Positions 1 through 45,687 of a stretch of DNA of 45,687 nt are shown here, one piece after another; position 1 is the stretch's first letter; the number at the start of each line of letters is the position of its first letter. The translations under genes were made by a program, and so were the position numbers. The stretch comes from Rubrivivax sp. (GTDB taxonomy: Bacteria > Pseudomonadota > Gammaproteobacteria > Burkholderiales > Burkholderiaceae_C): the NCBI GenBank assembly GCA_016788525.1, contig JAEUPD010000012.1:1-45687 (forward strand). Direction: 5' to 3'. The notes beneath the pieces were generated by a model. It was not told the origin of the DNA. It saw only the letters and a program-made list of their open reading frames with translations, and ran no database searches.

Positions 1-363
1 GCCAAGATCCAGAACGTCGAGTGGGCGCAGTGGCTGTCGGGCACCTACGGCCAGAAGGCCTACGACCTGACGGTGATCGCGCACGTGGAGCCGCTGGACT
101 TCGGCAACTTCGCGCGGCCCAACTACTACTGGGGCTACGAAAGCGCAAAGTTCAACGAGCTGTGGGGCCGCATCCAGGCCACCGTGAAGCCCGACGAACG
201 CCACAAGCTGATGGGTGAGGCGCAGCGTCTGGTGGCCGAGGAGGCGGTGGCCGCGTACCTGTACCAGCCGACATGGATCACGGTGGCCAACTCGCGCGTC
301 AAGGGGCTGTGGAAGGACGTGCCGATCTTCGCCAACGACCTGGCGGCGATGAGCTGGCAGTGA
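1..363 (+). CDS. ABC transporter substrate-binding protein, C-terminal part
   Basis: The frame is open from the first base, so the gene begins outside the window; 120 codons are visible. The residues (DLTVIAHVEPLDFGNF, NYYWGYESAKFNELW, and a closing AYLYQPTWITVANSRVKG) match the C-terminal lobe of family-5 extracellular solute-binding proteins (SBP_bac_5), which deliver peptides, nickel or similar ligands to an inner-membrane ABC permease from the periplasm. The 'W..Y....FN.L' and 'Y..P.W....S.VKG' pattern is typical of this lobe. The ligand cannot be told from this fragment. The next gene is 250 bases downstream behind a terminator, so this is probably the last gene of its operon. Confidence 0.85.
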   Translation, partial: AKIQNVEWAQWLSGTYGQKAYDLTVIAHVEPLDFGNFARPNYYWGYESAKFNELWGRIQATVKPDERHKLMGEAQRLVAEEAVAAYLYQPTWITVANSRVKGLWKDVPIFANDLAAMSWQ

Positions 364-370
364 ACCCGCT

Positions 371-399
371 GTAACCCGGGCGGCATGGGCTGCGAATGG
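371..399 (+). promoter_or_regulatory. SigF-type ECF promoter, GTAACC-N16-CGAA
   Basis: GTAACC at 371-376 and CGAATGG at 393-399 are separated by exactly 16 bases, the spacing found at the other sites in this window. It begins 7 bases after the preceding stop codon. Start of transcription would be near 405, with the terminator at 451 only about 50 bases further on. Confidence 0.55.
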
Positions 400-450
400 T
401 GCGGCCCGCCGACCGGCCTCGAGGTCCTCTGGACGTCTCGGCAAACCTGG

Positions 451-484
451 AACGCGGCACCCTGGGCCGCGTTTCATTCTTTCG
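451..484 (+). terminator. Rho-independent terminator
   Basis: AACGCGGC (451-458) pairs perfectly with GCCGCGTT (466-473) around a 7-base loop and is followed by the T-rich tail TCATTCTTTC. It can end the transporter operon and also any transcript started at the promoter at 371. Confidence 0.7.
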
Positions 485-491
485 GCGCGCT

Positions 492-520
492 GTAACCCAT
501 CGCGCGGCAGCAGCGAAGTC
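492..520 (+). promoter_or_regulatory. SigF-type ECF promoter of the first DUF4148 gene
   Basis: GTAACC (492-497), 16 bases, CGAAGTC (514-520). The same boxes and spacing occur at 12640-12668 before the paralogous gene. In both places the first base of the -35 box is exactly 124 bases before the start codon. Confidence 0.72.
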
Positions 521-530
521 ACAGGTACAG

Positions 531-549
531 GCGATGCACGGTGCATCGC
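531..549 (+). promoter_or_regulatory. 19-bp palindrome/hairpin at the transcript 5' end
   Basis: GCGATGCAC-G-GTGCATCGC is a perfect palindrome around one central G. It starts about where transcription from the promoter at 492 should begin. The paralogous copy (12679-12697) differs by one base that would still pair as G-U in RNA, which favours an RNA hairpin over a protein operator. Confidence 0.6.
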
Positions 550-615
550 TGCAACGGACCGCAAACCGGCAAGCGCCGGCGCCTAACGGTTCAACCACCT
601 GAAAGGACCTTCGCC

Positions 616-951
616 ATGAGCAAGCTGCTCGCCGCCGCCCTGATCGCCACCGCCACGTTCGGCGCCTCGGCCCAGGAACTGCTGACCTTCAACGACAGCT
701 GGGGCACGCCGAAGTCGCGCGCCGAAGTGCGCGCAGAACTCGCCCAGGCCATCGCCAGCGGCCAGCGGCTGAACCAGGGCGAGGCGAACGTCTACCCGCT
801 GCCCGCCAGCGAGGGCCGCATGCTGATGCGCGCCGAAGTGCGTGCCGGGCTGATCGGCTGGGTGGCTCCGCATCCCGAAGCCGGCGACGCGCTGCCGCAT
901 GGCGACAACCTGGTGCGTCTCGCCCGCGCCGCCGCGTTGCCCGCCCGCTGA
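616..951 (+). CDS. DUF4148-type small secreted protein, copy 1
   Basis: This 111-residue protein starts at ATG 616 behind AAAGGACCT. Residues 1-19 form a signal peptide ending ASA, then the mature chain opens [11 protein letters not shown]. The motif RAEVRA(E/G)L occurs twice, which resembles the DUF4148 family of small exported Burkholderiales proteins of unknown function. There is no cysteine in the mature part, so it is not itself a bufferin. The copy at 12764-13108 shares a 33-residue block after the signal peptide without a single change. An upstream in-frame ATG at 541 is rejected because it lies in the palindrome and has no ribosome site. Its promoter places it in the same regulon as the bufferin operon, so a role in envelope or metal stress is inferred. 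Confidence 0.85.
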   Translation: MSKLLAAALIATATFGASAQELLTFNDSWGTPKSRAEVRAELAQAIASGQRLNQGEANVYPLPASEGRMLMRAEVRAGLIGWVAPHPEAGDALPHGDNLVRLARAAALPAR

Positions 952-997
952 GCCGCCGCGGGCCTGCCTGCCTGCGCCACCCCGCGCCGTGTGCCAC

Positions 998-1023
998 TGC
1001 GCCAGCCACGGCGCTGTGGCGCA
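998..1023. terminator. Possible bidirectional terminator stem
   Basis: TGCGCCA (998-1004) pairs with TGGCGCA (1017-1023), with further GC/GC pairing inside. It lies between the convergent genes ending at 951 and 1057. There is no T-run, so the call is weak. Confidence 0.25.
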
Positions 1024-1056
1024 GGGGCTGCGCGGACGGTGCGCGCCCCGGCGCGC

Positions 1057-2031
1057 TCAGCGCTCGGCCAGCACCAGCGTCTGCGGATGAAACGCCACCC
1101 AGGCGAACCAGTACGCCATCACCCCCGGCAAGGGCCGGCCTTCGGCATCGAAGGCCTCGGCGCTGCGGTGCGTGCGATCGAAACGGACCTCGACCCGTTG
1201 GCCGCCGATGCGGTCGGCCAGCCGTCCCTTTGCATCGACACGCCGCTCCAGCAGCGAGAACGGGTAGGCCTTGGCTTCGCCACCGACGCGCAGGCCGAGC
1301 ACCCACTCCTTCAACGGCAGCCGCGCATCGCGGTGCTGCACGTCGAACATCAGGCGCTGGATCTTCTCGTAGCCGTCGTAGGGGTCGCGCTCGTAGTCGC
1401 GCTCGAAGCCCGTGTCGGTGGAGAGCACTTCGGTGCCCGGGTGGCGCGCACGCCACGCCGCCCAGCTGGTATGGGCCAGCGGCAGCGGCACGAGCACCGC
1501 GCCCTTCAGCGGGCCGGTCACCGCCTTGGCCATGACCTGCGACCACAGCGACTCGGTGGCGCGGTCGTACAGCAGCACGTCGCTGTTGTAGAGCAGCCCC
1601 GAGACCCCGAAGCTCGCCTCGCGGGCGCCGATGCGGGCGTCGAACGCCATGCCGGTGCCGCACAACGGGCAGTAGGTGACCGCCACCGCCTGCGCACCGA
1701 AGCGGTCGTTGACGATTTCGTGCCAGTTGAGGATGCGCACCGGGTAGGCGCGCGCCACGCCGTTGAGCGCGACGCCCAGCACGCGGTCGGGGTCCTTCAG
1801 TGCCGCGCGCGCCGCCGGCACGAACTTCGGCCGGTCGATGGCGGGGATGCCGTCGCGCGGCGGCCCGCCGCGCTCGATCGCCTGCACCGGCACCAACGCG
1901 TCGCGCAGATCGAAGCCGTTGAGCGCGTGTCCCTGCGCCTGCGCCGGCCCCGGCACCAGCAAGGAAGCCGCGAACGTGCCGGCGCCACCCGCGGGCAACG
2001 CCAGGGCAGCGAGGATTCGACGTCGTTTCAT
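1057..2031 (-). CDS. DUF3179 domain-containing exported protein
   Basis: This 324-residue protein begins with a charged signal peptide (MKRRR, hydrophobic stretch, cut near AQA at about 33). The body matches DUF3179: FDLRDALVPVQAIERGG, YPVRILNWHEIVND, then the family hallmark TYCPLCGTGMAFDAR with two conserved cysteines, and SGLLYNSDVLLYDR. The function of DUF3179 is not known; its C-P-L-C motif suggests metal or redox chemistry outside the cytoplasm. Its ATG overlaps the stop of the upstream gene (ATGA at 2028-2031), so the two are translated together. Confidence in the family is high, in any function low. Confidence 0.88.
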   Translation of the reverse strand: MKRRRILAALALPAGGAGTFAASLLVPGPAQAQGHALNGFDLRDALVPVQAIERGGPPRDGIPAIDRPKFVPAARAALKDPDRVLGVALNGVARAYPVRILNWHEIVNDRFGAQAVAVTYCPLCGTGMAFDARIGAREASFGVSGLLYNSDVLLYDRATESLWSQVMAKAVTGPLKGAVLVPLPLAHTSWAAWRARHPGTEVLSTDTGFERDYERDPYDGYEKIQRLMFDVQHRDARLPLKEWVLGLRVGGEAKAYPFSLLERRVDAKGRLADRIGGQRVEVRFDRTHRSAEAFDAEGRPLPGVMAYWFAWVAFHPQTLVLAER

Positions 2032-2912
2032 GTGCGGTGCTCCTGGCGGTCGGGCCGGTCGGCCCAGGTCAAGGCATGGTGGTCGAAGCCGCCGGCCAGC
2101 GTCGGCTTGACGACCTCGAAATACGGCGAGACGTCGAAGTCCCGCGGCACGAACAGGCTCGAGTGGCGCACGTGCAGGATCTCGTGCACGCAGGCGCTGC
2201 AGGCCGGGTCATCGCCCATCCGTTGCTCGATGCGCGGCAGGATCGGGTAGCGCACGGACTGGAACGCCTCGGCCACCAGCGTGGAGCAGATCGCGCGCGT
2301 GGGGTCGCCGCTGCCCAGCGCGATGAGCCGCCGCCGCCAGCGCGCTGGCACCGGCGGCATCGGCAGCAGCCAGCGCACGAGGTCGAAGATGTGCTTGAGG
2401 TCGTAGCGGTGCCCCAGGCGCGCGACCGCGTGCGCGATCACCGCATCGGCTTCCGCCGGGGTCAGGCTCACGGCGCGGCAGATGCGCACGTGCAGGCCGG
2501 CAAAGGCGTCCAGGCCGACGGCGCGCACGCCCTCCACCACGTCGGCCTCGACAAAGCAGGCGGGTGGGCGCGCGGCGCACTCGGTGGCCTCAGCGCGGCG
2601 ATGCAGCGCATCGCCGACGTACAACGCGGCATGTGACCAGGTGGACTGCGTCAAGTACTTGATGCCGGTGGAGAAGCGGCTCACGCCCTCGACCAGCAGC
2701 ACGTCCGCCGGCCGCAGGCACGCCGCCAGCCGGTCGGGGTCGGCGGGCGCCCCGCCTGCGGCGCCCTTCGCACGCCCGGCCAGGTGGCGGGCCAGCCGGG
2801 CACCGAGGCCCAGGTGGCTGGGCGGTGGCGCCGCAGGCGGTGGCGAAGTGGCCGGCGGCCGCGCGCTGGCTACCGGATCGGGCCCCGGCTGAAGGGCGTG
2901 CAGGTGGGTCAT
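2028..2912 (-). CDS. YiiX/YebB-like permuted papain-fold hydrolase
   Basis: The 294-residue product carries the signature of the permuted NlpC/P60 papain-like group (YaeF/YiiX, peptidase family C92). The catalytic His is in STWSHAALYVGD after the opening LRPADVLLVEG, and the catalytic Cys is in TRAICSTLVAEAFQ. Enzymes of this fold cleave amide or ester bonds in lipid or cell-wall substrates; the substrate here is unknown. The start at ATG 2912 gives MTHLHALQ; the frame stays open to 3002 and would add a CPSC-containing leader, but that runs through the candidate promoter at 2922-2950. Residues 15-45 are a proline-rich linker. It is the first gene of a two-gene operon with the DUF3179 gene. 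Confidence 0.75.
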   Translation of the reverse strand: MTHLHALQPGPDPVASARPPATSPPPAAPPPSHLGLGARLARHLAGRAKGAAGGAPADPDRLAACLRPADVLLVEGVSRFSTGIKYLTQSTWSHAALYVGDALHRRAEATECAARPPACFVEADVVEGVRAVGLDAFAGLHVRICRAVSLTPAEADAVIAHAVARLGHRYDLKHIFDLVRWLLPMPPVPARWRRRLIALGSGDPTRAICSTLVAEAFQSVRYPILPRIEQRMGDDPACSACVHEILHVRHSSLFVPRDFDVSPYFEVVKPTLAGGFDHHALTWADRPDRQEHRT

Positions 2913-2921
2913 CTCGCTGAT

Positions 2922-2950
2922 GAGGTCGCCGCACGACGGGCACAGGTTAC
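2922..2950 (-). promoter_or_regulatory. Possible SigF-type promoter, one mismatch
   Basis: On the minus strand GTAACC (2950-2945) is followed after exactly 16 bases by CGACCTC (2928-2922). The last base of the CGAA core is changed. The start codon follows only 10 bases later, so a transcript would be almost leaderless. Confidence 0.35.
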
Positions 2951-3059
2951 AAGGCGGGCGAGGGCGCGCAAGAATCGACCTGCTTGCCGCGACCGATGAC
3001 ATGGCTCACACGCCATCCCGGCGGCCCTTTTCGGGGAAACCCGTCCCCGCAACCGCGGT

Positions 3060-3088
3060 GTAACCCAACTGCAAGAAGCGACGAAATC
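3060..3088 (+). promoter_or_regulatory. SigF-type ECF promoter before the sigma gene
   Basis: GTAACC (3060-3065), 16 bases, CGAAATC (3082-3088). It lies directly ahead of the ECF sigma gene and is the expected site for autoregulation. Confidence 0.7.
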
Positions 3089-3091
3089 GCC

Positions 3092-3643
3092 TTGGACGCC
3101 AGCCAGAACGACTTCGAATCCGGCTTGAAGCCGATGTGGCTGCGCGCCCAGTCGGGTGACGAGGCGGCCTACCGGGCCTGCCTGGAGCGCATCGCCACCC
3201 GGCTGCGCGGCTATCTGCGCCGCCGCATGTTCAACCAGCCGGACGACGTGGAAGACCTCGTGCAGGAGACCCTGCTCGCGCTGCACCTGCAGCGCGGCAC
3301 CTACGACCCCTCGCTGCCGGTCAGCGCCTGGGTGCTGGCGATCGCTCGCCACAAGCTCGTCGACCTGTGGCGCCGCCGCGGCCGCCGCGACGACCTGCAC
3401 GACGCCATCGACGACGTCGACGAGCAGTTGCTGGTCGCGAACGCCGAAGAAGGCGGCACGCAGCGCGACCTGGAAAAGCTGCTGGGTGAGCTGCCCGAAG
3501 CGCAGCGCCAGGCCATCGTGCTGACCAAGGTCGAAGGCCTGTCCGTGGCCGAGGCCTCGGCGCGCACCGGCGTGTCGGAATCGGCCATCAAGGTGCAGGT
3601 GCACCGCGGGCTGAAGAAGCTGGCCGACCTGGTGCGGCGGTGA
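3092..3643 (+). CDS. sigF: ECF sigma factor, SigF type
   Basis: About 183 residues with both sigma-70 parts and no extra domain. Region 2 runs over residues 15-80 (GDEAAYRACL, DDVEDLVQETLLALH, WVLAIARHKLVDLWRR). Region 4 lies near the end (LPEAQRQAIVLTKVEGLSV, then the helix-turn-helix AIKVQVHRGLKKL). It should direct RNA polymerase to the GTAAC-N16-CGAA promoters in this window. The next gene encodes an NrsF-type anti-sigma factor, the pairing known for Caulobacter SigF. The start is uncertain: TTG 3092 keeps the first helix (ESGLKPMWLRAQ) but sits on the expected transcription start; TTG 3125 and ATG 3134 are alternatives that would shorten region 2. There is no clear ribosome site for any of them. 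Confidence 0.85.
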   Translation: MDASQNDFESGLKPMWLRAQSGDEAAYRACLERIATRLRGYLRRRMFNQPDDVEDLVQETLLALHLQRGTYDPSLPVSAWVLAIARHKLVDLWRRRGRRDDLHDAIDDVDEQLLVANAEEGGTQRDLEKLLGELPEAQRQAIVLTKVEGLSVAEASARTGVSESAIKVQVHRGLKKLADLVRR

Positions 3644-3750
3644 CGGTCGCGACACCGCCGCAAGAGACCTCCGAGAAAGACACCGCCGCGCAGACACCGC
3701 GACGACCCGCCGCCCCGAGCCCACCCCGAACCCCCGTTGCCTGCCCGACG

Positions 3751-4386
3751 ATGAAGACCGACTCGCTGATCGAACTGCTGGCGCGTGAAGCCGGCCCCGC
3801 GCCCACCGCCGCCGTCGAGCGCCGCGTGTGGCCGCCGGCACTGCTGGGCCTGGCCGTCAGCGCCGCGGCGGGACTCCTCGTCCTTGGCCTCGTGCCGCAA
3901 TCGGTCATGTTGCAGGGTGCCTGGTGGATCAAGTTCGGCTACACCGTCGCGCTGGTGGCCGTGGGCGGTTGGCTCGTGGTGCGGCTGGCGCGGCCGGTGC
4001 AGCGGCTGGTCTGGCCGCAGGCGGTGTTGATGGGCGTGCTGGCCCTGATCGGGGCGCTGGGCCTGTGGCAATGGTTCTCGGCCATGCCCGATCGGCGCGT
4101 GGTCGACCTGTTCGGCCAGACCTGGAGCCAATGCCCGCGCAACGTGCTGTTGTTGGCCATCCCGCCGATGGCCGCGGCCTTCTGGGCCCTGCGTGGCCTG
4201 GCGCCTACGCGGCCCGCGCTGGCCGGGGCAGCGGCGGGGCTCTTCGCCGGCGCGCTGGGCGCGGCGGCCTATGCGCTGTCGTGCCCGGAGATCGCGTTCA
4301 GCTTCATTGCCGTGTGGTACACGCTGGGCATGGCGCTGACCACCGCCTTGGGTGCGTTGCTGGGGCCCTGGCTGCTGCGCTGGTAG
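3751..4386 (+). CDS. nrsF: NrsF-type (DUF1109) membrane anti-sigma factor
   Basis: A 211-residue inner-membrane protein with six hydrophobic segments (about 28-48, 60-80, 89-110, 131-150, 156-176, 181-208). The N-terminus MKTDSLIELLAREA is the usual cytoplasmic start of DUF1109 proteins. Two cysteines, C128 (SQCPRN) and C178 (LSCPE), lie at the ends of membrane segments; from memory they correspond to the periplasmic pair needed for heavy-metal sensing in Caulobacter NrsF. It should hold the sigma factor of the preceding gene at the membrane until metal or thiol stress acts on these cysteines. A GTG at 3640 overlapping the sigma stop could start the frame, but the added 37 residues are proline-rich and not family-like, so ATG 3751 is preferred. 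Confidence 0.85.
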   Translation: MKTDSLIELLAREAGPAPTAAVERRVWPPALLGLAVSAAAGLLVLGLVPQSVMLQGAWWIKFGYTVALVAVGGWLVVRLARPVQRLVWPQAVLMGVLALIGALGLWQWFSAMPDRRVVDLFGQTWSQCPRNVLLLAIPPMAAAFWALRGLAPTRPALAGAAAGLFAGALGAAAYALSCPEIAFSFIAVWYTLGMALTTALGALLGPWLLRW

Positions 4387-4467
4387 GCCGAAGGCGCGGC
4401 GGCCGCCGGCGCCGAAGCGCGCGCACGCAGCGCCCGCCGCGCGCCTGCGAAAGCGCGCATCAGCGAA

Positions 4468-4962
4468 TCAGCGCGTCACGGTCGCCTCGGCGATGGCGGC
4501 CAGCGCCTTGCGCACGTTCTCCGCCGGCGGGCAATCGCCGCCGCCATGGCGATGCACGAGCCACACCGGGTCGTTGTAGCCCAGCCAGACCTGGCCGGTC
4601 GCATCCGTCCACACCAGCGCCTTCATCGGCAGGTCGATGCCCACGCCCTGCGCGCACTGCATCAGCGGCGTGCCGGCCTGTGGGTTGCCGAAGATCATCA
4701 CCTCGGTGGGCCGCAGCGTCTGGCCGATGCGCTGGGCCGCCGCCGCGTGATCGACGCGCGCCAGCACATTCAGGTTGCGCTGGCGAACCTGGGCTTCGAG
4801 GCGGCTCGCGGTGTCGGCCTGGCTGTGCGGGCTCTTCACGGCCACCAGGCCGTGCGAGCCGGCCATGCCGCCGTGGTGGCGCCCCATCGCACCGCAGCCG
4901 GCCAGCAGGGTCAGGGCGGCCAATGCCGACAGCGCGGCGCCGCGCCTCTGAAATGTGCTCAT
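4468..4962 (-). CDS. DUF302 domain lipoprotein
   Basis: 164 residues. A lipobox LLAGC with C23 marks it as a lipoprotein. A His/Gly/Met-rich patch follows (GRHHGGMAGSHG), which could touch metal. The rest is a DUF302 domain: LEAQVRQRNLNVLARVDH, TEVMIFGNPQAGTPLM, GIDLPMKALVWTD, VWLGYNDPVWL. DUF302 proteins are small periplasmic or membrane-attached proteins of unknown function, often found near metal-handling genes. It follows the radical SAM gene by 93 bases on the same strand and probably shares its SigF-type promoter. Confidence 0.82.
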   Translation of the reverse strand: MSTFQRRGAALSALAALTLLAGCGAMGRHHGGMAGSHGLVAVKSPHSQADTASRLEAQVRQRNLNVLARVDHAAAAQRIGQTLRPTEVMIFGNPQAGTPLMQCAQGVGIDLPMKALVWTDATGQVWLGYNDPVWLVHRHGGGDCPPAENVRKALAAIAEATVTR

Positions 4963-5055
4963 CTCGGGTTCTCCTGTCTTTGCTTCTGAGGCTCAATGGC
5001 AGCAGCACGCTGCCTGGGGCCCGCATGGCAAGCGCCGGCGGGAATGGCGGGGAGG

Positions 5056-6060
5056 TTACGCGACCACTGCGGCAGCGGGCTGCCCGGGCGCGCCGGCATC
5101 GGCGAGCGCGCCGCCACAGCTGCTGCCCTGCCCGGCCGTGCAACCATAGCAGTGGTCGGCGCAGCGGATCTCGCTGCCGGCGGGGTCGTGCTTCAGCAGG
5201 TCGCGCAGATGCGGCCGCGGCTGGCCGGTCAGCCGGGCGCGCAGGCCGAGCATCTGGTTGAAGTCGCAGTCGTGCAGCCCGCCTTGCCAGCCGACACTGA
5301 GCAGGCTGCGGCACATCACGGTGTCGAGGTTCTCGTCACGGTAGGCGTCGCGCAGCAGCTTCATGTAGGCCGTGAACGTGCCCTGGCTGACCAGCGTGCT
5401 GCCGAAACGCTGGATGGGCATGTTGGTCAACGCGAACAGGCGGTTGAAGCGGATGCCGAAGAGCCGCTGCAGCTCGCGCTTGTAGTCGGCTTCCAGCGGG
5501 CCCTGCGCCGGCGGCAGCGCGGCGCCTTGCGGGTTGTAGACGAGGTTGAGAACGAGGCCGCCGGTCGCGGCGCCGTAGCCCAGCGCATTGAGCTGGCGCA
5601 GCCCGGCAATGCTGCGCTCGAAGACGCCGGAGCCGCGCTGGCGGTCGACATTCGCCGGCGAGTAGCAAGGCAGCGAGGCGGTCACCTCCACCCGCTGCGC
5701 CGCGAGGAACGCGGCCAGGTCTTCCTGGCCCGGCTCGCCGAGGACGGTGAGGTTGCAGCGGTCGATGACATGCACCCCCATGGCGCGGGCACCGGCCACC
5801 AGCGCGCGGAAGTGCGGGTTGAGCTCGGGCGCGCCGCCGGTCAGGTCCAGCGTCGGTACGCGCCTGGCGCGCAGCACCTCCAGCACCAGCGCCGCCGTGG
5901 CGGCATCCATCATCTCGGTGCGATTCGGCCCGGCTCCCACGTGGCAATGCAGGCAACTCTGGTTGCACCGGTAGCCCAGGTTGACCTGCAGCGTCTCCAG
6001 TCGCCGCCGGCGGATCGGCGGAAAGTCGGTGGCGGCGAGCAACGCGAGGGTGTCGTGCAT
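5056..6060 (-). CDS. arsS: ArsS-like radical SAM enzyme (DUF3641 C-terminus)
   Basis: 334 residues. The radical SAM cluster motif C32-x3-C36-x2-C39 lies in GYRCNQSCLHCHV; LDLTGGAPELNPHF is the glycine-rich SAM-binding strand. The C-terminal half (LVLNLVYNPQGAALP, NRLFALTNMPI, LLSVGWQGGLHDCDFNQML) is the DUF3641 part of the arsenosugar-biosynthesis family ArsS, ending with a cysteine group (CADHCYGCTAGQGSSC) for a second cluster or substrate. ArsS adds a deoxyadenosyl group to methylated arsenic made by ArsM; no arsM is in this window, so the substrate may differ. The gene is divergent from the bufferin operon, and both face a shared region with SigF-type promoters. Confidence 0.85.
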   Translation of the reverse strand: MHDTLALLAATDFPPIRRRRLETLQVNLGYRCNQSCLHCHVGAGPNRTEMMDAATAALVLEVLRARRVPTLDLTGGAPELNPHFRALVAGARAMGVHVIDRCNLTVLGEPGQEDLAAFLAAQRVEVTASLPCYSPANVDRQRGSGVFERSIAGLRQLNALGYGAATGGLVLNLVYNPQGAALPPAQGPLEADYKRELQRLFGIRFNRLFALTNMPIQRFGSTLVSQGTFTAYMKLLRDAYRDENLDTVMCRSLLSVGWQGGLHDCDFNQMLGLRARLTGQPRPHLRDLLKHDPAGSEIRCADHCYGCTAGQGSSCGGALADAGAPGQPAAAVVA

Positions 6061-6109
6061 GCGGATGAAGGTGCGGTGGCGGCGCCGATGCAGCGCAAGG
6101 CTACTGATG

Positions 6110-6138
6110 CGATTCGCCCGGGCCTGCGCGAGGGTTAC
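6110..6138 (-). promoter_or_regulatory. SigF-type ECF promoter of the radical SAM gene
   Basis: On the minus strand GTAACC (6138-6133), 16 bases, CGAATC (6116-6111). It lies about 50 bases ahead of the start codon at 6060 and is divergent from the promoter at 6176; the two -35 boxes are 37 bases apart. Confidence 0.7.
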
Positions 6139-6175
6139 AGGACCCGGGGCCCGTGGAAACCCTGAACGCCCGGAT

Positions 6176-6204
6176 GTAACGCCGGGCGCGGCGGAGGCGA
6201 ATGA
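6176..6204 (+). promoter_or_regulatory. SigF-type ECF promoter of the bufferin operon
   Basis: GTAACG (6176-6181), 16 bases, CGAATGA (6198-6204). The leader to the bufA start codon is about 90 bases. Confidence 0.68.
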
Positions 6205-6301
6205 CGTTCAGGCGCCACGCTGTGCTGCCGCGGGGTGACACGCCCGGCGGCGGCGCGCGCGGCGCCCCCGTCGCCCACGCTGCAAGATTGGAGAGATCCG
6301 C

Positions 6302-6610
6302 ATGTCCCAGACTCGCCCCACCACCGCCCAGACGGCCTCGCTCGCACTGGCCATCGGCGCCGCCCTGGCGCTGGCGCAAGCGCCCGCGCACGCCCAGCCC
6401 GCCGACAAGGAGAAGTGCTTCGGCGTGGCCCTCAAGGGCAAGAACGACTGCGCCGCCGGCCCCGGCACCACTTGCGCCGGCACCAGCACGCGCGACTTCC
6501 AGGGCAACGCCTGGAAGCTGGTGGCCAAGGGCACCTGCGAGAAGACGGCCAGCAAGACCTCGCCCACCGGCAATGGCCAGCTCAAGGAATTCAAGGAGAA
6601 GAAGGCCTGA
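6302..6610 (+). CDS. bufA: Bufferin precursor BufA (DUF2282)
   Basis: 102 residues with a Sec signal peptide cut near AHA-Q (about residue 31). The mature part has four cysteines (C39 in EKCFGV, C50 in KNDCAA, C58 in TTCAGT, C79 in GTCEKT), the pattern of DUF2282 bufferins. Bufferins are exported ribosomally made peptides whose cysteines are altered by an MNIO enzyme so that they bind copper or other metals in the periplasm (established for related systems). The next gene is that enzyme. ATG 6302 follows GGAGAG with normal spacing. The lysine-rich C-terminus (EFKEKKA) is typical. This is the first gene of the operon bufA-bufB-bufC-doxX under the SigF-type promoter at 6176. Confidence 0.88.
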
Positions 6611-6626
6611 TCGCCAGGCGCTGCGC

Positions 6627-6659
6627 GCGGCGTTCGATCGACTCTTCGAACAACGCCGC
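6627..6659 (+). promoter_or_regulatory. Intercistronic hairpin between bufA and bufB
   Basis: GCGGCGTT (6627-6634) pairs with AACGCCGC (6652-6659); the inner CGA/TCG pairs extend it past a three-base bulge. It has no T-run. It may protect the bufA message or reduce read-through into bufB, giving more precursor than enzyme. Confidence 0.4.
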
Positions 6660-6710
6660 GCCACTTGCGCCCTCGGCCCGCCTTCGTGCCGATTCCGGAC
6701 CCGCGCGCCC

Positions 6711-7619
6711 ATGAACCCGCCCCCGCCCGCCCTGCTTTGCGGCGTTGGGCTCAAGCCGATGCACGTGGCTGAGCTGCTCGCGCCGCGGCGTGAAGGCCCC
6801 TGCGCCCGAGGCAGCGCCATCGCTGCCGCGGGCGCGGCCCCGTTCTTCGAAGTGCACGCCGAGAACTACCTGGTCGAAGGCGGTCCGATGCTGCGCCACC
6901 TGCAGCGCGTGCGCGAGCGCTGGCCGCTGTCGATCCACGGGGTCGGGCTGTCGATCGGTGGCGACGGTCCGCTCGATCAGCGGCACCTGGCGCGGCTGGC
7001 CGACCTGCTCGACCGCTTCCAGCCGCGCTGGTTCAGCGAACACCTGGCGTGGTCGAGCCATGGCGGGCACTGGTTCAACGACCTGCTGCCGCTGCCCTAC
7101 GACCTGCCCACGCTGCATCGCGTGTGCGACCACATCGACCAGGCGCAGGAGCGCCTGCGCCGGCGCCTGCTGCTGGAGAACCCCAGCACCTACGTCACGT
7201 TCGCCGCCTCGACCACCGACGAGGGCGCTTTCCTGTCCGAGGTGGTGCGCCGCACCGGCTGCGGCTTGCTGCTGGACGTGAACAACGCCTATGTCAGCGC
7301 AATGAACCACGGGCTCGACGCCTGGGCACTGATCGAGGCCCTGCCCGCCACGGCGGTGGGCGAGATCCACCTCGCGGGCCATGCCGTGGATCGCGACGCG
7401 GCGGGCGACCCGCTGCTGATCGACGACCACGGCTCGGAAGTGCCGGCCGCCGTCTGGGCGCTCTACGCCCGCACCATCGAACGGCTGGGCCCGGTGCCCA
7501 CGTTGATCGAGCGCGACAACGACGTGCCGCCGCTGGTGCGCCTGGAAGCCGAAGCGGCGCTGGCCGCCGCCGTGCAGCGCGCCCGCGGCGCCCCGCCCTT
7601 GGCCGCGGCCGCGGCCTGA
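6711..7619 (+). CDS. bufB: MNIO-family bufferin-modifying enzyme BufB (DUF692)
   Basis: 302 residues forming a TIM-barrel of the multinuclear non-heme iron oxidative enzyme family (MNIO, DUF692). Conserved pieces include FFEVHAENYLVEGGP (45-59), LSIHGVGLSIG with H76, WFSEHLAWS (E110, H111), LLENPSTY with E156, LLLDVNNAYVSA with D189, EIHLAGH (H220, H224), IDDHGSEVP with H240, and LIERDNDVP with E267. These His/Glu/Asp residues are the expected iron ligands. It should convert cysteines of the BufA peptide into sulfur heterocycles in the cytoplasm before export. A small extra loop (about 23-42) is present compared with common relatives. ATG 6711 lies 100 bases after bufA; no strong ribosome site is seen. 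Confidence 0.9.
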   Translation: MNPPPPALLCGVGLKPMHVAELLAPRREGPCARGSAIAAAGAAPFFEVHAENYLVEGGPMLRHLQRVRERWPLSIHGVGLSIGGDGPLDQRHLARLADLLDRFQPRWFSEHLAWSSHGGHWFNDLLPLPYDLPTLHRVCDHIDQAQERLRRRLLLENPSTYVTFAASTTDEGAFLSEVVRRTGCGLLLDVNNAYVSAMNHGLDAWALIEALPATAVGEIHLAGHAVDRDAAGDPLLIDDHGSEVPAAVWALYARTIERLGPVPTLIERDNDVPPLVRLEAEAALAAAVQRARGAPPLAAAAA

Positions 7620-7659
7620 ACACCCCAGACCCGACCACCCCCGCAGCGAAGGAAACCGC

Positions 7660-8535
7660 GTGCGCCCCGCCATGCCCACTCAGCGTGCCTTCGCCGCCGC
7701 GTTGCTCGACCCCGCCGCGCCGGTGCCCGCCGGACTCACGGCATGGAACGGCTCTGACGTGCGCCAGCGCTTCGCGGTCTATCGCAACAACGTCGTCACT
7801 TCGCTGCTGGGCGTGCTGCGCGACACCTTCCCCGTCGTGCGCGAACTGGTGGGCGACGAGTTCTTCTCGGCGATGGGGCGCCTGTACCTGTGCGACCACC
7901 CGCCGCGCTCGCCAGTGATGAGCGAGTTCGGCGCGTCGTTTGCGGCCTGGGTGGCGGACTTCGAGCCCGCCACCGCGCTGCCCTACCTGGCCGAGGTGGC
8001 GCAACTGGAGTTCGCGCGGCTTTGCTCGCTGCACGCCGCCGACGCGCCCGGCATCGCCCCTGCCGAGCTGGCCGCCGCGCTGGCCGACCCGCACGCTTTG
8101 GCGGCCACCGTGCTGACGCTGCACCCATCGGCCCAGGTGCTGCGTTTCGATCACGCCGCGGTGTCGATGTGGCACGCCCATCAGCTCGCCGAAGCGGCGC
8201 GCGACGCCGCGCTGGCAGCCGTGGACGTGCACGCCGCCGAATCGGCGCTGGTGCTGCGCGGGCCCGACGACGAAGTGCTCGTCGTGCCGCTGGTGCCGGC
8301 CGACGCCGGGCTGCTGGACGCCTTGCGCTGCGGCCAGCCGCTGGGCGCCGCGGCCGCCTGCCACCCCGGCGCCGACCTGACCCGCGTGGTCGCCGCGCTG
8401 CTGCAACGCCGCGCAGTGGTCGATCTGCGGGCGGGCAACGCCATGTTCGCGAGCGGCGGCATGCCCCGCGACGCCGCCAACGGCACCCACCCCGGCGCCG
8501 TCGCGAGCCGCCTCCCCCCGCGGGTCTCGCCCTGA
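7660..8535 (+). CDS. bufC: Bufferin partner protein BufC (DUF2063)
   Basis: 291 residues. The N-terminal DUF2063 domain is clear: TQRAFAAALLDP, RFAVYRNNVVTSLLGVLRD, FPVVRELVGDEFF, then AAWVADFEPATALPYLAEVA. BufC-type proteins pair with MNIO enzymes and are thought to recognise the precursor's leader and present it to BufB; the older database name 'putative DNA-binding' is misleading. GTG 7660 lies 8 bases after GAAGGA and is preferred to ATG 7672. The gene begins 40 bases after bufB and precedes the DoxX gene. The last 20 residues are low in complexity. Confidence 0.85.
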   Translation: MRPAMPTQRAFAAALLDPAAPVPAGLTAWNGSDVRQRFAVYRNNVVTSLLGVLRDTFPVVRELVGDEFFSAMGRLYLCDHPPRSPVMSEFGASFAAWVADFEPATALPYLAEVAQLEFARLCSLHAADAPGIAPAELAAALADPHALAATVLTLHPSAQVLRFDHAAVSMWHAHQLAEAARDAALAAVDVHAAESALVLRGPDDEVLVVPLVPADAGLLDALRCGQPLGAAAACHPGADLTRVVAALLQRRAVVDLRAGNAMFASGGMPRDAANGTHPGAVASRLPPRVSP

Positions 8536-8568
8536 CCCGCTACCGACCGCCACCACCGCCCTCGCACC

Positions 8569-9108
8569 ATGAATCACCCCGCCGCCTCCGCTTCCTCCCA
8601 CCCGCTGGCGCCGGTCGACGGCCACCACGGCTTGCCGGCGCTGCTGCGGCGCGCCGCCCGCTGGATGTCGTCGATGCCGCACTCGCTGATCGCACTCACC
8701 GGGCGCTTCTCTGTCGCGGCGGTGTTCTGGAACTCGGGCCAGACCAAGATCGAGGGGCTGGCCATCAACCTGGTCAGCGGCACTTTCGAGCTGGGCGTGC
8801 CGAGGCTGGCGTCGTCGGCCGTCGATCTCTTTCGCGACGAGTACAAGCTGCCGCTGCTGCCGCCCGAGCTCGGCGCGGTGCTGGCAGCGGCCGGCGAGCA
8901 TGTGCTGCCCTTGCTGCTGCTGCTGGGCCTGGGCACGCGCTTCGCGGCGCTGGGGCTGCTGGGCATGACGGCCGTCATCCAGTTCCTCGTCTACCCTGGC
9001 GCCTACGCCACGCACGGCGTGTGGGCCGCGGTGCTGCTGTGGCTGATGGCGCGCGGCCCGGGGGTGGTGTCGCTCGACCACTTGATCGCCAGGCGCTTCG
9101 CTGACTAG
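8569..9108 (+). CDS. DoxX-family membrane protein of the bufferin operon
   Basis: 179 residues with four predicted membrane segments (about 45-65, 100-118, 120-140, 148-170). Typical DoxX features are ALTGRFSVAAVFWNSGQTKIEG, AAAGEHVLPLLLLLGLGTRFAAL and AVIQFLVYPGAYATHGVW. DoxX proteins often end bufferin gene clusters; the supposed role is in membrane redox or quinone chemistry, but it is not settled. The gene begins 33 bases after bufC on the same strand and is probably the last gene of that operon, since 91 bases separate it from the next gene. Confidence 0.85.
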   Translation: MNHPAASASSHPLAPVDGHHGLPALLRRAARWMSSMPHSLIALTGRFSVAAVFWNSGQTKIEGLAINLVSGTFELGVPRLASSAVDLFRDEYKLPLLPPELGAVLAAAGEHVLPLLLLLGLGTRFAALGLLGMTAVIQFLVYPGAYATHGVWAAVLLWLMARGPGVVSLDHLIARRFAD

Positions 9109-9199
9109 GCATCTGGGTGGCAGGGGCAGCGCAGGTGCTGGCGAAAGCGCGCGTGCGCCCGCGTGATACTGCGCACCCCCCACAACCGCCGAGGCCGGC

Positions 9200-10579
9200 A
9201 TGAATGCAGACCCGTTCGATGTCATCGTCGTCGGCGCGGGCCAGGCCGGCCCCGCCATCGCCGCACGCTGCAGCCGAGAGGGGCTGCGCACCGCCATCAT
9301 CGAACGCGGCGCGTTCGGCGGCACCTGCGTCAACGTCGGGTGCGTGCCCACCAAGACATGGGTCGCCAGCGCCCGCGCGATGCACCTGGCGCGGCGCGGC
9401 GCCGAGTTCGGCTTCGACGCCGCGCCGCTGCGTGTGGACATGGCGCGCGTGAAGGCGCGCAAGGACGCCATCGTCGCCGCCTCGCGCGAGGGCGTCGAGG
9501 CCTGGATGCGCAGCCTGAAACACACCGAGGTGCTGGTGGGCGAGGCGCACTTCGTCGCGCCACGCACGCTGCAGGTGGGCACGCGCCGGCTGACGGCGCC
9601 GCGCATCGTGCTCAACCTCGGCGGGCGTGCCGCGCCGCCGCCGCTGCCGGGGCTGGATGCGGTGCCGACGCTGGACAACGTGTCGGTGCTGCAGCTGGAC
9701 CGCGTGCCCGAGCACCTGGTCATCGTCGGCGGCAGCTACATCGGCCTGGAGTTCGCGCAGGTGATGCGCCGCTTTGGCGCCGAGGTGACGGTGGTGGAAC
9801 GCTCGGCGCAGCTGCTGCCGCGCGAAGACGAAGACGTGTCGGCCGAAGTACGCGCCTTGCTCGAGGCCGAGGGTGTGCGCTTCGCGCTCGGCTCCGAGTG
9901 CATCGCGCTGGCCCGCGAGGGCGCGCAGATCGCCGTCGGCGCGGCTTGCGGCGACGAGCGGCCGCGCGTCGTCGGCAGCCACGTGCTGCTGGCCACCGGC
10001 CGGCAGCCCAACACCGAAGGCATCGGCCTGGCCGAGGCGGGCATCCGCACCGACGCGCGCGGCTACATCACCGTGGACGACCGCTGCGCCACCAGCGCCG
10101 AAGGCGTGTGGGCGGTGGGCGACTGCAACGGCCGCGGCGCCTTCACCCACACGTCGTGGAACGACCACGAGGTGCTGCTCGGCCGCTGGTTTGGCGACGA
10201 TGCGCGCACGCTCGCCCACCGCATCGCCTGCTACGCGCTGTTCATCGACCCGCCGCTGGCGCGCGTCGGCATGAACGAGGCGCAGGCGCGCGCTGCCGGC
10301 CGGCCGCTGTTGCGCGCCAAGATGCCGATGCGGCGCGTGGGCCGTGCGCGCGAGGCCGGCGAGACGCAGGGTTTCATGAAGGTGCTGGTCGACGCCGAGA
10401 GCCGCCGCCTCGTGGGCGCCACGTTGCTGGGCATGAGCGCCGACGAAGTGGTGCACGCGCTGCTGGACATCATGGCCGCGGGCCAGCCGGTGACCACCAT
10501 CGAACGCACGATGCACATCCATCCCACCGTGTCGGAGCTCGTGCCCACGCTGCTGCAGCAACTGCGGCCCTGGCCCTGA
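9200..10579 (+). CDS. Class I FAD/NAD(P) disulfide oxidoreductase, MerA-like
   Basis: 459 residues. The FAD-binding motif VGAGQAGPAIAARC is at the start, and the redox-active disulfide C43-x4-C48 lies in GGTCVNVGCVPTK. The second nucleotide-binding motif is VIVGGSYIGLEFAQ, then VWAVGDCNGRGAFTHTSWND, and the dimerisation end has the catalytic His-Glu pair in HIHPTVSELVP. This is the layout of mercuric reductase and lipoamide dehydrogenase. MerA's N-terminal metal domain and C-terminal Cys pair are absent, so mercury reduction is not supported; a thiol or metal reductase role fits the neighbours. It lies 91 bases behind the doxX gene and could be reached by read-through from the bufferin promoter. 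Confidence 0.85.
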   Translation: MNADPFDVIVVGAGQAGPAIAARCSREGLRTAIIERGAFGGTCVNVGCVPTKTWVASARAMHLARRGAEFGFDAAPLRVDMARVKARKDAIVAASREGVEAWMRSLKHTEVLVGEAHFVAPRTLQVGTRRLTAPRIVLNLGGRAAPPPLPGLDAVPTLDNVSVLQLDRVPEHLVIVGGSYIGLEFAQVMRRFGAEVTVVERSAQLLPREDEDVSAEVRALLEAEGVRFALGSECIALAREGAQIAVGAACGDERPRVVGSHVLLATGRQPNTEGIGLAEAGIRTDARGYITVDDRCATSAEGVWAVGDCNGRGAFTHTSWNDHEVLLGRWFGDDARTLAHRIACYALFIDPPLARVGMNEAQARAAGRPLLRAKMPMRRVGRAREAGETQGFMKVLVDAESRRLVGATLLGMSADEVVHALLDIMAAGQPVTTIERTMHIHPTVSELVPTLLQQLRPWP

Positions 10580-10595
10580 ATCTTTCGGCACCGGT

Positions 10596-10624
10596 GTAAC
10601 GCGCCGGGCGCCGCGAGCGAACTC
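10596..10624 (+). promoter_or_regulatory. SigF-type ECF promoter before the second sigma gene
   Basis: GTAACG (10596-10601), 16 bases, CGAACTC (10618-10624). It leads to the ECF gene starting at 10699 with a leader of about 70 bases, implying a sigma cascade. Confidence 0.62.
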
Positions 10625-10698
10625 GCGAGTGTGGCGAAGCCTTGCGCTTCGCCCGAACTCTCGGCCGCCGCGCGCGGCGCCGAACGGGAGGCCGCGAA

Positions 10699-11292
10699 AT
10701 GAACGAGCCCGCACCGCCCCACGCCGCGATCTCCGCCGTTGAGCTGGAAGTGCTGCGCCGGCGCCTGCTGCGCCAGGCCCGGTTTGCCCTCGGGGACGCA
10801 GCCGCCGCCGAGGACCTTGTGCAGGACACCTTGCTCGACGTGCTGCAAGGCGCGCACCGGCACCGCGGCGAATCCACGCTCACCACCTGGGCTTGCGCGA
10901 TCCTCAAGCACAAGATCGCCGACTGGTACCGCGCGCCGGCACGGCGCGTGATGGTGGCGGCCAGCGGCGACGACACGGCGCCCTTGCCCGCCGCGCTCGA
11001 TGCGGGCGTCGACGAAAACGGCGCCTGGCAACCCTCGGTGCCGGCCTGGGAACAACCCGAGCAGCACGAAGAACGCCGCCAGCTCCTGCATCAACTGCAG
11101 GCGTGCGTGGCCTGCCTGCCCACGCGCATCGGCCGCGTGTTCATGCTGCGCGAGTGGCTGGGCTTCGAGAACGCCGAGATCTCGCGGCGGCTGGATCTCA
11201 GCGCCGACAACGTGCGCCAGATCCTGCACCGCGCGCGCCTGAGTCTGCGCGGCTGCATGCAGGGCCTGGCGCGGCCGCGCGGCGGCCGCTGA
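10699..11292 (+). CDS. Second ECF sigma factor, without adjacent anti-sigma
   Basis: 197 residues from ATG 10699, with GGGAGG 8 bases ahead. Region 2: FALGDAAAAEDLVQDTLLDV and TLTTWACAILKHKIADWYR. Region 4: FMLREWLGFENAEISRRL and the helix-turn-helix SADNVRQILHRARLSLRGC. The middle (about 85-130) is a loose acidic insert (DDTAPLPAALDAGVDENGAWQP). The best match by pattern is the sigma group found in betaproteobacteria next to a small zinc-finger anti-sigma gene; here the next gene is a convergent porin only 24 bases away, so no such partner is present. Its own SigF-type promoter suggests it is controlled by amount rather than by a bound inhibitor. Confidence 0.85.
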   Translation: MNEPAPPHAAISAVELEVLRRRLLRQARFALGDAAAAEDLVQDTLLDVLQGAHRHRGESTLTTWACAILKHKIADWYRAPARRVMVAASGDDTAPLPAALDAGVDENGAWQPSVPAWEQPEQHEERRQLLHQLQACVACLPTRIGRVFMLREWLGFENAEISRRLDLSADNVRQILHRARLSLRGCMQGLARPRGGR

Positions 11293-11316
11293 CCGATTGG
11301 CGCGAGCCAAACTCGT

Positions 11317-12408
11317 TCAGAACTTCAGCCGCATTCCCGCCATCACGAAGTTCACCGCATCGAAGGCCGTGCCAGCCCGGTCCAGCTTGTGCTGCTTGGC
11401 CCCGGCGTACAGGTCGAGCCACTTCGCCGCGGTGTAGTTGTAGCCCACGCCCACGACATCGGCGCGGTCGCCGGCCAGCGCGAAGTCCTGGCCGCGGCCG
11501 ACGTCGACCGACACGGCATGGTTGCCGACGATGTAGCCGAGCTTGAGGTAGCCAAACTCCTTGCGCACCAGCGCCGGGTTGTCGTCTTCGCTGACGCCCA
11601 GCGCCAGCGTGACGTTGAAGCCGTTGGCGGCGCGCCACGACAGCGATCCGCCCAGTGTGTCTTCATTGCCGCTGGCCCCGCCGCGGCGTTCGCGCGAGAA
11701 GCCCAGCGTGGCGGCCACGCGGCCGCCGGCCAGCGGCGAATCGGCCGACACCGCAGCCTCGTGGACGTCGTTGTTGCCCTTGGTGCCGAAGCTGACCGCG
11801 GCACTCAGGGGGCCCCACTTCGGCGTGTCGTAGCGGATGCGGTCGTAGCGGCTCTCGAAGTCGAGGTTGCCGATGGTCGCGCCGATCGTCGGCCCGACCA
11901 CCGCGCCGCTGCGCAAGGCGAAGCCGGCGCCGATGTCGGTAACGCCCGAGTAGTTGATGACCGTGGTGCCTGACAGGTCCACCTCCATGCCGCCGTTGGC
12001 GGCGCCGTCGCCCTGGCCGAAGCTCGCCTTGCCCCAGGGCCCCAGCAAGAAGACCTCGGCGTGGCGCTCGTTGAAGGTGGCGTCGACACTGCGCGTGGTC
12101 ATGCTGATGCTGCTCGACGGATTGGAGGTGTAGCCCACCTCCCAGTTGATGCCGGCGCGCAGGCCGGGCTGCACCTCGTGGGTGCCGGTGAAACGAAAGC
12201 GCGTCTGCGAGTTCACGTTGTCGGCGTGGAACAGACGGTTCTGCGTGCCGTCGTCGACCTGCACCAGCAGCCGGTTGACGTGGCCTGACAGCTTGTATTC
12301 GAACGCGCGCGCCGGCGTGGCCGCGATGGCCAGCAGCAACGTGGCCGCGCTCAGCGCGACGAAAGTCGGCGCCGCCTGCAAGGCGATGGCAATGCGTGGT
12401 TCTCTCAT
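11317..12408 (-). CDS. Outer-membrane porin, Gram-negative type
   Basis: 363 residues starting at ATG 12408. The signal peptide ends near ARA-F (about 37). The mature chain is rich in alternating beta-strand pattern: FEYKLSGHVNRLLVQVDDG, QTRFRFTGTHEVQPGLRAGINWEVGY, FLLGPWGKASFGQGDGA, and it ends in MAGMRLKF, a C-terminal Phe recognised by the BAM assembly machine. GPWGKASFGQGDGAANGG is the usual turn in betaproteobacterial porins. It should form a trimeric diffusion pore. The upstream in-frame starts to 12522 would add a basic, non-signal leader and are rejected. Confidence 0.82.
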   Translation of the reverse strand: MREPRIAIALQAAPTFVALSAATLLLAIAATPARAFEYKLSGHVNRLLVQVDDGTQNRLFHADNVNSQTRFRFTGTHEVQPGLRAGINWEVGYTSNPSSSISMTTRSVDATFNERHAEVFLLGPWGKASFGQGDGAANGGMEVDLSGTTVINYSGVTDIGAGFALRSGAVVGPTIGATIGNLDFESRYDRIRYDTPKWGPLSAAVSFGTKGNNDVHEAAVSADSPLAGGRVAATLGFSRERRGGASGNEDTLGGSLSWRAANGFNVTLALGVSEDDNPALVRKEFGYLKLGYIVGNHAVSVDVGRGQDFALAGDRADVVGVGYNYTAAKWLDLYAGAKQHKLDRAGTAFDAVNFVMAGMRLKF

Positions 12409-12639
12409 GATGGCCCTTCCGATGAGGTGGTGATGCGCCACTCGATGGACGCCTGCGATCGCGTGCCGCCGGCGGCAGCACGCCCGCGGCCTCTGTCTTT
12501 GCGGCACGCGGCGGCGTGACATCGACGACGGCGCAACCGCCGGGTGTCACGGCCGAGCGCGGCGGCGCGACCAATGCTCCAGCGCGCGCGCGTGGCCCAG
12601 CGCCCAAGCGCGACGCGCACGCGATGACGCAAGCAGCGC
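12409..12639. other. Gap between porin start and the second DUF4148 promoter
   Basis: This is the quiet part of a 355-base gap. The porin promoter must lie here on the minus strand but I cannot pick convincing boxes. I see no second GTAAC-N16-CGAA site, unlike the tandem arrangement at 371 and 492. Confidence 0.4.
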
Positions 12640-12668
12640 GTAACCTTTTTCGCGGCGCTCGCGAAGTC
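12640..12668 (+). promoter_or_regulatory. SigF-type ECF promoter of the second DUF4148 gene
   Basis: GTAACC (12640-12645), 16 bases, CGAAGTC (12662-12668); both boxes equal those at 492-520. Distance to the start codon is 124 bases, as in copy 1. Confidence 0.72.
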
Positions 12669-12678
12669 ACTTCCGTAG

Positions 12679-12697
12679 GCGATGCACGGTGCGTCGC
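12679..12697 (+). promoter_or_regulatory. Near-palindrome/hairpin, second copy
   Basis: GCGATGCAC-G-GTGCGTCGC: same place relative to its promoter as 531-549. The single change (A to G in the right arm) turns a U-A pair into a U-G pair in RNA. The bases GCAACGGACCG follow in both copies. Confidence 0.55.
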
Positions 12698-12763
12698 CGC
12701 AACGGACCGGATCGCGGCGCTGCGCCGCTGAGCCACGGTCCACTCGATGCAAAGGACCTCGTC

Positions 12764-13108
12764 GTGAACAAACTCCTCCTCTCCGCCGCCTCTGCTGTTC
12801 TCGCCGCCGCCTCTTTCGGTGCCTCCGCGCAAGAGCTGCTCACCTTCAACGACAGCTGGGGCACGCCGAAGTCGCGCGCCGAGGTGCGCGCCGAGCTCGC
12901 GCAGGCCATCGCCAGCGGCCAGCGCCTCGCGCAGGGCGAAGCGGGCAACTACCCCCTGCCCGCCACCGAGGGCCGCATGCTCAGTCGCGCCGAGGTGCGC
13001 GCAGGGCTGGTGGGCTTTGTCGCGCCGCACCCCGAGGCCGGCGACGCGCTGCCCGGCGCCGCGCCGGGTGTGCGCCTGGCACGGGCGGGCACGTTGGCCG
13101 CGCGCTGA
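12764..13108 (+). CDS. DUF4148-type small secreted protein, copy 2
   Basis: 114 residues from GTG 12764 behind AAAGGACCT. The signal peptide is cut after ASA (about 22). The block [11 protein letters not shown] through ASGQRL is identical to copy 1 at 616-951, and RAEVRA(E/G)L again occurs twice. Differences gather in the signal peptide and the C-terminal tail. With promoter, hairpin, ribosome site and spacing all conserved, this is a duplication of the whole transcription unit, now 12 kb apart. Function unknown. Confidence 0.85.
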
Positions 13109-13251
13109 ACGGTCGCGGCGGGCGCGGCGCCTCCGGACAGGGGCCCGCGCCCTCGCGTGCAGAATGCCGGGCGCGCCGGTCTTTGCGCCGGCCGCCGCCA
13201 CGGGCATCGATCGGACGGTGCCACGGACGCCGCAAGTCGGAGGGCTGCGCT

Positions 13252-13950
13252 CTGATCGATCTACACACCGCGGCCACGCCCAACGGCCACAAGGTCTCGG
13301 TGACGCTCGAGGAACTGGCGCTGCCGTACGCGGTGCACGCGGTCGACCTCGCCAACGGCGAGCAGAAGACCGAAGCCTTCCGCCGCCTGAACCCCAACGG
13401 CCGTATCCCGGTCATCGTCGACCACGCGCCATCCGGCGGCGGCGCGCCGTTCACGGTGTTCGAGTCCGGCGCCATCCTGCTGTACCTGGCAGAGAAGACC
13501 GGGCGGCTGATGCCTGCCGGTGCACAAGGCCGCTCGGTGGTGACGCAGTGGCTGATGTTCCAGATGGCCGGCGTCGGCCCGATGATGGGGCAGGCGAATG
13601 TCTTCTTCCGCTACCTGCCGGAGAAGATTCCACTGGCCATCGATCGCTACCGGAACGAATCGCGCCGCCTGTTCGAGGTGCTCGACCGGCGCCTGGGCGA
13701 GGCCGAGTGGCTGGCCGGCGCCGACTACTCCATCGCCGACATCGCGAACTGGTGCTGGGTGCGCACCTACAAGTGGTCGGGAGTGCACATCGAAGGCCTG
13801 CCGCACCTGCGTCGCTGGCTCGATGCGATGAAAGCGCGGCCGGCGTGCCAGCGTGGCATCGAGGTGCCGCAGAAGGTGGCAAGCGCGCTGAAGGACGACG
13901 CCGCCACGCAGGCCTTCATCGAACGCGCCCGCCAAAGCGTGCAGCGCTGA
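13252..13950 (+). CDS. Glutathione S-transferase, apparently with a CTG start
   Basis: 232 residues. The thioredoxin-like N-domain reads [21 protein letters not shown], with [14 protein letters not shown] holding the cis-Pro glutathione site and [15 protein letters not shown] after it. The C-domain has [19 protein letters not shown], the GST N-capping box. This resembles YghU/YfcG-type GSTs, which act in disulfide or peroxide chemistry. Relatives begin at the residue that is CTG 13252 here. No ATG, GTG or TTG lies in a suitable place, while GGAGGG at 13239-13244 is well spaced for it. A base change in the start codon is the other reading. Confidence 0.85.
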
Positions 13951-14042
13951 GCGGCGCGCGAGTGCGGCGCGCGCGCGCGCAAGGCTAGATTCACGGCCTC
14001 GGGCCGACGCAACCCGACCCCAGCCGCCCATCGGAGATCCAC

Positions 14043-14684
14043 GTGCTCACTCTGTACGACTGCGCCACCGCCCCGAGCCCCCGCCGCGCGCGCATCCTGC
14101 TGGCCGAGAAGGGCGTCGCATACACCGCGGTGAACGTCGATCTGCGCACCGGCGAGCAGCTCACCGAGGCCTACCGTGCCATCAACCCGCTGGCCACCGT
14201 GCCGGCGCTGAAGCTCGATGAAAGCGAGGGCGGCGTGGTGCTCACCGACAACGCCGCCATCGCGGCCTATGTGGAGGCGCGCCATCCGCAGCCGCCGCTC
14301 ATGGGTACCACGCCGGCCGAAAAGGCCGACATCGCCAGCTGGCACTGGCGCTGCGAGTTCGAGGGCTTGATGGCCATCGCCGAGGCGCTGCGCAACAGCT
14401 CGCCGGCGATGGCGCACCGCGCGCTGCCGGGCACGGCGAACTACGAGCAGATTCCGGCACTGGCCGAACGCGGGCTGGCGCGGCTGGCGGTGTTCTTCGA
14501 CACGCTGGAGGCGCGCCTGGCCGGTCGCGACTGCGTGGCGGGCACCGGCTTTTCCATCGCCGACATCACCGCCGTCGTGACGGTGGACTTCGCGCGGGTC
14601 GTGCGCGTGAAGCCCGGCGACCAGCACGTGAACCTGAAGCGCTGGCGCGCCGAGATGGCCCGGCGGCCTTCGATGGCGATGTAG
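14043..14684 (+). CDS. Glutathione S-transferase family protein
   Basis: 213 residues from GTG 14043, with GGAGAT close by. N-domain: LTLYDCATAPSPRRARILLAEKG, then INPLATVPALKLDE with the cis-Pro, then LTDNAAIAAYVEARHP. C-domain: CVAGTGFSIADITAVVTVDFARV, the helix-capping motif. It conjugates or reduces electrophiles with glutathione in the cytoplasm; the substrate cannot be read from sequence. It begins 92 bases after the other GST gene but the two are not close paralogs, so they are neighbours rather than a fresh duplication. Confidence 0.88.
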   Translation: MLTLYDCATAPSPRRARILLAEKGVAYTAVNVDLRTGEQLTEAYRAINPLATVPALKLDESEGGVVLTDNAAIAAYVEARHPQPPLMGTTPAEKADIASWHWRCEFEGLMAIAEALRNSSPAMAHRALPGTANYEQIPALAERGLARLAVFFDTLEARLAGRDCVAGTGFSIADITAVVTVDFARVVRVKPGDQHVNLKRWRAEMARRPSMAM

Positions 14685-14761
14685 CGCGCCGGGGCTGCGC
14701 TGCCGCGCAGCCAAGTGCCCGAGCCTGCGGCTGCGGCGTGGCGGCCGCTCGCCGCGGGCGC

Positions 14762-16414
14762 CTAGACCGAGGGACGCTCCTGCCGCACGATCATCGTGCG
14801 GATGAACCACATCGGCCCGATCGCCACGAGGGCGAAGAACCAGCCGGCCACCGCCCACAGCCACACTTCCCAGAACAGGTCGAGCCGGGCGCGCGCCGGC
14901 GCTTCGGGGCTGTAGAGCACGGTGATCTTCTGGCCCAGCGCGATCCGACCGTAGGCCGCCGCGCCACCGCTCTTCACGGTGACGGGCTCGCCGGCAGCGG
15001 CCGTGCCGCGCGGCGTGAACGCCACCTGCAGCGAGGGCAGGCGGCCCGCGGGCTTGTCGATCACCGTGCCCTCGGCCCGCTCGGCAAAGAAGGCGTAGTA
15101 CACGCCGTTGCACGTGGCCCACAGCGCGGGCACGAGGAACAGCGCACCCAGCACGAGGCCGATGCGGTCGAAGAGGCGCCGATGGCGGGCTTGGCTCTGC
15201 CGCCAGTCGCGTTCCCACGCGGCGCGCTGCGCCTGCTGCTCGGCTTGTGCGGCAGCGTCCAGCGACCCTTCGGCCATGTCTTCGCCGGTTTCATCATCCT
15301 CGTCGGTGGCATGCGCACCTTCGCCCTCGAACCGCTGGTCCGTGGGCCCGAAGCCCAGCCGGCCTTGCACGCGCTGGCGCAGCCGCGCGAAGGCGCTGTG
15401 GCGCTCGGCCTCGGCGGGCAGGCGCAGCAGCTCGGCCCCGCTGGCTGCGCGGGCGATCCACCGCCACTGGTCGCTCGGGCGGCGCGTGCCGGTGCCCGAG
15501 CGGCCGGTGCGCCATCGTTCATCGTGACGGCACTGCGCCTCGGCGTTGGTGTTGACACGCTGGAACGTGGCGATCGCCGCCCACGGCACGCGGCGCGTCT
15601 GGAACCAGCTGCCATCGGCCACGCCCTGGCCGTCGAAGCGCACGGCACGCGTGCGGATGGTGATGAACTGATGCGCCAGCAGCAGGTCCAGCGCGGTCAC
15701 GCCGAGCAGCAACGCCACGCTGCCGATCGGCGCTTCGTCCCAGCCGGCCATCACGCCGATCAGCGCGGCCACCGTCGCCAGCGCGAAGAAGCCGGCCCAG
15801 AAGCGCGTGCCGCGGCGATGCTCGGCCGGCTCGTTCAGCACGTCCTCGGCCTGCGCGGCCCAGCCCACGCGCGCGGCCTGCTCGGCGGTGGCGGTCCAGC
15901 CGCGGTCGTCCAGCCACGTCTCGTCGCGCCCCCAGGGCAGGTGCCGCAGCGCCCGCCACGCCCAGGCCAGCAGCGCCAGCAGCAGTGCCTTGGCCACCAG
16001 CGGCACGGCCAGCGACATCGGGTCGAGCACGCGCGCGCCGGCTTCGGCGCTTGGGCCGGCCGCCGGGTCGAGGGCCAGCGTGACCTGCTGACGCAGCAGC
16101 AGCCAGTCGTGCAGCGGGCGCGGCACGAGAACGCGCGCATGGTGGGGTTCGTTCGGAGCGGCGTGCGGCGGCTGGCGCAGCGCAGGATGGCTTTGCAGCA
16201 CGCGCTCGTGCACCTCGAGTTCGAGCCAGCGCTCGTCGGCCAGGCTCTCCACGCGCGCGTCGTGGCGCTGCCAGGTGGTGACCGCTTCGTGGTCGGCACG
16301 CACCTGGTGCCACAGCATCAGGGCCGTGACGAGGCCCATCGCGATCACCAGCCCGCGCAGGAGGTGATGCGCGAGGCGGGCACCGCGGTGCGCTGCGGCC
16401 GTGCCGTCGGTCAT
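14762..16414 (-). CDS. DUF3592-type membrane protein
   Basis: 550 residues with membrane segments near 16-36, 134-156, 205-222, 228-246, 425-445 and 510-535. The last third matches DUF3592: AEGTVIDKPAGRLPSLQVAFTP, then ITVLYSPEAPARARLDLFWEVW. The middle (about 355-420) is an acidic, glutamine-rich stretch with likely coiled-coil character. Proteins of this kind are found next to many unrelated genes and have no settled function. The gene stands alone on the minus strand with 60 bases to the next gene upstream. Confidence 0.7.
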   Translation of the reverse strand: MTDGTAAAHRGARLAHHLLRGLVIAMGLVTALMLWHQVRADHEAVTTWQRHDARVESLADERWLELEVHERVLQSHPALRQPPHAAPNEPHHARVLVPRPLHDWLLLRQQVTLALDPAAGPSAEAGARVLDPMSLAVPLVAKALLLALLAWAWRALRHLPWGRDETWLDDRGWTATAEQAARVGWAAQAEDVLNEPAEHRRGTRFWAGFFALATVAALIGVMAGWDEAPIGSVALLLGVTALDLLLAHQFITIRTRAVRFDGQGVADGSWFQTRRVPWAAIATFQRVNTNAEAQCRHDERWRTGRSGTGTRRPSDQWRWIARAASGAELLRLPAEAERHSAFARLRQRVQGRLGFGPTDQRFEGEGAHATDEDDETGEDMAEGSLDAAAQAEQQAQRAAWERDWRQSQARHRRLFDRIGLVLGALFLVPALWATCNGVYYAFFAERAEGTVIDKPAGRLPSLQVAFTPRGTAAAGEPVTVKSGGAAAYGRIALGQKITVLYSPEAPARARLDLFWEVWLWAVAGWFFALVAIGPMWFIRTMIVRQERPSV

Positions 16415-16474
16415 GGCGGCGATGATGCCGCCGCCCTCGCGCCGTTGCCCACCGCCGGCGCCTGCGCCGCTGCG

Positions 16475-17578
16475 CTAGGCCGTGCGGATGACCGAGATGT
16501 GCTCGGTGCCGCTTTCGGGCAGCCACACTTCGCCGGGCCGACCGAGGATCTGGCGGATGCCCGCTGCCTCGCGCGGGAAGACCCAGCTGTCGAACTTCTC
16601 GCTGGCGATGTCGAAGCGCACCACCGAGTTGGCGCCGAAATCGCTGGCCCACACCTTGTCGCGCTCGTCGACATACACCGCGTAGCAACGCGGGTTCTCG
16701 CCCGGCAGCTTCCACTGCTTCCAGCTGGTGGCGCCGCCGCCGCGCACGCGCGGGTCGTGCATCGACAGCTGGCCGGAGTTCCACTCGCTGACCCAGATGC
16801 GCCCGGCGCTGTCGCTCCACACGCGACGCGCACCCTGGCGCGGCGTGGGCGGCTCGACGACCGCCGACTGCCCCGTGCGCCGGTCGATGCGCGCGATGTA
16901 CGAGCCGGCGAGCGAGCACCACCACACGTCGCCCTGCGGCGTGGCGCAGATGCCGTAGGGACCCCGGCCGCGCGGGCTTTCCTGCACCGTGACCTGGCCG
17001 GTCTTCACCGCCACGCGGCCGACATACCCGCTCTGACCGGTGAACCACAAGTCGCCGTCACCGTCGAACGCGCAGGTGTTGAGGTTGGCGTAGGGGGTGC
17101 CTTCAGGCAGGCGATGGAGCTTCACCTCCCGCTGCGGCCAGCTCACGCGCACGATGGCCTGCAGGCCGCTGTCGGTGATCCACGCCGCCTTGTCAGGGCC
17201 CTGGATCACGCCGTGCGGCGACGAGCCGCTGCCCAGGGCGATGAGCTCGGTGGCACCGGTGCGCGGGTCGAACCAGCCGAGGTGGCCGCTGCGCTGCGCG
17301 GTGAACCACACGCCGCGGTCACTGGCCGGTGCGACGTCGTGGATGCCGGTGCGCGAAGGCGTCTTCAACGCCCAGGAGGTCATGGCTGCAGCCCGCGCCG
17401 CGCCCGGGGTGCCGGCGGCCGCGCCGGCCGGCTGCGCGAAAGCGGGCCCGGCGGCACCCAGCCATGACAACGGAACCGCTGCTGCGGCTGCCATGGCCGC
17501 TGCACCGGCCACTTCGCCCAGCCAGTCGCGCCGCGAGACAGCCGCACGCATGACCGGGGTGGGGATCGTCGACTTCAT
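16475..17578 (-). CDS. Tat-exported streptogramin-lyase-like beta-propeller
   Basis: 367 residues. A Tat signal (SRRDWLGEVAG, then a long hydrophobic stretch to about AFA-Q) directs folded export. The body is a seven-bladed propeller of the virginiamycin B lyase (Vgb) family: repeats such as GVWFTAQRSGHLGWFDPRTG, AWITDSGLQAIVRV, DLWFTGQSGYVGRVAVKTG, DVWWCSLAGSYIARIDRRTG, RIWVSEWNSGQLSMHDPR. Most bacterial members are not resistance genes; they may be lactone or ester lyases or binding proteins. ATG 17578 is chosen over ATG 17584 because AAGGAGG then has normal spacing (8 rather than 2 bases). Confidence 0.82.
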   Translation of the reverse strand: MKSTIPTPVMRAAVSRRDWLGEVAGAAAMAAAAAVPLSWLGAAGPAFAQPAGAAAGTPGAARAAAMTSWALKTPSRTGIHDVAPASDRGVWFTAQRSGHLGWFDPRTGATELIALGSGSSPHGVIQGPDKAAWITDSGLQAIVRVSWPQREVKLHRLPEGTPYANLNTCAFDGDGDLWFTGQSGYVGRVAVKTGQVTVQESPRGRGPYGICATPQGDVWWCSLAGSYIARIDRRTGQSAVVEPPTPRQGARRVWSDSAGRIWVSEWNSGQLSMHDPRVRGGGATSWKQWKLPGENPRCYAVYVDERDKVWASDFGANSVVRFDIASEKFDSWVFPREAAGIRQILGRPGEVWLPESGTEHISVIRTA

Positions 17579-17659
17579 CGCCATGCCCTCCTTGCTGGAA
17601 CGTGGGGAGAGATTCACCGGCGCCGCGCGAAGATCGCGGGCGCCGCATCCGGTGGTCGG

Positions 17660-19840
17660 TCAGGCGGGACCCGTTCCTCCGCCTGCCCCGCCGCCCGTGC
17701 CGCTGCCGCGCAGTCGCTCTTCGCGTTCACGGCGCGCCTGCGCGATCTGCGCTTCGAACTCCGGCAACGCCAACCCCTTCAGAGCACTGAAGTTGGCCGC
17801 CGTCAACGGCGAGCCCTCGAAGCTGCGCAGCAGCAGCGCGCGCTCGCGGCGCTCGGGGTCGGCGGGCAGCGCAACGGGCGCTTCGTCCGGGGCGCGGCGA
17901 GGAGGGCGCGCCCCTTCGGTCGGGCGCCCGAACGCTCGATCGCCACGGTTCATGCCGGGCGGAGAACCCCACGCCGGTTGACCGCCCGGTCGCTCGCGGT
18001 GGGGCGGCCGGCCGCCTGGGTTGCCGGCACCCCCGCCGGCCCCAGGGCCGCCGGGGCGGCCCACGGCGCTGCCTTGCGGCGCACGATCGGGCCGGTCGGG
18101 TCGGTTGGGGGGACCGTCGGGTCGGTCGCCGCGCGCTGGGCGGCCGGCGCGGTCCATGGCACCCCCCCCGGCCGGCGTGCCCGGCCGAGGCGGCCGGGGC
18201 GGGCGCGGCGGCCTGCGCTGCCGCTGCGTGGGCGCCGGTGCGCCAGGCATATCGCCGGGCTGCCCGGGCGCCGCCGATACGCCGACCCTGCCGGCCCCAG
18301 CGACCCCTCCAGCCTCGCCGGCCCTGCCAGGCTCGCCGGCCCCGCCAGCCTCACCGGCCTGCGGGCCGGCGCCCGCTTCGGCGCGCATCCCGGCGCGTTC
18401 AGGCCGGCCTTGCTGCGCCCGCCGTTGCATGACGATCTGACGGCGGCGCTCCAGTTCGCCCCGCGCGGCTTCGACGTGCTCGGCCGCCACCTCGCCGGCG
18501 GGCTGGCCGTCGAGGTCGAAACGCTGCGGCGAGGCCACCAGCGCCCGCAGATAAGCCGTGCTCGTGGTGTGCCGGTGCAGGAAGATCGACAGCTGCTTGC
18601 GCGTGAAGGCCCCGTGCGAACGGGCCTGGATGTCGGCCTGGATGCGCAGCTTGATCGGCCGCACCTGGCCCGGCGCGAAGAGCGCCGGGAACCGCTCGGC
18701 CAGCGTGGCCGCCGTCTCGGCCAGCGTCGGTTCCGGCCGGGTGGGTGCGGCAGCCCGCGGGTCGTGCGCATCGTTCACGGCTTGCGCACGCTGCGCCGCC
18801 GAGGCGCCTTCCAAGGGTGAGGTGCTGGCGGTCGGCTCGGCCTGCGGCACCACGGCCGCCGCGGCATCCGCGGCAGCCGCCGACTCCGCCGCCTGGGCGA
18901 CATGCCGTGCGCCCAGGGCTGGGGAGGCGGTGGGGGCCTTCGGCGCGGAGGCCGGCGCGCCGCCTGGACCGCCAGCTCCCTGCGCGGGTGCCGCCGCGCC
19001 CGACGTTGCGCCTTCTGGGCCTTCCGGGCCTTCCGGGCTCTCGGGGCCGTTTGCGCCCGTGGCGCCCGTGGCGCCCGTGGCGCTCTCTCCGCTCTCTCCG
19101 TTCTCTGCGCTCGCTGCGCCGGGCGTCGGCCCGCCCGCCGCCGGAGGCGGCAAGTCGGCGCCTTCGTTGTTGCTGTGGTCCTGCATGGCCTGCATTTTCT
19201 TGCGCGCGCGGCGGCGCGCCGAGCGGCTGGGCCGGCCGGCGGGCGCGTCGCCGCGGCCGGGTGCCGGCCCGAGGCCCTCGCCGGGCGGCGAGGGTTCGAG
19301 CGGCGGCAACACCACCGGCTCGGCCAGGGAGGGATCGCCCGCCACCGCGTCCAGCGGCAGCTGGCGCCCGGCCAGATAGTCGTCGATGCAGCGCATCAGC
19401 AGCGGGCTGCGATGGCGCGCCGCCTCGGCGGCGATCTCTTCACGCGTGAGCCACAACGTGCGCACGATCGCGGGGTCCAGCGTGTGTCCGGGCAACGGCG
19501 GGCCGACGCGCCCGCGGTAGGCAAAGCGCAGGTAGGTGATGTCTTCGGGTGGGCGCGGCGCCCCGGCCGCGTGGCCGGGCACGTTTCCCCGGCGCCCGCG
19601 GCGCGGGCGCACGAAGCGCGCCATGTACACGCCCAGCAGCGCCTCGGGGACGAACTCGCACCCGGTCTCTTCGAGTGCCTCGCGCACCACGGCGGCCTGC
19701 GGCGTCTCGCCCGGCTCCAGGTGGCCGGCCGGGTTGTTCAGCCGCAGCCCTTCGGGCGTGTGCTCTTCGACGAGCAGGAAGCGGCCTTCCTGCTCGATCA
19801 CCGCGGCCACCGTGACGCTCGGGCGCCAGCGCTTGTTCAT
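17660..19840 (-). CDS. Nudix hydrolase fused to a ProQ/FinO RNA-chaperone domain
   Basis: One open frame of 726 residues from ATG 19840. Residues 8-160 are a complete Nudix domain: [19 protein letters not shown] and the Nudix box [20 protein letters not shown]. Residues 180-370 are linker: a basic patch ([10 protein letters not shown]), then collagen-like Gly-X-Y triplets ([13 protein letters not shown]). Residues 372-470 are a ProQ/FinO domain ([56 protein letters not shown]). The tail is Pro/Gly/Arg-rich and ends in a short charged helix ([19 protein letters not shown]). Elsewhere these domains are usually separate proteins. Internal ATG 19195 could give a 511-residue ProQ alone, but it has no ribosome site. 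A 20-residue low-complexity insert sits in the Nudix part (about 79-98). Confidence 0.8.
19010..19115. repeat. 9-bp tandem repeats coding for collagen-like triplets
   Basis: Units GGCGCCCGT (19051-19080, about three copies), GGCCTTCCG (19018-19036, about two) and GCTCTCTCC (19083-19100, two) lie side by side. Each 9-base unit encodes three residues on the minus strand, so copy-number change keeps the frame. Confidence 0.7.
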
Positions 19841-20096
19841 CTCTCGTCCTCGCCCCGCTTGTCGTGTTCGATCGCCTTGCCATGGGCCGGGGCGCGGCGT
19901 GCGCGATGGTAGCCCCGGGGGCAGCCACGGGGGAGGCGGACCCCGCCGTTGTGTTAGCTTCGCTGGCCCGCGCGCCGCCGGTGCCGCCGCCGCGCACGTC
20001 TTCCAAGAACGACAGGGCCTTGCATCCGGAAGCGCCGTCGCGCATCGCCCCTGGGCGAACCTGCCGCAAGGACCGCGACCCCCGAGGAGTGAATTC
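19841..20096. other. Divergent control region of the Nudix-ProQ and pntAB genes
   Basis: 256 bases between divergent start codons. The only relatively AT-rich patch is near 19950-19965. I cannot assign firm -35/-10 boxes, and there is no GTAAC-N16-CGAA motif. GAGGAG at 20084-20089 is the pntA ribosome site. Confidence 0.4.
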
Positions 20097-21683
20097 ATGG
20101 CTTTGCTGATCGGCGTCCCCAAGGAAACCGCCGCGGGCGAAAAGCGCGTCGCCACCGTGCCCGAGGTGGTGGAGAAGCTCATCAAGCTGGGCTTTGCCGT
20201 GGCCGTGGAAAGCGGCGCGGGCGACGCCGCCAACTGCGCCGACGACACTTTTCGCGCCGCCGGCGCCGAGGTGGTGGGCTCGGCCGCCCAGCTGTGGGCC
20301 AGGAGCGACATCGTGTTCAAGGTGCGCCCGCCCAGCGCCGCCGAAGTGGCGCTGATGCGCGAAGGCGGCACGCTCATCGGCTTCGTGTGGCCGGCGCAGA
20401 ACCCCGAGCTGATGCAGCAACTGGCCGACAAGCGCGCCACGGTGCTGGCCATCGACTCGCTGCCGCGCCAGCTGTCGCGCGCGCAGAAGATGGACGCGCT
20501 CACCTCGATGGCCGGCATCAGCGGCTACCGCGCCGTCATCGAGGCGGCCAACGCCTTCGGCCGTTTCTTCAACGGCCAGGTCACTGCCGCCGGCAAGGTG
20601 CCGCCGGCCAAGGTGTTCATCGCCGGCGCCGGCGTGGCGGGGCTGGCGGCCATCGGCACCGCGGCGAATCTGGGCGCCATCGTGCGTGCCAACGACACCC
20701 GCGCCGAGGTCGCCGACCAGGTGAAGTCGCTCGGCGGTGAGTTCGTCAAGGTCGACTACGAGGAAGAAGGCTCCGGCGGCGGTGGCTACGCCAAGGTGAT
20801 GAGCGAGGGCTTCCAGGCCGCGCAGCGCGAGATGTACGCCAGGCAGGCACGCGAGGTCGACATCATCATCACCACCGCGCTCATCCCCGGCAAGCCGGCG
20901 CCCAAGCTCATCACCGCCGAGATGGTGAAGAGCATGAAGCCGGGCAGCGTGATCGTCGACATGGCCGCCGAGCAAGGCGGCAACTGCGAGCTCACCGAGC
21001 CCGGGCTGGCGGTGGTCAAGCACGGCGTCACGATCGTCGGCTACACCGACCTGGCCAGCCGGCTGGCCAAGCAGAGCTCCACGCTGTACGGCAACAACCT
21101 GCTGCGCCTGACCGAGGAGTTGTGCAAGACCAAGGACGGCATCGTCAACGTCAACATGGAAGACGACGCCATCCGCGGCCTCACGGTCATCAAGGAAGGC
21201 ACCGTCACCTGGCCGCCGCCGCCGCTGAAGCTGCCCGCGCCGCCGCCCAAGGCCGCCGCCGCCGCGGTACCCGCCGCACCGAAGGGCCACGGCCACGGCA
21301 GCAGCGAGCCGATGTCGGCGCAATCGCTGGCCATCGTGTTCGGCATCGGCGCGCTGGCGTTGCTGGGCGTGGGCCTGTTCGCGCCCGCGTCGTTCCTGTC
21401 GCACTTCACGGTGTTCGTGCTGGCCTGCTTCATCGGCTACATGGTGATCTGGAACGTGACGCCTTCGCTGCACACGCCGCTGATGAGCGTGACCAACGCC
21501 ATCTCGTCGATCATCGCCATCGGTGCGCTGATCCAGATCGCGCCGCCGCTGACGGGCGCGGCGGGCGACCGGCCCTCGGGCCTGATCCTCGGCATGGCGG
21601 TGGTGGCGCTGGTGCTCACCGCCATCAACATGTTCGGCGGCTTCGCGGTCACGCGGCGCATGCTGGCGATGTTCCGCAAGTGA
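20097..21683 (+). CDS. pntA: NAD(P) transhydrogenase alpha subunit PntA
   Basis: 528 residues, full-length E. coli type. The N-terminal NAD-binding part (domain I) reads [60 protein letters not shown] and [17 protein letters not shown]. After a Pro/Ala linker, four membrane helices follow (about 408-425, 430-448, 462-480, 490-510). Together with PntB it passes hydride from NADH to NADP+ using the proton gradient. The Ala-alanine-dehydrogenase-like region has a short acidic-Gly insert ([14 protein letters not shown]) that also occurs in family members. It is the first gene of pntAB, 25 bases before pntB. Confidence 0.95.
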
Positions 21684-21708
21684 AGAAGAACAACGACAAG
21701 GAGCGGAC

Positions 21709-23127
21709 ATGACTGCCAGCCTCGCCACCGTCGCCTACATCGGCGCCACGATCCTGTTCATCCTCAGCCTGGGCGGCCTGTCGAACCCCGAGACGGCCCG
21801 CCGCGGCAACTTGTTCGGCATCATCGGCATGACGATCGCGGTGCTGGCCACCGTGCTCGGCCCGCGCGTGCTGCCCGGCGGCTACGCGTGGATCGCCGGC
21901 GCACTGGTCGTCGGCGGCAGCATCGGCCTCTTCGCAGCGAAGAAGGTGCAGATGACGCAGATGCCCGAGCTGGTGGCGCTGATGCACAGCCTCGTCGGCC
22001 TGGCCGCCTGCCTGGTCGGTTTCGCGAGCTACGTCGACACCTCCACCGTGTTCCCGACCCCCGCCGAGAAGACCATCCACGAGATCGAGATCTACGTCGG
22101 CATCCTCATCGGCGCGATCACCTTCTCGGGCTCGGTCATCGCCTTCGGCAAGCTCTCGGGCCGCATCGGCGGCAAGCCGCTCTTGCTGCCGGCACGGCAC
22201 TGGATCAATCTCGTGGGCCTGCTGGTGGTGCTGTGGTACGGGCGCCAGTTCGTGCTGGCGCCGAACATCGCTGCCGGCATGACACCGCTCATCGTGATGA
22301 CGGTGATCTCGCTGCTGTTCGGCATCCACATGGTGATGGCCATCGGCGGCGCCGACATGCCGGTGGTCGTCTCGATGCTCAACAGCTACTCGGGCTGGGC
22401 GGCCGCAGCCACCGGCTTCATGCTCAGCAACGACCTGCTCATCGTGGTGGGCGCGCTGGTGGGCAGCTCGGGCGCGATCCTGAGCTACATCATGTGCCGC
22501 GCAATGAACCGCAACTTCATCAGCGTCATCGCCGGCGGCTTCGGCACCGGCGGCGGCGCACCGGCGGCCAGTGCGGGCGGCGCGGCGCAGCCGGCCGGTG
22601 AAGTGCAACCGGTGAGCGCTGCCGAGACGGCCGAGCTGCTGCGCGAAGCCAAGAACGTGATCATCGTGCCCGGCTACGGCATGGCCGTGGCGCAGGCGCA
22701 GCACACGGTGTTCGAGATCACCAAGCTCCTGCGCGAGAAGGGCGTGAACGTGCGCTTCGGCATCCACCCGGTGGCCGGCCGCATGCCCGGGCACATGAAC
22801 GTGCTGCTGGCCGAGGCCAAGGTGCCCTACGACATCGTGCTCGAGATGGACGAGATCAACGCCGACTTCCCCGACACCGATGTCTCGATGGTCATCGGCG
22901 CCAACGACATCGTGAACCCCGCCGCGCAGGACGACCCCACGAGCCCGATCGCCGGCATGCCGGTGCTGGAAGTGTGGAAAGCCAAGACCAGCATCGTGAT
23001 GAAGCGCAGCATGGCCAGCGGCTACGCGGGCGTGGACAACCCGCTCTTCTACAAGGACAACAACCGCATGCTGTTCGGCGATGCGAAGAAGATGCTCGAC
23101 GAGGTGCTGGCCGCGCTGAAGGGCTGA
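21709..23127 (+). CDS. pntB: NAD(P) transhydrogenase beta subunit PntB
   Basis: 472 residues. About nine membrane helices occupy residues 1-270 (for example [61 protein letters not shown]). The C-terminal NADP-binding domain III reads [66 protein letters not shown] and [15 protein letters not shown]. The proton path residues of the membrane domain (for example the conserved His in MHSLVG) are present. AAGGAG lies 5 bases before ATG 21709. Confidence 0.95.
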
Positions 23128-23331
23128 GCCGTCCCTTGCCGCTGGGCGGCGGCGAGTCTGGCCCAGTCCGGACCTGGCCTTGGCTGGCCCAGCGTTCGCC
23201 GGTGGCCCGGTTGCCTTTCATTGGACGCCCGGCTAGCGGCTCTTGTGAAAACATCTCGGCCGTCGCTTTAACAAGGCCTGGAATCGGCCGCTCTTGTTCT
23301 AGGCCAAGTCGACATGCGACCACCCCGCGGG
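23128..23331. other. Gap between convergent pntB and the minus-strand gene
   Basis: 204 bases, less GC-rich at 23228-23310. CGGCTCTTGT occurs at 23237 and a close form CGCTCTTGTTC at 23289. I see no clear terminator stem with a T-run and no gene. Confidence 0.35.
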
Positions 23332-23982
23332 CTACTTCGTGACCGTGCGCGCCATGGCGACGGCGTCGCGCGTGGTCATGACCGAGGTGAAATACGACCC
23401 GCCCAGCTTGAACCAATGGGCGCACGCGCTTGCCGACTCCCCGCTGGACCAGCTCACCACCGTGCACAGCTGGCCCTGGTCGTTGACCGTCCATGTCCCC
23501 GTCGCGTTGAGGCGGGCCCGGCCGACCACGCCACTCAGCCGGCCGTCGCCGCTGAGGTTCAGCTCGAAAGGCGCCTGCCGCGCGCCACCGAGGCCGGCGA
23601 TCCTGGCGCCGGTGAGCAGCGCCTTCACCTCGGCCGCTGAGAGCTGCGCCCCGCCCTGGTCGAGAGCCTCGCCAATCGTCGCCGGCGCCGGCTGTGCCAC
23701 GGCGCCGGCGCAGAACAGCGCAGCCATCGCGAAGAAGGCGCGCGCGGCCTTGCCGGAAGTGCGCTCCCGTGGGTGCGGCCCCTGCTCAGGCCCGGGCGGC
23801 GTGGCGGGCAGCTCGGCGGAGGGTGGCTGCGCAGGCCGCGCCGGCACGGCGGCCGGGAACGGCCAGGCCGGCTGGCCCCTCGGCGGCTGGCCGGCTCGCC
23901 GTGGCTTCAACGGCGGCTGCGGCGGCGTATCCGGGGTGTGCGGGGCCAGCGGCGGCTGCCCCTCACCTTCGTGGTGCTTCAT
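23332..23982 (-). CDS. Hypothetical protein with Pro-rich N-terminus and membrane/signal segment
   Basis: 216 residues from ATG 23982 behind GAGGAGA. Residues 1-85 are proline-rich (PLAPHTPDTPPQPPLKPRR and similar). A hydrophobic segment (AARAFFAMAALFCAGAVAQ, about 92-112) resembles a signal peptide but lies far from the start, so the protein is either a type II membrane protein with a cytoplasmic tail or is misannotated at its start. The C-terminal 105 residues are a small beta-rich domain (GRLSGVVGRARLNATGTWTV, QLCTVVSWSSGESASACAHW) with two cysteines, resembling short periplasmic proteins of unknown function such as DUF995. I do not recognise it with confidence. Confidence 0.55.
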   Translation of the reverse strand: MKHHEGEGQPPLAPHTPDTPPQPPLKPRRAGQPPRGQPAWPFPAAVPARPAQPPSAELPATPPGPEQGPHPRERTSGKAARAFFAMAALFCAGAVAQPAPATIGEALDQGGAQLSAAEVKALLTGARIAGLGGARQAPFELNLSGDGRLSGVVGRARLNATGTWTVNDQGQLCTVVSWSSGESASACAHWFKLGGSYFTSVMTTRDAVAMARTVTK

Positions 23983-24049
23983 GCAGGTCTCCTCGACGCT
24001 GGGCGGCCCCCGTGGACCACCTCTCTGCCCCGAGGGTGCCGCGGCACCG

Positions 24050-27000
24050 TTAGGCAAGTGCTAGCGAAACCGCCTCGGCCAGCGTGAGCGCGGCGCCTTC
24101 GCGCCACAGCGAGCGCACCTGCGCCGGCGGCAGCTGCCGCTCGGCCAGGCGCCGGATGCGCACCAGGTAGCGCCGGTCCTGGTCATGCAGCGCGCCGAAG
24201 TGCGTGCGCCAGTGCAGGTCGGCGTGGGCCAGCAGGCGCACGCCAAGCTCGGGCCGGCGCAGGCGCAGCAGCGCCCGCGGCAGGTTCCACAGTCCGAACG
24301 CCAGGTCGTAGTTCGACATGCTGCGCCAGGCGACGCGGATGCACTCGCGGTAGTCTTCGTTCGCCTCGGTCCAGCGACGCAAGCCGGTGAGGGCGTTGCC
24401 ACGCACGTTGAGGCACTGGCTCAGCCGCCGCCAGTCGCCCAGCGCCCTGGCGCTGGCTATCACCGGCGCGAGCTGTTCCAGCGTCTGGGCGTGCCGATTG
24501 GCGTTCTGCGCGCACACCGCCAGGTTGTAGCGGCCGCTGTCGATGGCGTGCTGGTTGCCCGTGCGTTCCCACAGCGCCAGCGCCTGCGCATGCAGCTGTT
24601 CGCCTTCGGCGAAGCGGCGGTGCAGGCGGTTGATGACAAACGCGCGCAGGGCCAGCAGGCTGGCGCGCAGTTCGGTGTCCGGATCGGCGGTGTTTGCCAC
24701 GGCGGCATCGGCGGGCTCCGCCGCACCCCCCGCCCGCCCGCCTGTCGCACCAACTGCCACACCACCCGCCGAGGCGCCCCACTCGCCGCCCGTGCCTCCC
24801 AGCAGCGCCGTCGCCTCGTCCAGCAGCGGCTCGACCCGTTCAACGCCGTGGCGGCTGCGCCAGCACACGCGCGCCAGCGCATGCAGCGCCCGCGCCCGCT
24901 GCCGCATGTCCAGCGCCTCGCAGTCCACGCCGCGTTCGGCATGCGCGAGGGCCGCCTCGGAGCGGCCCGCGGTGAACAGCAGCGGCGCGACCAGGCTGTG
25001 GCCGCGCGCCGCCTGCACCGGGTCGGCCACGCGCTCCACCGCCGCGCGGGCCAGCGCCAACCCCTCGGCGGGCAACTCCACGTCTTCGAGGCAGCGGCGA
25101 AGTGCGAGCAGCAGCTCGACGGCCTCGTGAGGCGCACCGTCGTGCACGGCACCGGCCATCGCGGCGACAAGGTTGGGCATCTCCTCGCGCAGCAGCACCA
25201 GTGGCGGCGTGCGCGGCAGGGCTTCGACCCAGCGCCGGGCCCAGCGGCGCAGCGAGGCACGGTGGCGTGCCAGGTCACCCGCCGGCAGCCGGGCGGTCGC
25301 AAACTCGCGGATCGGCTGGTAGATCGCGAAGCGAAGGTCGCCGCCGTCTGCGGCAGGGCGCGCCACCAGCAGCGAGTGCGCCACCAGCTCGTCGAGCAGC
25401 AGCGTCGCGTCGGGGCGGCTGGCCCGTGCCACGGGGGCGCCGATGGCCTGCGGGCGGTTCTCGCGCTCGCCGTCGAACAGGCCCTCGGCGACCACCTGCG
25501 CCGCCTCGCCCGTGAAGCCCCCGGGGAACACCGTCAGCGCCGCCAGCAGCGCTGCCGGGGCGGCGGCAAGCTGGTCCCAGCTCCACTCGATGACGCGCTG
25601 CATCGATGCGTGGCGCGCGTCGTGCGCGCTGCGCGGCCCGCTGCGCGCCAGCAGGTCGAGCTGCGGTGTGCCGGTACCCTCGCGCAGCCGTTCGAGCATC
25701 TGCGCCGGCGCGATGCTGCGCACGCGCGAAGCGGCCAGCTCGATGGCCAGCGGCATGCCCTCGAGCGCACGCGCCAGCTCGGCCAGCACCGCTGCGTTGC
25801 GCGCGCCGAGGTGGAAATCGGCGCGCGCCGCGCGCGCCCGCTCGACGAACAGCGCCACCGCGGGGTTGGCCGCCGCCTCGGCCACGCCAGCCTCTGCCGG
25901 AGGCAACGGCAGCGCATCGGCCGGCACCGCGACTTCGCCATCCAGCGCCAGCACGCGGCGCGAGGTGGCCAGCACATGCAGCCCAGGCAGCGCACCCAGC
26001 CAATGCGCCAGCGGCTCCTGGCCCGCGGGCACCAGCTGTTCGAGGTTGTCGAGCACGAGCAGCACGCGCCGCCCGGCCAGGGCCTCGACGACCGCGGCCA
26101 GCGGGTCGGCGCCGCCCTGGGTCACCTGCAACACGCCGATGACGGCGTCCAGCAACTGGGCCTGCGTGGTGCAGGCGGCCAGGGGCACGAAGGCAATCAG
26201 GTCGAAGGCGTGCGGCCCGGGGTCGGCTGCGGCCAGGCGGTGCGCGGCCTCGACGGCCAGCCGCGTCTTGCCGCTGCCGCCCGGCCCGGTGACCGTGACC
26301 AGCCGCCCGGCCCGCACGCGCGCGGCCAGCGTGTCCAGCGCAGCGGCCGCCCCGATGAGGCGCGTCAGGTAGTGCGGCAGGTTGCGGCGCGGGTCGCCGG
26401 TCAGCCCCGCAACCGCCCGCGCATCCAAGGCCGGAATCGGTTCAACGCCGCGGGCGGGCGCCGGCGTCGCGGCGGCCACGTGGGCCGGCGTGCCGACCTC
26501 GGCGCGCGGGCCGGGGTGCGGGCCGGGCGGGGCGCGATGCAGCCGTTCGGCCAGCCGTTCATCGAGGGCGGCCAGTTCCCGCCGTGCGTCGTCGATCCAC
26601 TCGTCGTAGTAGCCCGGCATGAACTCGCCGAGGTAGAGCGCACGCGCCTCGGCAGCGTGCCCGGCCCGAGCCAGGCGCTCGAAGGCCTGCACGTCGCTGG
26701 CCAGCCCCGCCGGCGCCACGCGCACATGCACGCGGTCGGCCAGCAGCACCGGCGCGCCGGCGGGGCCGCCGGCCTCGAGCAGCGCCTTCAACGTGGACAG
26801 GGCCTGCCGCAGCCGGTTGCGGCCGACGTCCAGGCCCACGCCCGGCCACAGCAGCTCGATCAGCTCCTCGCGCGCATGGGCGCGCTCGGGGGCGCTGGCC
26901 AGTCGCGCCAGCAGCGCGGCCACGGCGCGCGAGGGGAACCGCTCCAGCACCTGCGCGCCATCGCTGGCCTGCACCGCGCCTAGCAGGCGCACCTGCCAAC

Positions 27001-27109
27001 GCGCGGCGCGCGGCGCGTGCGCCGAAACGGCAGCAGGGGGCGCCGCAGCCGCTGCGGCGCGGGCCGACCCGTCGTCGTCGATAGCAGGGTTCGCAGGACC
27101 GTGGGCCAC
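24050..27109 (-). CDS. AfsR/SARP-type transcriptional regulator with ATPase domain
   Basis: 1019 residues from GTG 27109. Domains: winged-helix DNA-binding part (about 37-118: VRLLGAVQASDGAQVLERFP, SRAVAALLARLASAPER, GRNRLRQALSTLKALL); BTAD tetratricopeptide part (135-195: AGHAAEARALYLGEFMPGYY); NB-ARC-like ATPase with Walker A VTGPGGSGKTRLA (273-284) and Walker B VLLVLDNLEQL (349-359); then a winged-helix piece and a long helical repeat region to the end (LARVCWRSRHGVERVEP, NRHAQTLEQLAPVIASARAL). Such regulators oligomerise on ATP or ligand binding. The family is best known from actinomycetes. Its target is unknown; the divergent amidase gene is a candidate. Confidence 0.85.
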   Translation of the reverse strand: MAHGPANPAIDDDGSARAAAAAAPPAAVSAHAPRAARWQVRLLGAVQASDGAQVLERFPSRAVAALLARLASAPERAHAREELIELLWPGVGLDVGRNRLRQALSTLKALLEAGGPAGAPVLLADRVHVRVAPAGLASDVQAFERLARAGHAAEARALYLGEFMPGYYDEWIDDARRELAALDERLAERLHRAPPGPHPGPRAEVGTPAHVAAATPAPARGVEPIPALDARAVAGLTGDPRRNLPHYLTRLIGAAAALDTLAARVRAGRLVTVTGPGGSGKTRLAVEAAHRLAAADPGPHAFDLIAFVPLAACTTQAQLLDAVIGVLQVTQGGADPLAAVVEALAGRRVLLVLDNLEQLVPAGQEPLAHWLGALPGLHVLATSRRVLALDGEVAVPADALPLPPAEAGVAEAAANPAVALFVERARAARADFHLGARNAAVLAELARALEGMPLAIELAASRVRSIAPAQMLERLREGTGTPQLDLLARSGPRSAHDARHASMQRVIEWSWDQLAAAPAALLAALTVFPGGFTGEAAQVVAEGLFDGERENRPQAIGAPVARASRPDATLLLDELVAHSLLVARPAADGGDLRFAIYQPIREFATARLPAGDLARHRASLRRWARRWVEALPRTPPLVLLREEMPNLVAAMAGAVHDGAPHEAVELLLALRRCLEDVELPAEGLALARAAVERVADPVQAARGHSLVAPLLFTAGRSEAALAHAERGVDCEALDMRQRARALHALARVCWRSRHGVERVEPLLDEATALLGGTGGEWGASAGGVAVGATGGRAGGAAEPADAAVANTADPDTELRASLLALRAFVINRLHRRFAEGEQLHAQALALWERTGNQHAIDSGRYNLAVCAQNANRHAQTLEQLAPVIASARALGDWRRLSQCLNVRGNALTGLRRWTEANEDYRECIRVAWRSMSNYDLAFGLWNLPRALLRLRRPELGVRLLAHADLHWRTHFGALHDQDRRYLVRIRRLAERQLPPAQVRSLWREGAALTLAEAVSLALA

Positions 27110-27306
27110 CTGGCATCCATCGCGCGGCAGCGCCGCAGGCGGTGCGCCACGGCGGTGGAGCGGATTCTAGGCAGCGGCCCGCCGCGGACCCGGTCATTCC
27201 GACCGTCAGCCACGAGCCATCCCGCACCGGCTGGGGCGGCGCCGGCGGCGCGCACTGCGAGAATGCGGCGCGCGACCGAACGCGGCGTACCACCGGCTCT
27301 TGCGAC

Positions 27307-28677
27307 ATGCTCGACGACATCCCCACCCTGCGCCGGCGCCTGGCCGGCCGCGCCGGCGCGCACGAAGCGTTGATCGCCGAGGTGCTGGCCCGCGCCGCCG
27401 CGCCCGAGGTGGCGCATGTCTTCACGCACCTGTACCGCGAGGAGGCGCTGGCCGCGGCGCGGCGCGCCGATGCGCTGCCGGCCACCGCGCTGGCGGCCGC
27501 GCCGCTGTCGGGGCTGCCGGTGACGATCAAGGACCTGTTCGACGTGGCGGGCGAGACCACGCTGGCCGGCTCGGTGGTGCTGCGCGGCGCGGCGGCAGCC
27601 ACCGCGGACGCACCGGCCGTGCAGCGGCTGCGCGCCGCCGGCGCGGCCATCGTCGGCAAGACCAACATGACCGAGTTCGCCTTCTCGGGCGTAGGCATCA
27701 ACCCCCACTACGGCACGCCGGTCAACCCGGCGGCGCGGACCGCCTGCGGCGATGGATGCATCCCCGGCGGCTCATCGTCCGGCGCGGCGGTGTCGGTGGC
27801 GCTGGGCTTGGCAGTGGCGGCGCTCGGCTCGGACACCGGTGGCTCGATCCGCATTCCGGCAGCGCTGTGCGGGTTGGTGGGCTTCAAGAACACGCAGTTG
27901 CGCACGCCGCTGGCCGGCGCCTTCTCGCTGTCGCATTCGCTGGACACGGTGTGCGCGATGGCGCGCACGGTGGCCGACTGCCTGCTCGTCGACGGCGTGC
28001 TGGCCGGCACGCCGCTGGCAGTGTCGGGGCGCGACTCGGTGCGTGGCCTGGCGCTGGCGGTACCGCGCACGCTGATGCTCGACGCGCTCGAACCGCCGGT
28101 GGCGCAGGCCTTCGAGCGCGCGCTCTCGCGGCTGTCGGCCGCCGGAGCGAGGGTCACCGAGATCGCGCTGGCCGAGCTCGGCGAGATCGGTGCCATCAAC
28201 GCGCCGGGCGGCTTCTCGCCGGTGGAGGCGTACGCCACGCACCGCGAGCTGTTCGCGGCCCGCCGCGCCGACTATGACCCGCGGGTGGCCACGCGCATCG
28301 CGCTGGGCGAGCGCGTGCTGGCCGCCGACTACATCGTCATGCAGCGGCGGCGCGCCGACTGGATCGAGCGCGTCAGTGCACGGCTGGCCGGCTTCGACGC
28401 GCTGGTGGCGCCCACGGCGCCGATCGTCGCGCCGCCGATCGCGCCGCTGGCCGCCAGTGACGAGGCGTTCTTCAAGGTCAACGGCCTGTTGCTGCGCAAC
28501 ACCTTCGCCATCAACTTCCTCGACGGCTGCTCGTTCTCGCTGCCCTGCCACGAGCCCGGCGCGATGCCGGTGGGCCTGATGCTCAGCGCGCCGCGCGGCC
28601 ACGACGCGGCGCTGACCGGCGTGGCCTTGGCGGCAGAGGCGCTGCTGTCGCCCGGGCTGCCCGCCGCGCCGCGATGA
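27307..28677 (+). CDS. Amidase signature family hydrolase
   Basis: 456 residues from ATG 27307. The Ser-Ser-Lys triad of the amidase signature family is in place: K75 (VTIKDLFDV), the serine-rich loop at 154-160 (GGSSSGA), and the nucleophile S180 in GSDTGGSIRIPAA. It hydrolyses small amides in the cytoplasm; the exact substrate is not shown by sequence. It lacks the longer GatA C-terminus and no gatB or gatC is nearby, so it is not the tRNA amidotransferase. Its stop overlaps the start of rsmE (ATGA, 28674-28677). It is divergent from the large AfsR-type regulator gene. Confidence 0.9.
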   Translation: MLDDIPTLRRRLAGRAGAHEALIAEVLARAAAPEVAHVFTHLYREEALAAARRADALPATALAAAPLSGLPVTIKDLFDVAGETTLAGSVVLRGAAAATADAPAVQRLRAAGAAIVGKTNMTEFAFSGVGINPHYGTPVNPAARTACGDGCIPGGSSSGAAVSVALGLAVAALGSDTGGSIRIPAALCGLVGFKNTQLRTPLAGAFSLSHSLDTVCAMARTVADCLLVDGVLAGTPLAVSGRDSVRGLALAVPRTLMLDALEPPVAQAFERALSRLSAAGARVTEIALAELGEIGAINAPGGFSPVEAYATHRELFAARRADYDPRVATRIALGERVLAADYIVMQRRRADWIERVSARLAGFDALVAPTAPIVAPPIAPLAASDEAFFKVNGLLLRNTFAINFLDGCSFSLPCHEPGAMPVGLMLSAPRGHDAALTGVALAAEALLSPGLPAAPR

Positions 28678-29471
28678 ACCCGCCAAGCGGCGAAGGCGGG
28701 CCGCGCGGGCTGCGCCTGTTCGTCGCCGAGCCGCTGCCCGCCGCCGGGGCAGACTTCGACCTGCCCGCAGGCCCGGCGCGGCATGTGATGGTGCGCCGGC
28801 TGCAGCCCGGCGCCACGCTGCATCTGTTCGATGGCACGAGCGGCGTCGAGTGGCCCGCCGAGGTGCGGGCCATCACCCGCCGCGGCGTGCGCGTGCGGCT
28901 CGGCGCGGCGGCACGGCCCGCCGCGGCGGCCGAGCTGCCGATCGCCGTGACGCTGGCTTTCGGCATGCCCGGCAACGAGCGCGCCGACACCCTGGTGGAG
29001 AAGGCCACCGAACTCGGCGCAGCCGTGCTGCAGCCGCTGGCCAGCGAGCGAACAGTGCTGCGGCTGGCCGGCGAACGCGCCGAGCGCAGGCGCGCGCATT
29101 GGCAGGCCATCGCCGCCGCAGCGTGCGAACAGTGCGGGCGCGCACGGGTACCTGTGGTTCACGACGTGCGCGAGCTGGGGCCCTGGCTGAGCGAGGTCTC
29201 AGCCGTCCGCGACGCAGCCGGCGCGAAGGCGCAGCCGCCGGGCTTCCTGCTCAGCACCGCGCCCCAAGCGCCACCCTGGCGCAGCATGTGGCCGGTGTGC
29301 GCGCGGGCCACGCAGGCCGTGCTTCTGAGCGGCCCCGAGGGGGGCTTCAGCGCCGCGGAGGAGCAACAGGCGCGCGCCGCCGGCTTCGCCGCCATCTCGC
29401 TGGGCCCGCGCATCCTGCGCGCCGACACCGCGCCGCTGGCCGCCTTGGCCGGGCTGGCGCTGAGCCTCTGA
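28674..29471 (+). CDS. rsmE: 16S rRNA (uracil-1498-N3)-methyltransferase RsmE
   Basis: 265 residues. The N-terminal PUA-like part reads RLFVAEPLPA and HVMVRRLQPGATLHLFDG. The SPOUT knot follows: FGMPGNERADTLVEKATELG, QPLASERTVLRL, HWQAIAAAACEQCGRARVP, and the SAM-binding end LLSGPEGGFSAAEEQQA and LGPRILRADTAPLAAL. It methylates N3 of U1498 in the decoding centre. Most relatives have LRxET where this has LRADT, a mild change. An insert of about 20 residues follows REL. Translation is coupled to the amidase gene. Confidence 0.93.
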   Translation: MNPPSGEGGPRGLRLFVAEPLPAAGADFDLPAGPARHVMVRRLQPGATLHLFDGTSGVEWPAEVRAITRRGVRVRLGAAARPAAAAELPIAVTLAFGMPGNERADTLVEKATELGAAVLQPLASERTVLRLAGERAERRRAHWQAIAAAACEQCGRARVPVVHDVRELGPWLSEVSAVRDAAGAKAQPPGFLLSTAPQAPPWRSMWPVCARATQAVLLSGPEGGFSAAEEQQARAAGFAAISLGPRILRADTAPLAALAGLALSL

Positions 29472-29642
29472 ACCTATCGAGGCCCCACAGGCCCGTGCCA
29501 ACGACGGGGCCGGCGCCCACCCCGCAGGCGGGCTGACAAACCCGCGTTGCCGGTGGGCCCGGGCCCAGCCCAGAATGGCCGCGCACGCGACCTCGCCCGC
29601 CCGCTTCGGGCACAGACAAGACTGACCAGAAGGAGCCACACC

Positions 29643-30152
29643 ATGGGCCTGCTCGACTCGGTGATCGGTGCGCTCGGCCAAGGCGCCGGCGGCCAGCCCA
29701 ACCCCCAGGCGGCGTTGATCAGCGCCATCGTCGGCATGCTGGCCCAGGGCGGCGGCGCGGGGGGTGGCGGTGGCCTGGGCGGCATGCTCGGCAGCGCGCT
29801 GGGTGGTGGCAATGCAGGGATGGGTGGCGGCAGCCTCGGGGGCCTTGGCGGCCTTGTCGAGCAGTTCGCGCGCGCAGGCCTGGGCGATGTTGCCAAGTCG
29901 TGGGTCGGCACCGGGCAGAACCTGCCGATCTCGCCCGATCAGCTGAGCCAGGTGCTCGGCGGCGAGCGCATCGGCTCGATGGCCAGCCAGCTCGGCATGA
30001 ACCAGGGCGACCTGCTCGGGCAGCTCTCGCAGATGCTGCCGCAGGTGGTGGACAGCCTCACGCCGCAGGGGCAGATTCCCCAGGGCGACATCCAGGGCAT
30101 GGGTGACCAGCTCGGTGGCCTGCTCGGCGGGCTGCTGGGCGGCCGCCGCTGA
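29643..30152 (+). CDS. YidB/DUF937-type protein
   Basis: 169 residues. Starts MGLLDSVIGALGQGAGG, the usual opening of the YidB group. The middle (38-80) is glycine-rich (GGGAGGGGGLGGMLGSALGG). The C-terminal half has GLGDVAKSWVGTGQNLPIS and LSQVLGGERIGSMASQLGMN, the DUF937 core, then LSQMLPQVVDSLTPQGQIP. Function is unknown. AAGGAG at 29630-29635 supports the start. It stands alone between rsmE and minus-strand genes. Confidence 0.85.
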   Translation: MGLLDSVIGALGQGAGGQPNPQAALISAIVGMLAQGGGAGGGGGLGGMLGSALGGGNAGMGGGSLGGLGGLVEQFARAGLGDVAKSWVGTGQNLPISPDQLSQVLGGERIGSMASQLGMNQGDLLGQLSQMLPQVVDSLTPQGQIPQGDIQGMGDQLGGLLGGLLGGRR

Positions 30153-30170
30153 GGATGCCCGGCGCCTGAC

Positions 30171-30228
30171 GCCGCACCCGCAGCCGCACCGGCTACCCTG
30201 CCGCACCCGCAGCCGCACCGGCTACCCT
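30171..30228. repeat. Perfect 29-bp tandem duplication
   Basis: The 29 bases at 30171-30199 (starting GCCGCACCCG, ending GGCTACCCT) recur without change at 30200-30228, and five more bases of a third copy follow. It lies just after the YidB gene, in non-coding DNA. Confidence 0.9.
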
Positions 30229-30292
30229 GCCGCCTCGCGAGCCGCAGCCGTGGCTTCACGGCCGGCTCCGGTCGCTGCCGGCAACGGCCGCG

Positions 30293-30820
30293 TCAGCGGT
30301 CTTTCGGCTCGGCCAGCAAAGTGGCGATCGCCGCTCCGACCCCCAGGTCCTCCTCGGCGCCAAAGCCCGTGCGCCGCAACCGCCCGGCACGGTCGATCAG
30401 CACCAGGCTCGGCGTGCCCTGCAACGCGTAGCGCCGCATCGTCTGGGGCAACGGGTCGCGCGCGGTGCCCGCCTCGCTGGCCGCGTCCACCCCCACCGGG
30501 AAGCGGATGCGATGCTCGTACAGGAAGGCTTCCAGCGACACCGGGGTCATCGCCGCGTGGTGCTCGAACACGGTGTGCAGCCCGATCACCGCCACGTCGT
30601 CCTCGCCGGCGAACGCCTGGGCGATGCGCTGCGCCTGCGGCAGACCATGGAAGACGCAGCCCGGGCACAGCATCTGGAAGGTGTGCAGCACGATGACGCG
30701 GCCGCGCAGCTCGTCGAGCGCCAGCGAGTCGTGGCCCGCCGGCAGGTTGAACCAGCGACTGGTGGCCCAGGGTGGCGCGGGCGGCGAGGCGGCGCCGGGT
30801 GAGGTGAGGTCGAAGCGCAT
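30293..30820 (-). CDS. Thioredoxin-fold protein with CPGC motif (TlpA/redoxin-like)
   Basis: 175 residues. VIVLHTFQMLCPGCVFHGLP carries the active-site C52-P-G-C55; GTPSLVLIDRAGRLRRTGFG carries the cis-Pro and the last strands of the thioredoxin fold. A longer middle (AMTPVSLEAFLYEHRIRFPV) fits AhpC/TSA-type redoxins. No signal peptide is seen, so it should act in the cytoplasm in thiol-disulfide exchange. It lies 101 bases after the cytochrome P460 gene on the same strand. Confidence 0.82.
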   Translation of the reverse strand: MRFDLTSPGAASPPAPPWATSRWFNLPAGHDSLALDELRGRVIVLHTFQMLCPGCVFHGLPQAQRIAQAFAGEDDVAVIGLHTVFEHHAAMTPVSLEAFLYEHRIRFPVGVDAASEAGTARDPLPQTMRRYALQGTPSLVLIDRAGRLRRTGFGAEEDLGVGAAIATLLAEPKDR

Positions 30821-30921
30821 GGGTTCAGGGCGGCAGGGTTGACGGGGGCAACGTCGCCAGGCGGCCTTGGCGGGCCCGCGGCCCGCGGACCGGCGCGTCG
30901 CGCCCCCGGGGCCCGAGGTTC

Positions 30922-31497
30922 TCAGGGCCGCCAGGCCGAGAACACGTGGTCATTGTCCTTGCGCGCCTGGTGGCAGGCATGGCAGGCGCTCGCCGCGTTG
31001 GCCCCCACGGCGCGCTCGGTCTTCGAGTCGCCCTTGAAGCCCTCGTAGCCCCAGCCGCCGGTAGCGGCATAACGGCGGGAGTCCTTGACCATCACGCCCA
31101 GCACCTTGCGCGCGCCCTCCTGCACGGTGTTGTCGGCACTCTTGGCCTCCAGCAGGTCGAACACGATGACCGAGCCGTCGGCGAACTTGCCGCCGGCGCG
31201 GTAGCCGGCCAGCGCCTGCTTGTTGGCATAGAGGTGGTGGATGCCGCCGAAGGCATCGAACAGCGCGTGGCCGGGTTGGATGACCATGCTCTTCACATGC
31301 GTCCACTCGCGCCAGCCCTGTGGGTAGGCCACCGGCGGCGGGTCGGCCGCCTGCAACGCCGCCGGCAGCGCAGCCAGCACGAATGCCGCCGCGGCCGCCT
31401 GTGCGCTCCAGCGCGCCATCGTGGCCCTGGCGCGCGCGCCGCGCTCTTTCGCCCCCGCCAGCGTCATCTGCTCAACCCGCTTCACCGCCTTGTTCAT
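30922..31497 (-). CDS. Cytochrome P460 domain protein
   Basis: 191 residues from ATG 31497, with AGGAGC 5 bases ahead. A long N-region precedes the signal segment (AAAAFVLAALPAALQA, about 34-50). The mature part has YPQGWREWTHVKSMVI, the P460 opening, then FGGIHHLYANKQALAGYRAG, GSVIVFDLLE and RKVLGVMVKDSRRY. The heme c site C172-H-A-C175-H176 lies near the end. P460 cytochromes oxidise hydroxylamine or nitric oxide; many members have unknown roles. The internal ATG 31419 would give a more usual signal peptide but lacks a ribosome site. Confidence 0.85.
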   Translation of the reverse strand: MNKAVKRVEQMTLAGAKERGARARATMARWSAQAAAAAFVLAALPAALQAADPPPVAYPQGWREWTHVKSMVIQPGHALFDAFGGIHHLYANKQALAGYRAGGKFADGSVIVFDLLEAKSADNTVQEGARKVLGVMVKDSRRYAATGGWGYEGFKGDSKTERAVGANAASACHACHQARKDNDHVFSAWRP

Positions 31498-31518
31498 CGT
31501 GCGCTCCTAGAATGGTCT

Positions 31519-31538
31519 GCACATTCAAGCACCTGTGC
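31519..31538. promoter_or_regulatory. Possible operator in the P460/HxlR divergent region
   Basis: GCACA (31519-31523) and TGTGC (31534-31538) form an inverted repeat with a 10-base spacer, centred between the divergent start codons. It is a candidate site for the HxlR-type regulator. Confidence 0.3.
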
Positions 31539-31584
31539 GCTGCGCCGAACAGCAGGCACAAAGTGGTGACCGGGGCACGAAACA

Positions 31585-31977
31585 GTGTCGATTGCGAAGT
31601 TCCAGGCCACGCCCTTCCCGGCCGAGGCGAAGAGCCCGGCCCAGGCCTGCGCACACGCCGCTACGGCCCGCCCGGCCGTGGCGCGCATGGTCGAAGACAT
31701 CGTCGGCTGCAAGTGGTCGCTGGCGGTGCTGGGGGCCGTGCGCCGCGGCGTCGTGCGACCCGGCGCGCTGGAGCATTCGATCGACGGCCTGTCCAAGAAG
31801 GTGCTCAACGAACGGCTGGCCAAGCTGGTGCGCTTCGGCATCCTCGAGAAGCACAGCTACGCCGAGCTGCCCCCGCGCGTGGAGTACCGGCTCACCGGCT
31901 TCGGGCTCGAGTTCTGCTCGCTGCTGGACGGCATCGAGGCGCTCGAACGCAAGCTGGGCGAGGGACGCACGGGCTGA
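31585..31977 (+). CDS. HxlR-family transcriptional regulator
   Basis: 130 residues from GTG 31585. The winged helix is clear: MVEDIVGCKWSLAVLGAVRR, then LEHSIDGLSKKVLNERLAKL (recognition helix) and FGILEKHSYAELPPRVEYRL (wing), then TGFGLEFCSLLDGIEAL. HxlR-type proteins act as dimers and sense thiols, aldehydes or oxidants. C42 (VGCKW) sits where redox-sensing cysteines are found in some members. It is divergent from the P460 gene, which it may control. Confidence 0.88.
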   Translation: MSIAKFQATPFPAEAKSPAQACAHAATARPAVARMVEDIVGCKWSLAVLGAVRRGVVRPGALEHSIDGLSKKVLNERLAKLVRFGILEKHSYAELPPRVEYRLTGFGLEFCSLLDGIEALERKLGEGRTG

Positions 31978-31988
31978 CAATCGCGAGC

Positions 31989-32954
31989 GTGAACCCGACT
32001 TCCGCCCCGTCCACCTCAGGCACCGCCAACGCCCCCACCCCGCCCTGGGCGGCGCGCACGCCGCTGCTGCATTCGCTGCCCCTGGTCGCGCGCGGCAAGG
32101 TGCGCGACATCTACGCGGTCGGGAGCGACCGCCTGCTGATGGTGGCCAGCGACCGACTGTCGGCCTTCGACGTGGTGATGAAGGCGCCAGTGCCCGGCAA
32201 GGGCCGGCTGCTCACGCAGATGGCGCTGTTCTGGTTCGGCAAGCTCGCCGGCGTGTGCCCGAACCACCTCACCGGCCAGGCGCCCGAGAGCGTGGTGTCG
32301 GCCGACGAGCGGGCGCAGGTCGAAGGCCGCGCGATGCTCGTCAAGCGGCTCACCCCGTTGCCTTGCGAGGCCGTGGTGCGCGGCTACGTCGCCGGCTCGG
32401 GATGGAAGGAGTACACCAAGAGCGGCACGGTGTGCGGCCAGCCACTGCCCACGGGCCTGTCGATGACGACGCCGCTGGCGCAGCCGATCTTCACGCCGGC
32501 CACCAAGGCGGCCGTGGGCGACCACGACGAGAACATCTCCTTCGCACAGCTCGAAGGCCTGCTCGGCGCGGCGCGCGCGGCCGAGCTGCGCGCCGCGGCC
32601 CTCCGCCTCTACCTCGCCGCGCGCGACTTCGCGGCCACGCGCGGCATCGTCATCGCCGACACCAAGTTCGAGTTCGGGCTCGACGCGGCCGGCACGCTGA
32701 CGCTGATGGACGAGGTGCTGACCCCGGACTCGTCGCGCTTCTGGCTGGCCGACGAGCTGGCGCACGGCCGCATCGTCGCACTGGACAAGCAGCCGCTGCG
32801 CGACTGGCTGGCCTCCACCGGCGTCACCGGCGGCGCCGAGCAGGCCGCGCTCGACCTGCCGCCGGCGGTGATCGACGGCGTGCGCGAGCGCTACGAGCGC
32901 GCGTACACGATGCTGTGCGCGCCGCCCGGTGCGGCGCCCGGAGGCGCACGATGA
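31989..32954 (+). CDS. purC: SAICAR synthetase PurC
   Basis: 321 residues from GTG 31989, of the longer yeast-like type (E. coli PurC is about 237). Clear parts: LVARGKVRDIYAVGSDRLL, ASDRLSAFDVVMKAPVPGKG, LTPLPCEAVVRGYVAGSGWK, PATKAAVGDHDENISF, IVIADTKFEFGLD and LMDEVLTPDSSRFWLAD. It joins aspartate to CAIR in purine synthesis in the cytoplasm. The start follows the HxlR stop by 11 bases, so the two may be cotranscribed. Its stop overlaps the next start (ATGA). Confidence 0.95.
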   Translation: MNPTSAPSTSGTANAPTPPWAARTPLLHSLPLVARGKVRDIYAVGSDRLLMVASDRLSAFDVVMKAPVPGKGRLLTQMALFWFGKLAGVCPNHLTGQAPESVVSADERAQVEGRAMLVKRLTPLPCEAVVRGYVAGSGWKEYTKSGTVCGQPLPTGLSMTTPLAQPIFTPATKAAVGDHDENISFAQLEGLLGAARAAELRAAALRLYLAARDFAATRGIVIADTKFEFGLDAAGTLTLMDEVLTPDSSRFWLADELAHGRIVALDKQPLRDWLASTGVTGGAEQAALDLPPAVIDGVRERYERAYTMLCAPPGAAPGGAR

Positions 32955-33928
32955 GCGTCTCGACGAACCACTTGCGCGTGCTGCGCTTCGCGGCACTGGC
33001 CAGCGGCCCGCGGCTCATCGTCACCGGCGCGGTGCACGGCAACGAGACCGCCGGCACGCGCGGCATCGAACGTGTCGTGCGCGAAGTCGAGCGCGGCGAA
33101 ATCGACATCGTGCGCGGCAGCGTCACCTTCGTGCCAGTGTGCAACCCGCTGGCCTACCGGCACCAGCGGCGCATCGGTGAGCGCAACCTCAACCGCCGCC
33201 TGCTGCCCGGCGACGCCCCCGAGCAGTACGAAGACCATCTTGCCAACGTGCTGTGCCCGCTGCTGGCCGAGCATGACGTGCTGCTCGACCTGCACAGCTT
33301 CCGCAGCCCCGGCCGGCCGTTCGCGCTGCGCGGGCCGGCCGACAACGATGGCGCGCTGGAGCCCTTCGCCCACGAAGCGGCCGAGGCACGGCTGGCCGCG
33401 CACCTGGGCGTTGCGCGCATCGTCGACGGCTGGCTCGACGCCTACTCGCGCGGCGTCGCCGAGCGCCGAGCGCGCGGCCTCACGCCCGGCGCGGTGAACG
33501 AGCACCCGGCCTACGGCATCGGCACCACCGAGTACATGCGCTCGGTGGGCGGCTACGCGGTCACGCTGGAGTGCGGCCAGCACGACGACCCGGCCGCGCC
33601 GGGCGTGGCCTACCACGCCATCCGGCAGACGCTGGCGCTGCTGGGCATCGGCGAACTTGCGCTGCACGAGCCCGCGGCACCGTTCGAGTGCCTGACGCTG
33701 GCGCGGGTCATCGACCGCCACGCCGAAGCCGACCACTTCGTGAAGGCGTGGACCAGCTTCGACCCGCTGGCCGCCGGCGAGCTGATCGCGCTGCGCGCCG
33801 ACGGCAGCGAGGTGCGTGCGCCCGAGCCCGGCTACATCGTGTTCCCCGACCATGCCGCACTGCCGGGACACGAGTGGTTCTACCTCGGGCAACGCAGCGC
33901 GCGCAGCCTTGCGCCTGGGAAGGGGTGA
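32951..33928 (+). CDS. Succinylglutamate desuccinylase/aspartoacylase family protein
   Basis: 325 residues. The zinc carboxypeptidase-like fold is shown by VTGAVHGNETAGTRGIERVV (zinc ligands His and Glu in H-x-x-E), NPLAYRHQRRIGERNLNRRL, DVLLDLHSFRSPGRPF (third ligand His) and VTLECGQHDD with the catalytic Glu. It should remove an acyl group from an N-acyl amino acid. The C-terminal beta part reads LIALRADGSEVRAPEPGYIV. No other ast genes are near, so arginine breakdown is not supported. It overlaps purC by four bases. Confidence 0.87.
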   Translation: MSVSTNHLRVLRFAALASGPRLIVTGAVHGNETAGTRGIERVVREVERGEIDIVRGSVTFVPVCNPLAYRHQRRIGERNLNRRLLPGDAPEQYEDHLANVLCPLLAEHDVLLDLHSFRSPGRPFALRGPADNDGALEPFAHEAAEARLAAHLGVARIVDGWLDAYSRGVAERRARGLTPGAVNEHPAYGIGTTEYMRSVGGYAVTLECGQHDDPAAPGVAYHAIRQTLALLGIGELALHEPAAPFECLTLARVIDRHAEADHFVKAWTSFDPLAAGELIALRADGSEVRAPEPGYIVFPDHAALPGHEWFYLGQRSARSLAPGKG

Positions 33929-33993
33929 CCGAACCCCTGCGTGGGGCTCACTCAGCCTGAGTTCGGCGGTTGCGCGTTCGAGGCGGGTGGCGC

Positions 33994-34106
33994 GCCAAGG
34001 CCGCCGGGTGGTCGGCTCCGCGAATTTCCTCTTCGGGGGGCCGAGCTGCGCTCGGCCCCCCGATGCCCTCTTGATTTCGCTGCGCCGACCACCCGGCGTC
34101 CTTGGC
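33994..34106 (+). repeat. Nested inverted-repeat element, copy 1
   Basis: Outer arms 33994-34015 and 34085-34106 are complementary at 21 of 22 bases. Inside, a 13-bp stem (34033-34045 with 34051-34063, loop CTGCG) is perfect. Between arm and stem lie CGCGAATTTCCTCTTC and GATGCCCTCTTGATTTCG, which are conserved in copy 2. Confidence 0.85.
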
Positions 34107-34154
34107 GGGCACGCGGATCGTTCGCCGCGCGCTCGAACCCCGCAGCGTGTGCCT

Positions 34155-34271
34155 GGACCGGGCCACCGGGGTGCCCTGCGCAGCGAAATCAAGGGTGCAT
34201 CCGAGGGCCTTGCGAAGCCAGGCCCTCGGAGAAGGACATTCGCGCAGCAGGGCACCCCGGCGGCCCGGTCC
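34155..34271 (-). repeat. Nested inverted-repeat element, copy 2 (inverted)
   Basis: Outer arms 34155-34179 and 34247-34271 pair at 24 of 25 bases. Inner stem 34200-34210 with 34220-34230 is perfect over 11 bp. Read on the minus strand, the single-stranded parts match copy 1 closely (CGCGAATGTCCTTCTC and GATGCACCCTTGATTTCG), while the stem sequences are quite different but still pair. Copies 1 and 2 are 48 bases apart and head to head. Confidence 0.85.
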
Positions 34272-34392
34272 CGCCACCACGCAAGCAGTGCGCCCGATGG
34301 CCTTCAAACGAGGTCACGCCTTCCGAGCGGCAGCGCCGGACATGGCGCCTGCCGGACCGCCGGCACTTCCTCGTGTGACCCAATCACCAACG

Positions 34393-34480
34393 CCGCGAAT
34401 TTCCACGGGGGCCGCGGGCCCTGTCACGTCGGTGCGCGCGGTGTCCCTTGCGCGGTGGAGGGCCGCCCCCGCGCGAGGGA
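34393..34480. repeat. Partial repeat copy and further hairpin
   Basis: CCGCGAATTTCC (34393-34404) repeats the conserved opening of copy 1. TCCCTTGCGCGG (34444-34455) pairs with CCGCGCGAGGGA (34469-34480), with one G-T. The rest of the 33929-34550 gap shows no gene. Confidence 0.5.
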
Positions 34481-34550
34481 TGGTCCACCCCCGCAAGGCG
34501 GTCCAATCATCCCGCCCCATCGAGTGATGCGTTGGGCGCGGAGATTGGCT

Positions 34551-34859
34551 ATGCAGTTCGATGAATGCTTCGAAGGCGAGTACCGCATCTTCGTCGGCGC
34601 GCTGGACGCGCCGCGCGGCGACGGCTACATCGCCGCCGTGGTGGTAAGCCGGCTGCTGCCTTGCGACGGCGCGGCACCCGCCATGGCCGAAGGCAACGCC
34701 AACGCCCCGGGCAGCCGGCGTGCCCGCGAGGTCTGGCGCGACGACAGCCTGGCCTGCGGCTACCGCTGGCCCACGCCCGAGGCAGCCTTGCACTACGCAA
34801 AGAACCGCGCCCGCGAGATGGTGCGCAAGGCCTCGCCGATGCTGGCGCACCCGGCCTGA
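34551..34859 (+). CDS. Small conserved hypothetical protein
   Basis: 102 residues from ATG 34551. Reads [65 protein letters not shown]. It has no signal peptide or membrane segment; three cysteines are present. The shape suggests a small alpha/beta protein. I recognise no known domain. The gene lies 85 bases before mnmA on the same strand. Confidence 0.65.
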
Positions 34860-34944
34860 AGGCCCGCCGCCGCAGGCGGCTCGCGCCGGGGCTCGGGAGG
34901 GCGGCCTGCCCGCTCAGACAGAGGCCGCCTCGATAATCCTCGCC

Positions 34945-36225
34945 ATGCAAGCGGCGGCGCGGCAGCGCATCGTGGTGGGTCTTTCCGGCGGTGTCGATTC
35001 CGCGGTCAGCGCCTGGCTGCTCAAGTGCGCCGGGCACGAGGTCGTCGGAATCTTCATGAAGAACTGGGAAGACGACGACGACAGCGAGTACTGTTCGAGC
35101 AACGCCGACTTCATCGATGCCGCGGCGGTGGCCGACGTGATCGGCATCGAGCTGGAGCATGTCAACTTCGCGGCCGACTACAAGGACCGCGTGTTCGCCG
35201 AGTTTCTGCGCGAGTACCAGGCCGGTCGCACGCCCAACCCCGACGTGCTGTGCAATGCCGAGATCAAGTTCAAGGCGTTCCTCGACCACGCGCTGCGGCT
35301 GGGCGCGCAGAAGATCGCCACCGGCCACTACGCGCGCGTGCGCGCAGTAGCCGACGCCTCGCGCCCGGCGGGCGAGCGCTTCGAGCTGCTCAAGGGCCTG
35401 GACCCGGTCAAGGACCAGAGCTACTTCCTGCACCGGCTCACGCAGGCGCAGCTGGCGCGCACGCTGTTCCCCGTGGGCGAGCTGAGGAAGACCGCGGTGC
35501 GCGCGCTGGCCGAGCAGATCGGCCTGCCGAACGCGAAGAAGAAGGACAGCACCGGCATCTGCTTCATCGGCGAGCGCCCGTTTCGCGAGTTCCTCTCGCG
35601 CTACCTCAGCCACGCGCCGGGGCCGATGCTCGACGAGAGCGGGCGCGAGCTCGGGCGGCATGTCGGCCTGAGCTTCTACACGATCGGGCAGCGGCACGGG
35701 CTGGGCATCGGCGGCATGCGGCCGCCGGACCGCGCGCGCCATGCCGGCCAGGAAGTCGGGCGCGGCGACCTGCACGAACCGTGGTACGTGGCGGCCAAGG
35801 ATCTTGCGCACAACGCGCTGCGCGTGGTGCAGGGGCACCAGCACCCATGGCTGCACGCCACGGCGCTGGAGGCCTTCGACTGCGCCTGGGTTTGCGGCCG
35901 GCCGCCCGCGGCGGGCCTGTACGGCGTGAAGACGCGCTATCGCCAGGCCGATTCGCCGTGCACGCTGCGCCTGCTGGGGCCCGAGGGAGGCTTGGGCGGC
36001 CCGGCCGGGTTTGCGCTCGACTTCGCGCCGCCGCACCTGCAATGGGCCGCGGCGCCGGGGCAGAGTGCCGTGCTCTACGACGGCGAGGTCTGCCTCGGCG
36101 GCGGCGTGATCGAGCGCGCCACGGTGCCCGCGCTGGACGCCACGCCGCTGCACCTGCTGGCGCCGCCGCCCCGTCGGCGCCCGGCGGCGAACACCCGTCG
36201 CACTGCCCGGCGATTCGTCACCTGA
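34945..36225 (+). CDS. mnmA: tRNA-specific 2-thiouridylase MnmA
   Basis: 426 residues. The PP-loop [18 protein letters not shown] binds ATP. The catalytic cysteines are in [16 protein letters not shown] and [42 protein letters not shown] and [14 protein letters not shown] are family marks. It puts sulfur on C2 of the wobble uridine in Lys, Glu and Gln tRNAs. It is longer than usual (about 360-385): an insert of about 20 residues follows IGGM ([20 protein letters not shown]), and a basic tail ([18 protein letters not shown]) closes it. Confidence 0.95.
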
Positions 36226-36376
36226 CGGGCGGACCGTCGTCACGCTGCCGGACAATCCCGCGCGCTGACGCCCAGGACCTGCGCTGGCCAAGCGGCTCAC
36301 CCGGTCGACCCGGCTGCCGGCGGCTGGCCATCGGCCCCGATTCGCCAGCGACCGCGCCCATCCCACTACATCCGCC

Positions 36377-37666
36377 ATGTCTGTCACCCTGCCCCCTGCC
36401 GGCAATGCCCCCCGGCTGAACCCCGCCGGACCCAAGCCGGGCGCTGCCAGCCCCGTGGCGCGCCGCCGCCGCCGGCGCTGGCTGTGGGCCGGCGTGGCCG
36501 TGCTCGTCGTCGCCGCGCTCGGCTTCGGTGCCGCCAACCGGCCGCAGGAAGTGCAGGTCAGCAGCGTGCTCAGCGCCTACCCGTCGGCGCAGTACGGGCT
36601 GCTCACGGCCTCGGGCTACGTGGTGGCGCAGCGCCGCGCGGCGGTCTCCAGCAAGGCCACCGGGCGCCTGATCGAGCTGCGCGTGCGCGAGGGCAGCGTG
36701 GTCAAGGCCGGCGAGCTGATCGGCCGGCTCGACGCCGCCGACGTGGCGGCCACGACGCAGGCCGCGCAGGCCGGCGTGCGCCAGGCAGAGGCCGGCAGGG
36801 CGCAGGCCCACGCCGGCGAGAAGCAAGCCCAGGTGGAGCTGGCCAATGCCCAGACGGAGCTGAACCGCGTGCTGGCGCTGGAAAAGCAAGGCTTCGTCTC
36901 GGCGCAGGCGGTGGACGCCGCGCGCCGCCGTGTCGACGCCGCCCGCGCCACCGTGGCCGCGGCGGCCGCCGGCATCGCCTCGGCCGAAGGGGCGCACGCG
37001 GTGGCGGGTGCGCAGCTGCGCGTGCAGCAGGTGCAGCGCGACAACACCGAGATCCGTGCGCCGTTCGACGGCGTGGTGCTGGTGAAGAACGCCAATGTCG
37101 GCGACCTCATCACGCCGTTCTCCAGCGCCGGCGGCACGCAAGGCGCCGTGGTGACGATGGCCGACATGGGCACGCTCGAAGTGGAGGCCGATGTCTCCGA
37201 GGCCAACGTGGCCAAGGTGAAGATCGACATGCCGGTGGAGATCGTGCTCGACGCGCTGCCCGGCGAGCGCTTTCGCGGCACGGTGGTGCGCATCGTGCCG
37301 ACGGTGGACCGGGCCAAGGCCACCGTGATGACCAAGGTGCGCTTCGAGCAGCTGGACACGCGCATCCTGCCCGAGATGAGCGCCAAGGTGGTGTTCCTCA
37401 CGCAGCGGCCGGGCGATGCCGACTTCAAGCCCGTGGTGGCCGTGAACCCCAAGGCGGTGGTCGAGCGCGAGGGCCGCAAGGTGGTGTTCCGCATCGGCGG
37501 CAGTACGAAGGAGCCGCTGGCCGAGCTGGTGCCCGTGACCCTGGGCCGCACGCTGGGCGACGCGCTCGAGGTAACCGGCGCGCCGCTGAAGGCCACCGAC
37601 CGCGTGGTGCTCGGCCCCGGCGACAAGCTGCGCCATGGCGCGCGCGTCGCGCTGGCCGGCAAGTGA
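36377..37666 (+). CDS. MacA-like periplasmic adaptor protein
   Basis: 429 residues. An N-terminal membrane anchor (about 35-53) follows a basic stretch (ARRRRRRW). The barrel-sandwich hybrid halves are ASGYVVAQRRAAVSSKATGR with LRVREGSVVKAGELIGRLDA and DNTEIRAPFDGVVLVKNANV; between them lies a helical hairpin (about 135-215, AQAGVRQAEAGRAQAHAGEK and on). The beta-barrel follows (TLEVEADVSEANVAKVKIDM). This is an HlyD/MacA adaptor linking the inner-membrane ABC parts made by the next three genes to an outer-membrane channel. The substrate is unknown; no TolC-like gene is in the window. Confidence 0.88.
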   Translation: MSVTLPPAGNAPRLNPAGPKPGAASPVARRRRRRWLWAGVAVLVVAALGFGAANRPQEVQVSSVLSAYPSAQYGLLTASGYVVAQRRAAVSSKATGRLIELRVREGSVVKAGELIGRLDAADVAATTQAAQAGVRQAEAGRAQAHAGEKQAQVELANAQTELNRVLALEKQGFVSAQAVDAARRRVDAARATVAAAAAGIASAEGAHAVAGAQLRVQQVQRDNTEIRAPFDGVVLVKNANVGDLITPFSSAGGTQGAVVTMADMGTLEVEADVSEANVAKVKIDMPVEIVLDALPGERFRGTVVRIVPTVDRAKATVMTKVRFEQLDTRILPEMSAKVVFLTQRPGDADFKPVVAVNPKAVVEREGRKVVFRIGGSTKEPLAELVPVTLGRTLGDALEVTGAPLKATDRVVLGPGDKLRHGARVALAGK

Positions 37667-37689
37667 CGCGTGCTGTGGGGCCCGCCTCG

Positions 37690-38397
37690 ATGAGCGAAGC
37701 CGCGCCGCCGCTCATCCGCATCCGCGGCCTGGTCAAGACCTACCGGCGCGGCGGGCAGGACATCCCGGTGCTTCAGGGCCTGGACCTCGATGTCGCCGCC
37801 GGTGACTTCATCGCGCTGATGGGCCCCAGCGGCTCGGGCAAGAGCACGCTCTTGAACCTCATCGCCGGCATCGACAAGGCCACCGCCGGCACCATCGAGA
37901 TTGCCGGCACCGACATCGCCACGCTGGGCGAAGGCGAACTCGCCGACTGGCGCGCGGCCAACGTCGGCTTCATATTTCAGTTCTACAACCTGATGCCGGT
38001 GCTGACCGCGTTCGAGAACGTCGAGCTGCCGCTCTTGCTGCAGCCGCTGTCGGCCCGCGAGCGCCACCAGCGCGTGGACGAGGTGCTGGCGCTGGTGCAA
38101 CTGACTGACCGTGCCGACCACTATCCCAACGAGCTCTCCGGCGGCCAGCAGCAGCGGGTGGCGATCGCGCGCGCGCTGGTCACCTCGCCGCAGCTGATCG
38201 TCGCCGACGAGCCCACCGGTGACCTCGACCGCGCTACCGGCGAGGAGGTGCTGAACCTGATGGCCGGGCTGGTGCACGACCTCGGCAAGACGATCGTGAT
38301 GGTCACGCACGACCCCAAGGCGGCGGCACGCGCGCGGCGCCTGGTGCACCTGGAAAAGGGCGTGCTGGTCGACGAAGTCGAGCCGGCCGCGCCCTGA
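37690..38397 (+). CDS. ABC transporter ATPase, MacB/LolD type
   Basis: 235 residues. Walker [20 protein letters not shown]-loop: [20 protein letters not shown]. Signature: [16 protein letters not shown]. Walker [14 protein letters not shown]. Switch His: VMVTHD. It powers the two FtsX-type permeases that follow, together with the adaptor before it. ATG 37690 lies 23 bases after the adaptor's stop. This subfamily works mechanically on periplasmic partners rather than moving substrate through the membrane. Confidence 0.93.
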
Positions 38398-38430
38398 ACC
38401 GGCCGCCGCGGCGCCTGGGTTCACACCGCC

Positions 38431-39591
38431 ATGTTCGTGCTGCGACTGCTGCTGAAGAACGCCTTCCGGCACCGGCTGCGCACGTTGCTCACGATGGTGG
38501 GGCTGGTGGTGGCGGTGTGCGCCTTCGGGTTCCTGCGCACCACGGTGGATGCGTGGTACGCCGGCGCCGAGGCGAGCAGCAGCACGCGGCTCATCGTGCG
38601 CAGCGCCACGTCGCTGACGGTGCCGCTGCCGCTGGCCTACGCCGAGCGGCTGCGCGCGGTGGAAGGCGTGGCCAGCGTGAGCTGGTCGAACTGGTTCGGC
38701 GGCATCTACCAGAGCGAGCGCAACTTCTTCCCGCAGTTCGGCGTGGACCCGCCGAGCTACCTGGCGCTGTACCCCGAGTTCCGCTTGAGCGAACAGGAGC
38801 GGGTCGCCTGGCAGCGCGACCGCAAGGGCGCCGTGGTCGGCCGCAAGCTCGCCGAGCGCTTCGGCTGGAAGATCGGCGACACCGTGCCGCTGCGCGGCAC
38901 CATCTACAGCGGCACCTGGAGCTTCACCGTGCGCGGCATCTACGAGGGCGCCGACGAAACCATCGACGAAGGCCAGATGCTCATCCAGTGGGCCTACCTC
39001 AACGAGGTGGTCAAGGAGCGCACCAAGGGCCGAAGCGGCGACTTCGTCGGCGTGTTCGTCATCGGCATCGACGAGCCGGCCAACGCCGCGCTGGTGGCGC
39101 AGCGCATCGACAGCCAGTTCCGCAACTCGGTGGCCGAGACGATGACCGAAACCGAGAAGGCCTTCCAGCTCAGTTTCGTGGCGATGAGCGAGGCGATCCT
39201 CGTGGCGCTGCAGGCGGTGAGCGTGATCATCATCGTCATCATCATGGCGGTGATGGCCAACACGATGACGATGACGGCGCGCGAGCGGCTGGCCGAGTAC
39301 GCCACGCTCAAGGCGCTGGGGTTCGGGCCGGGGTTCGTGGTGCGGCTGCTGTTCGGCGAGAGCCTGCTGATCGCGCTGATCGGCGGGGTGCTCGGCATCG
39401 CCGCCACGTTTCCGCTGGCCGCCGGCTTCAAGTCGCTGGTGGGCACGCTGTTCCCGGTGTTCAACGTCTCCGCGTTGACGATGGCGCTGCAGTTCGCCGC
39501 GGCGTTGGTCGTCGGCCTGGTGGCCGCGGCCTGGCCGGCGTGGAAGATGAGCCGCATCGACATCGTCGCGGGGCTGCGGCATGTGGCGTGA
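38431..39591 (+). CDS. FtsX-like ABC permease (first)
   Basis: 386 residues. One membrane helix near the start (RTLLTMVGLVVAVCAFGFLR), a large periplasmic domain (about 45-265), then three helices: VSVIIIVIIMAVMANTMTMT, LLIALIGGVLGIAATFPLAA, and FAAALVVGLVAAAWPAWKMS. Motifs ARERLAEYATLKALGFGPGF and AWKMSRIDIVAGLRHV are typical of MacB/FtsX permeases. It pairs with the permease made by 39653-40825 and the ATPase before it. Confidence 0.9.
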   Translation: MFVLRLLLKNAFRHRLRTLLTMVGLVVAVCAFGFLRTTVDAWYAGAEASSSTRLIVRSATSLTVPLPLAYAERLRAVEGVASVSWSNWFGGIYQSERNFFPQFGVDPPSYLALYPEFRLSEQERVAWQRDRKGAVVGRKLAERFGWKIGDTVPLRGTIYSGTWSFTVRGIYEGADETIDEGQMLIQWAYLNEVVKERTKGRSGDFVGVFVIGIDEPANAALVAQRIDSQFRNSVAETMTETEKAFQLSFVAMSEAILVALQAVSVIIIVIIMAVMANTMTMTARERLAEYATLKALGFGPGFVVRLLFGESLLIALIGGVLGIAATFPLAAGFKSLVGTLFPVFNVSALTMALQFAAALVVGLVAAAWPAWKMSRIDIVAGLRHVA

Positions 39592-39652
39592 GGCCGCAGG
39601 GTGCGCCCTTTGGCCCACGCCGGCGGCTGCGGCATGCACGTGAACCGCTGAC

Positions 39653-40825
39653 ATGCGCGCCGTGCCGCTGGCCTACATCGCGCGCAACCTGTGGGTGCGC
39701 CGCGTCACCACCGTGCTCACCGCGGCCGGCATGGCGCTGGTGGTGTATGTCTTCGCCACCGTGCTGATGATGACGGAGGGCATCCGCACGACGCTGGTGG
39801 CCACCGGCCAACCCGACAACGTGCTCGTGCTGCGCAAGGGCGCCGGCGCCGAGATCAACAGCGGCATCTCGCGAACGCAGGCGGCCATCCTGGAGACGCT
39901 GCCGGGCATCGCCACCGACGCCGCCGGCCACCCGCTGGTCAGCAAGGAGCCGGTGATCCTCAACAACCTCGTCAAGCGCGGCACCGGCCGGCCCAGCAAC
40001 GTGGCGATGCGCGGCACCGGCGAGCGCGGCCTCGTGCTGCGCCCGCAGGTGCGCATCGTCGAGGGGCGCATGTTCCGGCCTGGCAGCGCTGAGGTGATCG
40101 CCGGCCGCGCGGTGGCCGCGGGCTTCGCCGGGGTGCAGGTGGGCGCCACGCTGCGCTTCGGCGGGCGCGAGTGGACCGTGGTGGGCCTGTTCGACGCCGG
40201 TCGCAGCGGCTTCGACAGCGAGATCTGGGCCGATGCCGAGCAGTTGATGGCGGCGTTCCGCCGCAACGCCTACTCGAGCGTGGTGTTCAGGCTGGCCGAT
40301 GCCGAAGCCGACTTTGCGCGCGCCACCCAGCTCATCGACGAGGACCCGCGGCTGAAGCTGGAGCCCAAGCGCGAGATCCAGTTCTATGCCGACCAGAGCC
40401 GGGCGCTGGCCACCTTCATCAGCTACCTGGGCACGGCGCTGGCGGTGATCTTCAGCATCGGCGCCATCGTCGGCGCGATGATCACGATGTTCGGCAGCGT
40501 GGCCTCGCGCGTGGGCGAGATCGGCACGCTGCGCGCGCTGGGCTTCCGCCGTGGCGCGGTGCTCTCGGCGTTCCTGCTCGAGGCGCTGGGTCTGGCGCTG
40601 GTGGGCGGGGTGCTGGGCCTGGCCGGCGCCAGCTTCATGCAGGCGGTGGACATCTCGACCACCAACTTCGCCACGTTCAGCGAACTGGCATTCCAGTTCA
40701 CGTTGACGCCGGAGATCGCCGTGCAGGCGATGGTGTTCGCGCTGGTGATGGGTCTCGCGGGCGGGTTCCTGCCGGCGTGGCGCGCGGCGCGGTTGAAGAT
40801 CGTCGATTGCCTGCGCGCGGCGTGA
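39653..40825 (+). CDS. FtsX-like ABC permease (second)
   Basis: 390 residues, a distant paralog of the preceding permease with the same plan: an N-terminal helix (TTVLTAAGMALVVYVFATVL), a periplasmic domain (about 45-265, including GRPSNVAMRGTGERG and VEGRMFRPGSAEVIAGRAVA), and three C-terminal helices. SRVGEIGTLRALGFRRGAVL and AWRAARLKIVDCLRAA are the family marks. Two separate half-permeases are used in place of one homodimeric MacB. It is the last gene of the four-gene operon. Confidence 0.9.
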   Translation: MRAVPLAYIARNLWVRRVTTVLTAAGMALVVYVFATVLMMTEGIRTTLVATGQPDNVLVLRKGAGAEINSGISRTQAAILETLPGIATDAAGHPLVSKEPVILNNLVKRGTGRPSNVAMRGTGERGLVLRPQVRIVEGRMFRPGSAEVIAGRAVAAGFAGVQVGATLRFGGREWTVVGLFDAGRSGFDSEIWADAEQLMAAFRRNAYSSVVFRLADAEADFARATQLIDEDPRLKLEPKREIQFYADQSRALATFISYLGTALAVIFSIGAIVGAMITMFGSVASRVGEIGTLRALGFRRGAVLSAFLLEALGLALVGGVLGLAGASFMQAVDISTTNFATFSELAFQFTLTPEIAVQAMVFALVMGLAGGFLPAWRAARLKIVDCLRAA

Positions 40826-40846
40826 GGGCGGCGCGCGCGCGCCCAC

Positions 40847-40984
40847 TCAGGCGCGCGACGCCTGCACCGCAGCGACCAGGGCGGCCGGCGCGTCGCTGGT
40901 GGCCAGGTGGTCGATGCCGAACATCACCCCGACCGTGAGGATGGTTGCGAGGGCGAGGGAGGCGAGGCGGTGGCTGGTGATCAT
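40847..40984 (-). CDS. 45-residue membrane or exported peptide
   Basis: ATG 40984, with GGGAG 6-10 bases ahead, to TGA 40847: MITSHRLASLALATILTVGV, then MFGIDHLATSDAPAALVAAV, then QASRA. The N-terminal half is a single hydrophobic segment that could be a signal peptide or membrane anchor. The frame has clear coding bias (G or C in the third position). Peptides of this shape are common in Burkholderiales, and their function is unknown. It is convergent with the permease gene 22 bases away. Confidence 0.6.
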   Translation of the reverse strand: MITSHRLASLALATILTVGVMFGIDHLATSDAPAALVAAVQASRA

Positions 40985-41200
40985 GGTGGGCTCCCGGGTG
41001 GGTGACAGCGCGTTGCGTTGTCGGGACTATCGACTTCGGGGCCGGTTGGGTCGAGGGGCGCGCGATGAACTGCGGGCGGCAAGGGATCGCCTGCGCGGCT
41101 GGGCGATCAGCCGGAGCGGCCCGGCCCGTGCCCGGCGGCCACGGCGCGCCTGGTGTAGCGTGGGCGGCCGCGCCCGGCGGCCGGGCCGGGCCAACGACCC

Positions 41201-42760
41201 ATGAGCGACGACCTGCTGCTGGCCATCGACTGCGGCACGCAGAGCCTGCGTGCGCTGCTGTTCGATGCGCAGGGCGCCCTGCATGCCAAGGCACGGGTGG
41301 CGCTGACCGACTACCGGCGGGCGCGGCCCGGCTGGATGGAGACGGCGCCGGAAAGCTTCTGGGGCGCGCTCGTCGCGGCATGCCAGGATCTGTGGGCTCG
41401 GGCGCCGGCGGCGCGGCAGCGCGTGCGCGGCGTGGTGCTGACCACCCAGCGCGGCACCGTCATCTGCCTCGATCGCGACGGCCGGCCGCTGCGGCCGGCG
41501 ATCGTGTGGCCCGACGAGCGCCGGGCACAGGTGCGCGGGCCGCTGCCGCTGCACTGGACGCTGGCCTTCGCGGCGCTGGGCCTCTCCGACACGATCCGCA
41601 CGTTTCGCGAGCAGGCCGAGGCCAACTGGATCGCCCAGCACGAACCTCACGTGTGGCAGCGCACGCACAAGTTCGTGCTGCTGTCGGGCTACCTGCACCA
41701 CCGCCTCACCGGTCGCCTGGCCGACGGGGTGGGCAGCCAGGTCGGCTACCTGCCGTTCGACTTCAAGCGCGGGTCGTGGGCCGGCCGCTTCGACTGGAAG
41801 TGGCACTGCCTGCCCCTCGCGCCGCACCAGCTGCCCGAACTGGTGCCCAGCGGCTCCATCCTCGGCGGCGTCAGCGGCGCGGCGGCCGTCGACACCGGCC
41901 TGCCCGCAGGGCTGCCGGTGGTGGCCGGTGCGGCCGACAAGGCCTGCGAGGTTCTTGGCGCCGGCTGCGTGACGCCGCAGCAGGCCTGCCTGTCGTACGG
42001 CACCACGGCCACGGTCAACCTGTGCACGCCACGCTACGTGGAGCCGGTGCCGCTGGTGCCGCCCTACCCGGCGGCGCTGCCCGGGCACTACAACACCGAG
42101 GTCCAGATCGCACGGGGCTACTGGCTGGTGAGCTGGTTCGCCGAGCAGTTCGCGCATGAGGAGCGGGCGCGCGCCGCCGCCGAGGAATCCAGCCCCGAGG
42201 CGTTCTTCGACGACCTGCTCGCGGCCACTCCGCCCGGGGCCGCCGGCCTGATGCTGCAGCCGACCTGGAGCCCCGGTGTGCGCGTGCCCGGCCCGGAAGC
42301 GCGCGGCGCGGTGATCGGCTTCAACGAGACGCACACCCGGGCGCACCTGTACCGCGCCATCGTCGAGGGGCTCGCCTACGGGCTGCGCGAGGGCCTGGAA
42401 CGCATCGAACGGCGCAGCGGCGCAAGTGTCGCGGTGCTGCGGGTGGCCGGTGGCGGCTCGCAAAGCGACGCGGCGATGCAGATCACCGCGGACCTGTTCA
42501 ATCGGCCCGCCGAGCGGCCGGCGCTGTACGAAGCCAGCGGCCTGGGCGCCGCGGTGATCGCGGCGGTGGCGCTCGGGCTGCACGCCGACTTCCCGACCGC
42601 GGTGCGGGCCATGACGCATGTCGGGCGCCGCTTCGAGCCCGACGCTCGCAACGCGGCGCTGGACGAGAGGCTGTATCGGCGCGTCTACCTGCGCCTGTAC
42701 GCCCGGTTGCGGCCGCTGTACCGGGAGCTGAGGGCGCTGGGCGCCGAGGCGCCGGATTGA
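41201..42760 (+). CDS. FGGY-family carbohydrate kinase
   Basis: 519 residues. ATP-binding strands of the actin-like fold: LLLAIDCGTQSLRALLFD at the start, and VAGAADKACEVLGAG, SYGTTATVNLCTP and VLRVAGGGSQSDAAMQITAD (FGGY signature 2 region). The substrate side has TTQRGTVICLDRDGRPLRPA, WPDERRA, and KFVLLSGYLHHRLTGRLADG. It should phosphorylate a sugar or polyol in the cytoplasm; the pattern is closest to the uncharacterised YgcE-like group rather than xylulokinase or glycerol kinase. No transporter or other sugar gene is next to it. Confidence 0.87.
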   Translation: MSDDLLLAIDCGTQSLRALLFDAQGALHAKARVALTDYRRARPGWMETAPESFWGALVAACQDLWARAPAARQRVRGVVLTTQRGTVICLDRDGRPLRPAIVWPDERRAQVRGPLPLHWTLAFAALGLSDTIRTFREQAEANWIAQHEPHVWQRTHKFVLLSGYLHHRLTGRLADGVGSQVGYLPFDFKRGSWAGRFDWKWHCLPLAPHQLPELVPSGSILGGVSGAAAVDTGLPAGLPVVAGAADKACEVLGAGCVTPQQACLSYGTTATVNLCTPRYVEPVPLVPPYPAALPGHYNTEVQIARGYWLVSWFAEQFAHEERARAAAEESSPEAFFDDLLAATPPGAAGLMLQPTWSPGVRVPGPEARGAVIGFNETHTRAHLYRAIVEGLAYGLREGLERIERRSGASVAVLRVAGGGSQSDAAMQITADLFNRPAERPALYEASGLGAAVIAAVALGLHADFPTAVRAMTHVGRRFEPDARNAALDERLYRRVYLRLYARLRPLYRELRALGAEAPD

Positions 42761-42890
42761 GCGCCCGGTGCCGGGCCGCTGGCCGCAGATGCTGGTTTGT
42801 CCGCCTCGCCACGGGCCCCTGTGGTGGCAGAGTGCGGCCTCGGCGTGCCGGCGGCTCTTGGCGGCCGGCCCGAGCGGCGCGGCGACGTGC

Positions 42891-42906
42891 GGGGGGTCAG
42901 CCCCCC
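42891..42906 (+). promoter_or_regulatory. GC hairpin just ahead of a ribosome site
   Basis: GGGGGG-TCAG-CCCCCC forms a perfect 6-bp stem; AAGGAG of the next gene starts 4 bases later (42911). It could hold the leader open or shield the start region. Confidence 0.4.
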
Positions 42907-42922
42907 AGGCAAGGAGCGACGA

Positions 42923-43666
42923 ATGAACAGGACCATCCGACGGGCAGCCTGCACCGGCCTTGGCGTGGCAGCCGCCCTGGCCGCTCCGCTGGCCCAGGCG
43001 CAGGAAGTCGGGCTCGACGTCTCGGTGGGCGCACGCGCCTGGTACACGGAGTGGACGACCTTCGGCTACCACCCGGGCACCGACCCCAACCTGGCGCTGA
43101 CGCAGACTTCAGGGCCTGGCCAGTGGGTGACGCTGCCCACGGTGAGCCTGCGCTACGGCAGCTTCTTCGGCTCGCTGAGCGCCTTCCCGTCCACGCCCTT
43201 CGAATTCACCGACGGCAGCGCCGGCAAGCGCTCGGAGTCGGACCTCAACATCGGCTACTCGGTGTTGCCGGGGCTGGGCGTGACGCTGGGCTACAAGCGC
43301 ATCGCGCAGCGCGGCGAGGTGTTCCGCTACGAGCCCAAGGGCCTGGTGCTTGGCGTCAGCGGCACCGCGGCGCTCAGCGGCCCGCTCTCGCTGTACGGCG
43401 CCCTCGGCGTCGGTCGTCTGAAGACGCCCAGTGACCCGCGCCCCGAGGTCGTGAAGTTCGACGCCACCTATCGCCTCACTGAAGTGGGCGTGGCCTATGC
43501 CCTGCCCAGTGCCGACGGCATGCTCGTCAAGCGCTGGACCTTCACGGCCGGGCACCGCATCCAGGTGATGCGCTCGAAGGATGCGTTCACGACGGCAGCC
43601 GGCCTGTCTCAGGACGGCATCGACACCACGCAGGGGTTCACGCTGGGCGTGCTGGCCACGTTTTGA
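42923..43666 (+). CDS. Predicted outer-membrane beta-barrel protein
   Basis: 247 residues from ATG 42923. The signal peptide ends AQA-Q (about 26). The mature chain has alternating strands: VGLDVSVGARAWYTEWTTFG, WVTLPTVSLRYGSFFGSLSA, SDLNIGYSVLPGLGVTLGYK, LSLYGALGVGRLKTP, FDATYRLTEVGVAYALPS, and it ends QGFTLGVLATF with the C-terminal Phe of outer-membrane proteins. About ten to twelve strands are expected. It is not a trimeric porin type; function unknown. Confidence 0.7.
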   Translation: MNRTIRRAACTGLGVAAALAAPLAQAQEVGLDVSVGARAWYTEWTTFGYHPGTDPNLALTQTSGPGQWVTLPTVSLRYGSFFGSLSAFPSTPFEFTDGSAGKRSESDLNIGYSVLPGLGVTLGYKRIAQRGEVFRYEPKGLVLGVSGTAALSGPLSLYGALGVGRLKTPSDPRPEVVKFDATYRLTEVGVAYALPSADGMLVKRWTFTAGHRIQVMRSKDAFTTAAGLSQDGIDTTQGFTLGVLATF

Positions 43667-43729
43667 ACGCTCCGGGGCTTGGCCGTCGGTCCGGTTCGCC
43701 CCAGGCGCCCGGCTGGCGGTGCGTCCGGT

Positions 43730-45687
<1,958 letters not shown>

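Follow-up and report, generated by a model that had tools for sequence, protein, structure and literature searches.

The window analysed here is a 45,687-nt stretch of DNA that starts at a contig end in the draft genome (4.43 Mb, 73% complete) of an uncultured Rubrivivax sp. It contains a SigF-like sigma factor gene followed by an NrsF anti-sigma factor gene, a bufferin operon, ArsS-DUF302 and C92-DUF3179 gene pairs, a second ECF sigma factor gene and two DUF4148 genes (Table 1). Seven exact matches to the pattern GTAAC[CG]-N16-CGAA were located, at 371, 492, 3060, 6138 (minus), 6176, 10596 and 12640, together with a site at 2950 (minus) in which CGAC replaces CGAA. All eight sites of a first-pass annotation of this DNA were recovered in this way, seven exactly and one with a single mismatch. 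Given this degree of completeness and the contig edge, further genes carrying the motif may be missing here.

Table 1. Genes, promoter sites and RNA features in the window, in order of position
Feature	Position	Strand	Evidence
SigF-type promoter, weakest of the set	371..396	+	exact motif; matrix score 11.0; 245 nt before DUF4148a
SigF-type promoter of DUF4148a	492..517	+	exact motif; matrix score 26.3, best in window
Possible 5'-leader hairpin, DUF4148a mRNA	530..550	+	conserved with second copy
DUF4148 small protein, copy a, signal-like N-terminus	616..951	+	PF13663 E 7.2e-11
DUF3179 protein	1057..2031	-	PF11376 E 1.3e-94; overlaps C92 stop
C92 (YaeF/YiiX) permuted papain-like protein	2028..2912	-	PF05708 E 4.1e-6, 27.4 bits, cut-off 27
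SigF-type promoter before C92-DUF3179	2925..2950	-	CGAC variant; matrix score 19.7, third in window
SigF-type autoregulatory promoter	3060..3085	+	exact motif; 74 nt before sigF, within modal distance
SigF-like ECF sigma	3134..3643	+	Sigma70 r2/r4; ECF16 by NrsF partner and motif
NrsF anti-sigma factor	3751..4386	+	PF06532 E 4.7e-56; Cys128, Cys178
DUF302 lipoprotein-like protein	4468..4962	-	PF03625 E 3.1e-21; 93 nt after ArsS
ArsS-type radical SAM enzyme	5056..6060	-	TIGR04167 445.7 bits, cut-off 300
SigF-type promoter of ArsS-DUF302	6113..6138	-	exact motif
SigF-type promoter of bufferin operon	6176..6201	+	exact motif; matrix score 12.9
bufA, Buf1 (DUF2282) bufferin precursor	6302..6610	+	PF10048 E 4.3e-23
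bufB, MNIO bufferin maturase	6711..7619	+	NF050167 357.7 bits, cut-off 310
bufC, DUF2063/HvfC-like partner	7660..8535	+	PF09836 E 1.6e-26
DoxX-family membrane protein, bufferin operon	8569..9108	+	PF07681 E 3.1e-16
FAD-dependent disulfide oxidoreductase, CVNVGC motif	9200..10579	+	NF004992 689.1 bits, cut-off 629
SigF-type promoter of second ECF sigma	10596..10621	+	exact motif; matrix score 17.0
Second ECF sigma, TIGR02943 family	10699..11292	+	164.8 bits, cut-off 162.2
SigF-type promoter of DUF4148b	12640..12665	+	exact motif; matrix score 16.2
Possible 5'-leader hairpin, DUF4148b mRNA	12678..12698	+	conserved with copy a
DUF4148 small protein, copy b, signal-like N-terminus	12764..13108	+	PF13663 E 2.9e-11

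The core of the locus shows the arrangement of an ECF16/SigF-NrsF system, namely a sigma gene followed by NrsF (DUF1109), two cysteines in the anti-sigma factor, and the promoter motif before both the sigma gene and the target genes. The sigF product was 63–81% identical to 14 NrsF-linked sigma factors of relatives; its closest named models were generic sigma models, and the ECF16 label derives from the NrsF partner and the motif. NrsF scored 190 bits against its Pfam model (cut-off 26.8) and 137.1 against NF042994 'AntiSigF_NrsF', below that model's cut-off of 300, and Cys128 and Cys178 were invariant in 7/7 aligned NrsF sequences. The agreement of the motif with the published ECF16/SigF promoter and the adjoining NrsF with both sensor cysteines support the SigF reading of the first-pass annotation, which had correctly placed one site, that at 3060, ahead of a sigma gene beside an NrsF-type anti-sigma gene. 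The motif was likewise found before sigF in 56/81 SigF loci, mostly with its 5' end 73–74 nt ahead of the sigma start; in the other 25 it was not found within 250 nt upstream. Across 82 SigF loci from named genomes and plasmids, whose lengths of 3 to 20 kb lower the possible site counts, the motif occurred 101 times vs 11 for the reversed pattern. It was not found in the 20 kb of the locus of R. gelatinosus DSM 1709.

Divergent from the ArsS-DUF302 pair, the bufferin operon has the composition of a Buf1 operon (DUF2282 precursor, MNIO maturase, DUF2063 partner and DoxX), and the FAD-dependent disulfide oxidoreductase is its probable last gene. The neighbouring radical SAM enzyme belongs to the ArsS family by its TIGR04167 match, and no ArsM partner was present among the window proteins scanned by profile search. 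Among ArsS genes encoding products of at least 74% identity, a site preceded 11/11 first copies in genomes that have NrsF (with this one counted), 0/3 second copies and 1/8 genes in NrsF-less genomes; below 70% identity it preceded 0/7, three of them from NrsF-bearing genomes. These counts cover 29/33 matches, one fragment and three matches without a locus being excluded. Zwartia panacis, a cultured relative with NrsF, has ArsS and carries two exact sites at its locus. The DUF302 gene lacks its own site in the window, and SigF would reach it only through co-transcription with ArsS; in relatives a site preceded 1/9 DUF302 genes, from 12 matches of which three at no more than 33% identity were excluded.

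The C92 and DUF3179 genes are likely to form one operon. The first-pass annotation had placed all sites in non-coding DNA or at gene starts, which needs qualification for this pair: site 2950 (minus) lies 38 nt ahead of the inferred C92 start at 2912, yet inside a longer ORF from 3002. In relatives a site was present before the C92 homologues of genomes G011 and G050, and overall before 3/14 tested genes, 14 of 17 matches having been tested and three partial ones excluded.

Both DUF4148 genes are preceded by an exact site (492 and 12640), as the first-pass annotation had claimed in counting two DUF4148 targets; the pair is, however, one duplication, seen in this genome only. The two copies are 80% identical, and their sole other match in 60 genus genomes was at 41%. 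In 399 family genomes, with at most 11 candidates scored per genome, only this genome matched among the matches listed. No plasmid homologue of DUF4148 was found at E 1e-3; relatives of the leader were limited to short, weak matches in plasmids, with no exact match in viral contigs. A possible hairpin block in the leaders is conserved at 31/33 nt, and both changes preserve RNA pairing. No Rfam family reached its cut-off in window positions 1–15000. A short upstream ORF with its start codon in the hairpin is disfavoured because the end of its frame differs between the two copies.

We give an even chance to the explanation that the sites at 371, 492 and 12640 do not represent three promoters of separate origin, the duplication having copied one functional promoter and 371 being a chance match or a decaying copy. 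The 80% identity of the genes and their distant nearest relative are consistent with this, as is the matrix score of site 371, a level reached about 0.18 times per random window. Against it, both copies have kept the -35, -10 and hairpin blocks whereas the flanks and spacer have diverged, as expected of a selected promoter.

The second ECF sigma gene offers another candidate reader of the sites. It lies in the same island, its own gene has a site, and one copy in G011 is the first gene of a run of this sigma, SigF and NrsF; it might thus read some or all sites instead of, or together with, SigF. We consider this improbable, since the motif precedes SigF in most of the loci surveyed and the 82 scanned loci contained no match to the second sigma except SigF itself. 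Further, none of 24 more distant genus genes of this type had a same-strand site (0–1 mismatch) within 260 nt, and among the four close copies that have a zf-HC2 gene of their own, three lacked a site and the fourth, in G050, had a CGAC variant. Altogether nine genes of this type entered one site count and 24 the other, three being in both, which covers 30/32; two were without a locus. A site before the second sigma gene was shared with two relatives and was present in 3/6 close relatives. Dyad counts over 18 upstream regions, made for an own promoter motif of the second sigma, yielded the SigF motif together with GC-rich noise; CACACC, taken up as a lead, failed to align.

SigF remains the preferred reader, and the second sigma would be one of its targets. 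A zf-HC2 partner for it was not found in the window (best E 0.35). A zf-HC2 gene adjoins the TIGR02943 sigma in G050, G052, G036 and copy b of G011; copy a of G011 was dropped as a case without any anti-sigma factor, a stand-alone zf-HC2-like ORF lying about 1.5 kb away. In G050 and one G011 copy this sigma is near DUF3179 and DUF4148 genes. The lack of an adjoining zf-HC2 gene here, combined with SigF promoters at the second sigma, C92-DUF3179 and DUF4148 genes, would fit a two-tier sigma cascade with one sensor. Tentatively, and at somewhat less than even probability, SigF/NrsF may have taken over the second sigma system, in which case NrsF would run both tiers and the DUF4148 hairpins would add an RNA-level step.

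A whole-genome search with the exact motif, as the first-pass annotation had suggested, gave seven matches in the entire draft, 7/7 of them inside 371–12665 of the window, and 12 matches for the reversed control pattern. The relaxed motif gave 11 matches (8/11 in the window) and its control pattern 44. With up to one mismatch the window held 10 matches vs 1.50 expected, a number reached in 0/100 shuffles; the two additional ones, at 1676 (plus) and 43992–44017 (minus), never exceeded a promoter-matrix score of 4. With a matrix built from 50 SigF promoters of other organisms, which were chosen with the same core pattern and so are independent of the window and not of the pattern, the eight sites took ranks 1–8 in the window. 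In the pattern-free dyad count of the 18 upstream regions, GTAAC-16-GCGA was the most shared 5+4 pair (6/18); with each of the other three word sizes it came out tied or lower, or did not appear. The motif is strict, as had been claimed, for the seven sites here and not for orthologous promoters in relatives, where CGAC and CGTA boxes also occur.

Mean site numbers were 3.9 in 22 NrsF-bearing genomes (this one included) vs 1.8 in 38 others (p 1e-4); for the control pattern the two groups did not differ (p 0.55). A compositional or chance origin of the cluster has a negligible probability: exact matches do occur at 1.79 per genome in the 38 genomes of the genus that lack NrsF, and a single 26-mer is found unchanged as a background match in seven genus genomes, but seven exact sites in 12.3 kb have a Poisson probability of about 1e-20 against that background, and distance and gene linkage are conserved across species. 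A depletion of stray exact sites outside the island (0 vs 1.79 expected, probability about 0.17) is not claimed. Beyond the window the relaxed motif has three sites. Two of them look fortuitous or doubtful by the translations read, one lying inside a LacI-like reading frame and the other before a CoA-transferase-like gene. The third precedes a VTT-domain/FAD-oxidoreductase gene, a motif-gene pairing repeated in two relatives. The 17 places of the motif away from NrsF that were read in relatives were hand-chosen from NrsF-bearing genomes among the matches listed.

Taken together, the locus is very probably a single-locus regulon under a SigF-type (ECF16) sigma factor that the membrane protein NrsF keeps inactive. 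The sequence itself shows the sites and their excess, the conservation of their position and linkage, the gene families and the cysteines; SigF as the reader and the nature of the inducing signal are inferred. Metal or oxidant stress at the envelope, which in the relatives studied means copper, chromate, cadmium or hypochlorite, would be sensed via the two NrsF cysteines, releasing SigF, and SigF-RNA polymerase would start at (T/C)GTAAC(C/G)-N16-CGA(A/C) sites. Its predicted targets are sigF-nrsF, the bufferin operon with the FAD disulfide oxidoreductase, ArsS-DUF302, C92-DUF3179, the two DUF4148 genes and the second ECF sigma gene, which would form a second tier; co-transcription within units and a protective role for each product are presumed. 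The known targets sigF-nrsF and the bufferin operon are both present. Among those that the first-pass annotation had added to them, ArsS, C92 and the second sigma recur with a site in relatives, and DUF302 lacks its own. SigF targets beside bufferins, which are recently described copper-binding peptides, are little known outside Caulobacter. ArsS with the VTT/FAD oxidoreductase partner, C92-DUF3179 and the second sigma are candidate new members, each with a conserved promoter.

In the published accounts drawn on here in part, the same kind of system is found in several species. In Caulobacter crescentus, SigF controls its own gene, two bufferin operons and msrPQ through the same motif (PMC3511200, PMC8224329), consistent with the motif and bufferin control that the first-pass annotation had given. 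The likeness extends to GTAACC-N16-CGAA, the motif before sigF, the paired NrsF cysteines (C131/C181 in Caulobacter) and the bufferin operon DUF2282-DUF692-DUF2063-DoxX (PMC3511200, PMC8224329). The direct targets listed there do not include ArsS, DUF302, C92-DUF3179, DUF4148 or a second sigma, all present here; conversely, no msrP was found behind the 11 relaxed sites here. A further difference is that Caulobacter sigF reportedly shows no strong autoregulation when exposed to metals. Brucella BcrS/AbcS (ECF16) similarly combines (T/C)GTAAC-N17-CGAA with an NrsF-family anti-sigma factor with two cysteines, is hypochlorite-induced and has an MXKDX protein and MsrPQ as its main target (PMC8315932). 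The parts of that account used here mention no bufferin island, in contrast to the bufferin operon of this locus. The first-pass description of the response as larger than described holds for direct targets in the accounts used here; for Brucella BcrS, 36 differentially expressed genes are reported (PMC8315932). Buf1 bufferin clusters are reported to include sigma and NrsF genes, with additional conserved genes at extremely low proportions and, in the main text as consulted, without ArsS, DUF302 or DUF4148 (PMC12452194). In Cupriavidus metallidurans, the bufferin operon gigPABT is likewise divergent from a SigF-like sigma and NrsF-like anti-sigma pair, rpoQ-rsqA, and the gig promoter had not been identified in the portion of that work drawn on here (PMC10304878). 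We observed the exact motif in both directions between gig and rpoQ. Over the 10.5 kb read there, and unlike in the present locus, neither ArsS, DUF302, C92, DUF4148 nor a separate second ECF sigma had a match. The kind of regulon is already known, and it is here expanded and unusually clustered.

The draft genome (G000) that contains the window as contig C27 comprises 4.43 Mb in 268 contigs and is 73 % complete. Re-scanning of the sequence reproduced the positions of all eight sites proposed in the first-pass annotation. That annotation had placed the exact motif, GTAAC[CG]-N16-CGAA, seven times within 13 kb; these seven, spanning 371 to 12665, were also its only matches genome-wide. As a control, the reversed pattern gave 12 matches. 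For the relaxed form (C/T)GTAAC(C/G)-N16-CG(A/T)(A/C), 11 matches were found genome-wide, eight in the window and three elsewhere, and 44 for the control. Among 60 genomes of the genus, exact sites averaged 3.9 per genome in the 22 bearing NrsF (own genome included) versus 1.8 in the 38 lacking it (Mann–Whitney p 1e-4), and the control pattern averaged 6.5 versus 7.2 (p 0.55). In 82 SigF loci from named genomes and plasmids the motif matched 101 times versus 11 for the reversed pattern. Per 12.3 kb, 24 of these loci had no site, 19 had one, 35 had two and four had three, the maximum, compared with seven in the window. The placement of eight of nine likely promoters within 12 kb is a peculiarity of this genome. 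Separately, at least seven genomes of the genus share one identical 26-base motif match (G049:C147, G023:C29, G039:C2, G007:C61, G031:C8, G041:C1 and G037:C38), which is likely background, perhaps, at a guess, in a conserved gene such as that for rRNA.

GTAAC-N17-CGAA was present within 250 nt upstream of the sigma gene in 56 of 81 SigF loci, its 5' end mostly 73–74 nt from the sigma start (74 nt for sigF in the window). Twelve Rubrivivax or related loci were kept out of the training set of a matrix built on 50 SigF-upstream sites; this matrix scored the eight window sites from 26.3 down to 11.0, and the next best position in the window at 6.9. The NrsF-type anti-sigma noted earlier beside the sigma gene was recovered, 3' of it, with Pfam support of 190 bits, and it keeps both cysteines in alignment. 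Given this partner and the motif, the sigma would be called ECF16. The ECF16 promoter consensus and the role of the anti-sigma cysteines are already described in sections of two papers (PMC8315932; PMC3511200). The Caulobacter SigF regulon is copper-induced and the sigF mutant copper-sensitive, according to part of a third (PMC8224329). For Sinorhizobium, part of a fourth reports that reporter fusions of the ECF16 sigma RpoE7 and one target were unresponsive to peroxide, cadmium and chromate (PMC6180224), so the inducer there may differ. A SigF–NrsF pair with an exact site was also seen on a contig labelled Klebsiella pneumoniae MAG (L173), a label that looks doubtful.

Coordinates of sites, predicted targets and related features
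Feature	Position	Strand	Remark
Exact site	371		lowest matrix score of the eight
Exact site	492
CGAC site	2950	-	upstream of C92; third by matrix score
Exact site	3060
Exact site	6138	-
Exact site	6176
Exact site	10596
Exact site	12640
Target (i), sigF-nrsF	3134 (sigma)
Target (ii), bufferin operon			FAD disulfide oxidoreductase the probable last gene
Target (iii), ArsS then DUF302			DUF302 93 nt further on
Target (iv), C92-DUF3179			C92, YaeF/YiiX-type protein
Target (v), second ECF sigma (ECF2)	10699..11292		TIGR02943 family
Target (vi), two DUF4148 genes			copies a and b
DUF4148 leader hairpins	530-550; 12678-12698		predicted fold
CGAC site elsewhere in own genome	G000:C36:4512 (L302)
Another ECF2-like gene	G000:C259:3135-3686 (L215)		41% identical
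ArsS relative with in-frame TGA	G011:C4:124016-125035
DUF3179, sigma and DUF4148 grouping	L087 13535-15807 (G011)
CH34 exact site (L305)	4727	-
CH34 exact site (L305)	4762	+

The proposed extension of the regulon to further targets held in part: the sites before ArsS, C92 and ECF2 recur in relatives, whereas DUF302 has an exact site of its own in G011 only (one of nine) and the DUF4148 pair reflects a duplication, seen only in the own genome (60 genus genomes; 399 family genomes, among the matches listed). Among the ArsS genes compared, 22 reach 74 % identity, and in this set a site with 0–1 mismatch 58–93 nt upstream was found in all 11 NrsF-bearing genomes (one copy each, own genome included), in none of three second copies and in one of eight NrsF-less genomes; the -10 box upstream of close homologues was CGAA, CGAC or CGTA. 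Below 70 % identity, none of seven ArsS genes had a site, three of them in NrsF-bearing genomes. Several ArsS relatives among the matches listed contain one in-frame TGA, which fits the selenoprotein form named in TIGR04167. Sites precede three of 14 C92 genes: the one in the window, one in G011 with two exact sites and one in G050 with the CGAC form.

For ECF2, sites were present in three of six close relatives (own, G011 exact, G050 CGAC), whereas all 24 distant ECF2-like genes lacked one. A gene for a small zinc-finger protein lies directly 3' of ECF2 in G050 (PF13490) and, as identified by similarity, in G052, G036 and one G011 copy; no such partner was found in the window (best E 0.35). 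In the other G011 copy, ECF2 is first in an ECF2-SigF-NrsF run behind one exact promoter, with a stand-alone zinc-finger ORF ~1.5 kb off. Taken together, these arrangements make a second sigma tier driven by SigF plausible. The additional ECF2-like gene has no SigF-type site within 260 nt upstream. One stretch of G011 (L087) groups genes for DUF3179, DUF4148 and a TIGR02943-like sigma with its zinc-finger anti-sigma, a hint that the second sigma had an ancestral regulon.

In a 33-nt block 3' of the -10 box, the two DUF4148 copies are identical at 31 positions, and spacer and flanks differ. The block's predicted hairpin has a 9-bp stem and 3-nt loop, and the two substitutions within it both retain pairing (U-A to U-G, G-U to G-C). 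Its z-scores were -1.9 and -2.8 for 42-nt pieces versus -0.9 and -1.0 for whole leaders; it is a possible candidate structure, two copies being insufficient as proof. Read as DNA, the core is palindromic in copy a.

The CGAC site on contig C36 lies 77 nt upstream of a protein whose VTT domain, presumably TVP38/TMEM64-like, is fused to an FAD disulfide oxidoreductase. Genes of this type occur 3' of ArsS in L092, L093, L094, L097 and L293, and exact sites precede them in G002 and G006. The FAD disulfide oxidoreductase of the bufferin operon has a CVNVGC motif, read directly in the sequence. From relatives, a hand-picked sample of 17 exact sites at a distance from NrsF was examined, and 10 of these stood before genes with a plausible stress role (three for MsrP, two each for MsrB, catalase-like proteins and VTT/FAD oxidoreductases, and one for EgtD); the MsrB, catalase-like, MsrP and EgtD cases are in L065, L066, L070, L071, L072, L073, L078 and L079. 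The remaining seven preceded a sulfotransferase-like gene, PhaC, an unscanned long ORF or, in four cases, no convincing gene. On these downstream genes, the SigF regulon of the genus looks like one of envelope oxidant and metal defence.

The motif, the sigma/anti-sigma pair and the bufferin targets are already known. In a search reaching few subscription journals and no dedicated preprint collection, no paper was found tying SigF to ArsS, DUF302, DUF4148 or a second ECF sigma. Upstream of the sigma, C. campinensis (L306) and Cupriavidus sp. EM10 (L186) each have two exact sites in divergent orientation, with no bufferin match found in the stretch read around it. In Cupriavidus metallidurans CH34, the bufferin operon (gig) diverges from a SigF-like sigma (rpoQ), names matched by homology and arrangement to a record without annotation, and between them exact GTAACC-N16-CGAA sites preceded by T face both directions.
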